Source of the DNA: Nocardiopsis sp. FR4
Lineage (GTDB): Bacteria; Actinomycetota; Actinomycetes; Streptosporangiales; Streptosporangiaceae
DNA: 64,000 bases
NCBI RefSeq assembly: GCF_009830945.1
Contig: NZ_VWVV01000009.1
Coordinates: 124,001 to 188,000, forward strand
Direction: 5' to 3'
In this document: positions 1-64,000 of the stretch, piece after piece
How the letters are laid out: each line of letters starts with the position of its first letter
How positions within the stretch are numbered: the stretch's first letter is position 1
The notes under the pieces: generated by a model
Told to the model about the DNA's origin: nothing
Databases searched by the model: none
Seen by the model: the letters and a program-made list of their open reading frames with translations, nothing else
Position numbers and translations under genes: made by a program

Positions 1-3000
1 CCGGGCCACTCCCACCCCGTTTCAAGCACCTCGCCCGAGGGGGTGCGCACCGGCTCCTCCGGGCAGACCTGGGTGATGGGCACCGGGAGGGGGCCGGGCC
101 GCCAGTCGGCGAACAGCCCCAGGTAGCCACCCATGGCGGTCAGCCGGGCGGCGTCGAGGAGTTCGAACTCGCTGGCGCGGGCCATCACCGACTCCGTGAC
201 GATGGGCAGCGAGGCGGCGACCAGCGGCAGCACGCCCTCCTCACCCGGCAGGGGTGTGTCCAGCAGCACCAGCCCCGCGGGGGTGCGGCCGCGCCGGTGG
301 AGCTCCTCCGCCACGGCGTGCGCCGCCCAGCCGCCCGAGGACCGTCCCACCAGGACGAGCGGCGCACCGTCCGCGGCGCGGAGCGCCGCGTCGGCCTGCC
401 CGTTGACGAAGACCCCGAGATCGGCGGGCAGCCCCTCCTCGGCGAGGAACCCGGGGGCGGGCAGGGCGTGCACCCGGCGCCGGTCCCGCAGCCCCGCCGC
501 GAACCGGGCGAACTCCTGGGCGCCCGAGGTCATGACCAGGGACGGGAAGCAGACCAGGACCGGTTCCTCCGAGCCCGCGCAGAGCTGGACCGGCTCGACC
601 GGCCACGCCTGCCCGGCGGTGATCACCGCCCGGCCCCGGGACGCGGCCCGGACCATCGCGACCGCTTCCTGGGGCCTGCCGTCCGCGCAGGTGTCGCGGA
701 ACAGCCCCACCAGGGTGTCGGTGGGCCGCTCCGGTCCGGCCTGGTCCGTGCCCCCGCCCATCCGCTCGTCCAGGTGGGCGGCCAGCAGGGAGGGGGTCCG
801 GTGCTCGAACACCACGGACGCGGACAGCCGCAGCCCGGTGGTCTCACGCAGGTGGTTGCGCAGCTCCACCACCGTGAGCGAGTCGAAGCCCGTCTCCAGG
901 AAGTCCTGGTCGGCCTCCACACGCCGGCCCGAGGGGTACCCGAGGATCTCGGCGGCGCGCACCCCGATCAGTTCGCGCAGCAGGGCGCGGCGTTCGTCGC
1001 CGGGTGCGGCGGCCCGCAGCCGCGCGCCCGCCCCGGAGTCGGAGCGCCGTACCCGCTGGGCCCGCACGAGTCCGCGCAGCAGGTGCGGGACGGCTTCGGG
1101 TGAGTCCGCGCGCGCCCGCAGGCCGGCCAGGTCCATCGGGACGGGGAGCAGGTGGGCGCGGTCGACGTCCGCGGCGGCGTCCAGCAGCGCGCACCCCTCG
1201 TCCGCGCCGATGGCCTCCACGCCCCACATCCGGGACATGCGGGAGGTCTCCACCTCCCCCAGGCGTGCGGTCGCCTCGCTCGTGTCGGCCCACCGCCCCC
1301 AGGCCAGCGACTGCGCGGGCAGCCCCAGGGCCCTGCGGTGGTGGGCGAGCGCGTCCAGGAACGCGTTGGCCGCCGCGTACCCGGCCTGGCCCGCCGAGCC
1401 GAGCACACCGGCCGCGGAGGAGAACAGCACGAAGGCGTCCAGGTCCAGGTGGGCGGTGGCCCGGTGCAGGTTCCAGGCGCCGTCGACCTTGGGGGCCAGG
1501 ACCCTGTCCAGGGCCTCGGGGGTGAGCCGGGTGACGGTGGCGTCGTCGACCACGCCCGCGGAGTGGATCACGGCGGTGAGCGGGTGGGCGTCGGGGATCG
1601 TGTCCAGGAGCGCCCGCACGGCCCCGGGATCGGCGACGTCGCAGGCGGCCGGGGTCACGTGTGCGCCCAGGGCGCCGAGTTCGGCCGCGAGCTCGGCGGC
1701 TCCGGGGGCGTCGGCTCCCCGGCGTCCGACCAGAAGCAGCCGGGTGACGCCGTGCCGGACGACCAGGTGGCGGGCGACGAGGGCACCGAGTGTGCCGGCG
1801 CCGCCGGTGACCAGGACGGTGCCGCCGGGGCGCAGCCGGGTGGACATGTCCAGGACGAGCTTGCCGACGTTGCGGCCCTGCTGCATGTGGCGGAAGGCCT
1901 CCACCGCCCGCTCCACGGGGTAGCGGGTGATCCGCGCCGGGGGCCGCTCTCCCCCCAGGAGGGCCAGGACGTCGGTGAGGGCCCGCTGGATGCGTTCGGG
2001 ATCCTCAAGCGGCAGGACGAACGGGATGTAGCGGACGCCGCCGTGGTCGGCCGCCACGCGGGCGGGGTCGCGGAGTTCGTTGCGCCCCAACTCCACGAAG
2101 CGTCCCGTGGGGGCCATCAGCCGCAGTGAGGCGTCGATGGCCGCACCGGTGAGGGAGTTGAGGACGACGTCCACGGGCGGAGCCACCTCGCGGAAGCGCT
2201 CCTCGAAGTCGAGTCGGCGCGAGTGCGCCAGGCGCTCCTCCTCGACGCCCTGCTCGCGCAGGACCTCCCACTTCTCCGGGCTGGCCGTGGCCAGGACCTC
2301 GACGCCCAGGCGCCGGGCCAGGTGCAGGGCAGCCTGGCCCACTCCCCCGGCCGCGGAGTGGACGAGCAGCGTCTCGCCGGATCTGAGTCCGGCCTCCTCC
2401 AGGGCCAGATGGGCGGACAGGTAGACGGCGGGCACTGAGGCCGCCGTGGCGTAGTCCCAGCCGGACGGGACGGGAGCCACGAAGGCGCGCCGGGCGACGG
2501 CGACCGGGCCGAAGGCGCCGGGGAAGACGCCCATCACCCGGTCGCCCGGGGCCAGGTCCGCCACGCCGGAGCCGACCTCCAGGACCAGGCCCGCGCCCTC
2601 GTTGCCGATACCCCCGGGTTCGGGGTACATGCCCACGGTGATCAGGACGTCGCGGAAGTTGACCCCGGCCGCCCGGACCGCGACGCGGACCTCGTCGGGG
2701 GCCAGGGGACGGCGCTGGTCGGGGTCGGGGACGGGGGCGAGCCCGTCGACCCTGCCCGGGTCGCGCACGTCCAGCCTCCAGTCCGTGCGGCGCCGCGGCG
2801 GGCGGACGCCGTCACGGTCCGTCCGGGCCTCGGCCAGGCGGGGGGCGTACAGGCGGCCGTCGCGGACGGCCACCCGCGGCTCCCCGGTCGCGGCGGCCGC
2901 CGCGAGGAGGGCGGTGTCGACCCGGTCGGCGTCCAGGAGGAGGAAGCGTCCCGGGTTCTCGGTCTCGGCGGAGGCCACCAGACCCCACACGGCGGCCCCG

Positions 3001-6000
3001 GGCAGATCCACGTGCCCGGCGGGGTCGTCGGGAAGGCGAACGGCGCCGTCGGTGAGGACCGCGATCCTGGCCCCGGCGAGGCGCTCGTCGTCCACCCACT
3101 CCCGGAGCAGGGCCAGAAGGCGGTGGAGTTCGGCGCGGACGCGGTCGGGTGCCTCCCCGTCGCCGCCGCCCGCGGGGACGACGATCATCTCGGGTGCGGG
3201 CGCGCCCGCCTCCAGCACGGCCTCCAGGGCGGCCGTGTCGGTGTGGCGCCGCAGGCCCTCCGGGCCGGTGGCGCCCACGGCCACCCACGTGTCGGTGCGG
3301 TCCGGGTGCCCGCCGACCGCGGGCGGGGCCAGTTCCGTCCAGTCCTGCTGGAAGAGGGCGGGCGGCTCCGCGGCGGCCGGGGCCTCGCGCACGGTGAGGC
3401 TGTCGATCGACAGCACCGGCGCGCCGTCGGGGCCGGTGTGGATCACCGACCACGTGTCGCGGCCGGTCCGGGTGACGCGGGTCCGCAGCCGGGAGGGCGC
3501 CTCGGTGGTGTACAGGCGCACGCCCCGCCAGGCGAAGGGCATCGGGGAGCGCCGCTCACCACCGCCCGCGAGGTGGTGCAGCAGCAGCGCCTGCAGCCCG
3601 GCGTCGGTCAGCGCGGGGTGGGGGCCCGCAACGCCGGGGGCGTCCTGCGGCGGGGTGTCGGACCCGGCCTCGCTCACCACCCCGGCCCCGTCCTCCCACG
3701 CGGCGCGCAGCCCCCGGAAGGCGGGCCCGTAGTGGTAGCCGAGCGCGGAGAAGCGCGGGTAGGCCCCCTCCACCGGCAGCGGCACCGCGTCCGCGCGCGG
3801 GCCCTCGGCGGGGGGCGGGCCCTGCCCGGTCTCGGGGACGAGTTCGCCCTCCGCGTGCAGGGTCCAGGCCTCCTCTCCTTGGGCGAGGGAGAACACGCGC
3901 ACGGCGCGGGCTCCGCCGCCGTCGGGGGCCTCGACCAGGACCTGGATCCGCGGTCCCGGCTCCCCCTCGCCGGAGGGCACCACCACCGGTGTCCGCAGTG
4001 TGAGGTCGGCGATCTCGGGACACCCGCACTCGCGTCCCGCGTGGAGCAGCAGGTCCACCACGGCGGTGCCGGGCAGCAGGGCACGGTCACCGAGGGCGTG
4101 CTCGGTCAGCCACGGGTGCCGCCCGGGGTCGAGCACGCCGGTGAACACCGTGCGCCCGGTGTCGCCGACGGGGACGCGTGCGCCGAGGAGCGCGTGTCCG
4201 GTGCCCGTGACGCCCAGCGCGGAGGGGTCTCCCGAGGCCCGGAGTTCGGGCAGCCAGTACCGGCGGACCTGGAACGGGTAGGTGGGAAGCTCCACCGGCG
4301 CCCCGCCGGTGGAGCCGAGCACGCGGTCCCAGTCCACGCCGACGCCCTGGCAGTGGGCTCGGGCCAGGGCGGCCGTGAACCGGGAGGGTCCGTCCTCGTC
4401 CCGGCGCAGCGTGCTGATCACCGGCCGGTCGGTACCGGCCGCCTCCAGGGTCTCCTCCATCACCGGCGTCAGCACCTGGTGCGGGCCGACCTCGACGAAC
4501 GCGCCGGAGCGGCGGGACAGGCCCGCGATCACCGGGGCCAGGGCCACCGGGTGGCGCAGGTTGCGGTACCAGTAGTGCGCGTCCAGGCGGGCGCCGTCCA
4601 CGGGCACGAGTTCGGGCACGGACTCCGGCGACCACTCGGGGGCGGTGGCGACCGTGGAGTAGAAGGGGACCTCTCCCGAGCGCGGCCGGATCGGCGCCAG
4701 GTCCTCCAGCAGCCGGTCCCTGACCCGGTCGACCGGGAAGGCGTGGGAGCAGTAGTCCAGGCCGAAGTCGCGCACCCGCACGCCGTCGCGCTCGCAGGCG
4801 GCGACGAACTCGGTGACCGCGTCGCGGTCACCGGCTGCGACGGTGGCGTCCGGGCCGTTCACCCCGGCCACGACGATCTGGCCCTTCCAGGGTGCGATGA
4901 GTTCCGTCAGGCGCTCGGCACCGACCCGGACCGCCGCCATGCCGCCGTGTCCGGCCACGTCGTGGAAGACGCGGCTGCGCAGCGCGCTGACCCGGGCGCC
5001 GTCCTCCAGCGACAGCGCGCCCGCCACGCACGCCGCGGCGACCTCGCCCTGGGAGTGCCCCACCACGGCGGCGGGCTCCACTCCGGCGGCGCGCCACAGC
5101 CGCGCCAGCGAGACCATGACCGCCCACAACGCGGGCTGCACCACGTCCACCCGGGCTCGGGGCCCCGCCACCTCCGGTGCCCCGGGTTCGCCACGCAGCA
5201 CGGCCTCCAGGGACCAGTCGGTGAACGGCGCCAGGGCAGCCCCGCACTCGGCCAGCGAGTCCGCGAACACCCGCGAGGAGGCCATCAGGCCCCGGGCCAT
5301 CCCCGGCCACTGGCCCCCCTGCCCGGGGAACACGAACACGGGGTCCACGGAGCGGCCGGTGCGGCCGACCGTGCCGGTGACCACCCCCTCGGCGGGACGG
5401 CCCTCGGCCAGCGCGCGCAGCCCTTCGACGAGTTCGGCGTGCCCGGCGCCCACGACCGCGGCCCGGTGCGCGAAGGCGGTCCGGGCGGTGGCCAGGGCCC
5501 GGGCCACCCCGGCGGGCGGCGCGGCGCCCCCCTCCAGGTGCGCGCGCAGACGCGCGGCCTGTTCGGCCAGGGCCGGGGCGGTGCGCGCGGAGAGCACCCA
5601 CGGCAGCGGCCCCTCCACCAGCGGCCTGGCGGCAACCTCCCCTCCCCGTGCCGGGTCCGCCTCCGCGGCCCCCTCCGGCGCCCGCTCCTCGGGGGCCTCC
5701 TCCACGATCACGTGCGCGTTGGTCCCGCTGACGCCGAAGGAGGACACCCCGGCCCGGCGGACCCGCTCGCCCCGCTCCCAGCGGCGCGGTTCGGACAGCA
5801 CGCGCAGCCGTCCCGACGACCAGTCCACGTGCGGTGTGGGCTCGTCGGCGTGCAGGGTGCGCGGCAGTGTCCCGTGGCGCAGGGCGAGCACCATCTTCAT
5901 GATCCCGGCCACCCCGGCGGCGGCCTGGGTGTGGCCGACGTTGGACTTCAGCGAGCCCAACCCCACCGTCCCGGCACCCCGGTCCGGCCCGAACACGTCC

Positions 6001-7064
6001 ATCAGCGCCTGGGCCTCGATGGGGTCGCCCAGTGCGGTTCCCGTTCCGTGCGCCTCCACGGCGTCGATGTCGTCCGCGGACAGGCCGGCGTCCGCCAGCG
6101 CCGCGCGCACCACCCGTACCTGCGCCGGACCGCTGGGAGCCGTCAGCCCGTTGGAGGCGCCGTCCTGGTTGACCGCGCTCCCCCGGATCACCGCCAGCAC
6201 CCGGCGGCCGTGGCGTCGGGCGTCGGAGAGCCGTTCCAGGACCACCGCGCCCGCGCCCTCGGAGAACCCCGCGCCGTCCGCCTCCGCGCCGAAGGCCTTG
6301 CAGCGCCCGTCGGCGGCCAGGCCGCCCTGCCGGCCGATCTCGGTGAACAGCGACGGTCCGGCCATCACCGTGGCTCCGCCCGCCAGCGCCAGGGAGCACT
6401 CCCCCGAGCGCAGCGCCCGCACGGCCATGTGCACCGCCACCAGGGAGGAGGAGCAGGCCGTGTCCACGGTCAGGGCCGGGCCCTCCAAGCCCAGCGTGTA
6501 CGCCACCCGCCCGGAGGCGACGCTGGTCGCGGTACCGGTCATCAGGTACCCCTCGGCCTCCTCCGGCACGGGCAGCGACCCGGAGGTCGCGCCCCCGGCG
6601 TAGTCGCGGGCGCTGATCCCCGTGAACACCCCGGTCGCGCTGCCCGCGAGGGAGGAGGGGTCGATCCCCGCGCGTTCGAGCGCCTCCCACGTCACGTGGA
6701 GCATGAGGCGCTGCTGCGGGTCCATGGCCGCCGCCTCGCGCGGCGAGATCCCGAAGAAGTCGGCGTCGAAGTCGGCGGCCCCGTCCAGGAAACCGCCCCA
6801 GCGCCGGGAGCCGAGCCGCTCGGCCAGGGCGTCCAGGTCCCATCCCCGGTCGGTGGGCGGGTCACCGACCGCGTCGGCGGCCTCCTCCAGCAGGCGCCAC
6901 AGCGCCTCGGGGGAGTCCGCTCCCCCGGGCAGGCGGCACCCCATGCCCACGATCGCGATCGGTTCCCGGTCGCGGGAGCGCAGGTCGTCCAGTTCGGCGC
7001 GTGTACGGCGCAGGTCGGCGGTCACCCGTTTGAGGTAGTCGAGGAGTCGGGCGTCTTCCGTCAT
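1..7064 (-). CDS. Type I PKS, terminal module KS-AT-DH-ER-KR-ACP-TE (3' end outside window)
   Basis: This is the last extension module plus thioesterase of the assembly line; at least 2354 codons are open and the gene leaves the window on the left. The start is ATG at 7064, 82 bases after PKS2 stops, and the first ~35 residues look like a docking helix. Domains in order are KS (DTACSSS, Cys204), AT (GHSQGE, Ser671), DH (His989 in [11 protein letters not shown] and Asp1154), ER (NADPH motif [10 protein letters not shown] near 1567), KR (VTGGAGTLG near 1750, VDD motif, Tyr1896), ACP (GFDSL, Ser2062) and TE (GRSSG, Ser2242). The AT specificity motif is YCSH at 771-774, neither the methylmalonyl YASH nor the malonyl HAFH form. 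A full DH-ER-KR set predicts complete beta-carbon reduction followed by TE release. Family and domain order are firm; the extender unit is not. Confidence 0.95.
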
Positions 7065-7146
7065 GGTGTTGGCTCACCGTTTCACGTTGTCCACGGCCCG
7101 GGGCCACGGGTGGAAGGGGGCGGGGGTGGGTCGGAGGCGGTGTGGA

Positions 7147-10100
7147 TCAGTCGCGCAGGGTGTCGTCGAGGAACGCGAACAGCTCCTCCGGGGTCGCGGA
7201 CTCCAGGTCCCGGTCCACGGCTCCCGCGCTGGAGGGGGACAGCCGGTCGAGCAGCCCGCGCAGCCGCCGGGCGACGGCCTCGCGGTCCAGGTCGGAACCC
7301 TCGTGCTCGGCCAGGGCCGCCTCGATGCCGTCGATCCGCGCCATCACGAGCTGCTCGGTGTCGCCGAAGAGCCGTTCCTCCAGGTGTCGGGCGAGCGCCG
7401 CGCACGTGGGGTGGGAGAAGGCCAGCCCGGAGGGCAGCCGCAGCCCGGTGAGGGCGGAGAGCCGGTTGCGCAGCTCGACGGCGGTCACCGAGTCCATGCC
7501 CAGGTCCTTCAGCCCCCGGTCGGCGTCGAGCGCCTCGCCGGAGGGGTAGCCGAGGATGGCGGCCACCTGTTCGCACACGTGGTCGGTGAGGACCCTTCGG
7601 CGTTCGGCGCGTCCCAGCGAGGACAGCCGCGCCTCCAGACCGCCCGCCGCGGCGCCGCCGGGGACGGTGTGCTCGCCGTCGGCGCGGCCGAGGTCGCCGA
7701 CGAACGGGCTCGGCCGGTTGGCGGTGAACGCGGTGCGGAAACGCGGCCAGTCGACCCTGGCGATCGCGAGCGCGGTCAGGTCCCGGTCGAGCGTGCGCTC
7801 CAGCGCAGCGAGGGCGGCCCCGGGTTCCATCATCGGCAGGCCGTGGCGGTTGAGGAGGGCGGCGACCGCCTCGTCCTCGGCCAGGCCCCCGCCCGCCCAG
7901 GATCCCCACGCCACCGACGTGGCGGGCAGCCCGAGCGCGCGGCGGTGGTGCGCCAGCGCCTCACAGAAAGCGTTGCCCGGTGCGTAGTTGCCCTGTCCGG
8001 ACACACCGAGGACGGCGGAGACCGAGGAGAACAGCACGAAGGCCGACAGGTCCGCGTCCCGGGTGAGCTCGTGCAGGTGTACGGCTCCGTCGGCCTTGGC
8101 GCGCAGGGCGCGGGCCACCTGGCCGGGGGTGAGCGCGTCGACCGCGCCGTCGTCCAGGGAGACCGCCGTGTGCACCACTGCGCGGAGCGGGTACTCCTCC
8201 GGCACCGCGGACAGGACCTCGGCGAGGGCCGCCCGGTCGGCGACGTCGCACGCGGCGAGGGTCACCCGGGCCCCCGCCTCGCGCAGTTCGGCCTCCAGCG
8301 CCCCGGCCCCGGGGGAGGCCGAGCCCCGGCGGCTCACCAGGAGCAGGTGGTCGGCGCCGCGCCGGGCGAGCCAGCGCGCGGTGTGCGCGCCCAGCGCGCC
8401 GGTGCCGCCCGTGACCAGGACGGTCCCGGAGGGCTCCCAGCGGCGTACCGCCCGCGTCCGGCCCAGCGGCGCCCGCGTGAGCCGGCGGACGAGGACCTCG
8501 CCGCCGCGGATCGCGACCTGGTCCTCGCCGGGTGCGCGCCCCCCGCTCAGGACCTCCGCCAGCACCCGGCCCGCGTCCTCCGTCGCGGCGGCGGGCAGGT
8601 CGACGAGGCCGCCCCACCGGTCGGAGTGCTCCTGGGCGGCGACCCGGCCGAACCCCCACACGAGGGAGCCCAGAGGGTCGGTCACCCCGGCCCCGGCCGG
8701 AACCGCGCCCCGGGTCAGGCACCACAGGGGTGCGGTGACCCCGGCGTCACCGAGGGCCTGGACGAGCGCGACGGTGCGCGGGTGGCCGGTGGCTTCGGTG
8801 GGCAGGGCGGGCGCCCCGTCCCCGGAGGCACCGGGCAGGGCCAGGGCCGAGAGGACCCCGACGAGGTCCCCGGTCTCCTGGTAGGCCTTGCCGATGAGCG
8901 CGGCGGTCAGGGCGCGGTCGGCGTCCGCGGGCACGTCCACCGTCCGCACGCGGTAGCCGCGCGCCTCCAGGGACGCGGCGCCGTCCGCGACGGCGGGGTC
9001 CGTCGCGCCGGAGCCGAGCACCAGCCAGGTGCCGGGCGGAACCGGGCGGGACGGTCCCGCCTGAGCGGGCGTCCACTCCTCGGTGTAGGACCACTCGTCC
9101 CACGGGTCGGCGCTCCCGGCGGCCGCGGGGAAGGGCGGTGCGGCGCCGGCCCCGTCGCCTCCGCCCGCCCTCCAGAAGTACTGGTGCTGGAAGGCGTAGG
9201 TGGGCAGGTCGACCACGCCGCGGCCGCCGCCGTACACCCGCTCCCAGTCCGGGGCCACGCCGTGCACGTGGGCCTCGGCCAGTGAGGTCAGGAACCGGCG
9301 CGGTCCGCCCTCGTCCCGGCGCAGGGTGCCCAGGACCACGGTGTCGCGCACCTGGGACTCCTCGCAGGTCTCCTGGAGCGCGGAGTTGAGCACGGGGTGC
9401 GGTCCGACCTCGACGAACGTGTCGTAGCCGTCGCGCAGCAGGGCCCGGGCGGCGTCGGCGAACGCGACCGGGCCGGCGAGGTTGCGGTACCAGTAGGCGG
9501 CGTCCGTCTCCGCGGACTCCAGCCTGTCGCCGGTGAGGGTGGAGTACAAGGGCACGTCGGGCCGGAGCGGCGTGATCCCGGCCAGCGCCGTGGTGACGCG
9601 CGCGCGCAGGCGCTCCACGTGGGGGGTGTGCGAGGCGTAGTCCACCGCGACCAGCCGGGCGTGGACGCCCTCGGCCTCGTACCGCGCGACCAGGGTGCGC
9701 ACCGCCTCGGGTTCGCCCGCCACGACCGTGGCCGACGGGCCGTTGACGGCCGCCACGTGGACGTCGCCGCCCAGTGCGGCGAGGCGCTCGCGGACCCGGC
9801 CGGCGGGCTGGGCCACTGACGCCATCGCCCCGGTGCCCGACAGTTCCAGGAGCGCCCGGCTGCGCAGCGCCACGACCTTCGCGGCGTCCTCCAGGGACAG
9901 CGCCCCGGCCACGCAGGCGGCGGCGATCTCACCCTGGGAGTGGCCGACCACGGCCGCCGGGCGCACCCCGTGGGCGCGCCACAGCTCGGCGAGGGAGACC
10001 ATCACCGCCCACAGCGCGGGCTGGACCACGTCCACCCGCTCCAGGGCGCCCGCCTCCCGCCCCCGCAGCACCGAGGTCAGCGACCAGTCCACATGGGGGG

Positions 10101-11904
10101 CCAGCGCCCGCTCGCACTCAGCCACACGCCCGGCGAAGACGGGCGAGGCCTCCAGGAGTTCGGCCGCCATGCCCTCCCACTGGCCTCCCTGGCCGGGGAA
10201 GACGAACACGGGCTGGCGCTCGCCCCTGGCCACGCCGAGGACCGTCCGGGGGTGGGGCCGCGCCCGGGCCAGGGCGTCCAGGGCCTCGAGGTACCCCTCC
10301 CGGCCGTCGGCGACGACGGCGGCCCGGTGCTCCAGCGCGGAACGGGTGGTGGCCAGCGACCAGCCGACGTCGGCGGGGTCGGCCCCGGGCCGGTCCCGCA
10401 GGTGGTCGCGCAGCCGCGCCGCCTGCCCGCGCAGGGCGGCCTCACCGCGCGCCGAGAGCGTCCAGGGCCGGGGGCCGACCGCGAGCGCGGGCTCCGTGAC
10501 CCGCGCGGGACCCTCCTCGTGCGCGTGGTCGGCCTCGGGCGCCTGCTCGACGATGACGTGGGCGTTGGTGCCGCTCATCCCGAAGGAGGACACTGCGGCC
10601 CGGCGGGGACGGTCGGTCCGCGGCCAGGGGCGCTCCTCGGTGAGCAGTCGGACCGCCCCCACCGACCAGTCCACGTGCGGTGTGGGCTCGTCGGCGTGCA
10701 GGGTGCGCGGCAGCGCTCCGTGTTGGAGGGCCAGCACCAGCTTGATGAGTCCCGCGACCCCGGCCGCGGCCTGGGAGTGGCCGACGTTGGACTTGAGCGA
10801 GCCCAGCCACAGGGGCCGGTCGGCCGGGCGCTCGCGGCCGTAGGCGGTCAGCAGCGCCTGCGCCTCGATCGGGTCGCCCAGGGTGGTGCCGGTGCCGTGC
10901 GCCTCGACCAGGTCGACGTCGCCCGGTTCGAGTCCGGCGTCGGCCAGGGCACCGCGGATCACCCGCACCTGGGAGGGCCCGTTGGGCGCGGTGAGGCCGT
11001 TGGAGGCGCCGTCCTGGTTGACGGCGCCGCCGCGGACCACGGCCAGGACCCGGTGCCCGTTGCGGCGGGCGTCGGAGAGGCGTTCCAGGACGACCATGCC
11101 CACGCCCTCGGCGAAGCCCGCGCCGTCGGCACCCGCGCCGAAGGCCTTGCAGCGCCCGTCCGGAGCCAGTCCCCGCAGGTGGGTGAACTCGGTGAGCGGG
11201 CCCGGGGAGGACATGACCGTCGCCCCGCCCGCCAGCGCGAGCGAGCACTCGCCCGCGCGCAGGGCGCGCACGGCCAGGTGCACGGCCACGAGTGAGGAGG
11301 AGCAGGCGGTGTCCACGGTCATGGCGGGGCCGGTCAGCCCGAGGGTGTAGGAGATCCGGCCGGAGGCGACGCTGAGCGCCGTCCCGGTCATCGCGAGCCC
11401 GTCCTCGGGCGCCTGGGACAGCCGGGGACCGTACTCGGGGGTGAGCGTGCCGACGTAGACGCCGGTGTCGGACCCGGAGAGCGAGGACGGGGCGATCCCG
11501 GAGCGCTCCAGGGACTCCCAGGCCACCTCCAGCAGGAGGCGCTGCTGCGGGTCCATGGCCTCGGCCTCGCGGGGGGAGATCCCGAAGGCCTCGGGGTCGA
11601 ACTCGCCCGCGGCGTCGAGGAAGGACCCCTGGGACATCGCGGAGCGGGGCTCCCCGCCGCCCTCCCCCAGGAGCGCGGCGAGGTCCCAGCCTCGGTCGCC
11701 GGGGAGGGGGCCCACGGCCTCGCGGCCGTGGGTGAGCAGGTCCCACAGGTCCTCGGGGCTGCGGACCCCGCCCGGCAGGCGGCAGCCCATCCCCACGATC
11801 GCGATCGGTTCCCGGAAGGCGGCCCGGCCGACCGCCTCCTTCAGACGTGCGTTCTCCTTCAGCGCGGACCTGAGTGCCGCGACCAGTCGGTCATCGGTAG
11901 TCAT
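7147..11904 (-). CDS. Type I PKS, KS-AT-KR-ACP extension module
   Basis: The second PKS protein is a single module of 1585 residues. I choose ATG 11904, preceded by an AGGAG ribosome site; it overlaps the end of PKS1 by 14 bases, so the two are probably translationally coupled. A GTG at 11922 is an alternative. An N-terminal docking helix ([19 protein letters not shown]) precedes KS (DTACSSS, Cys201), AT (GHSQGE, Ser656; YASH at 756-759, the methylmalonyl signature), KR (VTGGTGALG near 1162, LDD motif of B-type KRs, catalytic Tyr1307) and ACP (GMDSV, Ser1472). There is no DH or ER, so the module should leave a beta-hydroxyl. A normal inactive linker region occupies the space between AT and KR. 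Confidence 0.95.
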
Positions 11905-14900
11905 CTGCCGTCTCCTGTCCACGTGGGGGTGCGTGGGCCTCGCCCTGGAGGGCGAGGTTCAACAGGTCCTCGACCCCCATCGCATCGATGCTGCTCTCCT
12001 GCGCTCCGGCGTCGTCGGCGGGCGCGTCGTCCGCTGTGTGCCTCCGGGGGGTCTCCTCCGGGAGGTCGTCGGTCACGAGGTCGGCCAACAGGAGCGCCAG
12101 CGCTCGCGGGGTCGGGTGGTCGAAGACGGCGGTGGCCGGAACCCGGACGCCGACCGCGGCGCTGAGCCGGTTGCGCAGCTCCACGCCGGTGAGCGAGTCC
12201 AGCCCCAGCTCCGTGAAGGGCCGTTCCGCGTCCACCCGGGAGGGTCCGGCGTCCGGCCCGTGACCCAGGACCACGGCGGTGTGCGCGCGGACCTCGTGGA
12301 GCAGGGCACGCTCCCGCTCGGCCCCGGACATCCCGGCGAACCGGTCGGCGGCGGGGTCCGCGGGCCCTGCGGCCGCCGGGGTCTCCCCGCCGGCCCGGAC
12401 CGTAGGCCCGGCCAGGCCGCGCAGTACGGCGGCGCCGGTGCCGGCCGCGGTGTCCAGGCGGGCGGGGACACTGTGGACCATGTCCCACAGCAGCGCGGTG
12501 TCCAGGTGGCGCAGTGCCTCCTCGGCGGGCATCGGCAGCAGGCCACCGCGGCCGAGCGCGCCGAGGTCGGCCTCGTCCAGGTGCCCGGTCATGCCGCTGG
12601 GCCCGGCCCACAGCCCCCAGGACAACGAGGTGGCGGGCAGCCCCTGCTCGCGGCGGTGGTGGGCCAGGGCGTCGCAGAAGACGTTGGCCGCCGCGTAGTT
12701 GGCCTGCCCCGGGTTGCCCAGGACCCCGACGGCCGAGGAGAAGAGCACGAACGCCCCCAGGTCGGCGTCGGCGGTCAGCTCGTGCAGGTTCCAGGCGATG
12801 TCGGCCTTGGGACGCAGCACCCGGTCGACCTGTTCGGCGGTGAGCGAGGTGAGGAGGGCGTCGTCGAGGACGCCCGCGGCGTGCACGACGGCCCCCAGGG
12901 GGCGGTCCTCGGGGATCCGGCGCAGGAGCCGTTCCAGGTCGCCGCGGCCGGCGGCGTCGCAGGCCGCCACCTCCACCCGGGCGCCCAGGGCCTCCAGTTC
13001 CGCTGTGCGCGCGGCCTGGTCCGCGGTGTCCGGACCGCCCCGGCTGGTGAGCAGCAGGTGGCGCACCCCGTACCCGGTGACCAGGTGGCGCGCCACCCTG
13101 TGGCCGAGGGTCCCGGTGCCGCCCGTGACCAGCACGGTGCGTTCCTGCGGGAACGGCGCCGGGACGGTCAGGACGAGCTTGCCGACGGTCTCACCGCGCT
13201 GGAGGGCCCGCAGGGCGGTTCCCGCGTCGCGCAGATCGTGGACGGTGGTGGGTAGGGACCGAATCGCGCCGCTGGCGAAGAGCTCCATGAGGCGCCTGAG
13301 CATCTGCCCGATCCGCTTCGGGTCCACGTCGGGAAGGTTGAACGCCTGATAGTCGCGGCCGGGGTGGGACTCGGTGAGGTCCTCCTGGGAGCGGATGTCG
13401 GTCTTGCCCATCTCCACGAACCGTCCGCCCGGACCCTCCCCGTCCTGGGGTGAGCGCAGCAGACGTAGCGATGCGTCCACGAACTCGCCGGTCAACGAGT
13501 TGAGGACCACGTCCATGCCCCGCCCGCCGTTGGCGGCGCGAAGACGCTCCTCGAACTCCAGGGTCCGGGAGGAGGCCAGCCGTTCCTCGGGGAGCCCGTA
13601 CTCCGCCAGTCCGGCCCACTTGTGGGGGCTCGCGGTTCCGAACACGCGCGCGCCCATGTGCTGGGCGAGCTGGACGGCGGCCGTTCCCACGCCGCCCGCG
13701 GCCGCGTGCACCAGGACGCTGTCGCCCGGACGCACCGCGGCCAGGTCCACCAACCCGTGGTACGCGCTCAGGAAGGCGACGGGGACCGCCGCCGCCTGCT
13801 CGAAGGTCCACCCCTCGGGGATACGGGCGAGCCGGTCGGCGTGGGCGACGGCGACCGGCCCGAACGCGCCGTCGAACATGCCGGTGACGCGGTCGCCCGG
13901 AGCCAGGTCGTGGACGGCGGAGCCCGTCTCCAGGACGATGCCCGCTCCCTCGATGCCCATGCCGCGTTCGCCCTCGACCAGGCCGAGGGCGACCACCACG
14001 TCGCGGAAGTTCACCCCCGCAGCCCGCACGGCGACCCGCACCTCCCCGGGGTCCAGGGGAGCGGCGGCCCCGGGCGCGGGCAGCAGCTCTAGATTTTCCA
14101 GCGACCCCGGGGCCCGGGTGTCCATCCGCCACAGCGGCCCGGGCGGAGTGAGTTCCCGGGCCCCCGCCTCGGTCAGGCGGGGTACCAGGACCGTGCCCGA
14201 GCGCAGTGCCAGCTGCGGTTCACCCAGCTCGACCGCTCCGGGGAGTACCCGGTGGGAGTCCTCGGAGCCGTCGGAGTCCACGAGCACGAGGCGGTCGGGG
14301 TGCTCCCGCTGCGCAGCGCGCAACAGCCCCCAGACCGGGGCGGCCCCCAGACCAGCGACCCCGTCCTCCCGGCCGGTGGCCACGGCGCGCCAGGTCACCA
14401 CGACCAACCGCGCGTGGGCGTACCGTTCGTCGGTCAGCCAGGAGCGGACGATGCGCAGCGCCGCGTCGAGTCCGGCGCGGACCGCCTCGGGGACCGGCGT
14501 GCCCTCCGTGTAGACCGCGGTGGGGGGCAGCTCGGTGTAGACCGTGGACGGTACGGGCTCGTCCGGGCCGAGGGAGGCCAGGTCGGGCAGGTCGGTGGGC
14601 ACGTCCGGCACGGGGTCGGGGACGGGCGCCGCCTCCCACACCAGTTCGTAGAGCCCGGGCAGTTCGGCGGGGTCGCGTTCGGGCAGGGACTGCCGGTCCA
14701 GGGGGCGCATTCCCAGTTCGTCCACGGTCACGACGGGGGCGCCGTGCTCGTCGGCGGCCAGGATGCGGTAGCGCCCCTCGCCCAGCTCGGTGATCCGCGC
14801 CCGCAGGGTTCGGGGGGCGGCGCCCCCCGTCGGCGGCGTGACGCGCACACCCGACCAGGCGAAGGGCACCAGGAGTCCCTGCCGCTCCGCGCCGTGCGCG

Positions 14901-17900
14901 AGCAGCGCGTGCAGTACGGAGTCCACCAGGGCCGGGTGCGGGCCGTGGAAGGGACCGCCCGTGGCCGCGCCGTCGGGGAGGACCACCTCGGCCAGGAGGT
15001 CCCGGTCACGCCGCCAGACCGAGCGCAGGCCGCGGAACACCGGACCGTAGGTGTAGCCGCGCCCCTCCAGGAGGGCGTAGTCGGCCCCGGTGTCCACGGG
15101 TTCGGCGTCCTCGGGGGGCCAGGTCGGCGCCTGGTGCCGCGGGGCCGACGGATCGTCGGGGGCGAGGGTGCCCGAGGCGTGCCGTGTCCAGGCGGCGTCT
15201 CCGCCGCCCTCGGGGCGGGCGTGGAGGTGCAGTTCGCGAACGCCGTCGCCGTCGGCGGGGCCCACGGTGACCTGGAGCGACACGCCCCGGTCCGCGGTCA
15301 GCACCAGCGGGGCCTCCAGGACTAAATCGCGTATCGAGGGGGAACCGACGCGCGCGGCGGCGTGGGCGGCCGCCTCCACCATGGCCGTCCCGGGAACGAG
15401 GGTCCGCTCCCACACCCGGTGGTCGCTGACCCAGGGGTGGTCGGCCGGACTGATCCGTCCGCTGAACACGGTGCGCCCGTCAGCCAGCTCCAGTCCGCCG
15501 TCGAGCAGCGGAGCCGGAGCGAGGGCGGGGGCGGACATCCAGTGGCGGCGGCGCCGGAAGGGGAGCTCGGGCACGACGACGGGAGCGCCCTCGTCCTCGA
15601 CGCCCTCCAGCACGACGTGCGCGTTCGTGCCGCTGATACCGAAGGAGGAGACCGCCGCCCGCCGGGGTCGCCCGGTCTCCGGCCACGGTTCGGCCTCGCG
15701 GAGCAGTCGCACACCGCTGCCCGCCCAGTCGACCTTGTCCGTGGGCTCGTCGGCGTGCAGTGTCCTGGGCAGCTTCCCGTGCCGCAGCGCCTCCACCATC
15801 TTGATCACCCCGGCCACACCGGCGGCGGCCTGGGCGTGGCCGATGTTGGACTTGAGCGAGCCCAGCCGCAGCTCGTCCTCGCCCTGGCGCGCGTTGCCGT
15901 AGACGGAGATGAGGGCCCGGGCCTCGATGGGGTCGCCCAGGCGGGTGCCGGTGCCGTGCGCCTCCACCGCGTCGACGTCGTGCGAGGTGAGCCGGGCCGA
16001 GGCCAGCGCCTGCCGGATCACCCGTTCCTGGGCCTCTCGGCTGGGAGCGGTCAGGCCGTTGCTCGCACCGTCGGAGTTGACCGCGCTTCCCCTGAGCAGG
16101 GCCAGCACGGGCCGTCCGGCGCGGCGGGCCTGGGAGAGGCGCTCCAGCACCAGCATGCCCGCGCCCTCCGCCCAGGCCGTGCCGTCGGCCCCGGCTCCGA
16201 AGGCCTTGCAGCGCCCGTCCGGGGACAGGCCGCGCTGGGCGGAGAACTCCAGGAACATGCCGGGGGTGGCCATCACCGTGGCTCCGCCCGCCAGCGCCAT
16301 GGAGCACTCGCCCCGCCGGACGGCCTCCGCGGCCTGGTGCAGGGCCACCAGGGAGGAGGAGCACGCGGTGTCGACGGTCATCGCGGGGCCGCGTAGACCG
16401 AACACGTAGGCGATGCGCCCCGAGGCCACGCTCAGGGTGCTGCCGGTCAGGCGGTATCCGCCGTCGGTGCCCGCGCCCGGGTCCGCCAGGCGGGGGCCGT
16501 ACTCGGTGGGCATGGCGCCCACGAAAACCCCCACCTCCTGGTCGCGCAGGGCCGCCGGGTCCAGTCCCGCCCGCCGGATCGCCTCCCACGACGTCTCCAG
16601 GAGGAGCCGCTGCTGGGGGTCCATCGCGTCGGCCTCGCGGGGGCTGATTCCGAAGAAGTCTGCGTCGAACAGGTCGGCGTCGTGGAGGAACCCGCCCGAG
16701 CGCGTGTAGGTGCGGCCGGGCTTGCCGGGCTCGGGGTCGTAGATGCCGTCCAGGTCCCAGCCGCGGTTGTCGGGGAAGGCGCCGATGGCGTCGGCGCCGT
16801 CCTCGACCAGCCGCCACAGGGCCTCGGGCGAGTCGGCGCCGCCCGGCAGACGGCAGGCCATCGCGGTGATGGCCACCGGGTCGTCCTCCGGTGCGGCCGG
16901 GGCGGCGGGCGTGGCCGGCGCGGCCGGGACGGGGGCGCTCCGCGGGGCGTCCTCGCCCAGTTCACCGGCGAGGAACTCGGCCAGCGCGGCGGGCGTGGGC
17001 ACCTCGAACAGGACGGTGTCCTCCAGCCGGACCCCGGTCTCCTCCTCCACCAGGTCGGCGAGTTCGAGCAGCATGATCGAGTCGAAGCCCAGGTCGCGGA
17101 AGGCCCTCTGCTCGTCGGCCTCGGGCAGGGAGTCCTGTTCCAGGATCCGGGCGCTCAGGGCGCGGACCAGTTCCCGGGCGCCGACGCCCCCGGGGGCGTC
17201 GGCGGCGACCCGCGCCGGAGCCGCGGGCACGGGCGCGGAGAGGGGTGCCGGCGCGGTCTCGGGCCAGAAGCGCCTGCGCTGGAAGGCGTAGGTCGGCAGG
17301 TCCACGCGGCGCGCGTTCGTGTGCCGGAACAGGGCGCCCCAGTCCACGTCCACTCCGGCGGTGAACGCCTGGGCCGCCGACGTGAGCAGCTGCGCCTGGT
17401 CGCCGCGGTCGCGGCGGAGCGTCTCCAGTACCGTGCCTCGGACCCCGGCCGCCTCCAGGGTGCGCTCGATCCCGAAGGAGAGCACCGGGTGCGGGCCGAC
17501 CTCGACGAAGGTGGTGTGTCCGGCGGCGACGGCCGCCTCCGTCGCCTCGGCGAAGCGGACCGTGCCGCTCAGGTTCCGGTACCAGTACCGGGCGTCCAGG
17601 ACGGGGCCGTCCTCCGTCAACCGCTCACCGGTCAGCGTGGAGAAGAACGGCACCCGCGGGGAGCGCGGTGCGAGCGGGGCCAGCTGGTCGAGCAGTTCCC
17701 CGCGGATACGTTCCACGTGCGCGGAGTGGGAGGCGTAGTCCACGTCGATCAGGGCGCCGTGGACGCCGTTGTCGAGGCAGTGCTCCACCGCGCGGCGCAC
17801 CGCCTGGGCGCCGCCGGAGACCACGACCGAGTCCGGTCCGTTGACGGCCGCCAGGTACAGGTCCTCGGCCTCGGCGACGTACTCCCGCGCCCGCTCCCTG

Positions 17901-19909
17901 GTCAGGCCGAGCGAGGCCATGCTCCCGGTCCCCGCCAGGGAGGTCAGGGCCCGGCTGCGCAGGGCCACCACGCGCGCGGCGTCCTTCAGGGACAGCGCCC
18001 CGGCCACGCAGGCGGCGGCGATCTCGCCCTGGGAGTGACCGATCACGGCGGCGGGTTCCACACCCAGCTCCGACCACACCCCGGCCAGGGAGACCATCAC
18101 GGCCCACAGGACCGGTTGGACCACGTCGACCCGGGCGCCGGGCCCGGCATAGGGCGGTGCCCCGGGATCGCCCCGCAGCACCTGGACGAGCGACCAGTCC
18201 ACGTGGGGGTCCAGGGCCCGCTCGCACTCCAGCAGTCGTCGGGTGAACACCTGGGCCAGGGGTCCGGCTCCGCCCAGGAGGTCGCGGGCCATCCCCGCCC
18301 ACTGTCCGCCCTGGCCCGGGAAGACCAGGACCGGCCCGCTCCGGTCCCGGGCGTCCTCGGGCACGGCCGCGGGGCGTATCGACTCCAGCTCCCGGGTTCC
18401 CCCGCCGTTCGGGGCGAGTATCACCGCGCGGTGCTCGAACACCGCGCGGGTCGTGGCCAGGGACAGTCCGACGTCCTCGGCGCGCAGGCCCGGGCGTGCG
18501 GAGACGAAGGCGTGCAGGGCCGCGGCCTGCGCGCGCAGCGCGGCCTCCGAACGCGCGGAGATCACCCAGGGCACCGGGTCCAGGGCACCCTCCGCCGCGC
18601 TGGGCTCGGTCCGCTCCGGCCTGGGAGGCGGGGGCGGCCCGAGCACGAGGTGGCAGTTGGTCCCGCCCATCCCGAAGGAGGAGACACCCGCCAGCGGAGC
18701 GTCGGCGGGCCAGGGCTCGCGCTCGGTCTGCGGGGACAGCCCCAGCCGCTCCAGGTCGATGCCGGGGTTGGGCGAGGCGAAGTTGCGGGTCGGCGGCAAC
18801 TGCCCGTGCGACAGGCTCAGCACGACCTTGAGCAGTCCGGCCACCCCAGCGGCGCCCTCCAGGTGGCCGATGTTGGTCTTCACCGAACCCACGCGCAGGG
18901 GCTCGCGCCCGCCCCGGGAGAACACCTCCCCCAGAGCGGCGGCCTCGACCGGGTCCCCCGCGGGCGTACCGGTCCCGTGCAGCTCCACGTAGCCCACGTC
19001 GGCCGGTTCCGCGCCCGCCTGGCGGTAGGCCTCACGCAGGACCTTCACCTGCCCCTCGACCTCGGGCCGGGCCAGGTAGGAGGTCTGTCCGGAGTTGTTC
19101 ACCGCCCCGCCGCGCAGGACGGCGTGGACGCGGTCGCCGTCCGACAGCGCCCGGTCCAGGAGCTTGAGCACCAGTACCGCGCCGCCCTCACCGCGCACGT
19201 AGCCGTTGGCACGGGAGTCCAGCGTGTAGCACCGGCCGTCGGGTGACAGGCCGCCGAACTCGCTGACGCTGTCGGTGCTCTCGGGTACCAGGATCAGGTT
19301 CACGCCGCCCGCGAGCGCGGTGTCGGACTCGCCCCGGCGCAGGCTCTCCGCGGCCAGTTGCACGCTGACCAGCGAGGACGACTGCCCCGCGTCGACGGTC
19401 AGACTCGGTCCGCCCAGACCGAGCGCGTAGGAGACCCGGTTGGCGATCATGCCCCGGTGGGTGCCGGTCAGCGTGTGATGGGTGATGGCCGAGCGGCCGC
19501 CGGCCCGGAGCAGGAGCGCGTAGTCGGAGGCGATGGCGCCGGTGAACACGCCGGTGCGGGTGCCCCGCAGGTCGGAGGGCGCGATCCTGGCGTTCTCGGC
19601 GGCCTCCCAGCTGAGTTCGAGCATGAGGCGCTGCTGGGGGTCCATGGCCAGCGCCTCACGCGGAGAGATCCCGAAGAACGCTGCGTCGAAGTCCTCGGCC
19701 CGCTCCAGGTAACCGCCCCAGCGCCCGTCACGGTCCGGAGTCGGCCCGCCGAGGCGTTCGGGGGGCGGGGTGATCGCCTCGCGGCCCTCGCAGAGCAGGC
19801 GCCAGAAGGCATCGGGGTTCGGCGCCCCGGGAAGACGGCAGGAGACTCCCACCACGGCGATGGGAGCGGCCTCTACCCCGCGGTCACCGTACGCATGGTC
19901 ACTGCTCAA
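11891..19909 (-). CDS. Type I PKS, KSQ-AT-ACP loading module plus AT-less KS-DH-ER-KR-ACP module
   Basis: This 2672-residue protein begins the assembly line. The start is TTG at 19909 with a strong GGAGG seven bases upstream. The first KS has Gln176 in place of the active Cys (VDAGQSSS), the hallmark of decarboxylating KSQ loading domains. It is followed by AT (GHSQGE, Ser626; YASH 725-728, methylmalonyl type) and ACP (GFDSI, Ser944), so a propionyl starter is expected. The second module has an intact KS (DTACSSS, Cys1183) ending near residue 1432, then jumps through a short linker ([11 protein letters not shown], normally found after an AT) to DH (His1497, Asp1663), ER ([10 protein letters not shown] near 2065), KR (VTGGTGTLG near 2261, LDD, Tyr2405) and ACP (GLDSL, Ser2572). 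No AT lies between KS and DH. The reading frame is intact throughout. Confidence 0.95.
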
Positions 19910-20378
19910 CGCGCTGCCTCCGCTTCACGTTCCCGTCGTGCGTACACGAGGACTTCTGCGATGTGCGCCCTCACGGGCGGTGTGACTGTACGTGCAGATG
20001 CACGGGTGAACCGCCTTTTCCGAGGAGCAGAAGGGCTACCCCGGAACTGATGAAGTCCTTTCCCACGCGGAACACGGCATCCGCGTCGCGGACGGAGCCG
20101 GAGACAGGAGGGGAAAAGAAGTACGCGGGGGATACATGGAACACCCTTCGTGACTGGCACGGGTCCTCTTCGGGGATGGCCCATGCCGACGGATGCCTGT
20201 CGTGCCAACCACAGACGTCACATAAACCCCACTCATGAACATAAGGCACTTACAGGCACCAACACGAAGGATCGTAACCGCCGCTCAGGTTGCGTGACAA
20301 CGCAGAGGTTATTTTCGGTCATTCCCTGTAATAATTCGGTCATCGGCATAATCCGGAGCGAAAACACCTGGACAGCGA
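19910..20378. promoter_or_regulatory. Intergenic leader of the PKS genes
   Basis: About 470 bases separate the PKS1 start from the terminator of the flavoprotein gene, and no convincing gene lies in it. Its right half (about 20220-20370) is clearly less GC-rich than the surroundings, as expected for a promoter reading leftward into PKS1. I could not assign a -35/-10 pair or a regulator site with confidence. Confidence 0.4.
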
Positions 20379-20409
20379 GAAGCCCGATGCCTCAGGGACA
20401 TCGGGCTTC
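20379..20409 (-). terminator. Stem-loop terminator after the flavoprotein gene
   Basis: A perfect 10-bp stem (GAAGCCCGAT with ATCGGGCTTC) closes an 11-base loop, 19 bases past the stop of the flavin monooxygenase gene. It separates the conservon-flavoprotein operon from the PKS promoter region. There is no long U run, which is normal for actinomycetes. Confidence 0.8.
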
Positions 20410-20427
20410 CGGGCGGACGCGACTCGG

Positions 20428-21693
20428 TCAGTCCCCGTGTCGCGCGCGGACCTCGGCTACGTACTGCATCGCCAGCTCCGGATCGAGGAGCCAGCTGCTG
20501 TAGTCCGGCGGATAGTCCCATCCCTGGATCCACCGGTCACCCACCTCCGGATACGCGGCGGCCGCGTCGACGAGGTCGTAGAAGTACGGTGGCAGGTCTC
20601 CCGCATCCCACAGTGTGGAATTCATCTCAGCCCAGAGTTGATTGTGCAGACCGAATTCCCAGAAACGGTCGAAGGTCCTGACCAGGAATCCCTCATCGAA
20701 CGCACCGTCACCATGCTCGATGATGCTCTCCAGGTACGCCTTCGCACAACGTGTGGAGTTGTTCCAGCTCTGGCCCACGTACGGGTCCATCGTGACGACC
20801 ACGTCGGCCATACCGAGCACGCGCCCGCCCGAGGGAAGTACGCCGACGGGGTTGCGGACCTGGGGGGTGAGCTCCTCCACCAGGGTGCTGTTGCGGCCGT
20901 TGGTGAGGACCGCGTCCTTGACGCGCTCGAAGTAGTCCGGAGCGTACTGGCGGAGCAGGTCCTTCATCCGCCGCAGCTGCTCCTCGGGGCCCGGACGGTC
21001 GGGCCAGGCGTCCATCGGCCCGCCCCGCTTGTCCACGAGGAGCAGGTTGTGGCAGGGCCCCTCCTGCGTGAGGATGGGGAGGAACATGATGTTGCCCGCG
21101 TCGGCCGCGGAGGCCGCCCACCCGATGTTCTCGTCACCCTCCTTTTCGGGCCAGACGTCGTAGACCTGTGCCTGGGCGATGGACCGGGGCCTGGCCCCGC
21201 TGAACCGGCTCTCGTCGTAGTCGAAGAGCTGACCGAGTTCACCGTGCCCGACGGCCACGATGATCAACTCGAACATCCGGGAGAAGTAGTCCAGGTCGGT
21301 CACGGTCACGCCGTGGATGACGACCTTGCCGCCGCGGTCCTCGAAGTACTCCAGCCAGTCGGCCATCTTCACCCGCCGGTCGACCGACACGACGTAGTCG
21401 TTGTTCAGGCCGGTCCTGCCCTTGAACGTCCTGACGGGCTGGTCCCCCGAGGGATACAGATGGACTCGCTGTTCACGGATCTGGGGTGAGAGAGCGCTCC
21501 AGAGGTCGAGGTCGTGCTGGCGCTCGTACTCCAGGGCCGTCGGGAAGGTGAACTGGGCGACGGACGCCTTGCCCGTACGAATCTCCAGCGAGGACTGCCC
21601 CGTGATCACCGTGACGTCGTAACCATGGGTCAGGAGCCCGTGAGCCAGGTGCAGGCCGGCGTGACCCGCGCCGACGATAAGGATCTTGCGCAT
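20428..21693 (-). CDS. Styrene/indole monooxygenase-like FAD flavoprotein (StyA family)
   Basis: The 421-residue protein starts with a Rossmann FAD motif (ILIVGAGHAGLHLA, residues 4-17) and matches the layout of StyA-type epoxidases: a short beta strand, then YDVTVITG, and a C-terminal aromatic-rich helical part. StyA enzymes are two-component monooxygenases that use FADH2 supplied by a separate reductase to epoxidise alkenes. No reductase gene is visible in this window. The ATG at 21693 is preceded by AGGAAAG. The gene lies 60 bases after cvnD on the same strand, so it is probably the fifth gene of the conservon operon. Family assignment is good; the substrate is unknown, and a role in tailoring the nearby polyketide is only possible. 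Confidence 0.8.
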   Translation of the reverse strand: MRKILIVGAGHAGLHLAHGLLTHGYDVTVITGQSSLEIRTGKASVAQFTFPTALEYERQHDLDLWSALSPQIREQRVHLYPSGDQPVRTFKGRTGLNNDYVVSVDRRVKMADWLEYFEDRGGKVVIHGVTVTDLDYFSRMFELIIVAVGHGELGQLFDYDESRFSGARPRSIAQAQVYDVWPEKEGDENIGWAASAADAGNIMFLPILTQEGPCHNLLLVDKRGGPMDAWPDRPGPEEQLRRMKDLLRQYAPDYFERVKDAVLTNGRNSTLVEELTPQVRNPVGVLPSGGRVLGMADVVVTMDPYVGQSWNNSTRCAKAYLESIIEHGDGAFDEGFLVRTFDRFWEFGLHNQLWAEMNSTLWDAGDLPPYFYDLVDAAAAYPEVGDRWIQGWDYPPDYSSWLLDPELAMQYVAEVRARHGD

Positions 21694-21753
21694 TGTCGCT
21701 AACTTTCCTGGGGAATCTGCGGGGCGGTGGGGAGGACCGGGTCTCCCCGCCCG

Positions 21754-22359
21754 TCAGGCGACGGGCTCGCTGGCGCGGTTGTGCTCCAACGCGTACCGCA
21801 GCAGCGTCTTGAGCACCTCACCCCCGGACAACCGGCTCCGGGCGTCGAAGTCGATGATGGGGACCTCCGGACTGACCTCCAGCGCCTCGCGGACCTGCTC
21901 GGCCGTGTAGTCGAGCTGGCCCTCGAACTTGTTCAGCGCCACGATGTAGGGGATCCGCTTGGTCGTCTCGAAGTAGTCGACGGCGTCGAAGGAGTCCGCG
22001 AGCCTGCGGCAGTCGACCACGACGACGGCACCCACGGCGCCCCGGACCAGATCGTCCCACATGAACCAGAACCGCGCCTGGCCCGGCGTACCGAACATGT
22101 ACATGACCAGCTCGTCGTCGATGGTGATGCGACCGAAGTCCATCGCGACGGTGGTCGTCGTCTTGTCGGGTGTGATCGAGGTGTCGTCATGACCGATGCT
22201 GGCCTCGGTCATGATCGCCTCGGTCGTGACAGGCGGGATCTCCGACACCGAGCTCACCAAGGTCGTCTTGCCGGCGCCGAAGCCGCCGGCGATGACGATC
22301 TTGCTCGACATCTTCTTGCGATTGGACCGCTTGTCACTGGAAAAGTCGTTCGAGACCAC
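21754..22359 (-). CDS. cvnD: Conservon ATP/GTP-binding protein (CvnD)
   Basis: This 201-residue Ras-like GTPase has the P-loop GGFGAGKTT near residues 25-33, a FGTPGQ segment matching the G3 switch and NKFEG matching the G4 NKxD-type motif. Conservon CvnD proteins are switch components that work with a roadblock protein, a DUF742 protein and a sensor-kinase-like protein in a membrane-associated complex resembling eukaryotic G-protein signalling. The start overlaps the end of cvnC by 26 bases. A second possible start lies at the internal Met of KKMSSKIV, 16 residues in, which is nearer the usual start of the family. Confidence 0.92.
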   Translation of the reverse strand: MVSNDFSSDKRSNRKKMSSKIVIAGGFGAGKTTLVSSVSEIPPVTTEAIMTEASIGHDDTSITPDKTTTTVAMDFGRITIDDELVMYMFGTPGQARFWFMWDDLVRGAVGAVVVVDCRRLADSFDAVDYFETTKRIPYIVALNKFEGQLDYTAEQVREALEVSPEVPIIDFDARSRLSGGEVLKTLLRYALEHNRASEPVA

Positions 22360-22693
22360 GAAGAGCCCTCTCCAGAACCTGGTTTTCCGATGGACTGCTG
22401 CCGGTGATGGTCGGGTGGATGTACACCAGGTCCTGTTCGGCCAGGTCGCTGACCAGGACCTGGGTGACGCCCAGGGGGATGTTCAACTCGGCCGAGACCT
22501 CGGCCAGCGACCGGGTCTCCCGGCAAAGCTTGTAGATACTGATCGACTCCGGCATGAGGGTGCTGGGAGGTTCCTGCCCTGGCTCGGAGGTCGAGACCAG
22601 GGTCTGCACCATCAGCGGATGCCGGGACCGCGTCCGCCCACCGGTGAAGGTGAACGGGCGGACACGGTTACTCCTTCTCCTGCGGAAGCTCAT
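22334..22693 (-). CDS. cvnC: DUF742 conservon protein (CvnC)
   Basis: The 119-residue protein begins with a basic patch and RPFTFTGGRT, continues with LMPESISIYKLC and a winged-helix-like LAEVSAELNIPLGVTQVLVSDL, then VYIHP. These are standard features of DUF742 proteins, the third member of actinomycete conservons. An upstream GGGAGGAGAGG supports the ATG at 22693. It lies between cvnB and cvnD and overlaps cvnD. Its molecular role is not well defined in the family; it probably helps couple the roadblock protein to the GTPase. Confidence 0.92.
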   Translation of the reverse strand: MSFRRRRSNRVRPFTFTGGRTRSRHPLMVQTLVSTSEPGQEPPSTLMPESISIYKLCRETRSLAEVSAELNIPLGVTQVLVSDLAEQDLVYIHPTITGSSPSENQVLERALRGLERLFQ

Positions 22694-22736
22694 AGCCGAG
22701 GCAACCTCTCCTCCCGAACGGTTTCGGTCACCGTCG

Positions 22737-23162
22737 TCAGTTCTGGATGACCTCGCGCAGCTGCGAGCGCAGCTGCGGCGTGAGCACGTGTGCGACGTTC
22801 TCCACGAGCTTGGTCATCTGGAAGCCGATGATCTTGAGCTCGCTGCCGGGGGCGGTCAGGACCGCCATGCAGGAACCGTCGCTGATCGCCATGATGAACA
22901 GGTGCCCGTGGTTGAAGCGTACGAGCAGCTGCTCGCACTCACCCCGCTGGAAGAGGCTCGCCCCGCCCACGGCCAGGCTGTGCAGGCCGCTGGCGATGGC
23001 CGCGAGCTGCTCGGCGTGCTCCTCGGGGAAGTCGCTGGAGTGGGTCAGCACCAGACCGTCGGAGGAGACCACCACGGCGTGCTCGACACCGCGCACGTCC
23101 CGGACGAACCGGTCGATGAGCCAGGAGAAGTTCTCAACACTGTCGTTCACGGATTCAGTCAT
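22737..23162 (-). CDS. cvnB: Roadblock/LC7 domain protein (CvnB)
   Basis: The 141-residue protein is a single roadblock/LC7 domain: FSWLIDRFVRDVRGVEHAVVVSSDGL at the start, then LAAIASGLHSLA and a beta-rich second half with GHLFIMAISDGSCMAVL. Roadblock proteins act as regulators of Ras-like GTPases, here the CvnD product. It sits between the kinase-like gene (106-base gap) and cvnC (43-base gap), which is the canonical conservon order. Confidence 0.93.
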   Translation of the reverse strand: MTESVNDSVENFSWLIDRFVRDVRGVEHAVVVSSDGLVLTHSSDFPEEHAEQLAAIASGLHSLAVGGASLFQRGECEQLLVRFNHGHLFIMAISDGSCMAVLTAPGSELKIIGFQMTKLVENVAHVLTPQLRSQLREVIQN

Positions 23163-23268
23163 CGCTGTGCCTTACCTGCCTGGGCGGAGTGTCGTGTTCG
23201 CTGGGGGATGCGGGGCACGCCGGGAGGGGGAGTGCCCGAAACCGAGGTCGTCGTGTGCGGTGCGGAGG

Positions 23269-26088
23269 TCACTTCTGACCGTCCTCCGGGGAGTCGCTTC
23301 CCTCTCGGGCCTCGCGCTCACCGTCGAAGAAGTCGCCGAGTTCGTCGCGGATCTGCTGCGCCCGCGCCTCCCCGGTCAGCTTGGGCGGGGTGTCCTCGCG
23401 CGCCTTGGGCGGCTCGCCGCCGCCCTGGCCGGGGCGCGGCATCGCGCGCAGCGGAGAGCCGTGCGGGGTGGCGCTGCGCCGGGGCAGGCCAGCCGCGGTG
23501 ACCGCGGAGGTGCCGCTCGCGGACGGCTTGCCCGGGGAAGGCCTGGCCGAGCCGTTGACTGGGGGACGGCGGGGGGGACCGCCGGCCTGTGGCGGGGCGG
23601 CGGGGGCGGACGGACCGGCCGACGCGCTCATCGGGACGGTCGACGTGCGGGCCTGGCCGGGGGTTCGCGGAGTGGCCACGCGCAGCAGCTCCTTGGGGAT
23701 GATCGTGTAGGCGCTCACCCCTCGGAAGGAGCGTGATTCGAGCCGGGTCTCCAGTCCGTGCTTCTTGGCGATCCTGCTGGCGACGTACAGGCCCATGTGG
23801 CGGGGCACGTCGTCGTCCAGGACGGGCTCGCCGCTCAGGCGCTCGTTGAGTTCGGCGAGCTGGGCCTCGGGGATGCCCACGCCCTCGTCCTCCACCACGA
23901 TCATGAGGCGGCCGTCGCTCAGCTCCTGGGCGCTGACCACGACCTGGGAGTGCTCGGGCGAGTTGGCGGTGGCGTTGTCCAGCAGCTCGGCGAGCAGGTG
24001 GCTGATGTCGTCGGCGGCCATACCGGTGATGGAGGTCTGCGGGATCTTGCCCAGCCGGACCCTGGGGTAGTCCTTGATCTCGGAGCTGGCGGCTCGGGCC
24101 ACGTCCAGCAGCGGCACGATCTCGTCGTGGGCGTCGGACTCGCCGCCGTCGTGCCCGGTGAGGACCAGGAAGTTCTCGCCGTTGCGCCGCATGCGGGTGG
24201 CGAAGTTGTCGATCTGGAAGAGCTTGTCGAGCAGGTCGGGGTCCTTGGCGTCGGTCTCCAGCTCCTCGACCATCTCCAGGAGGGCGTCCACCAGGGACAG
24301 GTCGCGCATGGCCAGACCCGCCAGGGCCTCGGTGAGCAGGCCGTGGTGGCCGGCCTCGGAGGCGGCCTCCGCCACCGACCGGGCGGCGGCCTGGAGGGCG
24401 GCCTCGTCGGCGGCGGTCCCGGTGTCCGGGGCCTGCGCGGCCGGCCGCGCGTCGGGCTCGGCCTCCGCCCGCGGCTCCGCGTCCCGCTCGGCGGTCTCCG
24501 CCGCGGGAGCGTCCCCCTCGGTCTCCTCCTCGCGCTCGGAGCGGGGCAGGGCCCGCTCCCCGCGCGCGTCCGCGGTGGGCTCGGAGTGCTCGGCGAACAG
24601 CGTACTGGCCGACTCGGCGCTGATGACCTGCGGCTGCTGCCCGGCGGTGAGCACGATGACGTGCTGCACGGGCTGGCCGTAGGGGTTGTACTGGCCCGGG
24701 TAGAAGACCGGCTGCCCGTGGAGGACGTAGCCCGGGGGCTGGTAGGGCGCCGGGTAGGGGCTCTGGTAGGCGACCACCGGCGGGTAGGGCGCCGGGTAGG
24801 GCGCCGGGTAGGGCGCCGGCTGCGGAGCGTAGCCGTGCTGGGCCTGCGGGTGGGGCGGGTAGCCGCCGTGCTGCTGCGGCCCGGGCGCGTACCCGTCGGG
24901 GCGGGGGGCCGGGGGCCGCTGCTGCTCCTGCCAGTGGGCCGGCTGGCCGTAGGGAGCGCCGGGGGCCTGCTGGTAGGGGCCGCCGTGCGCGGCGTAGGGG
25001 TCGTGGGCGGCACCCGGCTGCGGGGCGTACCCGTACTGGCCCTGGACCGGGGCGGGAGCCTGCTGGTACGGCTGGTGGCCCTGGTAGGCCGCGGGCGCCT
25101 GGGGCACGGAGCCGTTCCAGGCGGGCGCCTGCGGAGACGGGGGGTGGGGCGCGGGTTCGTGGGGTGCTCCGCCGGAGGGTTCGGTCGGCGGGGCGGGCTC
25201 GGCGGGGTGTGTCGCCGTCCACCCCGCGGGCGACGGTGCCTGTGCGGTCTGGGGCTCCTGCTCGGCCCGCGGCTCCCGCGGGGCGGAGGGGGCCTGGGGC
25301 GCCGCCGGCTCCGGAGAGGGCTCCCCGCGGCGTTCGGCCGACTCGGAGCGGTGATCGGCCCGGGGTGCGCCGGCGTCCGGGGCCCGGTCCCGCGAGGGCT
25401 CGGCCGGAGGGGTTCCGTCGGATCCGGCCCGCGGTGCGGAGGGCTTCTCGCGCGGGGCCTCGTGCCGCGCAGAGGAGGTCCGCGCGACCTCGGACCGCTG
25501 GGGTCGGGCCGCCGCGGAGGGCCGCGTCGCGGCGGCGGAGGACTCGGATGGCTCCGGGTGTTCGGAGGGGGTGTCAGTCATGGTGTCCGTGGTGGCGGGG
25601 ATGTGCGGCGCGGTGCGGGGTTCGGGCTCGTTCAGGCCGGCCCCGCGCCACTGGCCGACCGGGGTGGCGCCGGTGTCGACGTCGTCGACGCTGACCCGGC
25701 GCGTGGTGTAGGGGTTGGGGACGTTCACCCTGGCGGAGGGGCGGTAGCCGTTCTCGGCGGAGCCGGAGAAGGGCCCGGTGGCCGGCGGCGAGGGGTCACC
25801 GCCGCGTGCCGCGGTACTGGGCTCGGAGGCGTCACCGGCCGTGTGCTGGCCGCCTTCCCGTTCCGAGCTGCGGCCGGGTTCCTGCGAATGCGGATGCACG
25901 GGATGATGCACGGGATTTCCTTGCTCGGTCTCCGGTGAGGGGGGTTCGTGGGCCCTGACCATACGTGAGATGGCCCGGCGGAACACGCCCTCTCGTCTGG
26001 TTCCTTGCCCGTCCTCCGCCGATGGTGTGGGTTGGCCTCCGCGCGGCTGCGCGGAGGAAGTGTCTCGCGGCGACGGCGCCTCTGCCAC
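23269..26088 (-). CDS. cvnA: Conservon sensor-kinase-like ATPase (CvnA) with long Pro-rich N-terminus
   Basis: I choose GTG 26088 because GAGGAG lies eight bases before it; upstream in-frame codons up to 26457 read like non-coding sequence. The resulting 939-residue protein has a ~570-residue N-terminal part rich in Pro, Ala, Gln, Glu and Tyr, including repeated PAPY units and YAPQP-like stretches. Then comes the kinase core: FATRMRRNGENFLVL (dimerisation region), the N box ELLDNATANSP near residue 700, the G1 box DEGVGIP and MGLYVASRIAKKHG. The last ~170 residues are again disordered. CvnA proteins usually carry membrane segments and an outside sensing domain; I see none here, so this one is probably cytoplasmic. 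It is first in the operon with cvnBCD. Confidence 0.88.
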   Translation of the reverse strand: MAEAPSPRDTSSAQPRGGQPTPSAEDGQGTRREGVFRRAISRMVRAHEPPSPETEQGNPVHHPVHPHSQEPGRSSEREGGQHTAGDASEPSTAARGGDPSPPATGPFSGSAENGYRPSARVNVPNPYTTRRVSVDDVDTGATPVGQWRGAGLNEPEPRTAPHIPATTDTMTDTPSEHPEPSESSAAATRPSAAARPQRSEVARTSSARHEAPREKPSAPRAGSDGTPPAEPSRDRAPDAGAPRADHRSESAERRGEPSPEPAAPQAPSAPREPRAEQEPQTAQAPSPAGWTATHPAEPAPPTEPSGGAPHEPAPHPPSPQAPAWNGSVPQAPAAYQGHQPYQQAPAPVQGQYGYAPQPGAAHDPYAAHGGPYQQAPGAPYGQPAHWQEQQRPPAPRPDGYAPGPQQHGGYPPHPQAQHGYAPQPAPYPAPYPAPYPPVVAYQSPYPAPYQPPGYVLHGQPVFYPGQYNPYGQPVQHVIVLTAGQQPQVISAESASTLFAEHSEPTADARGERALPRSEREEETEGDAPAAETAERDAEPRAEAEPDARPAAQAPDTGTAADEAALQAAARSVAEAASEAGHHGLLTEALAGLAMRDLSLVDALLEMVEELETDAKDPDLLDKLFQIDNFATRMRRNGENFLVLTGHDGGESDAHDEIVPLLDVARAASSEIKDYPRVRLGKIPQTSITGMAADDISHLLAELLDNATANSPEHSQVVVSAQELSDGRLMIVVEDEGVGIPEAQLAELNERLSGEPVLDDDVPRHMGLYVASRIAKKHGLETRLESRSFRGVSAYTIIPKELLRVATPRTPGQARTSTVPMSASAGPSAPAAPPQAGGPPRRPPVNGSARPSPGKPSASGTSAVTAAGLPRRSATPHGSPLRAMPRPGQGGGEPPKAREDTPPKLTGEARAQQIRDELGDFFDGEREAREGSDSPEDGQK

Positions 26089-26529
26089 AATCTCGTCTCC
26101 TCGCGTCAGGTGGGCGAATCGGCGGTGGTCCCGCACCACCGCCCTGACCTGGGAGATGGCCGCCTCGGGGACCGCGGCGGGGACCCGTGGCAGCCGGGCG
26201 CCCCGTTCGCCGGGGGAACGCCGTGACGGGGACGCTGTCGCCCCCGCTCGTGCGGGAGGCGGACGGGTACGGCGCCCATCCGGCGACAAGTATCCACGAC
26301 CCCGCACAATTCCTGTACTTCCACCGAGAACCGTCGTTCGGTTCGTCAGACTAACAAAGGTCGGCGGGCTTGGCAGACGAATCGGGGAAGCACCGGAAAT
26401 GCCTCCCCGGCAACGGCTCTGACGTGCGCGGACAGCGGTGGGGCGGCACCTCGGCACCGGCTGTTTTTGTGAGATTTATGGGGTCGTGTCTGTTTCCGGT
26501 CTGGTGTCAGCAACCCCGCCGGAGGGGTG

Positions 26530-27774
26530 TCACACATCCAGCCCGATCTGTCCGGCACGTGCGTTGACCAGCGCGGACATGTTTCCGGGGGGCTGTGTGT
26601 TGTCGAAGATCCGCTGGTGCGCCTCACCGATCCGGTCGAACTCCACGATCTCCGTCACACACGGGTCCAGTTGGCCGCCCGCGACGAGGCCGATCACCAT
26701 ACGGCACTGCGACAGGGAGGCGAAGTGGGACCCCTGCAGGCGCTTGAGCCGCATCCACAGGAACCGCAGGTCGATGTCGGCCCGGAAGCCCGAGGTGGCG
26801 CCGCACAGGACGACCATGCCCCCGTTGTCGCACAGGTACAGCGAGGTGGGCAGGGTGTCGGCGCCGGTGTGCTCGAAGACGATCCGGGGCGAGCGCCGCT
26901 CCCCCAGCTCCGCCCAGAACCGCTTGCCGAAGGCGCGCACACCGTGCATCCACTCGGCGTGGGCCCGGGTGTCCCGCTCGTCGGGGACCCGGCCCCAGTG
27001 GTCGAACTCGGTGCGCAGGATCGTGCCGACGGCGCCCAGTCCGCGGCAGACCTCGGCCTTGGCCTCGGTGGAGACCACGGCGACCGGTTTGCCGCCCACC
27101 TGGCGTGCCAGCTGGATGGCCGCGGTGCCCAGCCCCCCGGCCCCGCCCCAGACCAACACGGGGTCGCCCGGACGGACCACGTGGGGTTCCCAGCCGAACA
27201 GCTGCCGGTAGGCGGTGGCCGCGCTCACGATGAAGCCGGCCGCCACGTCCCAGGGCAGCTTCCCGGGTTTGGGATGGCACTGGAAGTCCCGGATCAGGGA
27301 GAACTGACCGAAGGAACCGAAGTTGCTCTCGTAGCCCCACGCGCGCATGCTCCGCGAGGCGACGGGGTCGAGGCCCATCCGGACGTCCTCGGCGCCCTCG
27401 TCCCACTGCCCCGGGGAGAGGATGACGTGGTCGCCGACCTCCACGCCGCGCACGCCCTCGCCCACGGCCCAGACCACGCCGGAGCCGTCGGAACCGCCGA
27501 TGTGGTAGTCCTCCTCGGCACCTGCCTTCTGGCGCGCGGCGATGACGTCGGCGGGGCGCCCCTGTGCGGCCCAGACGTTGTTGTAGTTGATGCCCGCGGC
27601 CATGGTGTACACGAGCACGTGCCCGGGCTGGAGCCGGGGCACCGGGACGATCTCCCGGGCGAAGGCGTCGAGGGGCCGGCCGTAGCGCTCGCGCCGGATG
27701 GTGAAGGCGTGCATGCGCGCGGGGACGTGGCCCCGAGGGGGTATCTCGCCGAGGTCGTACAGGTCCTTGTACAT
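26530..27774 (-). CDS. Crotonyl-CoA carboxylase/reductase-like MDR enzyme
   Basis: The 414-residue protein is a zinc-independent medium-chain reductase related to crotonyl-CoA carboxylase/reductases, which reductively carboxylate enoyl-CoA esters to alkylmalonyl-CoA PKS extenders. Visible features are INYNNVW, YHIGGSDGSG, WGYESNFGSFGQF, the NADPH loop WGGAGGLGTAAIQ and RLQGSHFAS. Against the primary enzymes as I remember them, three of the four CO2-pocket residues are kept (Asn in NYN, the Glu after WGY, the His in GSHF) and Phe is replaced by Tyr. It is ~30 residues shorter than the usual ~445. The ATG at 27774 follows AAGGAAG. Its place near the PKS suggests extender supply, but it could be another enoyl-CoA reductase. 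Confidence 0.78.
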   Translation of the reverse strand: MYKDLYDLGEIPPRGHVPARMHAFTIRRERYGRPLDAFAREIVPVPRLQPGHVLVYTMAAGINYNNVWAAQGRPADVIAARQKAGAEEDYHIGGSDGSGVVWAVGEGVRGVEVGDHVILSPGQWDEGAEDVRMGLDPVASRSMRAWGYESNFGSFGQFSLIRDFQCHPKPGKLPWDVAAGFIVSAATAYRQLFGWEPHVVRPGDPVLVWGGAGGLGTAAIQLARQVGGKPVAVVSTEAKAEVCRGLGAVGTILRTEFDHWGRVPDERDTRAHAEWMHGVRAFGKRFWAELGERRSPRIVFEHTGADTLPTSLYLCDNGGMVVLCGATSGFRADIDLRFLWMRLKRLQGSHFASLSQCRMVIGLVAGGQLDPCVTEIVEFDRIGEAHQRIFDNTQPPGNMSALVNARAGQIGLDV

Positions 27775-28197
27775 GGGTTCTTCCTTCCGGCGACCGGGGT
27801 GGGGATGCCGCGCGGAACCAGTGGCCGTGCAGGCGCACACGTGCGCCCGGAGGGGCGGGTGCCCGCGCGAAGAAGTGGAGTGAGGGCTGTCCGAATTCGG
27901 AATCGGGGGGAGGCCGGGGTCCGGCACCGGTCCGGCCCGGGTCCCCCGCCTTCCCGGCACGGGGAGCCGGGGCGCGGGAAGCGGGAGGGCGGAGTTCGCC
28001 CCCCGTCCCTTCCGGAGTGCGTTCGGGTCGTGTTACGTCGAAGCCGGAATTCTCTTCCACACCGCCCTGAACTGGTAGTACATTGCCTTTCGCCCTTTTC
28101 AGGCCGGACACGAGATTTCAGTGGGACACGATGAAGACGAACCAGGAAACGACCGCCCGCGCCTTTGTCCAGGGACGAAAGTCCCGGAAAACGACAC
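27775..28197. other. Intergenic region upstream of the carboxylase/reductase gene
   Basis: No gene is supported here. The part from about 28050 to 28280 is richer in A and T than its surroundings and should contain the promoter for the leftward carboxylase/reductase gene and the degraded 3' end of the binding-protein pseudogene. Several open frames crossing it on both strands are shadows of neighbours. Confidence 0.4.
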
Positions 28198-29867
28198 TCA
28201 TCCCACGAAGCCACGACACTCGCTTGTGAAGCTTCGAGAGCTATATTCCCACACAAATCCCTTAAAGGAAGGAAAACCGACAGAAAAGAACACACGCGCA
28301 CACGCGTCGGGGACGCGACCCCCGGTCGCGCCCCCGCACACCGCCGCGGCCCGGCCCTCCGGACCGCCCCCGCTACTCCACGCCCTCAGGTCGCCCTGGA
28401 TCAGCGCGAGCATGACGTGGTTGTCCCGGTAGATCTGGTTGCGCGCCGCCGGGTGGTCCTCGTCGAAGGAGGCCACGCGCACCCCCTCCAGGGCCGGGGC
28501 CAGGTACGTGTACGTCCGGATCGGAATGCGCGGCAGCAGCTCGTTGAAGACGATCGCCATCGTCTTCAGCGCCTCGGTCTGCTCCTCCTCCGTGGGCGCC
28601 GTCTTGGCGGTCTCCACGAGCGCGACCAGGTCCACCCTCCCCCGGCTGGGGCTGTCCACCTCCAGGTCGAAGGACTGCCCGGGGGTGTCGCCGGTGCCGG
28701 CGTTCCCCACGAGGTAGTTCATCTGGAAGGGGCCCCAGTAGCTGGGGATCTCGGGGTCGCCCCAGTGGCGCACGGCCACCTCGAAGTCACCGGCGGCCCA
28801 GATGCCCCAGGGGTTGTCCGCGGGCACGTTGCGCGCGGTGGTCCTGACCCCGAAGTCGTTCCGGGCCTCCTCGGCCTGGGTGGCGGTCAGCTCGAAGTCC
28901 CCCAGCCCGCGACGCCGATGATCTCGTAACTCGCCTCCTCCCCCTCCGGGGTGTGCCAGACCCCGCCCTCCTTCGTCCAGCCCGCCTCCTCCAGGAGCTC
29001 GGTGGCCCGCTCCATATCCTGGTCGTAGGTGTCGAACCCCTCCAGCTCCTCGGCGGTGAAGATCTGCTCGGCCTGCAGGTCCACCAGCCCGGCGTAGTAC
29101 TTCACCGGGTCGTAGGCCTCACCCCGCGCCACCCGGCCGATCTGGTCCCCGTCCAGGACGTGCTTGAGCGCCTTGCGCGCCCGGGGGTCCCTCAGCTCCG
29201 GCTTGGCCCTGAAGTTGAACATCAGCCCCCGGCCGTCGTAGCCGGGGTGCTCGCCCCAGCGGAACCCCTCCACGGTCTGGAAGGCCTGCTGGTCGGCGGC
29301 GGAGGTGGCCAGGGGCGAGTAGTCGACCTCGCCCTGCTGGACCAGCAGGGCGGCCTGGCGGTTGTCGCCCCTGTGGACGACCACCTCGTCGAAGGCCACC
29401 TCGGTGCCCTGGTAGCCGCTCTCCTCGCGCACCAGGGTGATCCGCGCGTCCGAGGTCCGGGCGCGGTCGAAGGTGTAGGGGCCGCTGGTGATGATCTCCT
29501 CGGGGGAGAACTCGATGAACTCGGCGTTGAACTCGGTGTGCTCGTCGTCGCCCTCCCACGCGCTGCCCTCCAGGAGCAGGTGGTCCCACTCGTGGGTCTC
29601 CCAGTTGTAGAACGCCCCGGCGGGCAGGGAGAGGTCGGCGTAGACCGAGTTCATCAGCAGCGCGCCGTCCTCGACCGCGACGTTGCGCGTCTGGGCGTCC
29701 AGGTCGAAGCCGAAGACGCCGGTGAACCGGGTGGTGCCGCCCGGGGCCGCGTCGCCGCCCGCGCAGGACGAGAGCAGCCCGGCTCCGGCGGCTCCCGCGG
29801 CGCCGAGGCCGACCGCGCGCAGCGGCTTCCTGCGGCTGAGGTGGCCGGGGTGGGGGGTGGGGGTCAT
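28198..29867 (-). pseudogene. Dipeptide ABC transporter substrate-binding lipoprotein, frameshifted
   Basis: The 5' part from ATG 29867 encodes a lipoprotein signal (LLSSCAGG) and a solute-binding fold: SGPYTF, GLMFNF and KALKHVLDGDQIG. The frame breaks at 28903-28907, where a run of five G leads to a stop. One extra G would restore GWGDFELTATQ and join the 3' part (NPWGIWAAGDFEVAVRHWGDPE, later ELLPRIPIRTY). The segment between the start of the mature protein and SGPYTF is also much shorter than in the family, which suggests an internal deletion, and the extreme C-terminus is abnormal. It is the last gene of a decaying transporter operon. Confidence 0.85.
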
Positions 29868-30942
29868 TGTCGCTTCCTTTCCAGGTGGACGGCGAGCAGT
29901 CCGAGGCAGAGCACGACCAGGCCGAGGCCGACCGTGACGGTGCTGATGGCGGACTCCGCCGTGCCGGAGGGGGTGAGTGCGGCCGTGCAGGCGCTGGTCA
30001 GGGTGAGGAAGGCCCCGGTGAGGACACCGAAGCGGCCGACGAGGAGGAGCACCCCGGGGGCGTCGCCCCCACGCCGGGCGGGCCGCCGGGCAGCGGTTCG
30101 GGGACGCGCAGGCCGCCGCGGACCGGGGGCACCGAGGAGATCAGCGCCGAGGTGTAGGGGTGCCGGGGCGGTGGAAGATGTCGCGGGTGGCGCCGGTCTC
30201 CACCAGGCGCCCGGCGTACATGGTCCCGACGCGGTCGGCGAGTTCGGCGGCCAGGCCCAGGTCGTGGGTGATGAAGACCATCGCGAAGCGCAGCTCCTCG
30301 CGCAGCTCGGCCAGGCGCTCGACGACGGAGCGCTGGGTGAGCACGTCCAGCGCCGTGGTGGGCTCGTCCAGGATGAGCAGCTGGGGCCGCAGGGCCAGGG
30401 CGAGCGCGATGAGGGTGCGCTGGCGCATCCCCCGGAGAGCTCGTGCGGGAAGGCGTCCAGCACGCGGGCGGGGTCGAGCCGCACCGTCCGCAGCAGTTCG
30501 GCGGATTCCTCCGGCAGCTCACCGCGCGGGCGGCGGGCGGGGGCGTGCGCGCGGAAGGTGTCGAGGAAGTGGTCGCGTATCCGCGGCACGGGGTTGAAGG
30601 CGTTCATGGCGCCCTGGAAGACCATGGCGGCCTCGTTCCAACGGAAGCGGCGCAGGTCCTCGCGGGCCAGGGTGCGCACGTCGACGAGGTGGCCGTCCTT
30701 GCAGCGGAAGAGGACCTGTCCGGCGGAGACGACCCCGGTGCGCGGCAGGAGCCGGAGCAGTCCCAGGCCCAGGGTGGTCTTTCCGCAGCCGGACTCCCCC
30801 ACCGGGGGCATGGACTGGCCGGGGTGGAGGTCGAAGGAGACGTCGTGCACCGCCGTCACCCGGCTCCGGCGCCCGGTGCGGTAGCCGACGTCGACGCCGC
30901 GGACGGAGAGCAGCGGTCCGGTGGTCGGGGGTGGTCGGTCAT
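29864..30942 (-). pseudogene. Dipeptide ABC transporter ATP-binding protein, three frameshifts
   Basis: The ATG at 30942 lies just past the permease stop. The protein is recognisable only by changing frame three times, each time by restoring one lost G or C in a short run: near 30927 (to give PLLSVRGVDVGYRTG), near 30430 (between LSGG and MRQRTL of the ABC signature) and near 30150 (HRPG to HPYTSALISS). Walker A (GESGCGKTT) and Walker B (LLILDEPTTALD) survive. The C-terminus lacks the usual cysteine-containing end and runs into an unrelated hydrophobic stretch. It once energised the neighbouring permeases; now it should be non-functional. Confidence 0.85.
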
Positions 30943-30949
30943 GGCGGGC

Positions 30950-31677
30950 TCACCTGTCCCGGAGTCGTGGGTTGAGGGCCTGCTCCAGGGAGCGGGTCAT
31001 GGTGACCAGGCCGATCTGGAAGAGCATGATCATGGCCATCGGCGCGACGAGGAAGGGCGCGGCCCGGGGCAGCAGGAACGCGTTGTTGTCCCACGCCTGC
31101 TGGATCATCAGGCCCCAGTTGTCGGCGGTGCTGGGCAGCAGTCCGGGCAGGTACATGCCGACCACCGCGTAGATCGCGTTGGTGACGGCGATGATGAAGT
31201 TGACGAAGACGTAGCCCGCCATGTTGGGCAGCACCTCGACGAGGAGGATGCGCGCGGTGCCCAGGTCCTGGAGCCGGGCGGTCTCGACGAACTCGCGCTC
31301 GCGCAGGCTGAGCACCCGCGCGCGGATGGAGCGCATGAGGTAGGGCCAGGTGACCAGGCCGATGGTGAGCGAGACCACCATCGGCGAGGACGTGCGGTAG
31401 AACGACGCGACGACCAGCATCAGCACGATGAAGGGGATGGCCATCGTGATGTCGGTGATCTGGAGCAGCAGGTGGTCCGCCCGGCCGCGGACGTACCCGG
31501 CGACGCCGCCCAGGACCACCGCGATGACGACGGTGACCAGGGCGGCGGTGGCGCCGACCGTGATGGGTTCGCGTCCGCCCAGTACGAGCTGGACGAAGGT
31601 GTCCTTGCCCTCGTGGTTGGTGCCGAGCCAGTGCTCGGCGCTCGCCGGGCCCCAGATCGCGGTGACGTCCGTGGGAC
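30950..31677 (-). pseudogene. Dipeptide ABC transporter permease (DppC-like), N-terminus deleted
   Basis: The readable part begins directly after the upstream permease stop at PTDVTAIWGPASAEHWLGTNHEGKD and runs through several membrane helices to LEQALNPRLRDR. In DppC-type permeases this segment is preceded by a cytoplasmic tail and a first membrane helix of about 50 residues; here both are missing and no start codon is present at the junction. This looks like a deletion that fused the end of one permease gene to the middle of the next. The EAA-loop region (VETARLQDLGTARIL) is intact. Confidence 0.82.
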
Positions 31678-32757
31678 CTACTTCCGGATGCGGGGGTCGA
31701 GGCGGCTGTAGGGCAGGTCGGCGACCAGGTTGGCGGCCACCACGCACGAGGTGATGATCACGAGCAGGCCCTGCAGGAGCGGGTAGTCGCGGTAGTTGAC
31801 GGCGTCCAGCAGCAGGCCGCCGACGCCCTTGTAGGCCAGGACCTGCTCGACGAAGATCGCGCCGCCGACGAGCGTGCCGAAGGAGGTGGCGATCTGGGCG
31901 ACCAGGGGCAGGACCGCGTTGCGCCCGACGTGGGAGACGGCGACGCGCCGGTCGGGCAGGCCCCGGGCGCGTGCGACGGTGACGTAGTCCTCGCCCGGGA
32001 CCTCGGTGGTGGAGGCCTTCATGACGAGCATCCACGTGCCGGTGATGGCGAGCACGTACGTGAGGATCGGCAGCGCCGCGTGGTAGAGGGCGTCGCCCAC
32101 GAACTCGGCGGTCAGGCCCGGTTCCACGTCCGGGCTGACCGTGCCGCGCAGGTCGATGGGGTTGGACCAGCCCAGGTACATGCCGCCGCCCACCACCAGG
32201 ACCATGGCGATGAGGTAGTCGGGCACGGCGCCCAGGACTGAGGCGAGCACGCTGAGCAGGTGGTCCAGGAAGCGGTCGCGGCGGTAGGCCATCACCATGC
32301 CCAGGGCCAGACCGAGGCCGACCGCGATGACGGTGTCCGCGCCGATGCTGAACAGCGTCCAGGACAGGTAGGCGCCGACGGCCTCCGTGACGCTCCGGCC
32401 CGGCCGGTCGATGGTCATGCCCATGTCGAGGGTGACCAGGCCGACGAGGAAGTCCCACCACTGCTGGTACAGCGGGGCGCCGGGATCGTAGGCCAGGGAG
32501 TCGGCCGCGATGGCGCGGGCCTCCTCGATCGTCATACCGCCCTGGGTGAGGCGTCCGGCCATCACGTCGACGGGGTCGCCGGGCATGGCCCGGCCGAGGA
32601 AGAAGGTGGTGTTGGCGACGACGAACACCACGACGACGGCCTTGCGGGCCCTGACCAGGGCGTGGTGGCGCCACAGGTGCAGCGGGGGGACGTCGGCGCG
32701 CGCCGGGGGGACGTCGGCCCGCGGCGGCGGCGGGGAGGCCGCGATGTCGGTGGCCAC
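31678..32757 (-). CDS. Dipeptide ABC transporter permease (DppB-like)
   Basis: This 359-residue inner-membrane permease appears complete: an N-terminal helix (VVVVFVVANTTFFLGRAMPGDPVD), the DppB-type loop, further helices, the EAA motif region (VTVARARGLPDRRVAVSHVGRNAVLPL) and the end SRLDPRIRK. I choose GTG 32757 because AAGGAG lies just before it; an ATG further upstream would add an unlikely extension. It is the first gene of the transporter operon, 36 bases from a strong palindrome. Because the remaining transporter genes are broken, it probably no longer works in transport. Confidence 0.88.
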   Translation of the reverse strand: MATDIAASPPPPRADVPPARADVPPLHLWRHHALVRARKAVVVVFVVANTTFFLGRAMPGDPVDVMAGRLTQGGMTIEEARAIAADSLAYDPGAPLYQQWWDFLVGLVTLDMGMTIDRPGRSVTEAVGAYLSWTLFSIGADTVIAVGLGLALGMVMAYRRDRFLDHLLSVLASVLGAVPDYLIAMVLVVGGGMYLGWSNPIDLRGTVSPDVEPGLTAEFVGDALYHAALPILTYVLAITGTWMLVMKASTTEVPGEDYVTVARARGLPDRRVAVSHVGRNAVLPLVAQIATSFGTLVGGAIFVEQVLAYKGVGGLLLDAVNYRDYPLLQGLLVIITSCVVAANLVADLPYSRLDPRIRK

Positions 32758-32793
32758 GGGGCTCCTTGGGGGGTGGGACAGGAGGACCATGTT

Positions 32794-32818
32794 TCTATTA
32801 GGAAAGTTTCCTAATAGA
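32794..32818. promoter_or_regulatory. Operator-like perfect palindrome before the ABC permease gene
   Basis: Two 12-base arms, TCTATTAGGAAA and its exact complement, flank a single G at 32806. The site is 36 bases before the permease start, where a repressor would block transcription. The arrangement resembles sugar or amino-sugar regulator sites of actinomycetes, and its 10-base core AAACTTTCCT recurs before the rpiR gene at 39409-39418. Confidence 0.75.
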
Positions 32819-33079
32819 TGGACACGGCAACCCGATCGATGTGGCGCACACCACCCCCGCGACCAAACGGCGGCCAACGCGCGACACGGTCGGCACTGTG
32901 AAACGAACAGAGCGTCACAAAACAGCGCATAAAAGTGTCCGTGTGATGGCCGTATCCGGCCACATCTCCCCCATATGACTTTTGTGAGTGTTGGTCACGG
33001 ACCGCTCCTGTCTACGGTGGCCACTCCGACACGCCCCCGAACCCGTCCCCACACGGGTTCCCGACGTGAAAGGCCCCCT

Positions 33080-34711
33080 GTGCGCCGAACACGCACGACC
33101 ACCCTGACCGCGGGCGTCCTCACGGCCGCCCTGGCCGCCTCCCTCGCGGCCGCCTCCCCGGTCGCCGCGGACCCCACCGGTCCCCCCGCCGACGACCCGG
33201 CGCTCGCCGGGTTCCACGACCAGGAACCGGCCTGGGCCCCCTGCTCCGAGGAACACCTCCGGGGCCTGGAGTGCGCCGACGTCGAGGTCCCCCTCGACTA
33301 CTCCGACCCCGGCGGTGAGCGCATCACCGTGGCTATCAGCCGCGCCGAGGCCACCGACCCCGACCGCAGGCGCGGCATCCTGCTCACCAACCCCGGAGGA
33401 CCCGGCGGACACGGGCGCGCCATGCCCCTCCCCCTCGACCTGGAGACGGGCGTCGGGATGCTCGGGGACACACGGGTCAGCGAGGTGTACGACGTCATCG
33501 GCATGGACCCGCGCGGCAGCGGCGGCTCCTCCCCCCGACTGGACTGCGAGGCCGAACCCCTGCCCGTCCACACCCGCCCGACCGACGCGGAGTTCTCCCA
33601 GACCACGCGCGCCGCGATCTCCTACCAGCGGGCCTGCGAACAGAACCAGGGCCACCTGCTGCCGCACATGACCACCGCCAACACCGCCCGGGACATGGAC
33701 GTCATCCGTGCGGCCCTGGGCGAGGAGAAGGCGAACTACCTCGGCTACTCCTACGGCACCTACCTGGGCGCGGTCTACGGCAGCCTGTTCCCGGAGCGGC
33801 TGGACCGCAGCGTCCTGGACTCGTCGATGCACCCCGAGCTCACCTATCGGGAGGCCTTCCTCTGGCAGTCCCGGGCCTACAGCGAGAACATGGAACGGTA
33901 CACCGCCTGGCTCGCCGAGCACGACGACGCCTTCGGCTTCGGGGCCACTCCGGACGAGGTGTACGCGACCCTCGACGCGACCTCCGAACGGCTGCGCGAG
34001 GAGCCCTACCGAGGCCACCCCGCGGTCGAGTACTACGACGGCACCATGTTCGACTACGAGGTGGGAGAACACTCCCGCTACCAGGCCAACTGGAACCTGT
34101 TCGCCGCCTACCACTGGTTCCTCGTCAACGACCAGCCCATGCCCGAGGAGTTCGTGGGGCTGAGCCTCCTCGTCCCCGGGGAGTACCAGGGCGCCACCCC
34201 CGACCTGCAGAACGCGGTCCTGTGCGAGCAGGAGTGGCCCCGGCGGCTGAGCCTGTACCGGGCGGACACGCGCAGGTACCGGGAGGAGCACCCGTACGGG
34301 ACCGGCGCGTACCGGGCCGTGCCCCAGCCGTGCACCTTCAGCACGCTTGAGCCCGCCGAACCGCCGGTGGGACTGGAGCGCGACGGCTACCCCGAGGGGC
34401 TGGTCATCGCCGGGGAGTTCGACGCCCAAACCCCCCACGAGGGCGGAGCGGCCATGGCCGAGCGGCTGGACCACGCGTTCGTCACGGTAACGGGCGACGG
34501 CGGACACGGTTTCTACACGCCCTTCGGCCTGGACTGCGTGGCCGAGGCGGTGGACGCCTACCTGGTGGAGGGGGCCGCTCCAGAGGACGCCACCTGCCAG
34601 GGGCTGCCCCCCGCCGAGGTCGGGGCGGAGCCGCTGGCCGAGGCCGAACCGGAGGCCGAGGAGCTGCTGCCGCTGAGCGAGGCGCTCCGCGCGGGCGGCC
34701 CGGGGCTCTGA
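33080..34711 (+). CDS. Secreted alpha/beta-hydrolase, tripeptidyl aminopeptidase-like (S33 family)
   Basis: The 543-residue protein carries a Sec signal peptide (RRTRTTTLTAGVLTAALAASLAAASPVAA) and the tripeptidyl-aminopeptidase layout: WAPCSEE at the mature start, TNPGGPGG oxyanion region, the nucleophile motif GYSYGTYLG, the acid in GEFDAQTP and the catalytic His in GDGGHGFY. Such enzymes cleave short peptides from protein N-termini outside the cell. The GTG at 33080 is chosen because GAAAGG precedes it and the signal peptide begins there. It is transcribed away from the ABC operon and ended by a strong hairpin. Confidence 0.88.
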   Translation: MRRTRTTTLTAGVLTAALAASLAAASPVAADPTGPPADDPALAGFHDQEPAWAPCSEEHLRGLECADVEVPLDYSDPGGERITVAISRAEATDPDRRRGILLTNPGGPGGHGRAMPLPLDLETGVGMLGDTRVSEVYDVIGMDPRGSGGSSPRLDCEAEPLPVHTRPTDAEFSQTTRAAISYQRACEQNQGHLLPHMTTANTARDMDVIRAALGEEKANYLGYSYGTYLGAVYGSLFPERLDRSVLDSSMHPELTYREAFLWQSRAYSENMERYTAWLAEHDDAFGFGATPDEVYATLDATSERLREEPYRGHPAVEYYDGTMFDYEVGEHSRYQANWNLFAAYHWFLVNDQPMPEEFVGLSLLVPGEYQGATPDLQNAVLCEQEWPRRLSLYRADTRRYREEHPYGTGAYRAVPQPCTFSTLEPAEPPVGLERDGYPEGLVIAGEFDAQTPHEGGAAMAERLDHAFVTVTGDGGHGFYTPFGLDCVAEAVDAYLVEGAAPEDATCQGLPPAEVGAEPLAEAEPEAEELLPLSEALRAGGPGL

Positions 34712-34729
34712 CCTCCGCCCGTACGCGGT

Positions 34730-34760
34730 GACGGCCCGCACCCCCGTGGTGCGGGCCGTC
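34730..34760 (+). terminator. Terminator of the S33 peptidase gene
   Basis: A perfect 13-bp stem (GACGGCCCGCACC and complement) with a 5-base loop begins 18 bases after the peptidase stop. It lies between convergent genes, so it may act on both strands. Confidence 0.85.
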
Positions 34761-34795
34761 GCACGCGCTCAGCGCGCCGGGGCCGGTGGCGGCGC

Positions 34796-35389
34796 CTAGA
34801 TCCCCGAGCCCGCCAGGGAGCCGGTGGTCTGCCCGGCCGGGTCGGAGAGCAGGCACAGGACCTCGCGGTCGTAGAGCTCGTTCCAGCCCTCCTCCGTCGG
34901 GTACAGCGGGAGGACCTCCAGGCGGGAGCTCGCGTAGTCCAGGCCCACGAAGGCCTCGAACTCCCCGACGCACAGCTCACCCGCCATCTCGGCGATCGAG
35001 TCCTCACCGGGGTAGGTGTCCGAGTCGGCGAGGTCCCCCGCGTGGTAGATCTCGTAGTCGTGCGGCTCGGAGCACTCGATCTTGGGCACCTCCGAGACCG
35101 AGTCGTCGGCGTTGGTGCTCATCTCGTTGAGGCAGTCCCCGACGTAGACCGCGTCGACGCCGGTGTCCTCGGGCCCGGCGGGCGCGGTGGTCCCGGTCTC
35201 CACCGGTTCGGCGGGCGTCCCGGTGTCCGTCGGCTCCGGTGAGACCGTGGCCGCGTCGTCCCCGCCGTTCTGGAAGGCCGGGGGCAGGAGGGGAAGGGGG
35301 CCGCACGCCGTCAGCGCCAGGGCGGCGCCGATGGTGAGGGTCCCGAGGGAAAGGCGGCCGAGCAGCGGGCGGCGCGGGTCGGACAGCAT
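34796..35389 (-). CDS. Septum-formation family lipoprotein
   Basis: The 197-residue protein has a lipoprotein signal (ALALTACG, lipobox LTAC), a Thr/Pro/Glu-rich linker to about residue 75, and a domain beginning VYVGDCLNE with CSEPHDYEIYH, LCVGEFEAFVG and REVLCLLSDP. This is the septum-formation (Septum_form, PF13845-type) pattern with paired cysteines. Function is poorly defined: an exported, probably disulphide-bonded envelope protein. GGAG precedes the ATG at 35389. A related paralogue lies directly upstream at 35636. Confidence 0.82.
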   Translation of the reverse strand: MLSDPRRPLLGRLSLGTLTIGAALALTACGPLPLLPPAFQNGGDDAATVSPEPTDTGTPAEPVETGTTAPAGPEDTGVDAVYVGDCLNEMSTNADDSVSEVPKIECSEPHDYEIYHAGDLADSDTYPGEDSIAEMAGELCVGEFEAFVGLDYASSRLEVLPLYPTEEGWNELYDREVLCLLSDPAGQTTGSLAGSGI

Positions 35390-35635
35390 GGGGTCTCCAC
35401 TGGGTGGTTGAGGTACTCAGGCCGACGGGGGACGGATCGGCGGTACCTGTCCAGATGCACGCGACCCGGGGAAGGTTCCGCCCCGAGCCGCAACGAAAGG
35501 AACTTTCCGAAGTGCTCGGACTCCACGTGTGGTGTGTCACCGAGGGCGGAGAACCCGGAGGTGGGGGGCGGGTGGGGCCGGGAGGCGAAGGCGGGACAGG
35601 GCCTTCGCTGGCCTCAAACCGCTGGCGGTCAGCGG

Positions 35636-36121
35636 TTAGCGGTTGGCGCCCTCGAGGGTGCCGGTGACCATCTCACCGGGGGTGTTGACGTAGCAGATGA
35701 TCTCGCGGTCGTTGAGCAGGTCCCACGTCTCCTGGGTCGGGTAGAGGTAGGCCGCGTAGATCTCCGACTCGTCGTAGGAGACCCCGACGAAGTCGGTGAA
35801 GTTCTGGCCGGTGCAGATCTCCTCCGCCTGGGTCTGGGTCGCGGCGTCGCCCGGGTACTCGTCCTCGGTCATCTCGTGGGAGAAGAAGAACTCCGAGTCG
35901 TGCTCCTCGGCACAGTCGACCAGGGGGACGTCGCTGACCTCGCTGTCCGCGAGGGCGGTGTTCATGGACGACTCGACGAAGCAGTCGCCGACGTTGAGCT
36001 CCATCACGTTGCCCTGTCCCAGCAGGGACATGACAGCGCCGCAGCCGCTGAGGGACAGGACGGTGCCGGCGGCGAGCACGGACGCGCCGGCGGCGCGCAG
36101 AACGGGGGAGAGGGTAGACAT
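35636..36121 (-). CDS. Septum-formation family lipoprotein (paralogue)
   Basis: The 161-residue protein has a lipobox (LSLSGCG) and the same domain as its neighbour: LNVGDCFVES, VDCAEEHDSEFFF, ICTGQNFTDFVGVSYDE, YPTQETWDLLNDREIICYVN. It lacks the long linker of the downstream copy. I choose ATG 36121 because CGGAG lies eight bases upstream, rather than the ATG 24 bases earlier. The pair probably arose by tandem duplication followed by divergence. Confidence 0.82.
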   Translation of the reverse strand: MSTLSPVLRAAGASVLAAGTVLSLSGCGAVMSLLGQGNVMELNVGDCFVESSMNTALADSEVSDVPLVDCAEEHDSEFFFSHEMTEDEYPGDAATQTQAEEICTGQNFTDFVGVSYDESEIYAAYLYPTQETWDLLNDREIICYVNTPGEMVTGTLEGANR

Positions 36122-36511
36122 GGGGATACTCCGAAATTTATGCATGGGGATCCGCCACCCAGGCAGGAATGGCGGGATCGTAACAATTCCCCAGCTGCGG
36201 GTTTATGTCAATCTGATTCCCAGTGGACACGGAAAGGAGTAATTCCGTCACCCAGTGCTCCCGTGTCCTGCGGTTTCCTGCCCGCATGGCGTTCTCGGTC
36301 AGGAGCGAGAACACCACACGGTGACGACAGTCAACGAAGAACGCCGTTTGTGGCTCAGTGCGACGGGACCATGGGCGGAGCGTAGTGGATACCATTCCGG
36401 AAACGGCACCGGGAGTGCCGGGGGAAACGCGTTGAGCGACAGCGGTACGGCCTCCCGGAAAACCGCGGAGAAGTGTTCCGCCGGAATTCACTCCCTACCG
36501 CGGAGACGACG
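36122..36511. other. Intergenic region, no gene seen
   Basis: About 390 bases lie between the lipoprotein start and the tRNA terminator. The first ~120 bases are comparatively AT-rich and should contain the lipoprotein promoter reading left. Short open frames here have no coding character and I see no repeat or RNA gene. Confidence 0.4.
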
Positions 36512-36540
36512 GGGCCCCGGTCGGAAACCGACCGGGGCCC
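36512..36540 (-). terminator. Terminator after tRNA-Lys copy 1
   Basis: A perfect 13-bp stem (GGGCCCCGGTCGG and complement) with an AAA loop ends 11 bases past the 3' end of the first tRNA-Lys gene on the minus strand. Confidence 0.85.
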
Positions 36541-36550
36541 TCGTCTCGTG

Positions 36551-36623
<73 letters not shown>

Positions 36624-36754
36624 CCGATGTCACCGCCGGGCCGCTGGCCCGCGACGACGCGTCTCACTCTACCCGACACCCGGAGTTCTCCGGGCCCTCA
36701 CCGGGCCGGTCGTGGATCACACCGCGCGGGGCGGGCGACCGGGCAGGCAAGAGA

Positions 36755-36787
36755 CCCCGGGAGGAAGGTGCTGCCTTCCTTCCGGGG
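36755..36787 (-). terminator. Terminator after tRNA-Lys copy 2
   Basis: A 14-bp stem with one G-T wobble (CCCCGGGAGGAAGG with CCTTCCTTCCGGGG) and a five-base loop ends 12 bases past the second tRNA gene, so each tRNA copy is a separate transcription unit. Confidence 0.8.
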
Positions 36788-36798
36788 CCGCTGGGCTG

Positions 36799-36871
<73 letters not shown>

Positions 36872-37016
36872 CCGCCGTGCCGTGGCACCGGCCCCGTGGG
36901 CCGCGCCCCTGGCGACGCCGTTAACTCTAGCAGGACCGCGGGGGTGGCCGCGAACCGATAGCGGACCGGCCGGGCGCCCGGTCCCGTGTACCGCGCTCCG
37001 GGAGGAGGGGCCCGGC

Positions 37017-37205
37017 CTAGGCGAAGGCCATGACCAGCGCGACGACGACGGCGATGGCCAGAACCACGCCGAGACCCGCGAGCACGAGCGGCAGGATCGG
37101 GCGGCGCGCCGGCTCCTCCGGCTCCGGGTTCTCGTCGACGAAGCGGCGGAAGTGCTGTGTGGTCCCCGCCGGGTCCATGTTGTTGGGATCGTTGTTCTGT
37201 GTCAT
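37017..37205 (-). CDS. Small single-helix membrane protein, unknown function
   Basis: The 62-residue product starts MTQNNDPNNMDPAGTTQHFRRF, has a charged linker, and ends with one strong membrane helix (LPLVLAGLGVVLAIAVVVALVMA). The start at ATG 37205 is chosen because longer upstream frames have no coding character; the ribosome site is weak (AGGG). It resembles the many small actinomycete proteins with a polar N-terminus and a C-terminal anchor. I do not recognise a function. Confidence 0.6.
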   Translation of the reverse strand: MTQNNDPNNMDPAGTTQHFRRFVDENPEPEEPARRPILPLVLAGLGVVLAIAVVVALVMAFA

Positions 37206-37341
37206 GGGGTTGACCCTAGCGACTCCCGTGAGCGGTGAGGACCCCCATGGACATATCCGACCGATTTCATGACCCCGCGGTGAGATTGCCGTGGAATCGG
37301 ACCCGGCGCCGCCGGGCCTCCACGCGACCGGCCACGGCTCC

Positions 37342-39216
37342 TCACCTCGGTGAAAGCCGAACGTAAGACGCGTGGCCGACACTCGGTTCAGGAGGGTCGG
37401 GTGCGGCCGGTACTTCCCCGCGGCCGTGGCGGCCCTCCTCGGGCCCGGCACGTAGTACGGCGGCCATCCGGGCCGTGGGAGTGCCCCCGCGTGCCGGGTC
37501 CACCGCCTCCAGTCGCCGCACCAGCTCGACCGCGGAGCGCTGGGGGTGGGTCTCCAGCCAGACCGCCGCCATGCGCAGGGCCAGGGGCAGGAACCCGGCC
37601 AGGTGCGCCAGGCGGCGCAGCACCGGCTCGGTACACCGGTCCGGTCCCGCGTGCGCGCGCAGCAGCTCCACGGCGGCGCCCGGGGGCAGCGGCCCCACCG
37701 GCAGGGCCCGCAATCCGTCGCGCACCAGCAGGTCGGTCAGCCAGCAGCGGCTGGTGACCACCGCCGCGCAGCCGGTGCCGCCGGGCAGCAGGGGGCGCAC
37801 CTGGCGGGTGGAGGAGGCGTTGTCCAGCACGAACAGGACGCGCCTGCGGGCCAGGAGGGTGCGCAGCCGGGCGGCCGACTCCTCGGCGTCCGCGCCGCCC
37901 TCCCCCGGTTCGCTGGAGAGCGAGCGCACCAGGCGCCGCAGCACCTCGGCGGGATCGCGCGCGGCGCCGTCGCCGCCGCGCAGGTCGACGTAGACCTGCC
38001 CGTCGGGGAAGTGCGGGGCGACCGCGTGCGCCCAGCTCAGCGCGAGGGCGCTGGTCCCCGCCCCGGCGGGCCCGCGGACCAGGACGCTGACCGGCGCGGA
38101 ACCGCGCGGGCCGGCCAGTCGGTCCAGTTCGGCCAGGGCCTCCTCACGCCCCACCAGGGCGGGCGGCGCGGCGGGCAGTTCCGCCGGGGCCGGGGGAAGG
38201 GGGATCGGCTCGGGCGGGTGGACCGGGGCGGGCCGCGCCCCGGGGACCGGGCCGCCCGCCCGGTCGGCGCCCGCGCCCTGCGCGGCGCCCTCCACGGAGT
38301 CGCGCTGGCGCGGGACGGGGGCGGTGCGCGGGGGCCGGTCGAGATCACCGCGCAGGATGCCGTGGAAGGTCTCCTGGAGCTCCCGGCCCGGGTCCGCGCC
38401 GAGGCGCTCGGCCAGGACCCGGCGGGTGCGCGCGTACACGCGCAGCGCCTCGCTGGGACGGCCGCTGCGGTAGAGGGCCAGCATCTGCACCCGGATGAGG
38501 GGCTCGCGCTCGGGGTGGTCGGCGGCGACGGGGCCGATCTGGTCGGCCACCCGCTCGTGGTCCCCCCGGGCCAGCGCGGCGCCGAACCCCGACTCGGCGG
38601 CGCGCAGGAGCTCCTCGGTCAGGGGCGCGACGTCGCGCTCGTGCAGGACGGGGCTGGCCACGTCGGCCAGGACCGGGCCCCGCCACAGCCCCAGGGCCTG
38701 GATGAGCAGATCGGCCCGGGTGTCCGGATCACCCCGGTAGGCGGCTTCGGCGGCGCCCCGGACCAGGGAGCGGAAGCGCAGCAGGTCGCACTCCTCCTCG
38801 TCCAGGTCGATCCGGTAGCCGCCGTCGGCGCCCGCGATCAGCGGGGTGCCGCAGTGGTCGTCGAGGACGGCGCGGAGGCGGGCCACGTGGACCTGCAGGG
38901 CGCTGCGTGCGGCCGGGGAGGGCGGTGCCGCCCAGATCCGCTCGATGAGGTCGGCGGTGGAGACGGTGCGTCCGGCGTGCAGCAGGAGGGTGGCCAGCAT
39001 GGCGCGGCGCTTGTCACCGCGCAGCCGCACCGGGCCCCCGTCCGTCTCGACGCCGAAGTGGCCGAGCAGGCCCACGCGGAGTCCGCGGGCGGTGGGTGCG
39101 GCCGTACCCGTGCGGGACACGGCGGTCCGCCGGGTCCGCGTGTCCTGGCGGGCCGCGGTGGTCCGCCGGGCGGCGTCCGCGTCGCGCCGACGCCCGGCCG
39201 GGTCACTCAGCGCCAC
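37342..39216 (-). CDS. SARP/AfsR-like regulator with BTAD and degenerate NTPase domain
   Basis: The 624-residue protein has a basic N-terminal extension, an OmpR-type winged helix (LRVGLLGHFGVETDGGPVRLRGDKRRAMLATLLLHAG to LQVHVARLRAVLDD, about 45-130), a bacterial transcriptional activator domain (CDLLRFRSLV to RVYARTRRVLAERLGADPG, about 145-290), a Pro-rich linker and an NB-ARC-like domain (VGREEALAELDRLAG, Walker B VLFVLDNASS). The Walker A loop reads RGPAGAGTSAL: the essential Lys is Thr. No TPR domain follows, so it is shorter than AfsR. The GTG at 39216 follows GGGGGGA. SARP proteins activate antibiotic genes by binding direct repeats; whether it acts on the PKS 17 kb away is unknown. 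Confidence 0.85.
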   Translation of the reverse strand: MALSDPAGRRRDADAARRTTAARQDTRTRRTAVSRTGTAAPTARGLRVGLLGHFGVETDGGPVRLRGDKRRAMLATLLLHAGRTVSTADLIERIWAAPPSPAARSALQVHVARLRAVLDDHCGTPLIAGADGGYRIDLDEEECDLLRFRSLVRGAAEAAYRGDPDTRADLLIQALGLWRGPVLADVASPVLHERDVAPLTEELLRAAESGFGAALARGDHERVADQIGPVAADHPEREPLIRVQMLALYRSGRPSEALRVYARTRRVLAERLGADPGRELQETFHGILRGDLDRPPRTAPVPRQRDSVEGAAQGAGADRAGGPVPGARPAPVHPPEPIPLPPAPAELPAAPPALVGREEALAELDRLAGPRGSAPVSVLVRGPAGAGTSALALSWAHAVAPHFPDGQVYVDLRGGDGAARDPAEVLRRLVRSLSSEPGEGGADAEESAARLRTLLARRRVLFVLDNASSTRQVRPLLPGGTGCAAVVTSRCWLTDLLVRDGLRALPVGPLPPGAAVELLRAHAGPDRCTEPVLRRLAHLAGFLPLALRMAAVWLETHPQRSAVELVRRLEAVDPARGGTPTARMAAVLRAGPEEGRHGRGEVPAAPDPPEPSVGHASYVRLSPR

Positions 39217-39402
39217 AGCACCATCCCCCCTGCGCGGCGGGCGCCCGCGCCTGCGGGTGAGCGGCGGCGCCCCTGTTTCCAGGGTGCCGCCTGAGCTGGG
39301 AGATCGCAATCGGCGGGGGGTACTTGCCGCTAGGGCTGTCCCTTGGAATCCTGGATTCTCCCGCTTTTTCCCATCACCGCGTTGACTCTGCACCACGACC
39401 GA

Positions 39403-39418
39403 AAGAAACTTTCCTCCA
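39403..39418. promoter_or_regulatory. Half-site of the ABC-operon palindrome immediately before rpiR
   Basis: AAAGAAACTTTCCTCC directly precedes the rpiR start codon. Its 10-base core AAACTTTCCT (39409-39418 is its span to within a base) is identical to one arm plus centre of the palindrome at 32794-32818. A TTGACT hexamer about 36 bases before the ATG could be the -35 element of a leaderless or nearly leaderless transcript that this site would cover. Confidence 0.45.
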
Positions 39419-40404
39419 TGGCGGAAATCCCGAAGCCTACGGGCGAGCGGCAGGAGACCGAGAAGGCCTCCGCATCGCCCGTCCCCACGACCGTGCTGCG
39501 CATCCGGTCGCTCCTTCCCTCCCTGGCCCCCGCCGAGCGGCGGGTGGCCCAGCGCGTCATCGACGACCCCGAGCGGGCCGCCGCCTCCTCCATCACCCAG
39601 CTGGCCAAGGACTGCGCCACCTCCGAGGCCACGGTGATCCGCTTCTGCCGCACCATCGACTTCAGCGGCTACCGGGAGCTGCGCCTGGCCCTGGCCACCG
39701 AGGCCGGTCAGGCGCGCGGCGCGCGCTCGGGCTCCCCCGAGTTGTCCAGCGACATCAACCCCGACGACACCCTCGTCACGGTGGTCCAGAAGATCGCCTT
39801 CACCGACGCGCGCGCGGTGGAGGAGACCGGTGCCGCGCTGGACGTGGACGTGCTGCGCCGGGTCATCGACGCGATGGCGGGCGCCCGGCGCATCGACGTG
39901 TACGGGGTCGGCGCGAGCGCGTTCGTCGGTGCCGACCTGCAGCAGAAGCTGCACCGGATCGGCCTGACCTCGTTCGCGTGGTCGGACGCGCACGTGATGC
40001 TCACGAGCGCCGCGGTCCTGGACCGGCGCGACGTGGCGATCGGCATCTCGCACAGCGGCACCACCATCGACACGGTCCAGGCGCTGACCGAGGCCGGGCG
40101 GCGCGGGGCGGTGACCGTGGCCATCACGAACTTCCCGCGCTCGGCGATCGGGTTCGCCGACCACGTGCTGACCACCGCGGCCCGGGAGACCACGTTCCGC
40201 TCCGGGGCGACGGCGAGCAGGCTCGCGCAGCTGACCGTGGTGGACTGCCTGTTCGTGGGCCTGGCCCAGAGCCGCTACACCGACAGCCGTACCGCGTTGG
40301 AGACCACCTTCGAGGCGGTGCGGGGCCTGCGGATCAACGACGACCGCAGACGCCGCCGGGGCGAGGACCCCGGTGGCAGGAGCACGGACCCAAGCGACGG
40401 CTGA
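39418..40404 (+). CDS. MurR/RpiR family transcriptional regulator
   Basis: The 328-residue protein has an N-terminal HTH_6 domain (LRIRSLLPSLAPAERRVAQRVIDDP, then SITQLAKDCATSEATVIRFCRTIDFSGYRELRLAL) and a C-terminal SIS sugar-phosphate-binding domain (RRIDVYGVGASAFVGADLQQKL, VAIGISHSGTTIDTVQAL). These regulators sense phosphorylated sugars such as MurNAc-6-phosphate. It is co-directional with murQ 110 bases downstream, the expected partner. No clear ribosome site precedes ATG 39420-39418 in the + direction, so translation may be leaderless. Confidence 0.9.
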   Translation: MAEIPKPTGERQETEKASASPVPTTVLRIRSLLPSLAPAERRVAQRVIDDPERAAASSITQLAKDCATSEATVIRFCRTIDFSGYRELRLALATEAGQARGARSGSPELSSDINPDDTLVTVVQKIAFTDARAVEETGAALDVDVLRRVIDAMAGARRIDVYGVGASAFVGADLQQKLHRIGLTSFAWSDAHVMLTSAAVLDRRDVAIGISHSGTTIDTVQALTEAGRRGAVTVAITNFPRSAIGFADHVLTTAARETTFRSGATASRLAQLTVVDCLFVGLAQSRYTDSRTALETTFEAVRGLRINDDRRRRRGEDPGGRSTDPSDG

Positions 40405-40514
40405 GCCGGTACGCGTCGGCCCCGTCGTGCCGTTCGCAGCGGCGGCGGAGCCGGGCGCGTCCGGTGCTCTGACGGAAAGGAACGGCACGGGTGCGGACCG
40501 AACAGGAGAGCGCT

Positions 40515-41528
40515 GTGCACGACAGCGGGCCGGACACCCCGGCGGAGGGCGGGAACACCCCGCGCGGGACCGGTGCCGAACCGTCCTGGGAACGGGTGGA
40601 GGGGAGCGGGGCCGTGATCGTGCGGGCGCCCACGGAGGCCCGCAACTCGGGGACCCACGACATCGACCTGCTCCCGGCGCTGGAGGTGCTGCGGCAGATC
40701 AACGCCGAGGACGTCACGGTCCCGGCCGCGGTGGGCGCGGTCCTGCCGGAGCTGGCGCGTGCCGTGGAACTGGGGGTGGCGGCCCTGGAGCGGGGGGCGG
40801 CCATCCACTACTTCGGCGCGGGAACGTCGGGGCGCATCGCCGCGCAGGACGCCGCCGAGCTGCCGCCGACCTACGGCGTGCCCGCGGACTGGGTGGTGGC
40901 CCACCACGCGGGCGGCGCGGAGGCGCTGCTGCGGGCCGTGGAGGGGATCGAGGACGACTGGGAGTCCGGGCGCGCCGACGCGGCCGGGGTCGCCCCGGGG
41001 TCCCTGGCCGTCGGGCTCGCGGCCAGCGGGCGCACGCCCTACGTGGGCGGGGCGCTGGAGGCGGCCCGGGAGCGCTCGGCCGCCACGGTGCTGATCAGCG
41101 CGAACCCGCGGGCGCCGCTGGCGTCCGGGGTGGACGTGCACGTGGGCGTGTCCACGGGCGCGGAGGTGATCGCCGGGTCCACCCGGATGAAGGCGGGGAC
41201 CGCGCAGAAGCTGGCGCTGAACGCGTTCTCCACGGCGGTCATGGTGCGGATGGGCCGCACCTACTCCAACCTCATGGTGGGGGTGGACGCCACCAACGGC
41301 AAGCTGCGAGGACGGGTGGTGACGATCCTGACGCAGGCCACCGGCATGGAGGAGAAGGTGTGCGCGGAGGCGCTGAACTCCGCCGGGGGTGACACGCGGG
41401 TGGCGCTGGTGTCGCTGCTGGCCGGGGTGGACGCGCTGACGGCCGCCCGGGCGCTGGACGCGGCGCGGGGCCGGGTGCGCGCCGCGCTCACCGGGCTCGG
41501 CGTGCCGGGCCAGGAGCCCCGGGGGTAG
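40515..41528 (+). CDS. murQ: N-acetylmuramic acid 6-phosphate etherase (MurQ)
   Basis: MurQ cleaves the lactyl ether of MurNAc-6-phosphate to give GlcNAc-6-phosphate and D-lactate in cell-wall recycling. The 337-residue cytoplasmic protein is a SIS-domain enzyme with the family motifs TEARN near the start, HYFGAGTSGRIAAQDAAELPPTYG, GLAASGRTPYV, ISANP and GSTRMKAGTAQKLALN, plus the C-terminal helical tail (EALNSAGGDTRVALV). I prefer GTG 40515, six bases after AGGAG; GTG 40491 after GAAAGG is a possible longer form. It is the second gene of the rpiR-murQ pair. Confidence 0.94.
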   Translation: MHDSGPDTPAEGGNTPRGTGAEPSWERVEGSGAVIVRAPTEARNSGTHDIDLLPALEVLRQINAEDVTVPAAVGAVLPELARAVELGVAALERGAAIHYFGAGTSGRIAAQDAAELPPTYGVPADWVVAHHAGGAEALLRAVEGIEDDWESGRADAAGVAPGSLAVGLAASGRTPYVGGALEAARERSAATVLISANPRAPLASGVDVHVGVSTGAEVIAGSTRMKAGTAQKLALNAFSTAVMVRMGRTYSNLMVGVDATNGKLRGRVVTILTQATGMEEKVCAEALNSAGGDTRVALVSLLAGVDALTAARALDAARGRVRAALTGLGVPGQEPRG

Positions 41529-41537
41529 GCCGGGGTA

Positions 41538-41572
41538 CGGCGCTACCCGGGCCCCGCGCCCGGGGAGCGCCG
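41538..41572. terminator. Bidirectional terminator between murQ and the DUF885 gene
   Basis: A 15-bp stem with one A-G mismatch (CGGCGCTACCCGGGC with GCCCGGGGAGCGCCG) and a five-base loop lies in the 71-base gap between the two convergent genes. Confidence 0.78.
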
Positions 41573-41599
41573 TTGCGGCGGCGGGTTCGGGCCGCGCCG

Positions 41600-43168
41600 T
41601 CAGCCGCGTTCGAGCGCGGTGCCGATGAGGCCGATCGGAGGGGAGCCCAGGTCGAGCAGCGCCCGGTGGAAGCGCTGGAGGGTGAACTCCCCGCCCCAGA
41701 GTTCGCGCGCCCGTTCCCGGAGCCGGAGGATCTCCAGCTTGCCCCAGGTGTAACGCCCGTAGGTGGGGTCGAAGGTGGCGCGGCGCGCCTCGGACAGCGC
41801 CGCCGGGCCCTGGAGCGGGGTGTCCTCGGCGAACCGGGCCGCCGCCTCCGCCACGGTCATGGTGCCGCTGTGCACACCGATGGCCACGGACAGGCGGGTG
41901 ACCCGGATGAGCGCCTCCACCCACACGCCGGCCTCGAAGTGGTCGGCGGTCCAGGAGGGGTCGCCCAGGCGTTCGGCGGCGTAGGCGCCGAAGCCCTCCT
42001 CCACGCACACCTCCTCCACGTAGTGCGCCCACCCCTCGGCGAAGGTCATGGAGTGCAGGGCGCGGCGCACCGGCCCGGGCGCCCGGCGCAGGGCGCGCCC
42101 GTGCGAGAAGTGGCCGGGCGCCACCTCGTGGACGCTCACCGCGGGCAGGGTGGTGTGGCTGAACATCTCCAGCCACTCCTCGGCCTCCTCCTTGGTCCAG
42201 GAGGCGTCGGGCGGGGTGATGAAGTAGAAGGAGGGCGTGTCGGCCTCCCACGGGCCGGACCAGGACATCATCGCGGTGGCCCAGCGCTGGGAGGGCGGGG
42301 AGACGTCCACCCGGCACTCGCCGTCGCCGTGGGGCGCCAGGCCGCGCTCGGCGGTGAAGTCCAGGGCCAGCCGGGTCCAGCGGCGGGCGGCCTCCAGGAC
42401 CCCGTCGGTGTCGGGGTGCTGGCGGGTGAGCTCGCGGACGAACTCCATGGTGTCGCGGCCGGGTGCCAGGCGCGCGACGGACTCGGCGAGGCGGGCCCGC
42501 AGGCGGTCGCGTTCGGCGTCGGCGCGGGCGGCCAGGTCGGCCAGGTCCACCTCGGCGGCCTCGCCGCTGCCCATGAGGCGGGTGAGTTCGCGGGCGCCGA
42601 GGGCGGCGCTTCCGGGCCCCTCCCCGGCGGCGCGCTCGATGTGGGCGACCAGCCTGGCGTGGGCTGCGAGGGCGGCCTCGCGGACGTCGGCGGGCAGGTC
42701 GTCGGGGAGGCCCTCGGCCGCTCCCCGCACGGCGCCCAGGAGCGCCTCGGCGACGGGCCCGGGCACCCGGTCCAGGGCGGCGATCGCGTTGTCGACCACG
42801 CGCGGCCACGCGGTCAGGTGCCTGACGCGGGCGGCGTCGCGCTCGGCGCGCGGCGCGTACTCGCGGTCGTAGGCGGACAGGTCGAGTTCGCCCAGGTGGT
42901 AGAGGGGGTTGGCGCGGTGGAGCTGGAGTTCGCCCAGCTCGTAGCGCAGGGCGTTCTCGAAGGCGGCCAGGTGGGCCTCGTCGTGGGGGTCGTCGAGGGG
43001 GTCTCCGCCCAGCCGGGAGAGGGCCGCGCGGACCCCGTCGGGCGACATGTCGGCGACCCGGCCGTCGTACTCGTGCATGCCGGAGCCCTCGCGCATGTTC
43101 CCCGGCATGAGGTCGGCGAGGGCCCTGATCCTGGGGGGCAGGTCGTCGTTCTGGAACTGGTTGGACAT
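41600..43168 (-). CDS. DUF885 family metallopeptidase-like protein
   Basis: The 522-residue protein is a DUF885 member, a family with a gluzincin-like fold and presumed zinc peptidase activity. The zinc-type motif HEVAPGHFSH and the downstream FAEGWAHYVEE helix with a likely third ligand are visible in the C-terminal half, followed by the conserved PTYGRYTWGKLEILRLRERA and LGSPPIGLI end. No signal peptide is present, so it is likely cytoplasmic. The start MSNQFQNDD at 43168 is clear. The substrate is not known. Confidence 0.85.
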   Translation of the reverse strand: MSNQFQNDDLPPRIRALADLMPGNMREGSGMHEYDGRVADMSPDGVRAALSRLGGDPLDDPHDEAHLAAFENALRYELGELQLHRANPLYHLGELDLSAYDREYAPRAERDAARVRHLTAWPRVVDNAIAALDRVPGPVAEALLGAVRGAAEGLPDDLPADVREAALAAHARLVAHIERAAGEGPGSAALGARELTRLMGSGEAAEVDLADLAARADAERDRLRARLAESVARLAPGRDTMEFVRELTRQHPDTDGVLEAARRWTRLALDFTAERGLAPHGDGECRVDVSPPSQRWATAMMSWSGPWEADTPSFYFITPPDASWTKEEAEEWLEMFSHTTLPAVSVHEVAPGHFSHGRALRRAPGPVRRALHSMTFAEGWAHYVEEVCVEEGFGAYAAERLGDPSWTADHFEAGVWVEALIRVTRLSVAIGVHSGTMTVAEAAARFAEDTPLQGPAALSEARRATFDPTYGRYTWGKLEILRLRERARELWGGEFTLQRFHRALLDLGSPPIGLIGTALERG

Positions 43169-43368
43169 GCGGCGACTCTAACGGCGCCCCGGCCATCCCG
43201 TCAGCCGGTTTCGGGCCCGTCCACCGACCACTCCGTTCAGGGTGGAAACGGCGGAGGGGAGTGGGGAAACGGTGGACGGCCGGGGAACACCGGGGAACTT
43301 TCCGGCGGGAACCGAACCGCGGAGCGCGGCGGCGGAACTCCGGAGCCGGGCCGGGCGTCTTTCCGGGC

Positions 43369-44076
43369 GTGACTGACTCAGACCCCGCCACGGCCTCCGG
43401 CCGGAGGCCGCTGCGACGCCTGTTCCTGCTGGCGGTACTGGCGGTGGCGGTGGGGTGCGCCCCGTTCGTGTGGGTGCTCTCCTCCACCGCCGACCACCGC
43501 CACACCGCCGCGACCGTTCCGGAGCGCCCGGTGGCCCTGGTCCTGGGCGCCGGGGTGCGCCCGGACGGGCAGCCCAGCCTGCTGCTGGCCCGGCGGCTGG
43601 ACACCGCCGCCGGCCTGTACTTCGACGGCAGGGTGCGCGCGGTCCTGGTGACCGGCGACAACAGCGTCGAGCACTACAACGAGACCGACACGATGCGCGA
43701 CTACCTGGTGGCGGCGGGGGTGCCGCCGGAGCGGATCGTGGGCGACTACGCCGGGTTCTCCACGTGGGACTCGTGCGCCCGGGCCCGCGAGGTGTTCGGG
43801 GTGGCGGAGGCCACGGTGGTCACCCAGGACTTCCACCTGCCCCGGGCGGTGCGGCTGTGCCGTGCGGCGGGGATCGACGCGGTGGGGGTGGCCGACTCCA
43901 GCCTGCGCGAGCGCACCTTCGCCACGGTGTACGGATGGCTGCGGGAGGTCCCGGCCGCCGTGGCGGCGCTGGGCACGGCGGTGCTGCGGCCCGATCCGAC
44001 CTTCCTGGGCGAGTACGAGACGGGTGTGGACGACGCCCTGGCCCCGGACGGGGAGGCGCCCGCGGGCGGGGGGTGA
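43369..44076 (+). CDS. YdcF/SanA-like DUF218 membrane-anchored protein (copy 1)
   Basis: The 235-residue protein has one N-terminal membrane helix (LRRLFLLAVLAVAVGCAPFVWVLSS) and a DUF218 domain: VALVLGAGVRPDGQPSLLLARRLDTAAGLY, VTGDN, ETDTMRDYLVAAGVPPERI and TWDSCARAREVFGV, then TQDFHLPRAV. The charged residues at the family's active site are present. DUF218 proteins are linked to envelope integrity and vancomycin sensitivity (SanA), without a settled reaction. The GTG at 43369 is chosen for the position of the helix; the ribosome site is weak. Confidence 0.85.
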   Translation: MTDSDPATASGRRPLRRLFLLAVLAVAVGCAPFVWVLSSTADHRHTAATVPERPVALVLGAGVRPDGQPSLLLARRLDTAAGLYFDGRVRAVLVTGDNSVEHYNETDTMRDYLVAAGVPPERIVGDYAGFSTWDSCARAREVFGVAEATVVTQDFHLPRAVRLCRAAGIDAVGVADSSLRERTFATVYGWLREVPAAVAALGTAVLRPDPTFLGEYETGVDDALAPDGEAPAGGG

Positions 44077-44095
44077 CCCGCGGGCCGCCGTCCTG

Positions 44096-45556
44096 CTAGC
44101 GTCCGCCGCCGAAGAGGCGCCCGAGCAGACCGCCGGGCCCGGGCGCGTCGGGGGCCCGCCCCGGCCCCGCGGCCGGGGCGGCGGGCTCGTCCTCGGGCTC
44201 CGGTTCGGCCTCCACCCCCGCCAGGGCGCGGAACCCCTCGGGGTCGTCCGGCAGCGCCCAGGCCCGCAGGGTGTCCCGGAACTCCTCGTCCTCCCAGGCG
44301 GAGTCGGGCAGCTCGGCGATCGCCCACAGGACCTTGAGGGTCTCCTCGTCGTAGTCGGCGGCGGCGTGCTCCTCGGCGGTGTACCCCTTGCTCCGGGGGC
44401 CGAGCACCATCTCCAGCCCCGCCCCGGTCACCACCGCGCGGGAGTCCTCCTCGCCCTTGACCAGGCCCGGGAGGATGTCCAGGCGCAGGCGGCGGGCGCG
44501 GTCACCGGCGCGGCCCAGCGCCAGGAAGCCCAGCACCCGCGGGGAGTGGCCGCCGCAGTGCGGCCAGGACTCGTTGAACAGGCCCTCGTAGCCCACGGTG
44601 GTGCCGCCGCCGCGTCCGATGCGGCGCAGCGCCTCGCGCGGGGTGTTCTCGCCGTGGATGAGCACCATCGCCACCGCGGCGGCGAAGGAGTTGTACAGGT
44701 TGCCGCCCGCCATCTGGTGGGTGAGGCCGACGGAGGTGTCGGTGTCGGTCGGACTGGCCACCAGGCCCAGGGCGAACAGCTCGGCGGGCAGCGGCTCGCC
44801 GCTGTCCGTCATGGTCATCGCGTCGCGCAGGCTCGTGGGCGGTTTGGGCGCCGGGCGCAGGTCCTTGGCGAGCAGCACCTGGGAGGCGCCGGTGATCTCG
44901 GCCGTGATCCGCTCGGCGTCCGCGGTGTTCGCGACGCTCGCGGCCAGGAAGCCCAGCAGGTAGCTCACCCACTCCCCCGCGCGGTCCATGCCCCCGCGGT
45001 TGTCGGGGCCCCGGAGCAGCCCCACCAGGTCCGGGATCCGGGCGCGGACGGCCTCGTGGGTCTCGAGTTCGGCGCGCAGGAGCGCGGCGCCGCCGGGCCG
45101 CTCCATGACGGCGAGCCGGTTGCGCATGCGGTGGTGGTGCTGTTCGTCGGGGGCCTCCTCCGCCCAGGAGCGGTACTGTTCGCGCACCGTGTCGGCGTCG
45201 TTGGAGGTGGCCCAGGCCACCTCCTCGCGCCACTGGTCGAGGTCGCGGGGCTCGGGGAGGCGGTCCTCGGCGTGCCCGGCGACCAGCTCCAGCAGGAGGC
45301 TCAGCGGGCGCCAGCGGTCGGTGGCCGGGGTGGACTCGGCGCAGGCGGTGTCGACCAGGAAGTCGACCGCCCTGGGCGCGGCGAGGTGTCCGGGGGCGGG
45401 GAAGCGGATGATGTCGTGCAGCTCGGAGAGAGCGGTGTCGCTCCCGGCGAGCTGTCCGAGCAGCTCGGGGATGCGCGCGCCGCCCTCGGGTGCCAGAGCC
45501 GCCCAGTCCACGTTCTCCGCGCCGTCGTGGAAGTCGTTGTCCGTGGTCGCGTTCAT
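44096..45556 (-). CDS. Uncharacterised 486-residue helical protein
   Basis: I do not recognise a named family. The product is rich in Ala, Glu and Leu and appears to be a long alpha-helical, HEAT-like repeat protein (for example ALSELHDIIRFPAPGHLAAPRAVDFLVDTA and LRRIGRGGG near the middle), ending with a Pro/Ala/Glu-rich tail and GLLGRLFGGGR. It has no signal peptide or membrane helix. It lies between two DUF218 genes on opposite strands, only 19 bases from the end of the first, and shares a strand with the second. Confidence 0.7.
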   Translation of the reverse strand: MNATTDNDFHDGAENVDWAALAPEGGARIPELLGQLAGSDTALSELHDIIRFPAPGHLAAPRAVDFLVDTACAESTPATDRWRPLSLLLELVAGHAEDRLPEPRDLDQWREEVAWATSNDADTVREQYRSWAEEAPDEQHHHRMRNRLAVMERPGGAALLRAELETHEAVRARIPDLVGLLRGPDNRGGMDRAGEWVSYLLGFLAASVANTADAERITAEITGASQVLLAKDLRPAPKPPTSLRDAMTMTDSGEPLPAELFALGLVASPTDTDTSVGLTHQMAGGNLYNSFAAAVAMVLIHGENTPREALRRIGRGGGTTVGYEGLFNESWPHCGGHSPRVLGFLALGRAGDRARRLRLDILPGLVKGEEDSRAVVTGAGLEMVLGPRSKGYTAEEHAAADYDEETLKVLWAIAELPDSAWEDEEFRDTLRAWALPDDPEGFRALAGVEAEPEPEDEPAAPAAGPGRAPDAPGPGGLLGRLFGGGR

Positions 45557-45660
45557 GGGGCTGATTGTCCCAGCCGCAGGACCGCCGCCGTACCGGCCGG
45601 GGCTGCGTGCTGGCGGTGGCGGTGGCGGGAGCGGCCGACGCGGTTCGGCGCGGGCGGCGG

Positions 45661-46266
45661 TCACGGTTCGGCGCGGGCGGGCGCGGGGCGCAGGAGCGCG
45701 TCGCGCAGGGCCTTGAGCGCGGCCCCGACCTCGCGCGCGTAGCCGATCACGGTGGAGCGGCGCCGGGCGCCCATGCTGGGGTCGCCGACGCCGACGGCGT
45801 CGATCCCGGCCGCACGGGCGAGGGCGACCGTGCGCGGCAGGTGGAAGGACTGGGTGACCATGGTGGCCGCGCGCACGCCGAACAGGTCGCGTACCCGCAC
45901 GCAGGTGTCCCAGGTGCGGTAGCCGTACCGGTCGGCGTCGATCCGGTCCGCGGGTACGCCGTGCTCGACCAGGTAGGCGGTCATGGTGTCGGTCTCGCGG
46001 CGCGAGACCTCGCGGTTGTCGCCCGAGACGACGACGCGCTCGACCCGGCCCGTCTCGTACAGGCGCACGGCCAGGTCCAGGCGGCGGGCGAGCAGTGGGG
46101 AGGGTCCGTCGTTCCAGGCGGCGGCTCCCAGGACCACGGCCACGGGGCGGTGCGGCACGGTGTCGACGCTTCCGCGGCGTCCGGCGCTGGCCAGGTAGGT
46201 CCAGCCGTAGGGGGCCAGCGCCAGGGCGCACGCTCCTCCCAGGACCGCCGAGATCCACACACCCAC
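45661..46266 (-). CDS. YdcF/SanA-like DUF218 membrane-anchored protein (copy 2)
   Basis: This 201-residue paralogue of the protein at 43369 has an N-terminal helix (VWISAVLGGACALALAPYGWTYL) and the same core: VAVVLGAAAWNDGPSPLLARRLDLAVRLY, VSGDN, ETDTMTAYLVEHGVPADRI, RTWDTCVRVRDLFGV, TQSFHLPRTV. I choose GTG 46266 because GAGGAG lies eight bases upstream; the longer frame starting at 46341 has an Arg/Gly-rich start that looks non-coding. Confidence 0.85.
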   Translation of the reverse strand: MGVWISAVLGGACALALAPYGWTYLASAGRRGSVDTVPHRPVAVVLGAAAWNDGPSPLLARRLDLAVRLYETGRVERVVVSGDNREVSRRETDTMTAYLVEHGVPADRIDADRYGYRTWDTCVRVRDLFGVRAATMVTQSFHLPRTVALARAAGIDAVGVGDPSMGARRRSTVIGYAREVGAALKALRDALLRPAPARAEP

Positions 46267-46417
46267 GCCTGCCGCTCCTCGTCCTCGTCCGGCGCGCGAG
46301 CGCCCCGGTTCCCGCCCCGCGCGGGATCGCTCGCACCCCATCATGGCGTATCCGGGGGCGGCCCGGCCCCGGGTGCGCGGTGGTGCCGGGTGCCTCCCGG
46401 GGGCTCCCGAGGGCCCC

Positions 46418-47101
46418 TCAGGAGCCGAGGCCGCCGAGGTTCGCCCAGGAGAAGGGCCTCTTGTAGCGGACCGACAGGCCGCCTCCGTGGCACTGCCCGG
46501 TGATGACGAAGTGCGTGCCGGAGGTCCTGCGGACGGAGTCGACGTCGACCCGCAGGCTCCCGAACCAGGCGGTGTCCACGTCCACCTCGGCGGTGGCCCC
46601 CTCGGGCAGGATGAGGGCGGCCGACCCCCAGGAGGCGTTGAGGTGCACCTCGACGAGCGTGGTGGGGATGTAGGCCTCGCGGAAGTCCAGCCGGGTGGAG
46701 CCGTACGGGTTGTCCACCTCGATCCGGGGCGGCACCTGCCAGTGGCCCTTGCGGGAGACGGTGGTGCCCGGGGAGCGGATGACGAGGGCCCCGCCCCCGT
46801 CGCGGAACTCCGGAGGGCGGTTGTCCACCACCGGCGGAAGGGGGCCGGTGGGCGCGCCGGGACCGGAGGGCAGGTCCTCGGTGAGGGGTTGGAGGTCGTC
46901 GTAGGTCCTGGCGGCGTAGGCCGCGTCGAGCCGCTCGTCGAGTTCGTCGAGCGTGATCCGGCCCTCGGCGGCGGCCTCGCGCAGGACCTCGGCCACCTGG
47001 TCGCGTTCGGCGTCGGAGACGCGCATGCGGCCCCGGCCGGACCCGGCCGGGGACTCCGGGTCGGAGGGCACTGGATTAGGGGGTACAGGGTTGGGGGGCA
47101 C
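46418..47101 (-). CDS. DUF1707 SHOCT-like domain protein
   Basis: The 227-residue protein has a Pro-rich start, a DUF1707 domain (MRVSDAERDQVAEVLREAAAEGRITLDELDERLDAAYAARTYDDLQPLTEDLP, about 26-78) and a C-terminal beta-rich part that resembles the adhesin-like or cell-wall-active stress domain (IEVDNPYGSTRLDFREAYIPTTLVEVHLNASWGSAALILPEG). DUF1707 proteins are common in actinomycetes and of unknown biochemical role. The GTG at 47101 is preceded by a GGAG within 15 bases. No membrane helix is seen. Confidence 0.8.
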   Translation of the reverse strand: MPPNPVPPNPVPSDPESPAGSGRGRMRVSDAERDQVAEVLREAAAEGRITLDELDERLDAAYAARTYDDLQPLTEDLPSGPGAPTGPLPPVVDNRPPEFRDGGGALVIRSPGTTVSRKGHWQVPPRIEVDNPYGSTRLDFREAYIPTTLVEVHLNASWGSAALILPEGATAEVDVDTAWFGSLRVDVDSVRRTSGTHFVITGQCHGGGLSVRYKRPFSWANLGGLGS

Positions 47102-47985
47102 GGACTCGTCCCGCTCCTCTCCGCTCTTTTGTCACACCCACGGTAGAGCATGAGGGGAAACGGGCACAGAGCCTGGAGGAGCGGTGACCGTGGGCCCTGG
47201 CGGACGTGTGCGCGCCCCCGCCAGGCGCCGGCCTCCGCGACCGCCGCGGCGCCGCCCCCGTGGGGGCCGAGGTCGGCGTCGGTACGCGCTTTGGAACGGT
47301 CGGGGGCGGGGTACCGCTTCTCTAGGGTGGTTGAGGACTCTGCCGGGGTAGGACGGACCCCGGCAGAGTCCTGAACCACACGAGTACTTCTCTCCCCCCG
47401 TGGGGTACACGATCTCGCACCGGGACACCTCCCGCACAGAGCGTGTCCGGAAGCGGCCACCGCGTGAGTCCGCCCGTCTCGGCGTCCTCCGGCCCCTGCC
47501 GCCACCCCCGGCCCGGGGGCCACTCGTATCCCTTCCTTACCCAGAGATTTCGGTCATACTGCATCAACTCCGGAGGATCATCCTTTCCTCCCCGCTCCAT
47601 TTCCCTTCGGAGCAGGCACTCCACCGCACTCCGGCATCCAGGGGCACCAGTTCCGGATACTCCCTAAAGAGGGTTAAGGACACCATGATCCGCCAGAGAA
47701 CCGCAGGTCAGGACGACGCCCCTACCGCACTCCGGAAAACCTCCGCAGGGAATTCGAACCCAGTTCCGCAAAACATGCCCTGACCAGGGAGAACGCGGGC
47801 GCCCTCCGGACTCCTCCGCCTGACGGGAATCGGCCTTCGAGCGGCGTTTGCCCAAATTCTGCGGCGAGCATCCTCCTTGGTGAGCGCGGCGGCCAGCGAC
47901 CTGCCGCCCGCACGAGGCCCCGTCCGATCCGACCGCCCCGAGCACCACAGACACCACCTGGTCGAAGACCGGAGGAAACCACGAC
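47102..47985. other. Long intergenic region with one strong inverted repeat
   Basis: About 880 bases separate the divergent DUF1707 and helicase genes. Apart from the hairpin at 47335-47371 I find no supported gene. The stretch 47540-47800 is less GC-rich than the average and holds the helicase promoter region; a minus-strand frame of about 80 codons (start near 47561) is open but has weak coding character. Confidence 0.45.
47335..47371. repeat. Perfect 15-bp inverted repeat
   Basis: The arms GGACTCTGCCGGGGT and its exact complement enclose a seven-base loop. It looks like a strong terminator, but no gene ends nearby on the plus strand, so it may be an RNA structure or the end of an unseen small transcript. 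Confidence 0.7.
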
Positions 47986-49824
47986 GTGTCCGCCCTCGCG
48001 ATCGCCCCGACCTTTCTCAGCGACTTCACCCGTCTCACGCCCGACGTCCAGCTCGACACCCTGACCGTGATGCGCGCCTACCAGGCGGGTGACCACCACC
48101 CCGACCTGGAGTCCGTCGCGGGCGCCGCCGACCCGCGCGTCCGGGTCGTCAGCATCTCCCCCGACTGGTCCGGCGTCGTCGTCCCCGACCACGACGCCGG
48201 GGACGACGACACGTCCGGGCGGCCCGACGCGGACCCTCCCGGCTCCTCCGCCGACGGCACGCACTACCGGCTGGTCACCGTGCGCCCCCGCGAGGAGGCA
48301 CTGCGCTTCGCCCGCGGCCTGCTCCCCGAGGTCCCCGAGGACCTCGCCCCGGGCGGCGCGGACCCCACCCCCGCCGGGCCGCCCGAGCTGGAGGGCGCCC
48401 TCAACGCGCCCTTCGCCCAGTGGCAGCTGACGCTCCACCCCGACCAGCACCGGATCACCGAGGGGCACTACAACGGGTCCGTCCAGGTCACCGGCGGCCC
48501 CGGCACCGGCAAGACCGTGATCGCGCTGCACCGCGCCGCCCATCTGGCCGAGCGCGACGCCGCCGTGTACCCCGAGGACACCCGCGAGTCGGTGCTGCTG
48601 ACCACCTACAACCGGGCGCTGGCCCAGTCCCTGGCCGAGCGGCTGGACCAGCTCCTGCCCGACCCCGGCGTCCGCGCGCGGGTGCGCGTGGCCACCATCG
48701 ACAGCCTCGCCCGCGCCGTCGTGCAGTCCCACAGCGGCGTGGCGCCCCGCCTCATCGGCCGGGACGAGCTGGCCCGGCGCTGGCGCGCGCTGGCCCTGGC
48801 CGACGGCCTGCCCTTCTCCGGTCGCTTCCTGGTGGACGAGTGGGAGCAGGTGATCCTGGCCAAGAACCTGGAGCTGCTGCCGCAGTACATCCGCTGCGAG
48901 CGCAGCGGCCGGGTGCAGCACCTGGCCCCCGAGCACCGGCGCCAGGTGTGGGAGACCGTGCGGCGCTACGTCGGCGCCATGCGGGTGGAGGGGCTGTGGT
49001 CCTACCCGCAGCTGGCCGCCGAGGCGGCCCGCGTGCTGGACCGGGGGCAGCCGCTGTTCCGGCACGCGGTGGTCGACGAGGCCCAGGACCTGCACCCGGC
49101 CCAGTGGCGGATGCTGCGCGCCGCCGTCCCCGAGGGGGCGGACGACCTGTTCATCGTCGCGGACCCGCACCAGCGGGTGTCCGACAACCGGGTGTCGCTG
49201 GCCTCGCTCGGCATCAACGTGCGCGGGCGCGGCCACCGGCTGCGGGTGGGCTACCGGGTCACCCAGGAGATCCTGGACTGGAGCATGCCGATCCTGGGCC
49301 ACCGGGCGGCCCTGGGCATGGACGACGACGCCGACACCCTGGCCGGGTACCGCTCGCTGCTCCGCGGCCCCGCTCCGGTGGTGCGCGGCTGCGAGGACCG
49401 GGCCGAGGAGCTGCGGGCGCTGGGCGACTGGGTGCGGGTGTGGCTGGAGGCCGGGGTCAACCCCGCCGAGATCGCGGTGGCCGGGCGCAACCACTGGGTG
49501 GTGCGCGGCATCGCCAAGGAGCTGGAGGCCCGCGGCATCCGCACCGCGCGGCTGGAGGACGGCGGCCGCGCCGAGGCGGTGCGCGTGGGGACGATGCACC
49601 GGCTCAAGGGCCAGGAGTTCCGCTGCGTGGCGCTGGTCGGGGTCAGCGACCACCTGGTGCCGCCCAAGGCGGCGGTCGAGGCCGCCGACGGCGACCAGGT
49701 GGCGCTGGAGCACGCCGTCCAGCAGGAGCGGACGCTGCTGTTCGTGGCCTGCACGCGGGCCCGCGACGCGCTCTACGTCTCGCACGTGGGACGGCCGAGC
49801 CGGCTGATCGCCAACAACTGGTAG
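47986..49824 (+). CDS. UvrD-like superfamily 1 helicase with RelE-like N-terminal domain
   Basis: The 612-residue protein begins with a short domain (FLSDFTRLTPDVQLDTL to RVRVVSISPDWSGVVV and THYRLVTVRPREEALRFA, about 10-110) that matches RelE/ParE-toxin-like folds in layout. The SF1 helicase follows: Q/Walker A region VTGGPGTGKTVIALHRAA near residue 168, Walker B VVDEAQDLHPAQW near 362, ADPHQR motif III, a compact domain 2 with TMHRLKGQEF and motif VI ERTLLFVACTRARDALYVS. It is shorter than UvrD. The GTG at 47986 follows CGGAGGAAA. It probably acts on DNA; the role of the front domain is unknown. Confidence 0.85.
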   Translation: MSALAIAPTFLSDFTRLTPDVQLDTLTVMRAYQAGDHHPDLESVAGAADPRVRVVSISPDWSGVVVPDHDAGDDDTSGRPDADPPGSSADGTHYRLVTVRPREEALRFARGLLPEVPEDLAPGGADPTPAGPPELEGALNAPFAQWQLTLHPDQHRITEGHYNGSVQVTGGPGTGKTVIALHRAAHLAERDAAVYPEDTRESVLLTTYNRALAQSLAERLDQLLPDPGVRARVRVATIDSLARAVVQSHSGVAPRLIGRDELARRWRALALADGLPFSGRFLVDEWEQVILAKNLELLPQYIRCERSGRVQHLAPEHRRQVWETVRRYVGAMRVEGLWSYPQLAAEAARVLDRGQPLFRHAVVDEAQDLHPAQWRMLRAAVPEGADDLFIVADPHQRVSDNRVSLASLGINVRGRGHRLRVGYRVTQEILDWSMPILGHRAALGMDDDADTLAGYRSLLRGPAPVVRGCEDRAEELRALGDWVRVWLEAGVNPAEIAVAGRNHWVVRGIAKELEARGIRTARLEDGGRAEAVRVGTMHRLKGQEFRCVALVGVSDHLVPPKAAVEAADGDQVALEHAVQQERTLLFVACTRARDALYVSHVGRPSRLIANNW

Positions 49825-49897
49825 TCCGTCGGCGGCGGGGCGGTCGACCGCCGGGAAGCCCGGACGCCGAGGCGGCCGGGCCTCCCGTGTGTCGTCG

Positions 49898-49937
49898 CCC
49901 GCCGCGACGGCGTCCGGCACGGCGCCGTCGCGGCGGG
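49898..49937. terminator. Bidirectional terminator between helicase and DUF6114 genes
   Basis: A perfect 15-bp stem (CCCGCCGCGACGGCG and complement) with a 10-base loop lies between two convergent stops. Confidence 0.85.
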
Positions 49938-49941
49938 ACGG

Positions 49942-51360
49942 TCAGGCGCCGCCGTACTGCCCGTTGAGGTCGGGGATGTTCATGAGGTCGGTGGTGGCCA
50001 GGGGATTGTCCACGTCCACCCCGGTGACGATCATGTACGGCAGCAGCAGCGGGGGCGGGAAGTCCGGGGTGAAGGTGAGCGGGATCCCCAGGAGCCGCAC
50101 GTGCATCCGGGTGATGTGCATCTGGACGCGCCCGTCCATGGTCATGGTGGGCAGCCCCAGGCTCATCCGGGTTCCGGCGTCCTCGAACCACAGCTCGGCG
50201 CCGGCGAAGTCGGCCCGGCTCATGGACAGCCGGATGTACCTGCGCGGACCGTCCAGGGTCGGGCACTCCACGACGCCCTCGTAGCGCGCGCCGCTCATCG
50301 TCAGGCGGTCGGCGGTCAGGCCCGAGGTGCGGACCGACCCCTGGGAGCAGTCGTACTCCCGTTCCACCGCGACCGCGGGCAGTTGGTCCTCGTCCCGGGC
50401 GGCCTGGCAGGCGCGGACCGCTTCCAGGAACTCCTCCTCGGATTCGGCCAGGGCCGACTCCCCGGTGCGCAGCTCGCAGTCCTCGGGGTCGCCCTCCTCC
50501 CCGTCCCCCTCCGTCCGTTCCTCGTCCTCCCCGCCCGTCTCCCCCTCCTCCGGGTCCCCGCCGGCGTCCTGCCCGGGGGACTCCTCGTCGGCGTCCGGCG
50601 CGGTGGGCCGGTCCCCGGGGGCCGGGTCGGCGGAGGGGTTCCCGGAGGGTGACGGCGAGGGCTCGTCGGCGGGCTGCTCCTGCTCCTCGTCGGGGGAGGA
50701 GAACCAGTCGTCCCAGGGCCAGCCGAGGGTGGGCGCGGGCGCGCTCGCCAGGGTCAGGGCCGCGACCAGGGGCAGGGTCAGGGCGAGCAGGGGGCGGGTT
50801 CCGCCCCGGGGATCGGTGACGGTCTCGGCCTGGGCGGCCGCGGGTTCGACGGCACCGGTTCCGGCCCGGGTTTCGGTCAGCTCCTCGGGCCGCTCACCGG
50901 CCGGGGAGGCGGTACCGACCCCGGTCGGCACCGCCTCCTCCGGTGCACCCGCGCGTCGGAAGCGGCGGCGCCGCCGGACCACGGGCGCCCACGCGAACAC
51001 GAGCGAGCCGCCGACGATGCCGAGCAGCATTCCGACGGCGAAGCCGCCGAAGTTGGAGGTGACGAAGGAGACCAGGGCCAGGAGCAGTCCGACCACGCCG
51101 AAGAAGTAGTGCTGGGCGGGTTGCAGCCAGCTCAGCACGCCCAGCGTGACGAGCAGCAGGGCGATGAGGGTGCCCGACACCCCGGCGATCCCGGCGTAGA
51201 TGATGAGGTCGATCGGCAGGATCAGGGTCTGCGCGGCCGGTGCGACCAGCAGCTCGATCCCGGCCGCGACGAGGAGGATCCCGCCCCAGAACGGGCGGCC
51301 GCGCCGCCAGCTCCGGAAGCGTCCCCATCCCGCTCTCAGCGGGGTCAGTGCGCTCGCCAT
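49942..51360 (-). CDS. DUF6114 family membrane protein
   Basis: The 472-residue protein begins with the DUF6114 membrane part: WRRGRPFWGGILLVAAGIELLV, LIIYAGIAGVSGTLIALLLVTLGVLSW, FFGVVGLLLALVSFVTSNFGGFAVGMLLGIVGGSLVFAW (four helices, residues 24-125). A cytoplasmic basic linker, another hydrophobic segment (LLALTLPLVAALTLASA) and a long Glu/Asp/Pro-rich stretch lead to a C-terminal DUF6230-like beta domain (LTADRLTMSGARYEG to FTPDF). The pair DUF6230-DUF6114 is a conserved actinomycete unit of unknown function. It starts four bases after its partner ends. Confidence 0.85.
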   Translation of the reverse strand: MASALTPLRAGWGRFRSWRRGRPFWGGILLVAAGIELLVAPAAQTLILPIDLIIYAGIAGVSGTLIALLLVTLGVLSWLQPAQHYFFGVVGLLLALVSFVTSNFGGFAVGMLLGIVGGSLVFAWAPVVRRRRRFRRAGAPEEAVPTGVGTASPAGERPEELTETRAGTGAVEPAAAQAETVTDPRGGTRPLLALTLPLVAALTLASAPAPTLGWPWDDWFSSPDEEQEQPADEPSPSPSGNPSADPAPGDRPTAPDADEESPGQDAGGDPEEGETGGEDEERTEGDGEEGDPEDCELRTGESALAESEEEFLEAVRACQAARDEDQLPAVAVEREYDCSQGSVRTSGLTADRLTMSGARYEGVVECPTLDGPRRYIRLSMSRADFAGAELWFEDAGTRMSLGLPTMTMDGRVQMHITRMHVRLLGIPLTFTPDFPPPLLLPYMIVTGVDVDNPLATTDLMNIPDLNGQYGGA

Positions 51361-51364
51361 GGGA

Positions 51365-52012
51365 TCAGAAGCACTCGTGGTCGCCGGGCCTGACCGCCAG
51401 GCTCAGCCCGGTCAGGTTCAGGGATCCCGAGGTGACCGCCCACGTGGTCAGCTCCATGTCGGTGACGGTGATGGTGTCGGCCTGGAGGCCGAACCCTCCC
51501 GCGGGGCCCTGGCCGCCGTCGGCCTTGTCCAGGGTGCTGGCGTCGCGGCCGATCTCGATGGAGTCGAACTCGGCGTTGCCCCGGAGCTGCTCGATGTCCA
51601 GGACCAGGTTGTCGCCCCGGACCGGCGCGGCCTCACCGGCGCGGATGACCAGGGTGGCCTGGCCGACGGACAGGTCCCACAGCGAGGACATGCACAGGTT
51701 GTCCAGCTGGGCGGTGTCCACGGTGGACAGGCCGACCGCGCGGCCGGAGCCGTCGACGGAGACGGCGTCGTCGCCGTACTGGGTGAAGCCGGTGCCGACG
51801 AGCTGGTCGGCGGACATCTTGAAGCTGTCACCGGACACCGCGAAGGAGGCGGCGAGGAGTCCCTGGGTGGTCATCCCGCCGAGGACGGCGGCGGCCGCGA
51901 ACCCGGGGACGGCGACGAGGGCGAATCTGCGCCAGACGGTGCCGCCCCCGCCTTCCAGCTGCTCAGGCGCGTCCTGGGACGCCTCGGGCGCCTCTCCGGA
52001 AGCCTTGGGCAT
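51365..52012 (-). CDS. DUF6230 family protein
   Basis: The 215-residue protein has a polar N-terminus, one membrane helix (RFALVAVPGFAAAAVLGGMTTQGLLAASFAV, about 43-73) and an exported beta-rich domain with the family's features (FKMSADQLVGTGFTQYGD, QLDNLCMSSLWDL, ITVTDMELTTWAVTSGSLNLTGLSL, terminal CF). I choose ATG 52012, five bases after GGAGG. It is the first gene of the DUF6230-DUF6114 operon and divergent from the GMC oxidoreductase gene. Confidence 0.88.
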   Translation of the reverse strand: MPKASGEAPEASQDAPEQLEGGGGTVWRRFALVAVPGFAAAAVLGGMTTQGLLAASFAVSGDSFKMSADQLVGTGFTQYGDDAVSVDGSGRAVGLSTVDTAQLDNLCMSSLWDLSVGQATLVIRAGEAAPVRGDNLVLDIEQLRGNAEFDSIEIGRDASTLDKADGGQGPAGGFGLQADTITVTDMELTTWAVTSGSLNLTGLSLAVRPGDHECF

Positions 52013-52099
52013 GAGTACCTCCAGTGTTCCGCCGCGCTGGGGCGGCGAGGGGGAAGCGGAACTTGCGCCGAGGCACACCGCGCGTGTTACATGGAACAC

Positions 52100-52117
52100 A
52101 CCCTACTCGGCGGTAGT
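52100..52117. promoter_or_regulatory. Upstream motif shared with the merR promoter region (copy A)
   Basis: ACCCTACTCGGCGGTAGT matches 54993-55010 in 14 of 18 positions (pattern ACCCTACTCGNCNGTAN). It sits in the divergent region before the GMC gene, upstream of the inverted repeat at 52125. On the minus strand it contains TAGGGT, which fits a -10 element, so it may be a promoter and not a binding site. Confidence 0.4.
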
Positions 52118-52124
52118 GACGAAC

Positions 52125-52144
52125 ATTACAATAACTGTTGTCAC
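52125..52144. promoter_or_regulatory. Inverted-repeat operator before the GMC gene (site A)
   Basis: ATTACAA, six bases, TTGTCAC: an imperfect inverted repeat with the same arm-spacer-arm layout as 55035-55054 next to merR. Both fit RTKACAA-N6-TTGTMAC. It lies 85 bases before the GMC start, which makes it the best candidate target of the MerR regulator. Confidence 0.65.
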
Positions 52145-52228
52145 ATTTCTAGATGGCGCATTCGATGTTGCGGACTCGTATCCGGCGCACTACGGGCCTG
52201 CCGTAACCGACCTGGAGAGAGACCAGCC

Positions 52229-54142
52229 GTGCCCCCAGAGCGCAAGCAAGAACCCCCCGCCCCCCGCCCCCGCCCCGCCGACGACCGCTTCGACTACGAC
52301 GTCCTCGTCGTGGGCTCCGGGTTCGGCGGCTCGGTGAGCGCCCTGCGCCTCACCGAGAAGGGCTACCGCGTCGGCGTCCTGGAGGCCGGGCGCCGCTTCA
52401 CCCCCCAGACGCTGCCGTCCTCCTCCTGGGACGTGAAGAACTTCCTGTGGGCTCCGAGCCTGGGCATGTACGGGATCCAGCGCATCCACCTGCTGCGCGA
52501 CGTGATGATCCTGGCCGGAGCCGGGGTCGGCGGCGGCTCCCTCAACTACGCCAACACGCTCTACCACCCGATGGACCCCTTCTTCGAGGACCCGCAGTGG
52601 CGGCACATCACCGACTGGAAGTCGGAGCTGGCGCCGTTCTACGACCAGGCCCGCCGCATGCTCGGCGTGCGCACCAACCCCACCGTCACCCCCTCCGACG
52701 TTCACCTGAAGGCGATCGCCGAGGACATGGGCGTCGGGCACACCTTCCGCCTGACCCCCGTGGGCGTGTGCTTCGGCGACGGCCGGGACGGCGCGGGCAA
52801 CCGGGGCGGCCCCGGGGAGTCCGTGGGCGACCCCTACTTCGGCGGGGCGGGGCCCGAGCGGCGGGCGTGCCGCGAGTGCGGGGAGTGCATGACCGGCTGC
52901 CGCCACGGGGCCAAGAACACCCTCACCGAGAACTACCTCTACTTCGCCGAGCGCGACGGCGCCGAGGTGCACCCGCTGACCACCGTGGAACGCCTGCGCG
53001 AGCTGCCCGGCGGCGGGTACGCGGCCGACACCGTGCGCACCGACGCGCCCCGCAGGCGCGCCAACGCCCGCACGTTCACCGCCCGCCAGGTCGTCGTGGC
53101 GGCCGGGACCTACAACACCCAGGCCCTACTGCACCGCATGCGCGACTCCGGAGCGCTGCCGCGCCTGTCGGCGCGCCTGGGATCCCTCACCCGCACCAAC
53201 TCCGAGGCGCTCGTCGGCGCCATGAGCCGCCACGTTCCGCCGCCCGAGGACCTGACCCAGGGGGTGGCGATCACGTCCTCGATCCACCCGGACGAGAACA
53301 CCCACATCGAGCCGGTGCGCTACGGCAAGGGCTCCAACGCGATGGGGCTGCTCACCGCCATGCAGGTGCCCGGCGGCGGCCGGATCCCCCGCTGGCTGCG
53401 CTTCCTCGGCCTGGCCGCGCGCCGCCCCCACGTGTTCGCGCGCAGCTTCTCCAACCGGCGCTGGTCGGAGCGGGTCATCATCGGACTGGTCATGCAGTCG
53501 CTGGACAACTCGCTGACCACCTCCCTGCGGCGGGGGCTGTTCGGCGGCAGGAAGCTGACCTCCCGGCAGGGCCACGGGGAGCCCAACCCGACCTGGATCC
53601 CGGCGGGCCAGGAGGCGGCGACCAGGCTGGCCGAGCGCATCGACGGGTTCCCCGGCGGAACCTGGGGGGACGTGTTCGACGTTCCGATGACCGCGCACTT
53701 CCTGGGCGGCTGCCCGATCGGCGACAGCCCGGACACCGGCGTCATCGACCCCTACCACCGGCTGTACGGGTACCCGGACATCCACGTGGTGGACGGGTCG
53801 GCGGTCACCGCGAACCTGGGGGTGAACCCGTCGCTGACCATCACCGCCCAGGCCGAGCGGGCGATGGCGATGTGGCCCAACAGGGGCGAGGAGGACCCCC
53901 GGCCGGAGCAGGGCGAGGCCTACCGGCGGGTGGCGCCGGTCCCGCCGCGCGCACCGGCCGTTCCGGCCGGAGCCTACGCCGAACTGCGCTTCACCGCCCC
54001 GCTGCCCCTGACCGTGGTCGACTCCGCCAAGCCCACCGGGGAGGAGGCGGTGGCGAAGGTGACGGCCGACGCCGCCGAACTCGCGTCGGGCACTGCGCAG
54101 GAGCGGCCCGTCGGGACGGTCGGAGGCGAGGACCGGGGGTGA
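52229..54142 (+). CDS. GMC-family FAD oxidoreductase, cholesterol oxidase-like
   Basis: The 637-residue cytoplasmic flavoprotein begins its FAD domain with YDVLVVGSGFGGSVSALRL (about 25-43) and has ILAGAGVGGGSLNYANTL, the cysteine motif CRECGECMTGCRHGAKNTL (about 212-230) typical of the long cholesterol-oxidase-like GMC branch, VVVAAGTYNTQALL, and the C-terminal HFLGGCPIG and VVDGSAVTANLGVNPSLTITAQAERA. The family oxidises alcohols, often sterol-like ones. The GTG at 52229 follows GGAGAG. It is in one direction with, and carries the same upstream repeat as, the SDR operon beyond merR; the substrate is unknown. Confidence 0.88.
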   Translation: MPPERKQEPPAPRPRPADDRFDYDVLVVGSGFGGSVSALRLTEKGYRVGVLEAGRRFTPQTLPSSSWDVKNFLWAPSLGMYGIQRIHLLRDVMILAGAGVGGGSLNYANTLYHPMDPFFEDPQWRHITDWKSELAPFYDQARRMLGVRTNPTVTPSDVHLKAIAEDMGVGHTFRLTPVGVCFGDGRDGAGNRGGPGESVGDPYFGGAGPERRACRECGECMTGCRHGAKNTLTENYLYFAERDGAEVHPLTTVERLRELPGGGYAADTVRTDAPRRRANARTFTARQVVVAAGTYNTQALLHRMRDSGALPRLSARLGSLTRTNSEALVGAMSRHVPPPEDLTQGVAITSSIHPDENTHIEPVRYGKGSNAMGLLTAMQVPGGGRIPRWLRFLGLAARRPHVFARSFSNRRWSERVIIGLVMQSLDNSLTTSLRRGLFGGRKLTSRQGHGEPNPTWIPAGQEAATRLAERIDGFPGGTWGDVFDVPMTAHFLGGCPIGDSPDTGVIDPYHRLYGYPDIHVVDGSAVTANLGVNPSLTITAQAERAMAMWPNRGEEDPRPEQGEAYRRVAPVPPRAPAVPAGAYAELRFTAPLPLTVVDSAKPTGEEAVAKVTADAAELASGTAQERPVGTVGGEDRG

Positions 54143-54156
54143 GCCCCGCCGGCCCG

Positions 54157-54184
54157 GGACCCGGGACGGCGGCGTTCCGGGTCC
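54157..54184. terminator. Short terminator between GMC and merR genes
   Basis: GGACCCGG pairs with CCGGGTCC around a 12-base loop in the 42-base gap between two convergent stops. The stem is only 8 bp, so the call is moderate. Confidence 0.5.
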
Positions 54185-54967
54185 TCAGGCTGAGCCCGTC
54201 ACGTCCTCGCGCTCGCCGTCCCCGCCCTCCTTCTCCAGGTACTCCATGGCCAGGGCGAAGTGCTCGCCCATGACGGTGGTGAGCTTGTCCGCCATCTCCT
54301 GGGCCAGCACGGCGTCCACGGCCTGCTGCGCCAGGGGGCGCACGCGACGGATCAGCTCGGCCATCTCGGCGGTCTCCTCGCTGCGGACCACCGTCCCGGG
54401 GGCGTACTCGGCGAGTATGTGGTCGGCCACCCGGCGGACCATGTGCTCGGCGACCCCGCCCACCTTCTCCCGCAGGTTCTCGGCGATGTCCAGGACCGCG
54501 TCCACGCTCATGCCCAGCCTGACCAGCTCCACCCCGGCGTGCAGCAGCCGGGGGCTGGGCACCCGGAAGCGCAGCCCGTCGCGCTCGATCACGCCCAGGT
54601 CCAGGGAGCGCTTGACGGTCCGCGGGGTCACGCCCCGGCCGAAGAGCTCCTTGAGGTCGCCCAGGGTGAGGTAGTCGGCGATCTCGTCGCTCCAGGCGTC
54701 CCCTATGGCCGACTCGAAGCCCAGGATGTCGGACAGGTCGCCGCCGCGCTCCCAGACCCGGAACATCTCCCCGATGTTGGCGAAGGTGTAGCCGCGCCGC
54801 AGTAGCTGGCCGATCAGCCGCAGGCGCGTCAGGTGCGCCTCGGAGTAGATGCCCACGCGCCCCTCGCGGCGCGGCGGGGCGAGCAGGCCCCGGTCCTGGT
54901 ACACCCGGACGTTGCGCACCGTCGTGTCGGCGAGCCGGGCGAGTTCGTCAATGCGGTATTCGGCCAT
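54185..54967 (-). CDS. MerR family transcriptional regulator
   Basis: The 260-residue protein has a MerR DNA-binding domain at the start (YRIDELARLADTTVRNVRVYQDRGLLAPPRREGRVGIYSEAHLTRLRLIGQLLRRGYTFANIGEM) and a long helical C-terminus without the Cys ligands of metal-sensing members, ending in acidic GGDGEREDVTGS. This fits a MerR that senses an organic ligand. It is divergent from the SDR operon with an inverted repeat between them and an identical-type repeat before the GMC gene, so it probably controls both and itself. Confidence 0.9.
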   Translation of the reverse strand: MAEYRIDELARLADTTVRNVRVYQDRGLLAPPRREGRVGIYSEAHLTRLRLIGQLLRRGYTFANIGEMFRVWERGGDLSDILGFESAIGDAWSDEIADYLTLGDLKELFGRGVTPRTVKRSLDLGVIERDGLRFRVPSPRLLHAGVELVRLGMSVDAVLDIAENLREKVGGVAEHMVRRVADHILAEYAPGTVVRSEETAEMAELIRRVRPLAQQAVDAVLAQEMADKLTTVMGEHFALAMEYLEKEGGDGEREDVTGSA

Positions 54968-54992
54968 GGGTCAAGCCTAGGGACACCCGCGA

Positions 54993-55010
54993 ACCCTACT
55001 CGTCAGTAAA
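54993..55010. promoter_or_regulatory. Upstream motif shared with the GMC promoter region (copy B)
   Basis: ACCCTACTCGTCAGTAAA lies 26 bases before the merR start and matches 52100-52117. TACT and AGTA arms around CGTC make it a small palindrome; on the minus strand it reads TAGGGT, a possible -10 hexamer for merR. Confidence 0.4.
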
Positions 55011-55034
55011 TTCCTGGCCTTCCCCCGTTGCATT

Positions 55035-55054
55035 GTGACAATGCTCGTTGTAAC
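55035..55054. promoter_or_regulatory. Inverted-repeat operator between merR and the SDR operon (site B)
   Basis: GTGACAA, six bases, TTGTAAC: seven-base arms with one mismatch, in the divergent intergenic region 30 bases before the SDR start. It has the same layout as site A at 52125. MerR proteins bind inverted repeats inside promoter spacers, which suits the location. Confidence 0.65.
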
Positions 55055-55083
55055 GTTCCGGCAATGACTGTGGAGGAGATCAC

Positions 55084-55926
55084 ATGAGGACCCCCCCGCC
55101 ACGCCACCTGCGGCGGCTGCCCGGCCGGAACGCCCTCGTCACCGGGGCCTCCGGGGCCTTCGGCAGCTCCACCGCGGCCGTCCTCCGCCACCTCGGGGTG
55201 AACGTCGTCGGCCTCGACCGCAAACCCGCCCCCGGCGTCATCGGCTGCGACATCACCGACGACGGGCAGGTACGCCAGGGCGTGGCCGAGGCGCTGGACC
55301 AGCTCGGCGGCCGCCTGGACCTGCTCGTCCACTTCGCCGGGGTGGGACCGGCCGTGGACATCGGCCGGGCGCCGGACGCGCACGTCCACCAGGCGCTGGA
55401 GGTCAACCTCCTGGGCGCCTGGAGGGTCACCGCCGCCGCCATGCCCGCCCTGCTCCGCGACAGGGGGCGCGTGATCGTCACCGCCTCCCTGCTGTCCAAC
55501 CTGCAACTGCCCTTCGCCGGGGCCTACACGGTCTCCAAACGGGCGCTGACCGCCTACGCCGACTGCCTGCGCGCCGAGTACGGCACCCACGTCGGGGTCA
55601 CCACCGTCTACCCCGGCTACGTCGACACGCCCATCCACGACAGCTCCCGGGCCACCGGGGTCGCTCTCGACGGCCTCGTCCCGGCCGAGCGCGAACGCGA
55701 CACCGTCATGGCGGTGGTCCGCGCGGCCGGGGCCCGGCGGCCCCCCCGCGACGTGGCCTCGACCGCGCTCGGCACCGCCGGACTCCACCTGTTCCGGTAC
55801 TTCCCCGGCACCACCGAACAGATCGTGTCGCTCCAGATCGGCCTGCTGCTGTCGGACGGCGCCTTCGGCGACGCGGAGATCGCCCGGGGACTCCACGACC
55901 GCCACCGCGGACCGGTCGCGTCCTGA
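55084..55926 (+). CDS. Short-chain dehydrogenase/reductase
   Basis: The 280-residue NAD(P)-dependent SDR has the nucleotide motif NALVTGASGAFGSSTAAVL (TGxxxGxG, about 16-34), the D in GCDITD, LLVHFAGVG (NAG-type strand motif), the catalytic Ser in VIVTASLLSN, and Tyr-x-x-x-Lys as AYTVSKRALTAYADCL, followed by VYPGYVDTPIH. It has GGAGGAGATC before ATG 55084. It is the first gene of the oxidative operon, 11 bases before the diiron oxygenase. A ketone/alcohol step is likely; the substrate is unknown. Confidence 0.92.
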   Translation: MRTPPPRHLRRLPGRNALVTGASGAFGSSTAAVLRHLGVNVVGLDRKPAPGVIGCDITDDGQVRQGVAEALDQLGGRLDLLVHFAGVGPAVDIGRAPDAHVHQALEVNLLGAWRVTAAAMPALLRDRGRVIVTASLLSNLQLPFAGAYTVSKRALTAYADCLRAEYGTHVGVTTVYPGYVDTPIHDSSRATGVALDGLVPAERERDTVMAVVRAAGARRPPRDVASTALGTAGLHLFRYFPGTTEQIVSLQIGLLLSDGAFGDAEIARGLHDRHRGPVAS

Positions 55927-55937
55927 GGAGGAGAGAG

Positions 55938-56849
55938 ATGACCGCAGAGATCACCGCCAAGCCCAAGCTCACCGACCGCGAGGACATCGCCAAGCGGCTG
56001 CTCCGCGGATCGGCGAAGGCCTCCTTCGACCCGCTCGTGGAGATCGACTGGGACGCCCCCGTCGACAGGGACATGTGGGGTATCCGCCCCGAGCGCGTCT
56101 CGCTCTACGGCACCTACCTGTGGGAGCGGCTCAGCGAGGAGCAGCGCAAGGAGCTCTCCCGCCTGGAGGTGGCCAGCGTCGCCACCATCGGCATCTGGTT
56201 CGAGACCATCCTCATGCAGATGCTGGTGCGCCACGCCTACCACAACGACCCCGCCACCAACCACGTCCAGTACGCCTACACCGAGATCGCCGACGAGTGC
56301 CGCCACACGGTGATGTTCGCCAAGATGGTCGGCAAGCTCGGCTGGCACACGCACAAGCTCGACCCGGCCGCCCACATGCTCGGCAACCTCTTCAAGACCA
56401 TCGCGCACGGCCCGCTGATCTTCGCCGGGGCCCTGTTCGTGGAGGAGGTCCTGGACCAGATCCAGCGCGAGGCCGTGCCCGACGAGCAGATCCTGCCCCT
56501 GGTGCGCTCGGTCTCCCGCATCCACGTGGTGGAGGAGGCCCGGCACATGCGCTACGCCCGCGAGGAGTTCCAGCGCGACTGGGCCACCCGCGGCCCCCTC
56601 AACCGGGCCTACAGCCGGATCATCCTGGGCCTGGTCACCTACTACTCCGCCACCCGGCTGATCAACCCCAAGGTGTACGCGCAGGTGGGGCTGGACCCCA
56701 GGGAGGCCTACCGGGTCGCCCAGCGCAACCCGCACTGGATCGGCACCAAGACCTGGGCGGCCCGCAAGGTGGTGGCCACCCTGGACACCGCCGGGGCCAT
56801 CTCCGGGCTGGGCCGCTACTTCTGGAGGAAGGCCGGGCTGCTCGGCTGA
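55938..56849 (+). CDS. AurF-like diiron oxygenase
   Basis: The 303-residue protein has the ferritin-like diiron ligands of the AurF/DUF3066-type oxygenases: ETILMQMLVRHAYH region, EIADECRHTVMFAKM (ExxxH) and VEEARHMRYAREEF (ExxxH). Related enzymes oxidise amines to nitro groups or hydroxylate aliphatic carbons with O2 and two electrons. It has no signal peptide. The ATG at 55938 lies 11 bases after the SDR stop, with AGGAGGAGA before it. In this operon it may hydroxylate the substrate that the SDR and monooxygenase then process. Confidence 0.87.
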   Translation: MTAEITAKPKLTDREDIAKRLLRGSAKASFDPLVEIDWDAPVDRDMWGIRPERVSLYGTYLWERLSEEQRKELSRLEVASVATIGIWFETILMQMLVRHAYHNDPATNHVQYAYTEIADECRHTVMFAKMVGKLGWHTHKLDPAAHMLGNLFKTIAHGPLIFAGALFVEEVLDQIQREAVPDEQILPLVRSVSRIHVVEEARHMRYAREEFQRDWATRGPLNRAYSRIILGLVTYYSATRLINPKVYAQVGLDPREAYRVAQRNPHWIGTKTWAARKVVATLDTAGAISGLGRYFWRKAGLLG

Positions 56850-56857
56850 TCAGACCC

Positions 56858-57021
56858 CGCCGCCGAGGGGGGCGCAACGCGCCACGCCCTCCCGGCGGCG
56901 GTCACACCTCCCGGGGACGAAACGCGCCGCGTCCCCGGGAGCCCTCTCCCCGAAGGCACCCGCGCCGAGCCTTCGGGGCGGCGGATCCCCCGGGGGCGAA
57001 ACGCGCCACGCCCCCGGGGGA
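56858..57021 (+). repeat. Four consecutive stem-loops, three with the same loop
   Basis: Three hairpins at 56859-56898, 56908-56941 and 56986-57021 share the 10-base loop [CA]AACGCGCC[AG] on stems of 12-15 bp whose sequences differ but still pair (for example CTCCCGGGGACG and TCCCCCGGGGGCG). A fourth at 56948-56978 has a 10-bp stem CCCCGAAGGC with another loop. They fill the 205-base gap inside the operon. They could be transcript attenuators, mRNA-end stabilisers or mobile palindromes. Confidence 0.8.
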
Positions 57022-57054
57022 CCTCCCACCGGTTCGCACGAAGGGAATCCACAC

Positions 57055-58557
57055 GTGACCGAAGCACCACCCCACTTCCGGGTGGCCGTCATCGGGTCCG
57101 GCTTCGCCGGGATCGGGATGGCCGTCCGGCTCACGCAGGCCGGTCTGCGGGACTTCGTGGTTCTGGAGCGGGCCGAGGACGTCGGCGGCACCTGGCGTGA
57201 CAACTCCTACCCCGGAGCCGCCTGCGACGTCCCCTCTCACCTGTACTCCTTCTCCTTCGCGCCCAACCCCCACTGGAGCCGCACCTTCTCCCCCCAGCCC
57301 GAGATCTTCGCCTACATCAAGAGGGTCGCCGGGGAGTACGGCGTCGACAAACACGTGCGCTACGGCCACGAGGTGACCTCCGCGCACTGGGAGCCCGACG
57401 GGAACCGCTGGCGGATCGAGACCAGCCGGGGCACCGTCACCGCCCAGTTCCTCGTCAGCGGCGCCGGGCCGCTCGCCGACCCCTCCTACCCCGACATCAA
57501 GGGCCTGGAGACCTTCGAGGGGAAGCTGTTCCACTCCGCCGAGTGGGACCACGGCCACGACCTGCGCGACCGGAGGATCGCCGTGATCGGCACCGGCGCC
57601 TCCGCGATCCAGTTCGTGCCCCGGATCCAGCCCGGGGCCCGCAGGCTCACGCTGTTCCAGCGCACCGCGCCGTGGGTGATGTTCCGGCACGACCGCGACA
57701 TCACCAGGCTCGAGGGCTGGCTGTACCGCAACATCCCGCTCACCCAGCAGATCGCGCGCAAGAGCATCTACTGGGGGCGGGAGACCTACGTCCTCGGCTT
57801 CGCCAAGGACCCCAGACTGCTCTCGGTCGTCGAACGACTCGGCCGGGCCAACATCCACCGCAGCGTGAAGGACCCCGAGCTCCGGGCGAAGCTGACCCCG
57901 GACTTCCGGGCGGGCTGCAAGCGCATCCTCATGTCCAACGACTACTATCCGGCGCTGGCCCGGCCCAACGTCGACGTGGTCACCGACGGGATCACCGAGA
58001 TCCGCGCCAACGGTCCCGTCACCCGGGACGCCTCGGGGACCGAGACCGAGCACGAGGTGGACACGATCATCCTCGGCACCGGGTTCCACGTGACCGAACC
58101 GCCGGTGGCGCGGCGGATCTTCAACCCCGAGGGCACCTCGCTGGCCGACCACTGGGGCTCGGACGCCCAGGCCTTCCGCGGCACCACGGTGGCCGGGTTC
58201 CCCAACCTGTTCGTGCTCGCCGGGCCCAACACCGGTCTGGGGCACACCTCGCAGGTCTTCATGATCGAAGCCCAGATCAGGTACACCATGCAGGCCCTGA
58301 AGTACCTGTGCCGCAACCGCCTCGACCGCCTGGACGTGCGCCCCGAGGCCCAGGAGGCCTACAACTCCATGGTGAACCGCTCCATGGAGGGCACCGTCTG
58401 GGTGACCGGCGGCTGCGACAGCTGGTACCTCAACGCCAACGGCCGCAACACCACCCTCTGGCCCACCTTCACCTGGGACTTCGCGCTGCGCACGCGCTGG
58501 TTCGACCCGCACAACTACGACCTGCGCCGGGAGGTGGCCCGTGAGCGGGTTCGGTGA
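57055..58557 (+). CDS. Baeyer-Villiger-type flavin-containing monooxygenase
   Basis: The 500-residue FAD/NADPH enzyme has the first Rossmann motif VAVIGSGFAGIGMAVRL (about 10-26), the ERAEDVGGTWRDNSYPGAACDVPSHLYSFSF segment, the Baeyer-Villiger fingerprint FEGKLFHSAEWD (FxGxxxHxxxWD, about 151-162), and the second Rossmann motif IAVIGTGASAIQFVP. Such enzymes insert oxygen next to a ketone, giving esters or lactones. The GTG at 57055 follows AAGGGAA. A downstream hydrolase could open the ester. Neighbouring DUF4873 overlaps by 17 bases. The substrate is unknown; the set recalls mymA-like or sterol-type operons. Confidence 0.9.
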   Translation: MTEAPPHFRVAVIGSGFAGIGMAVRLTQAGLRDFVVLERAEDVGGTWRDNSYPGAACDVPSHLYSFSFAPNPHWSRTFSPQPEIFAYIKRVAGEYGVDKHVRYGHEVTSAHWEPDGNRWRIETSRGTVTAQFLVSGAGPLADPSYPDIKGLETFEGKLFHSAEWDHGHDLRDRRIAVIGTGASAIQFVPRIQPGARRLTLFQRTAPWVMFRHDRDITRLEGWLYRNIPLTQQIARKSIYWGRETYVLGFAKDPRLLSVVERLGRANIHRSVKDPELRAKLTPDFRAGCKRILMSNDYYPALARPNVDVVTDGITEIRANGPVTRDASGTETEHEVDTIILGTGFHVTEPPVARRIFNPEGTSLADHWGSDAQAFRGTTVAGFPNLFVLAGPNTGLGHTSQVFMIEAQIRYTMQALKYLCRNRLDRLDVRPEAQEAYNSMVNRSMEGTVWVTGGCDSWYLNANGRNTTLWPTFTWDFALRTRWFDPHNYDLRREVARERVR

Positions 58558-58873
58558 CGACGAGGAGGAGTACCGGGGCCCGGTCACCGTGGTACTGCCC
58601 GACGACGGCGGCGCCGTCGAGGTCGACGCGCACCTCGCCGGGCACTTCTCCCCGCTGACCGGCGACTACCGGTGGCGCGGCAGGCTCTCCCCCAGCCCCG
58701 AGGTGAGCAGGGCCTTTCGCGAAGGCGCGCGTACCGTGGTGGTACGCACCCCCGACGGCTTCGAGGGCGCCGGGACGCTGGACGAGGCCAACCTCTGGGG
58801 CGGCCACCCCGTCAACGGGGCGGGCAGCCCGCCCTTCGCGGTCCCCCGCGTCGACCTCGACGAGTCCGACTGA
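58541..58873 (+). CDS. DUF4873 domain protein
   Basis: The 110-residue protein is a single DUF4873 domain: EYRGPVTVVLPDDGGAVEVDAHLAGHFSPLTGDYRWRGRLSP, then VVVRTPDGFEGAGTLDEANLWGG. This domain is found fused to or next to flavin monooxygenases in actinomycetes, and it overlaps the monooxygenase gene by 17 bases, so it is probably a partner subunit. The GTG at 58541 lies within the upstream gene. Its biochemical job is unknown. Confidence 0.85.
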   Translation: MSGFGDDEEEYRGPVTVVLPDDGGAVEVDAHLAGHFSPLTGDYRWRGRLSPSPEVSRAFREGARTVVVRTPDGFEGAGTLDEANLWGGHPVNGAGSPPFAVPRVDLDESD

Positions 58874-58881
58874 GAGGTGTC

Positions 58882-59781
58882 ATGGCACTCCAACACGTGA
58901 ACCGGGCCCGGGAACTCCGGGTCCGCTCGGCCGACGGAACCCTGCTGCACGCCGAGGTGCGCGGCCCCGACACGGGACCGACCGTGGTCCTGGCGCACTG
59001 CTGGGCGACGTCCCTGGCCTCCTGGGGCCCGGTGGTGCGCGAGCTCGACCCCTCCCTCCGGGTGGTGCTCTACGACCAGCGCGGCCACGGCCGCACCCAG
59101 GCCCCGCTCACCCGCGCCGGGTACGGCGCGGCGAAGCTGGCCGAGGACCTGTGCGCGGTGCTGGAGGCCACCGTTCCTCCCGGCGAGAAAGCGGTGGTCG
59201 CCGGGCACAGCATGGGCGGGATGACCATCATGGCCGCCGGTGCGCACCCGGTCTTCCAGGAGAAGGCCGCCGCGGTGCTGCTCACCAACACCGGGTGCAC
59301 GCAGCTGTGCGAGCGCTCGACCGCGATTCCGCTGCCCGGCCCGCTGGGCACCCTCGGCTCCCGGGTCTTCCTCAGGGCGCCCTTCCCCCTGGGGCCGCGC
59401 AACCCCGTGGCCACCGCGGTGCTGAAGTCCATGGTGATGGGTAAGAAGGCGGACCCCCGCATGGTGCGGCTGTGCATGCGGATGGTGCACGCCTGCGGTT
59501 GTGTGCCCCGGGGTTCCTGGGGGTGGGTGATCAGCACGCTGGAGGCGGAGGAGACCGCGCGGCGGATCTCGGTGCCCTCGGTGGTGCTGGTGGGAACGGA
59601 GGACAAACTGACCCCGCCCTGGCACGCCCACCACATCGGCTCGCTGCTCAAGGACTGCCGCGAGGTCCGCGAGATCCCCGGCGCCGGTCACATGGGCCCC
59701 CTGGAATACCCCCAGACCCTCGCCGAACTCCTTGGCTCCCTCGCCGCCGAACACCTCACCGCCCGGCCCGAAGCCGCCTGA
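58882..59781 (+). CDS. Alpha/beta-fold hydrolase
   Basis: The 299-residue enzyme has VVLAHCWATSLASWGPV (oxyanion loop), YDQRGHGRT, the nucleophile elbow VAGHSMGGMTIMA (about 105-117), the acid GTEDKLTPPWH and the catalytic His in PGAGHMGPLEYP. It lies eight bases after the DUF4873 stop, with GAGAGG before ATG 58882, and ends the oxidative operon. It may hydrolyse the ester or lactone formed by the monooxygenase. Confidence 0.9.
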   Translation: MALQHVNRARELRVRSADGTLLHAEVRGPDTGPTVVLAHCWATSLASWGPVVRELDPSLRVVLYDQRGHGRTQAPLTRAGYGAAKLAEDLCAVLEATVPPGEKAVVAGHSMGGMTIMAAGAHPVFQEKAAAVLLTNTGCTQLCERSTAIPLPGPLGTLGSRVFLRAPFPLGPRNPVATAVLKSMVMGKKADPRMVRLCMRMVHACGCVPRGSWGWVISTLEAEETARRISVPSVVLVGTEDKLTPPWHAHHIGSLLKDCREVREIPGAGHMGPLEYPQTLAELLGSLAAEHLTARPEAA

Positions 59782-59842
59782 CCCGCCCCGGGGGGGGCAC
59801 CGGCACGTGCGGATCCCCGGGAAGGGCCGGCGCGGGCGGGAC

Positions 59843-60019
59843 TCATTCCAGTTCGAACAACACGGACAGGCAGACAAAGACAAAGGCCGCGAAGCCGAGG
59901 GTGACCGCGACCCGGATACGCCATCCGCCCACCGTCCTCCCCCGGTACTCCTGGACCGACTTGTGGAGCAGCAGCAGTGACATCAGAAGGACGGTGGCCG
60001 AACCCGCCAACCCGAACAT
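59843..60019 (-). CDS. Small two-helix membrane protein, possible immunity protein
   Basis: The 58-residue product is almost entirely two membrane helices (LAGSATVLLMSLLLLHKSVQ and IRVAVTLGFAAFVFVCLSVLFELE) joined by a short basic loop. I choose ATG 60019, right after GGGGAGGTCC; the 67-residue form from 60046 has no ribosome site. It is the third and most distal small membrane protein of the RHS locus, after a decayed RHS core fragment. Whether it is expressed or active is unknown. Confidence 0.5.
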   Translation of the reverse strand: MFGLAGSATVLLMSLLLLHKSVQEYRGRTVGGWRIRVAVTLGFAAFVFVCLSVLFELE

Positions 60020-60244
60020 GGACCTCCCCAGAGACGGTGCGGACATATCTGGTCAGTTGCGCGCCCGAGGAGTGACGGGCCCGGTCAGAACGCGGCGCTC
60101 GGCATCCTCCGGCCGACGCGCGTCGGGGCCCGCACGGGGCCCGTCCAGGGCGCTGCGCAGGCCTCTCAGCGATTGCACGGTCACGGTGTCCTCCCCGAAG
60201 CGGTGCCGGCATCGAAGAGAAGTAGGGCAAATGACCCGGTTACG

Positions 60245-60289
60245 CGGTCCCGCCTGGAACTGCCGGGTGCCGGTCGACCCGAAGGGGAC
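60245..60289 (-). pseudogene. Degenerate RHS core fragment
   Basis: On the minus strand this 45-base stretch encodes PFGSTGTRQFQAG, matching PFGFTGAYQFQDG of the main RHS protein; by eye 34 of 43 aligned bases agree, with one gap. Homology stops before the usual LGHRFYD segment. The surrounding 240 bases on each side show no intact gene. I read it as the last trace of another orphan tip. Confidence 0.5.
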
Positions 60290-60528
60290 CAACGAATCGA
60301 CCGCGGTGCTCATCGCCGCACCCACCAGCCACCCCATGGAAATCCAGGGCCTTCCCTCGTTCTTCGTTTCGAACGGAAGACAGGACTTCGGCGCGGCCAC
60401 AGGGAAGACTCGATATGAGAGCAGCTGCGATGCCGTCCCTCCAGTAGCACCCCGGAAGCGGTATGGACGAGATACCCGAAGCGAGCAGAGCTCCTGCGCC
60501 GCCGATGACGGTCGCTCCGCCTCTCCAC

Positions 60529-60777
60529 TCACCGACCGCCATCCGTGTCCGCGTCTCCTTTCGTGCGTCGAAGCTGCATGAGGCGCGGAAGTATCCAGAA
60601 GAGGAAGATGGCGGCAGCGAACACCAGGAGGATGAGGAGCCCGGTGAGATCTCCTTCCCACCATCTCCACACCGCCAGGGACAGGCACAGGAGAAGACTC
60701 ATCACCCTGAACCCGAGAAGGGTACGCGGCTCTTTCCGAGCCGGTTTTTCGGGGAACCTTCCATACACGTGCCTCAT
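60529..60777 (-). CDS. Small two-helix membrane protein, candidate immunity for the orphan tip
   Basis: The 82-residue product has a basic N-terminus (VYGRFPEKPARKEPRT), two membrane helices (LLGFRVMSLLLCLSLAVW and LTGLLILLVFAAAIFLFWIL) and a charged end. ATG 60777 has a GGAGAGG close by. It follows the orphan RHS tip at 60905 at the same relative place that the 61483 gene has after the main RHS gene, which suggests an immunity role. There is no sequence family I recognise. Confidence 0.55.
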   Translation of the reverse strand: MRHVYGRFPEKPARKEPRTLLGFRVMSLLLCLSLAVWRWWEGDLTGLLILLVFAAAIFLFWILPRLMQLRRTKGDADTDGGR

Positions 60778-60904
60778 CCTCTCCAAGACTGGTTTCCACA
60801 GTCCCGGCTCCCCTTCCCGGAACAGGGGAAAGAGAGCCGTGGAACCGCGGGACCGTCATGACGATGTGCGTACGCGCAGTCAGACGGTCCCGCAGCATGT
60901 CAGC

Positions 60905-61417
60905 TCAGCTGCTTGTGGTCAGTGACACAGCGCTCCACACCGTCCCGTAGGGCCCGAGAGGCGCACCGATCGCACCGGTGGCCAAGCCCGACCACATACC
61001 GTCCTCGATCTCCTGCTGGGACCCTCCCGCGACAGCGGCCCCGGCGGCGCCCCCGCCGGCCGCCCAGAAGGCCGGGATCACGACCAGGGCCGCACCGCAG
61101 GTGACCGTGGCCATGCATCCGGCTCCGAAGAGCGCGCCGGCGGCAACACCGGCGAGCCCCGCCTCGATCGTCGCTCCTGCCTCAGCCTCGGTCATCAAAC
61201 CGAGCGGATCGGTGTTGTTGACCGGGTTGCCCATGGCGTAGACGTAGAGGTTCATTTCCTGCCGGGAGGGGTCCGGCTGGGTGAAGTTGAGGGTGTTCGT
61301 GTCGTAGAACCGGTGGCCCAGGTTGGTCGTCCTGCCCTGGAACCGGTAGGCGCAAGCGAAACCAAACGGACGCAATTCGGCACACTGAACCCCCGAAGCC
61401 TGAACGGGTGATGCCAC
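60905..61417 (-). CDS. Orphan RHS core end with alternative hydrophobic tip
   Basis: Residues 17-75 repeat the end of the RHS core (LGHRFYDTNTLNFTQPDPSRQEMNLYVYAMGNPVNNTDPLGL), about 85% identical in DNA by eye to the main gene. After it comes a different tip of about 95 residues, rich in Gly and Ala with hydrophobic stretches (ATIEAGLAGVAAGALFGAGC, AALVVIPAFWAAGGGAAGAAVAGG) and ending YGTVWSAVSLTTSS. The reading frame opens at a GTG at 61417, but no convincing ribosome site exists; such orphans are usually silent and become active only by recombination into the main gene. Confidence 0.75.
   Translation of the reverse strand: MASPVQASGVQCAELRPFGFACAYRFQGRTTNLGHRFYDTNTLNFTQPDPSRQEMNLYVYAMGNPVNNTDPLGLMTEAEAGATIEAGLAGVAAGALFGAGCMATVTCGAALVVIPAFWAAGGGAAGAAVAGGSQQEIEDGMWSGLATGAIGAPLGPYGTVWSAVSLTTSS
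61194..61378. repeat. Direct repeat of the RHS core end (copy in the orphan)
   Basis: This segment repeats about 61912-62080 of the main gene with roughly 85% identity by eye, ending exactly where the tips start to differ. Such a repeat lets recombination swap the orphan tip onto the main RHS protein. Confidence 0.8.
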
Positions 61418-61482
61418 CAGGTGACACCACCCGCTAGGGGTTCATTTTTTATTACGGCGAAGACTGGGACGAACTTCTGGTG

Positions 61483-61716
61483 CTATATTCCACTCTTATG
61501 TTTCCTGATATTCACTAGGTTGCGAATGTGAAAGCTGAGGACGATGACGAACCCCAGGAGTACGAGGCCGCACGCGACTGCGAGTACCATGCTCCCCTGA
61601 CCCCAGAAGAGTGGCACGGCAATTAACATGCCAATCATTCCAAGGGTCACACCGAAGATTCTCCACCTTATCGCGCGAAGGGCATTAGCGTGAACTTGGC
61701 TTTCGCTCATCTGCAT
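61483..61716 (-). CDS. Small two-helix membrane protein, candidate immunity of the main RHS tip
   Basis: The 77-residue product has an N-terminal helix-rich part (SESQVHANALRAIRWRIF), two membrane helices (GVTLGMIGMLIAVPLFWG and SMVLAVACGLVLLGFVIVLSFHI) and a basic end. It begins 22 bases after the RHS stop, typical of toxin-immunity coupling. Several ATGs lie close together (61716, 61710); I keep the first. Its DNA and the following ~50 bases are clearly lower in GC than the rest of the window, which suggests transfer. No known immunity family is recognised. Confidence 0.65.
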   Translation of the reverse strand: MQMSESQVHANALRAIRWRIFGVTLGMIGMLIAVPLFWGQGSMVLAVACGLVLLGFVIVLSFHIRNLVNIRKHKSGI

Positions 61717-61738
61717 CCATGGTGTCTTCTGTCTGTTT

Positions 61739-64000
61739 TCAGCAGGTGGTGCGGACGCCTTCGTAGGACCCCCAGAACCCAGCTATAGAAAGGACTACTC
61801 CAGCAACAGATGCGCCTCCGGTGGGGACCGTGCCCGTGAGAGACACAATCAAACTACCCGTCGAGATAGCCAAAGTCCCCCATGCGAGCGCGCAAGGCGG
61901 AATGATGGTCTGCAGTCCGGTGGGGTCGGTGTTGTTGATCGGGTCGCACTGGGCGTAGGCGTAGTTGTTCAGCTCCTGCCGGGAGGGGTCCGGTTGGGTG
62001 AAGTTGAGGGTGGTCGTGTCGTAGAACCGGTGGCCCAGGTGGGTGGTGCCGTCCTGGAACTGGTAGGCGCCGGTGAACCCGAACGGGTTCAGGTTCGCCG
62101 CCCTGGTTCCTTCCAGGGTCTCAGAGGACTGTTCGCCGTAGGGGGTGTAGTCGTAGACCGCGTCCGGCTCCCCGGCCTCGGATCCCTCTGCGGTCAGGGC
62201 CAGGACCGTGTTCTGGTGGTCGGTGGTGTAGTGGAAGCGCTCGTTGCCGTCCCAGGCCACCATGGAGATCAGCTCACCGTTCGGGTCGCGCACGAAGCTG
62301 GTCCGGTCCCCCTGGGAAGCGATGTTGGTGACCCCCAGAGCGGTGTTGGACAGCTGCCGCTCGATCCGGTTCCCGTTGTGCACGTCGGTGATGCCGCGCA
62401 TCTGGGTCTGGTCGGTGGTGTCGTAGCTGATGCTGGTGGCCAGCGAGGAGCCTTCGTCGGCTTGGAGGAACTGGTTGGTGGGGCTGTACTCCAACCGGCG
62501 GTCCCCGCGGGTGGTCATGTTCCCGGCCCCGTCGTGCTCCACCGTCTCTCCGCGGGCCGAGGTGACCTGGTCGGCGTCGTTGTAGGAGAACTCCTCCCCG
62601 CCCGCGGAGAGCAGGTTGCCCACGTCGTCGTAGGTGTAGTCCACCTCTCCGTCGCTGGTGAGCCGGTTGAGGCCGTCGTAGGTGAAGTTCTCCGTGTCAC
62701 CCTGGATGGTGCGGGACTGCAACTGATCGCTGTCGGAACCGTCGTTGTCCCAGGAGTAGGAGGCCTCCAGCAACGTCTGCCCGGACGCTCCGGTGGTGGT
62801 GATCCCGGTCAACCGACCCGAGGCGTCATAGGTGCGCTCCTCACTCGCCCCGTCCGGGTGCTCGATGCCGGTGCGGCGACCGTTGTCGTCGTTCGTGAAG
62901 GTGGTCTCGGCGCCGGTGTGGTCGGTCAGCGAGGTCAGGCGGAACGCCGCGTCGTAGGCGTAGGTCGTGCTCTTGCCGTGCTCGACCATCTCGGTGACGT
63001 TGCCCGCGGCGTCGTAGGTGTAGGTGGTGGTCTCGCTCCCTGCCGAGTCGGTGCGCACCGTCTTGAGCAGGTCGCCGCGGCCGTTGTAGGAGTGCTCCAC
63101 GCTCACCCGGTCGGTGTGCCGGGCCACCTGGCGGCCGTTGCCGTCGTAGGCGATGGATTGGAGCAGCTTCCCGTCGTGGCTGATGGACACGATGCGGTCG
63201 AGGCGGTCGTAGCCGTACACCAGGGTGGTGCCGTTGCCGTCGGTGACCTCGGTGACCCGCGACAGGGCGTCGTAGCCGAACTCCATGGTGCCCAGGGGCC
63301 CGGGCTCGGACATCAGCGTCATGTTCCCGGCGCGGTCGTAGGAGTAGAGGGTGGCGTTGCCGTTGGCGTCGGTGACCTGTTCCACCAGACCGTTGGGGTG
63401 GTACCAGATGTCGGCGACCTCGATGCCCATCTCCTCCTGCTCGGCGGAGGTCAGGTTGCCGCGCGAGTCGTAGGACATCTCCAGGGTGTCCCCGTCCGGG
63501 GTGGTCACGCTGGTGGGCTTGGCCGGGTTGGCGGTGTCGGTGTAACCCACCGAGGTCTCGGCCCCGGTGGGCAACTCGGTACCGATGAGGTTGTTGAACG
63601 CGTCGTAGTCATAGGTCACCGACGCCTCCAACGCGTCGGTGGTGGTGGCCACGTCCGAGTTCGCCGTCCACGTCTGGGAGCGGGTGTTGCCCACCTGGTC
63701 GGTGGCCGAGGTCTGCCGACCCCGGTTGTCGAACTCCAGGGTCGAGGTGCCGCCTTCGGGGTCGGTGACGGTGGTTTCGGGGTTGGACCAGCCGCTTTCC
63801 GCGTAGTCGTAGGAGGTGGTGGCCCCCGCCTCCGAACCGTCGGGGGCGGTCAGGCTGGTCACCTGGTTCTCGTCGTTGTAGGTGATCTTCCAGGTCGCGC
63901 CGGTGGCGTCGGTGATGGAAACCAGTCGGTTGTTGTCGTGGCCGAAGGTGATGTCCTGGCCCGCCCGGTCGGTGAGGGTGGAGGTGTCGTACCCCTCGTT
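61739..64000 (-). CDS. RHS/YD-repeat protein with short hydrophobic C-terminal tip (5' end outside window)
   Basis: At least 754 codons are open; the gene continues past the right edge. The translated part is a chain of YD repeats (for example YDAAGNVTEMVEHG, YDGLNRLTSDGE, YDDVGNLLSAGG, YSYDRAGNMTLMSEP) forming the beta-cocoon of RHS proteins, then the conserved core end NPFGFTGAYQFQDGTTHLGHRFYD to DPINNTDPTGL. The final 57 residues are the variable tip: QTIIPPCALAWGTLAISTGSLIVSLTG and VAGVVLSIAGFWGSYEGVRTTC, hydrophobic and Gly/Ser-rich. RHS tips are usually toxins delivered to neighbouring cells. The gene is followed at once by a small membrane protein likely to protect the producer. Confidence 0.92.
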   Translation of the reverse strand, partial: NEGYDTSTLTDRAGQDITFGHDNNRLVSITDATGATWKITYNDENQVTSLTAPDGSEAGATTSYDYAESGWSNPETTVTDPEGGTSTLEFDNRGRQTSATDQVGNTRSQTWTANSDVATTTDALEASVTYDYDAFNNLIGTELPTGAETSVGYTDTANPAKPTSVTTPDGDTLEMSYDSRGNLTSAEQEEMGIEVADIWYHPNGLVEQVTDANGNATLYSYDRAGNMTLMSEPGPLGTMEFGYDALSRVTEVTDGNGTTLVYGYDRLDRIVSISHDGKLLQSIAYDGNGRQVARHTDRVSVEHSYNGRGDLLKTVRTDSAGSETTTYTYDAAGNVTEMVEHGKSTTYAYDAAFRLTSLTDHTGAETTFTNDDNGRRTGIEHPDGASEERTYDASGRLTGITTTGASGQTLLEASYSWDNDGSDSDQLQSRTIQGDTENFTYDGLNRLTSDGEVDYTYDDVGNLLSAGGEEFSYNDADQVTSARGETVEHDGAGNMTTRGDRRLEYSPTNQFLQADEGSSLATSISYDTTDQTQMRGITDVHNGNRIERQLSNTALGVTNIASQGDRTSFVRDPNGELISMVAWDGNERFHYTTDHQNTVLALTAEGSEAGEPDAVYDYTPYGEQSSETLEGTRAANLNPFGFTGAYQFQDGTTHLGHRFYDTTTLNFTQPDPSRQELNNYAYAQCDPINNTDPTGLQTIIPPCALAWGTLAISTGSLIVSLTGTVPTGGASVAGVVLSIAGFWGSYEGVRTTC

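Follow-up and report, generated by a model that had tools for sequence, protein, structure and literature searches.

Invictolide is a component of the queen pheromone of the fire ant. A diastereomer, 3,6,7-tri-epi-invictolide, and an analog were reported from Nocardiopsis tangguensis (Sato et al. 2011, as summarized in the relevant section of a review, PMC7699178). The lactone class is already known from Nocardiopsis, so that novelty lies in the assembly line. A search of the open literature found no gene cluster for this compound. Among known enzymes, DEBS and the DEBS1-TE triketide lactone synthases (the latter according to a partial account) are likewise modular cis-AT PKSs with methylmalonyl-type ATs, an in-line TE and six-ring lactone products, whereas the Nocardiopsis line described here has a KSQ loading unit and a module 1 without an AT. 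Single AT-less modules among AT-bearing ones also occur in the haliamide PKS (PMC6274090); in the sections of that report available, a standalone AT is described and malonate is assigned, whereas no discrete AT gene lies beside the Nocardiopsis cluster and the AT-less module is common to the genus. The trans-AT PKS family shares the module without an AT, but the Nocardiopsis line keeps its other ATs. The nocapyrone cluster ncpA-D of N. alba (PMC4110758) comes from the same genus and also pairs a type I PKS with six-ring oxygen heterocycles.

The window, i.e. the whole analysed stretch of 64,000 nucleotides from Nocardiopsis sp. FR4, contains three minus-strand PKS genes, P1, P2 and P3, recognized by Pfam domains and by reading of the sequence (Table 1). 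We consider it likely that these three genes make up the whole of a modular type I PKS for an invictolide-type lactone. The KR, DH, ACP and TE motifs were all found. The loading module and modules 2 and 3 have the KS-AT-(KR/DH/ER)-ACP organization of a modular cis-AT type I PKS, in large polypeptides with a terminal TE. Module 1 departs from the rule that every extension module has its own AT, yet the line is not a trans-AT PKS, in which modules are mostly AT-less and a discrete AT is encoded within the cluster or close to it: the inventory of ATs in the genome shows no such AT gene there, and modules 2 and 3 contain ATs of their own. The start codon of P1 is TTG or one close by. The window edge cuts through the TE of P3, which is whole in the genome, ends 189 bases outside, and is followed, left of the window, by an HrpA-type helicase gene. 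Beyond the start of P1 lies the gene of a styrene/indole-monooxygenase-like enzyme (SMOA), which would have no obvious role if a plain lactone were the end product.

An earlier note, made from the window alone, had anticipated a KSQ-AT(YASH) loading unit with a fully reducing module 1, a YASH module 2 with a KR only, and a fully reducing module 3 with a TE. All these domains were located, although module 1 proved to lack an AT. The note had also named extra PKS genes beside the cluster as evidence against its colinear reading; the flanking sequence, left of the window and on the other side, and the 241-kb contig contain no further PKS gene, and the whole contig has only four KS and three AT matches. 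The cluster occupies the same position in the Nocardiopsis members examined, so its presence is not due to chance. A search of a plasmid collection with positions 30000-46000 of the window returned short matches only, near tRNAs.

Table 1. Positions of the PKS genes, their domains and neighbouring genes in the window
Feature	Position	Strand	Basis
P1: KSQ-AT-ACP loading module and AT-less module 1 (KS-DH-ER-KR-ACP)	11891..19909	-	Pfam, sequence
KSQ (catalytic Cys replaced by Gln)	18620..19852	-	VDAGQSSS
Loading AT, YASH; proposed loader of ACP-L and ACP1	17345..18328	-	Pfam, motif; same-polypeptide logic and fused relatives
Loading ACP (ACP-L)	16970..17167	-	PP-binding
KS1, active-site Cys kept	15608..16882	-	Pfam, motif
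KS1-DH1 junction, ~30 aa, usual AT site; post-AT-linker-like LPFRRRRHW retained	15512..15607	-	Sequence; conserved in genus
DH1	14684..15511	-	Pfam, active-site residues
ER1, Val at position of Tyr in SpnB ER	13169..14080	-	Pfam, alignment
KR1	12605..13138	-	Pfam, active-site residues
ACP1	12065..12301	-	Pfam, motif
P2: module 2, KS-AT(YASH)-KR(LDD, YAP)-ACP	7147..11904	-	Pfam, sequence motifs
P3: module 3, KS-AT(YCSH)-DH-ER(Tyr)-KR-ACP-TE	1..7064	-	Pfam, sequence; gene end 189 bases left of window
Thioesterase domain, part within window	1..605	-	PF00975; GRSSGG motif
SMOA, styrene/indole-monooxygenase-like FAD enzyme	20428..21693	-	PF17885; PDB relatives; tree
GTPase, roadblock and HATPase genes of conservon type, marking the fixed address of the locus	21754..26457	-	Annotation, synteny, tree
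Crotonyl-CoA carboxylase/reductase (Ccr)	26530..27960	-	TIGR01751, 529.7 bits (cut-off 378.55)

The only AT match in P1 belongs to the loading module; KS1 ends at about residue 1434 and DH1 starts at about residue 1467. The Gln replacing the catalytic Cys of the loading KS is present in 31 of 31 P1 genes, that of genome G037 included. Module 1 is AT-less in 36 of the 40 genomes of the genus, and in three others the KSQ-AT is fused straight to a decaying DH-ER-KR (one genome fits neither class clearly). The domains, their order, the active-site residues, the missing AT and the conservation across the genus are all seen in the sequences. In the genus alignment the Tyr of KR1, the His/Asp of the DH and the Ser of the ACP are kept in all 27 rows, and the Cys/His/His of KS1 in all 25 rows with letters at these places, whereas the KR Tyr is gone in all three fused relatives without KS1, indicating that module 1 is in use. 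The Gly of the HxxxGxxxxP motif is replaced by Glu in DH1 and by Asp in DH3. Partial matches to the AT-less junction in other genera (G103, G174 and G081), which began at query position 11-13, all have an AT between the KS and the DH and were rejected. Since module 1 has no AT, its extender would have to come from a borrowed one, most simply the loading AT. The fused relatives support such sharing, because there the KSQ-AT, as the sole AT of the polypeptide, must serve the ACP that follows the DH-ER-KR.

From this architecture we infer the extender units, the sharing of the AT, the product and its oxidation. The KSQ-AT would load methylmalonyl, decarboxylation of which would yield propionyl; module 1 would extend this with a methylmalonyl unit, obtained from the loading AT with which it shares a polypeptide, and carry out full reduction; module 2 would add methylmalonyl and leave a hydroxyl group; and module 3 would add methylmalonyl, or its ethyl analogue, with full reduction. 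The verified domains, read colinearly, thus predict a 5-hydroxy-2,4,6-trialkylnonanoic acid that closes to a delta-lactone. The alkyl branch of module 1 is uncertain, as it depends on the borrowed AT; the domain order is that expected for 5-hydroxy-2,4,6-trimethylnonanoate, with a putative methylmalonyl extender in module 1. Closure by the TE would then give 3,5-dimethyl-6-(1-methylbutyl)-delta-lactone, the constitution of invictolide, and the flavin monooxygenase encoded next to P1 probably acts on the lactone or on an intermediate. The colinear delta-lactone with the invictolide skeleton, proposed in the earlier note, gains support from the domains, from the flanks without a further module and from the compound of the genus as the review section describes it. 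The host is a Nocardiopsis, and the predicted skeleton has been reported from this genus; P1-P2-P3 is the obvious candidate locus for tri-epi-invictolide.

The predicted stereochemistry agrees in part. KR2 resembles DEBS KR1 in its signature, which we take to be of the B2 type, and by rule predicts 5R,6R. The Tyr of ER3 predicts 3S by rule and, together with KR2, a 3,5-syn arrangement; invictolide has been described as 1,3-anti, so the predicted product would be epimeric at C3, as in the reported compound. With the invictolide descriptors as we take them to be, it would presumably be epimeric at C6 too, again as in the reported compound. The Val of ER1, however, predicts 7R by the usual rule, whereas tri-epi-invictolide, on the same assumed descriptors, requires the opposite relative configuration at C7. 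Three of the four centres (C3, C5 and C6) fit under these rules and assumed descriptors, and C7 does not.

It is quite possible, if not our first choice, that the lactone is only an intermediate, converted by the SMOA-type oxygenase into a hydroxylated, epoxidised or otherwise oxidised end product, which would be compatible with the preferred assembly line. SMOA is encoded in all 31 genomes in which its region is covered, and styrene monooxygenases are among its nearest PDB chains. It co-segregates with the PKS type: its tree requires three changes of chemotype over 30 rows, and none of 500 shuffles gave a number that low. The line may therefore end in something other than the bare lactone. 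On the other hand, there is no alkene in a saturated lactone, the annotated neighbours include no flavin-reductase partner, and the name of the reported compound, as given in the review section, implies no additional oxygen.

Incorporation of ethylmalonyl by module 3, and perhaps by others, giving 3-ethyl lactones or mixtures, appears unlikely. AT3 has YCSH, not the plain YASH of the loading AT and AT2, and the Ccr at the locus, the only one in the genome above the cut-off, makes a supply of ethylmalonyl-CoA possible. However, AT3 retains RVDVVQP and GHSQGE, its nearest PDB sequences are DEBS ATs, and its counterpart in relatives of the same chemotype carries YASH or YTSH. Moreover, the stretches from 13 of 32 genomes, reduced-type ones among them, lack a Ccr-like match, although some stretches end before the place of Ccr.

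Somewhat less probable still is loading of module 1 by the malonyl transferase of fatty-acid synthesis, acting in trans, which would remove the C-1' methyl and give 6-butyl-3,5-dimethyl-delta-lactone (C11). The genome does encode an AT next to a KS at one site (C13; FabD-like) and another AT at a second site (C19), malonyl-CoA:ACP transacylase can restore a DEBS module 6 whose AT is null according to the accessible part of one study (PMC6164871), and malonate from the standalone AT has been assigned to the AT-less haliamide modules. Against this stand the loading AT on the same polypeptide, its service to a downstream ACP in the fused relatives, the cluster without an adjacent discrete AT gene, and the invictolide name given to the genus product in the review section, which implies a 1-methylbutyl chain. 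Skipping or iteration of module 1, or hydrolysis by the TE to a free hydroxy acid, any of which would make the colinear product wrong, is improbable: the missing AT is a plausible reason for skipping, but the catalytic residues of module 1 are conserved across the genus, and the KR Tyr is lost where KS1 is gone. Nocapyrone was rejected as the product, since nocapyrone R, as described in the section available (PMC4113818), carries a methoxy oxygen at the ring position that lies between the two methyl groups, a carbon that this line would reduce.

The assembly line that we favour, ending in an invictolide-type lactone, is one of two forms of the locus, which is syntenic in Nocardiopsis. P3 occurs as a reduced (delta-lactone) and a less reduced (predicted 2-pyrone) allele, scattered over the tree of the flanking genes; in mismatched strain pairs the helicases are 96-98% identical and the TEs 42-45%. 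The pattern suggests that the end of the line that determines the product has been exchanged repeatedly, while the address of the locus stayed the same. A chemotype-tree test gave no support for including the conservon in the exchanged unit: for the HATPase, seven changes were counted and 35 of 500 shuffles were that low, a weak signal, and the GTPase and roadblock trees were poorly resolved because these proteins are almost identical.

The locus is a specific genetic candidate for the source of a bacterial diastereomer of the fire-ant queen pheromone component, and a natural, genus-wide case of AT loss from one module of an otherwise cis-AT line, such as engineers had to build. Near relatives that differ in their PKS endings make the lactone/pyrone switch and the oxygenase open to allele-replacement study. 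Tentatively, we suggest a genus-wide locus with two exchangeable chemical alleles, in which recombination may replace P2, P3 and the TE, the product-determining end, and along with them a co-adapted oxygenase. In the conserved start, one loading AT would serve its own ACP as well as the AT-less module that follows. Such a pattern would be expected of a small-molecule signal undergoing diversification.

The three polyketide synthase (PKS) genes P1, P2 and P3 form a complete assembly line (see the table). The helicase to the left of P3 is of the HrpA type with a DUF3418 domain, and to the right of P1 lie SMOA (a styrene-monooxygenase-like flavoenzyme gene), a conservon-like gene set and a crotonyl-CoA carboxylase/reductase gene (Ccr). 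Because these flanks are non-PKS and the window's contig carries only 4 of the 17 ketosynthase-family matches and 3 of the 7 acyltransferase (AT) matches of the 6.1-Mb genome, the presence of further modules, which the earlier note said would refute its reading, was not borne out.

Features of the PKS locus and its surroundings in Nocardiopsis sp. FR4 (coordinates count from the start of the window, G000:C7:124001-188000, unless a contig is named)
Feature	Coordinates	Strand	Remarks
P1	19909-11891	-	KSQ-AT-ACP, then KS-DH-ER-KR-ACP
P2	11904-7147	-	KS-AT-KR-ACP
P3	7064 to 189 bases past left window edge	-	KS-AT-DH-ER-KR-ACP-TE
Seven-bladed lactonase-family protein (PF10282)	G000:C7:115308-116393	-	Left of window; follows helicase in the majority of genomes studied
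Haem-oxygenase-like and histidine-specific methyltransferase pair	G000:C7:117635-119529	+	Left of window, adjoins helicase; also in G028
ABC transporter set with family-5 solute-binding protein	28887-32790	-	Beside PKS locus
BTAD/AAA SARP-type regulator	37342-39075	-	At most a possible cluster member
Two tRNA genes	36551-36623 and 36799-36871	-	Equal score; between septum-formation-like gene and BTAD regulator; sole site of plasmid-collection matches
Rfam ASpks (RF01782), 72.2 bits	10792-10866	+	Antisense within KS-coding part of P2; probably conserved PKS coding sequence rather than RNA

The gene and domain order read in the earlier note was upheld, but it had overlooked that module 1 lacks an AT. 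By Pfam, P1 has a single AT, located in the loading module, and just a short linker separates the end of KS1 (around residue 1434) from the start of DH1 (around residue 1467). With this KS1-DH1 junction as the query, the AT-less junction was found in 36 of 40 genus genomes (31 in one piece, 3 in two adjoining pieces and 2 ended by the contig end), while G022, where it is split across contigs, was left unassigned. In the other three (G002, G006 and G037) KS1 is wholly absent and P1 reads KSQ-AT-DH-ER-KR-ACP. No AT was seen in module 1 among the 40. In a search of 200 family genomes, those with matches included 11 from the genus; among the rows listed, no genome outside it matched the whole junction, and the three outside matches that extended furthest carry an AT. 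In a named collection of 79 loci, the best whole-junction match was L025 from Nocardiopsis sp. CNT312, a 10-kb piece of which is identical to the genus member G026. L032, also Nocardiopsis, was matched up to residue 167; matches to two other loci, L075 and L086, start at residue 1-2 with 41-42% identity, so we make no claim of genus uniqueness for the AT-less junction. Both the AT-less module and the assembly line appear to be new.

Module 1 retains its catalytic residues. Across 28 rows of AT-less P1 genes, one of them gapped, every row bearing a letter at the site (27 of 27) has the KR Tyr, the DH His and Asp and the ACP Ser; for the KS1 Cys/His/His the count was 25 of 25. The three fused P1 genes (L151-L156) have a decayed KR in which S, H and Q stand in place of this Tyr; here KSQ is unable to extend, leaving no beta-carbon to process. 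The Tyr being invariant in the former and lost in all of the latter, the KR of module 1 is kept by selection only where KS1 is present. We infer that the loading AT can serve ACP1, mainly because in the fused polypeptide the KSQ-AT is the only AT and the only ACP detected comes after DH-ER-KR. The fused type is predicted to make a lactone one unit shorter. The module 2 ATs of G002 and G037 have GHSI/VGEL, a malonyl-like form.

The loading KSQ-AT (YASH) would provide a propionyl starter, and methylmalonyl at all three extensions would give 5-hydroxy-2,4,6-trimethylnonanoate and hence a lactone of invictolide constitution. This structure, proposed in the earlier note, seems well founded, as it follows from the domains and fits known genus chemistry. 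The AT3 motif is YCSH (YASH or YTSH in same-type relatives), and its nearest PDB relatives are DEBS ATs. Use of ethylmalonyl is possible, since the genome's only Ccr over the cut-off sits at the PKS locus. KR2 has LDD and YAP, as in DEBS KR1, giving 5R,6R by the established rule; by similar rules, the ER3 Tyr aligned with GMYPG of SpnB gives 3S, and Val at this position in ER1 gives 7R. The product is thus predicted by rule to be 3,5-syn and, invictolide being described as 1,3-anti, epimeric to it at C3; by the descriptors of invictolide, it would also be epimeric at C6, not C7. With the rules applied by hand, three of four predicted centres agree with 3,6,7-tri-epi-invictolide from Nocardiopsis tangguensis, as named in a review (PMC7699178), and C7 disagrees. 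The compound class is therefore already known from the genus and is not new; a 2026 fire-ant review gives invictolide the same structure as the earlier note. In the literature searched for invictolide or tri-epi-invictolide, no paper linking a gene cluster to such a lactone was found.

The locus was examined in 32 genus genomes (the window's own, 20 and a further 11, two of these over 20 kb only). Gene order was kept in fully covered genomes: conservon-like genes, SMOA, P1, P2, P3, helicase. The helicase was not found in the fetched stretch of G031, at the far end of which (G031:C1, L110/L111) another KS-AT gene starts about 9 kb downstream of P3. Eleven genomes have the reduced type of the window and three the reduced type with fused P1. 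Seventeen are of a less-reduced type, with P2 lacking KR and P3 lacking ER (G032 typed from P3 alone; no DH detected in P3 of G007), and G005, with incomplete P2, was left unassigned. The chain left by the less-reduced line would be a 5-keto-2-enoyl one, for which ring closure to a 2-pyrone is no more than a prediction.

Changes of the less-reduced label were counted on each tree and compared with 500 shuffles; rows vary between trees through length filters, and the flank trees are poorly resolved, the proteins being near-identical. The helicase tree (27 rows) required 9 changes, of which well-supported branches force 7; shuffles averaged 9.1, and 297 of the 500 needed no more than the observed number. 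GTPase, roadblock and lactonase required 8, 9 and 8, so that the lactonase (PF10282) does not co-segregate with chemotype; HATPase required 7 (35 of 500 as low). A single change sufficed for KSm3 (28 rows), DHm3 (29), KRm3 (32) and TE (30), with no shuffle as low. The other domains required 3 (KSm2), 4 (KSm1), 5 (DHm1 and KRm1) and 6 (KSQ) changes.

Ten genome pairs were also compared, six mismatched in chemotype and four matched. In the mismatched pairs with full data (G027/G001, G006/G035, G025/G028 and G010/G013), identity was 96-98% for helicase, 100% for roadblock and 98-100% for GTPase, against 61-64% for KSm3, 42-45% for TE and 72-82% for SMOA; G034/G001 gave 96% for helicase and 42% for TE, and G017/G032, with partial data, 93% and 46%. 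In the matched pairs (G027/G034, G008/G012, G011/G016 and G000/G033), TE was 82-94% and SMOA 88-97% identical. Given the trees and the mismatched pairs, with similar flanks and a diverged P3 end, it appears that the assembly line has had its ends exchanged at a fixed address. SMOA lies farther from P3 than KSQ, yet its tree (30 rows) required only 3 changes (none of 500 shuffles as low) compared with 6 for KSQ. We read this closer tie as co-adaptation, in which the oxygenase would act on the product. In our view, the interchangeable endings are the more interesting part of this system.

Follow-up and report, generated by a model that had tools for sequence, protein, structure and literature searches.

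Introduction

The logic by which modular polyketide synthases (PKSs) of the cis-acyltransferase (cis-AT) type are read assumes one AT per module. Extension modules without an integrated AT are characteristic of the trans-AT PKSs of the bacillaene and leinamycin type, in which all modules are AT-less, the ATs are discrete proteins, and the KS-AT linker region is kept next to the KS; the kirromycin line is mixed, with cis-AT and trans-AT modules and dedicated discrete ATs. Here, we analyse a PKS locus in Nocardiopsis sp. FR4, encoded within a 64,000-nucleotide stretch of DNA (the window), in which the first extension module has no AT. We propose, with a probability of about 65%, that cis-AT lines initiated by a KSQ can stably use one AT for both the loading module and the first extension module, that evolution can dispense with either copy (that of module 1 in Nocardiopsis, that of the loading module in a related genus), and that invictolide-type lactones are the products of this shared-AT PKS, which is fixed genus-wide.

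Module 1 of PKS1 lacks both the AT and the KS-AT linker

PKS1 is a single open frame of 2672 amino acids on the minus strand (11891-19909; the other PKS, monooxygenase, conservon, and carboxylase/reductase genes below lie on this strand too), with the domain order KSQ-AT0-ACP0 followed by KS1-DH-ER-KR-ACP1. Pfam recognizes two KS domains, one AT (residues 528-855, the loading AT), two ACPs, and one each of DH, ER, and KR; a PF00698 search of the genome finds three ATs within the window and none in module 1, with modules 2 and 3 having one each. The loading module comprises a KSQ (18641-19864) in which Gln176 replaces the active cysteine (VDAGQSSS), AT0 (17345-18328; GHSQGE and YASH motifs), which we propose serves both ACPs, and ACP0 (16958-17170; GFDS, Ser944). 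The VDxGQ signature is present in 21/21 orthologues, and the Gln also in the three deletion genomes described below. Module 1 consists of KS1 (15605-16879; DTACSSS, Cys1183), DH (14699-15508), ER (13154-14056), KR (12527-13147; LDD motif, with the Tyr and Asn kept), and ACP1 (12074-12307; GLDS, Ser2572), the carrier that needs to be charged.

The junction between KS1 and DH is unusually short. KS1 ends in a 15-residue segment at nt 15605, an 11-residue remnant of the post-AT linker is encoded by nt 15571-15539, and the only sequence between KS1 and DH is a junction of about 22 residues (15539-15604) and a short Ala/Pro stretch. A normal cis-AT module, as seen in PKS2 and PKS3, has at this place a KS-AT linker of about 100 residues and an AT of about 300; in module 1 both are missing and the terminal portion of the post-AT linker is fused directly to KS1. 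The original prediction that module 1 lacks an AT yet retains its post-AT linker is thus confirmed by the Pfam domains and the PF00698 search, with the loss of the KS-AT linker to be added, and its numbering of Cys1183 and Ser2572 is exact. KS1 is of the cis-AT type: its best PDB matches are DEBS and Lsd14 modules at about 600 bits, and trans-AT KSs score at most 328 bits (PksL). On this difference (600 bits to DEBS versus 328 to PksL) we reject a trans-AT origin of KS1.

PKS2 (7147-11922) carries module 2, KS-AT(YASH)-KR-ACP, and PKS3 (1-7064, extending about 190 bases beyond the window start) carries module 3, KS-AT(YCSH)-DH-ER-KR-ACP-TE. On the other side lie a StyA-like flavin monooxygenase (20428-21693), which adjoins PKS1 in 20/20 genomes compared, and conservon genes (21754-23162) that serve as a syntenic marker and encode a CvnD-like ATP/GTP-binding protein (21754-22359) and a roadblock CvnB-like protein (22737-23162). 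The conservon proteins are 89-99% identical genus-wide, versus 60-80% for the adjoining PKS. Two tRNA-Lys (ctt) genes are found near each other further along the window (36550-36623 and 36798-36871). On another contig of the genome designated G000 (C3, locus L011, 5202-11090), a 1962-residue protein, read by eye as KS-AT-ACP-KR-DH with a C-terminal phosphopantetheinyl transferase, resembles enediyne/PUFA synthases.

The junction is conserved throughout Nocardiopsis

To determine the distribution of the junction, the KS1-DH region was used as a query against 150 related genomes, and a same-genus set of 40 Nocardiopsis genomes (G000 and 39 others) was assembled; the profile search was family-wide, and the distribution outside the family represents a sample. 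Among the 150 genomes, the uninterrupted KS1-DH junction occurs throughout the genus, and matches outside the genus are to the KS only. The junction is in frame and without insertion in 36 of the 40 same-genus genomes, including three in which contig ends cut the gene yet span the junction; in G013 it is present but frameshifted, and in G003, G021, and G032 it is absent together with ACP0-KS1. Intact orthologues share 62-77% identity over the KS1-DH region. In the 21 genomes that we dissected, the distance from KS1 to the end of the post-AT motif is always 22 residues, with the consensus EGVADEGAPVxxPxxPFxRxRHW. A plasmid search did not find the full junction.

Repetitive PKS genes can be collapsed in draft assemblies, and a collapsed repeat or an assembly error at 15600 was what the original prediction had named as able to overturn it. 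However, the same in-frame junction recurs in 36/40 independent assemblies, complete ones among them, and is found frameshifted in one more; the junction is therefore neither chance nor an assembly collapse, and we regard collapse or local decay as next to impossible.

A natural deletion series indicates selection on module 1

The catalytic residues of PKS1 are under evident constraint. All 21 orthologues keep the KSQ Gln, the AT0 Ser, His, and Tyr, the ACP0 Ser, the KS1 Cys-His-His triad, the DH His and Asp, the KR Ser, Tyr, Asn, and Lys, and the ACP1 Ser. The exception is the ER, whose cofactor motif is degraded in 4/21 (G004, G005, G006, and G018) with KR and DH intact; a double bond may remain in the products of these four. 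The earlier statement that module 1 is not a product of simple decay holds.

The three genomes that lack the junction provide a natural control. In G003, G021, and G032 (loci L176, L178, and L180), the locus retains its conservon, monooxygenase, and crotonyl-CoA carboxylase/reductase (CCR) genes, and PKS1 has the order KSQ-AT0-DH-ER-KR-ACP1. All three have lost the KR catalytic Tyr and Asn, along with further sites, and in G003 the AT0 serine is gone as well; PKS1 in these genomes is now apparently a bare loading module. A monooxygenase tree places them inside the AT-less group, consistent with one or two events. We also considered the reverse path, in which ACP0-KS1 would have been inserted into a lone ancestral module, and rejected it: the three genomes keep the KSQ, their reductive domains are decayed, and they are nested within the AT-less group. 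A different remnant occurs at the same locus in G062 (L182/L183), where the domains KSQ-AT-KR-ACP-TE are divided between two overlapping frames, apparently after fusion and breakage.

The reductive domains thus decay where KS1 is gone, and DH and KR stay intact where KS1 is present without an AT, which argues that module 1 serves extension; the KR loss in the three deletion genomes implies that the intact module is in use. AT-less modules can be non-elongating, and if module 1 were skipped or acted as a mere relay it would need no AT. This is very improbable, given that the active residues of KS, DH, KR, and ACP are intact in 21/21 orthologues and that the KR decays in 3/3 genomes in which KS1 is truly absent.

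The loading AT is the probable source of the module 1 extender

If module 1 elongates, an AT from elsewhere must charge ACP1, and the original prediction listed the loading AT, the AT of PKS2, and a free AT as candidates. The complete genome G005 encodes four PF00698 domains in all: AT0, AT2, AT3, and FabD. In G031 and G010, two other complete genomes, PKS ATs are more numerous, but FabD is again the sole discrete AT; in G000 the discrete ATs are FabD and an MdcH-like protein, each with a malonyl-type motif. The flanks of the locus, compared in 21 genomes, encode no discrete AT. A dedicated discrete AT such as trans-AT systems possess was thus not found in these genomes, and a free AT is an unlikely loader. 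The loading AT, by contrast, emerges as a strong candidate. Its motif is YASH in 21/21 orthologues, whereas that of AT2 varies (YASH, HAFH or RAFH, FAAH; YASH in class A clusters, to which the window belongs), as does that of AT3 (YASH, YCSH, VAGH, LISH, and others). YASH is used as a methylmalonyl motif (PMC6490886, PMC7489565), and specificity is not fixed by YASH alone (PMC12843615). We consider it quite likely that AT0 charges ACP0 and ACP1 alike with methylmalonyl. Because it is constant and on the same chain as ACP1, AT0 is the simplest supplier. Two observations speak against such sharing: class A clusters have a YASH motif in AT2 as well, and FabD is present everywhere; both ATs could in principle supply ACP1.

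An AT of PKS2 or PKS3 acting in trans would be a plausible supplier in that these modules lie on neighbouring polypeptides and class A clusters, that of the window among them, have a YASH AT2. However, several class B clusters have a malonyl-type AT2 (HAFH/RAFH), and many clusters an unusual AT3, so the extender at ACP1 would differ by lineage while PKS1 remains unchanged. Add to this that AT0 is constant and on the same polypeptide as ACP1, and that the shared AT of genus g9 (see below) is likewise on one polypeptide with both ACPs, and charging by PKS2 or PKS3 becomes improbable. We judge slightly less probable still that FabD of fatty acid synthesis gives ACP1 a malonyl unit, as happens in some trans-AT systems. 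FabD is present in every genome checked and is often the sole discrete AT, but module 1 lacks the linker region that trans-AT modules use for AT docking, KS1 is of the cis-AT type (600 bits to DEBS versus 328 to PksL), and the invictolide-type product reported from the genus is methyl-branched at the position set by module 1. A literature search that covered few subscription papers found no precedent for a loading AT supplying an AT-less module.

The assembly line is predicted to make an invictolide-type lactone

Clusters of class A, including that of the window, have KS-AT-KR-ACP as module 2 and KS-AT-DH-ER-KR-ACP-TE as module 3; in class B, module 2 lacks the KR and module 3 lacks the ER. 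For class A with methylmalonyl throughout, the architecture predicts that a propionyl starter and three units give 3,5-dimethyl-6-(1-methylbutyl)oxan-2-one, which we take to be the carbon skeleton of invictolide. The side-chain methyl of this skeleton would come from the AT-less module 1; methylmalonyl from AT0 therefore fits and malonyl from FabD does not. We derived the skeleton before finding the report, as cited in PMC7699178 (Sato 2011), that a marine Nocardiopsis tangguensis yielded 3,6,7-tri-epi-invictolide together with an analogue. That compound has the same constitution as predicted for class A clusters in which all ATs are YASH, a link that we infer from architecture and genus. To our knowledge, no gene cluster is known for tri-epi-invictolide; this compound of the genus, related to an ant queen pheromone, or a molecule like it may be the product of the cluster. 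The extender of module 1, which had been considered open, is thus fairly well defined by the YASH motif of AT0 in 21/21 orthologues and the invictolide diastereomer reported from Nocardiopsis. The window cluster, with its YCSH AT3 and nearby CCR, may plausibly make a homologue bearing a larger alkyl group at C3. From class B, a 3,5,6-trialkyl-2-pyrone or an open 5-oxo-2-enoic acid would be expected.

The CCR gene (26530-27960) more likely serves module 3. The suggestion that this nearby carboxylase/reductase feeds module 1 was right in that it is a true CCR (TIGR01751, 529.7 bits), but its presence tracks non-YASH AT3 rather than anything in module 1: a CCR occurs in 14/17 genomes with a non-YASH AT3 versus 1/7 with a YASH AT3 (24 genomes; Fisher p = 0.004), an association that loses its significance when phylogeny is taken into account, the independent pairs being too few. 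Nothing links the CCR to module 1, and a role in feeding that module is not favoured.

Discussion

We propose the following origin and mechanism. The ancestor of PKS1 would have had a canonical KSQ-AT-ACP-KS-AT-DH-ER-KR-ACP module pair, each AT accepting methylmalonyl-CoA. A KSQ module takes the same CoA ester as the extension module, so that one AT is redundant and either copy can be lost; in the Nocardiopsis ancestor, a deletion would have removed the KS-AT linker and the AT of module 1, leaving the terminal portion of the post-AT linker. In the resulting enzyme, AT0 would place methylmalonyl on ACP0, where the KSQ decarboxylates it to propionyl, and also on ACP1, from which KS1 would condense the extender with the propionyl. 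Module 1 would fully reduce the product, and modules 2 and 3 with the TE would convert it to a branched delta-lactone of the invictolide type.

PKS1 represents a genus-wide, selected exception to the one-AT-per-module rule. A mirror image in another genus, with the natural deletion series as a control, makes inter-module AT sharing directly testable. These enzymes are natural templates for compact, AT-sparing engineered lines, extender predictions for AT-less modules of this kind are corrected, and the ant-pheromone-like lactone gains a candidate gene cluster.

The apparent parent form is found in Streptomyces griseus NCTC13033 (L129), which has KSQ-AT-ACP-KS-AT-DH-ER-KR-ACP with two YASH ATs; its KS falls near KS1 in a KS tree, although with weak support. 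It shares with PKS1 the domain order, KSQ start, cis-AT type of KS, fully reducing module, and YASH ATs, and differs in that the Nocardiopsis module 1 lacks the KS-AT linker and the AT. The mirror image is found in genus g9, where the same conservon-monooxygenase locus encodes KSQ-linker-ACP without an AT, followed by KS-AT(YGSH or YASH)-KR-ACP (G047, G150, G151, G152, and G154; loci L186, L197, L198, L200, and L201). As we propose for Nocardiopsis, one methylmalonyl-type AT would serve the loading and first extension ACPs; unlike Nocardiopsis, g9 has lost the loading AT, kept that of module 1, and partly retained the KS-AT linker. Two genomes of another family, G290 (L211 and L212, 9225-16451) and G411 (L213 and L214, 8513-15451), have a KSQ, a missing or decayed loading AT, an ACP, and a KS fused to DH-KR-ACP; there is no intact AT on that polypeptide, and the preceding gene has a malonyl-type AT. 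Because these AT-less modules have no intact loading AT either, other supply routes can exist.

PKS1 resembles trans-AT PKSs of the bacillaene and leinamycin type in having an extension module without an integrated AT, but the other modules of its cluster carry ATs, the linker of module 1 is gone, and the genomes compared have no dedicated discrete AT. With mixed lines such as kirromycin it shares the coexistence of AT-less and AT-bearing modules; in PKS1, however, the supplier appears to be the neighbouring integrated AT rather than a dedicated discrete enzyme.
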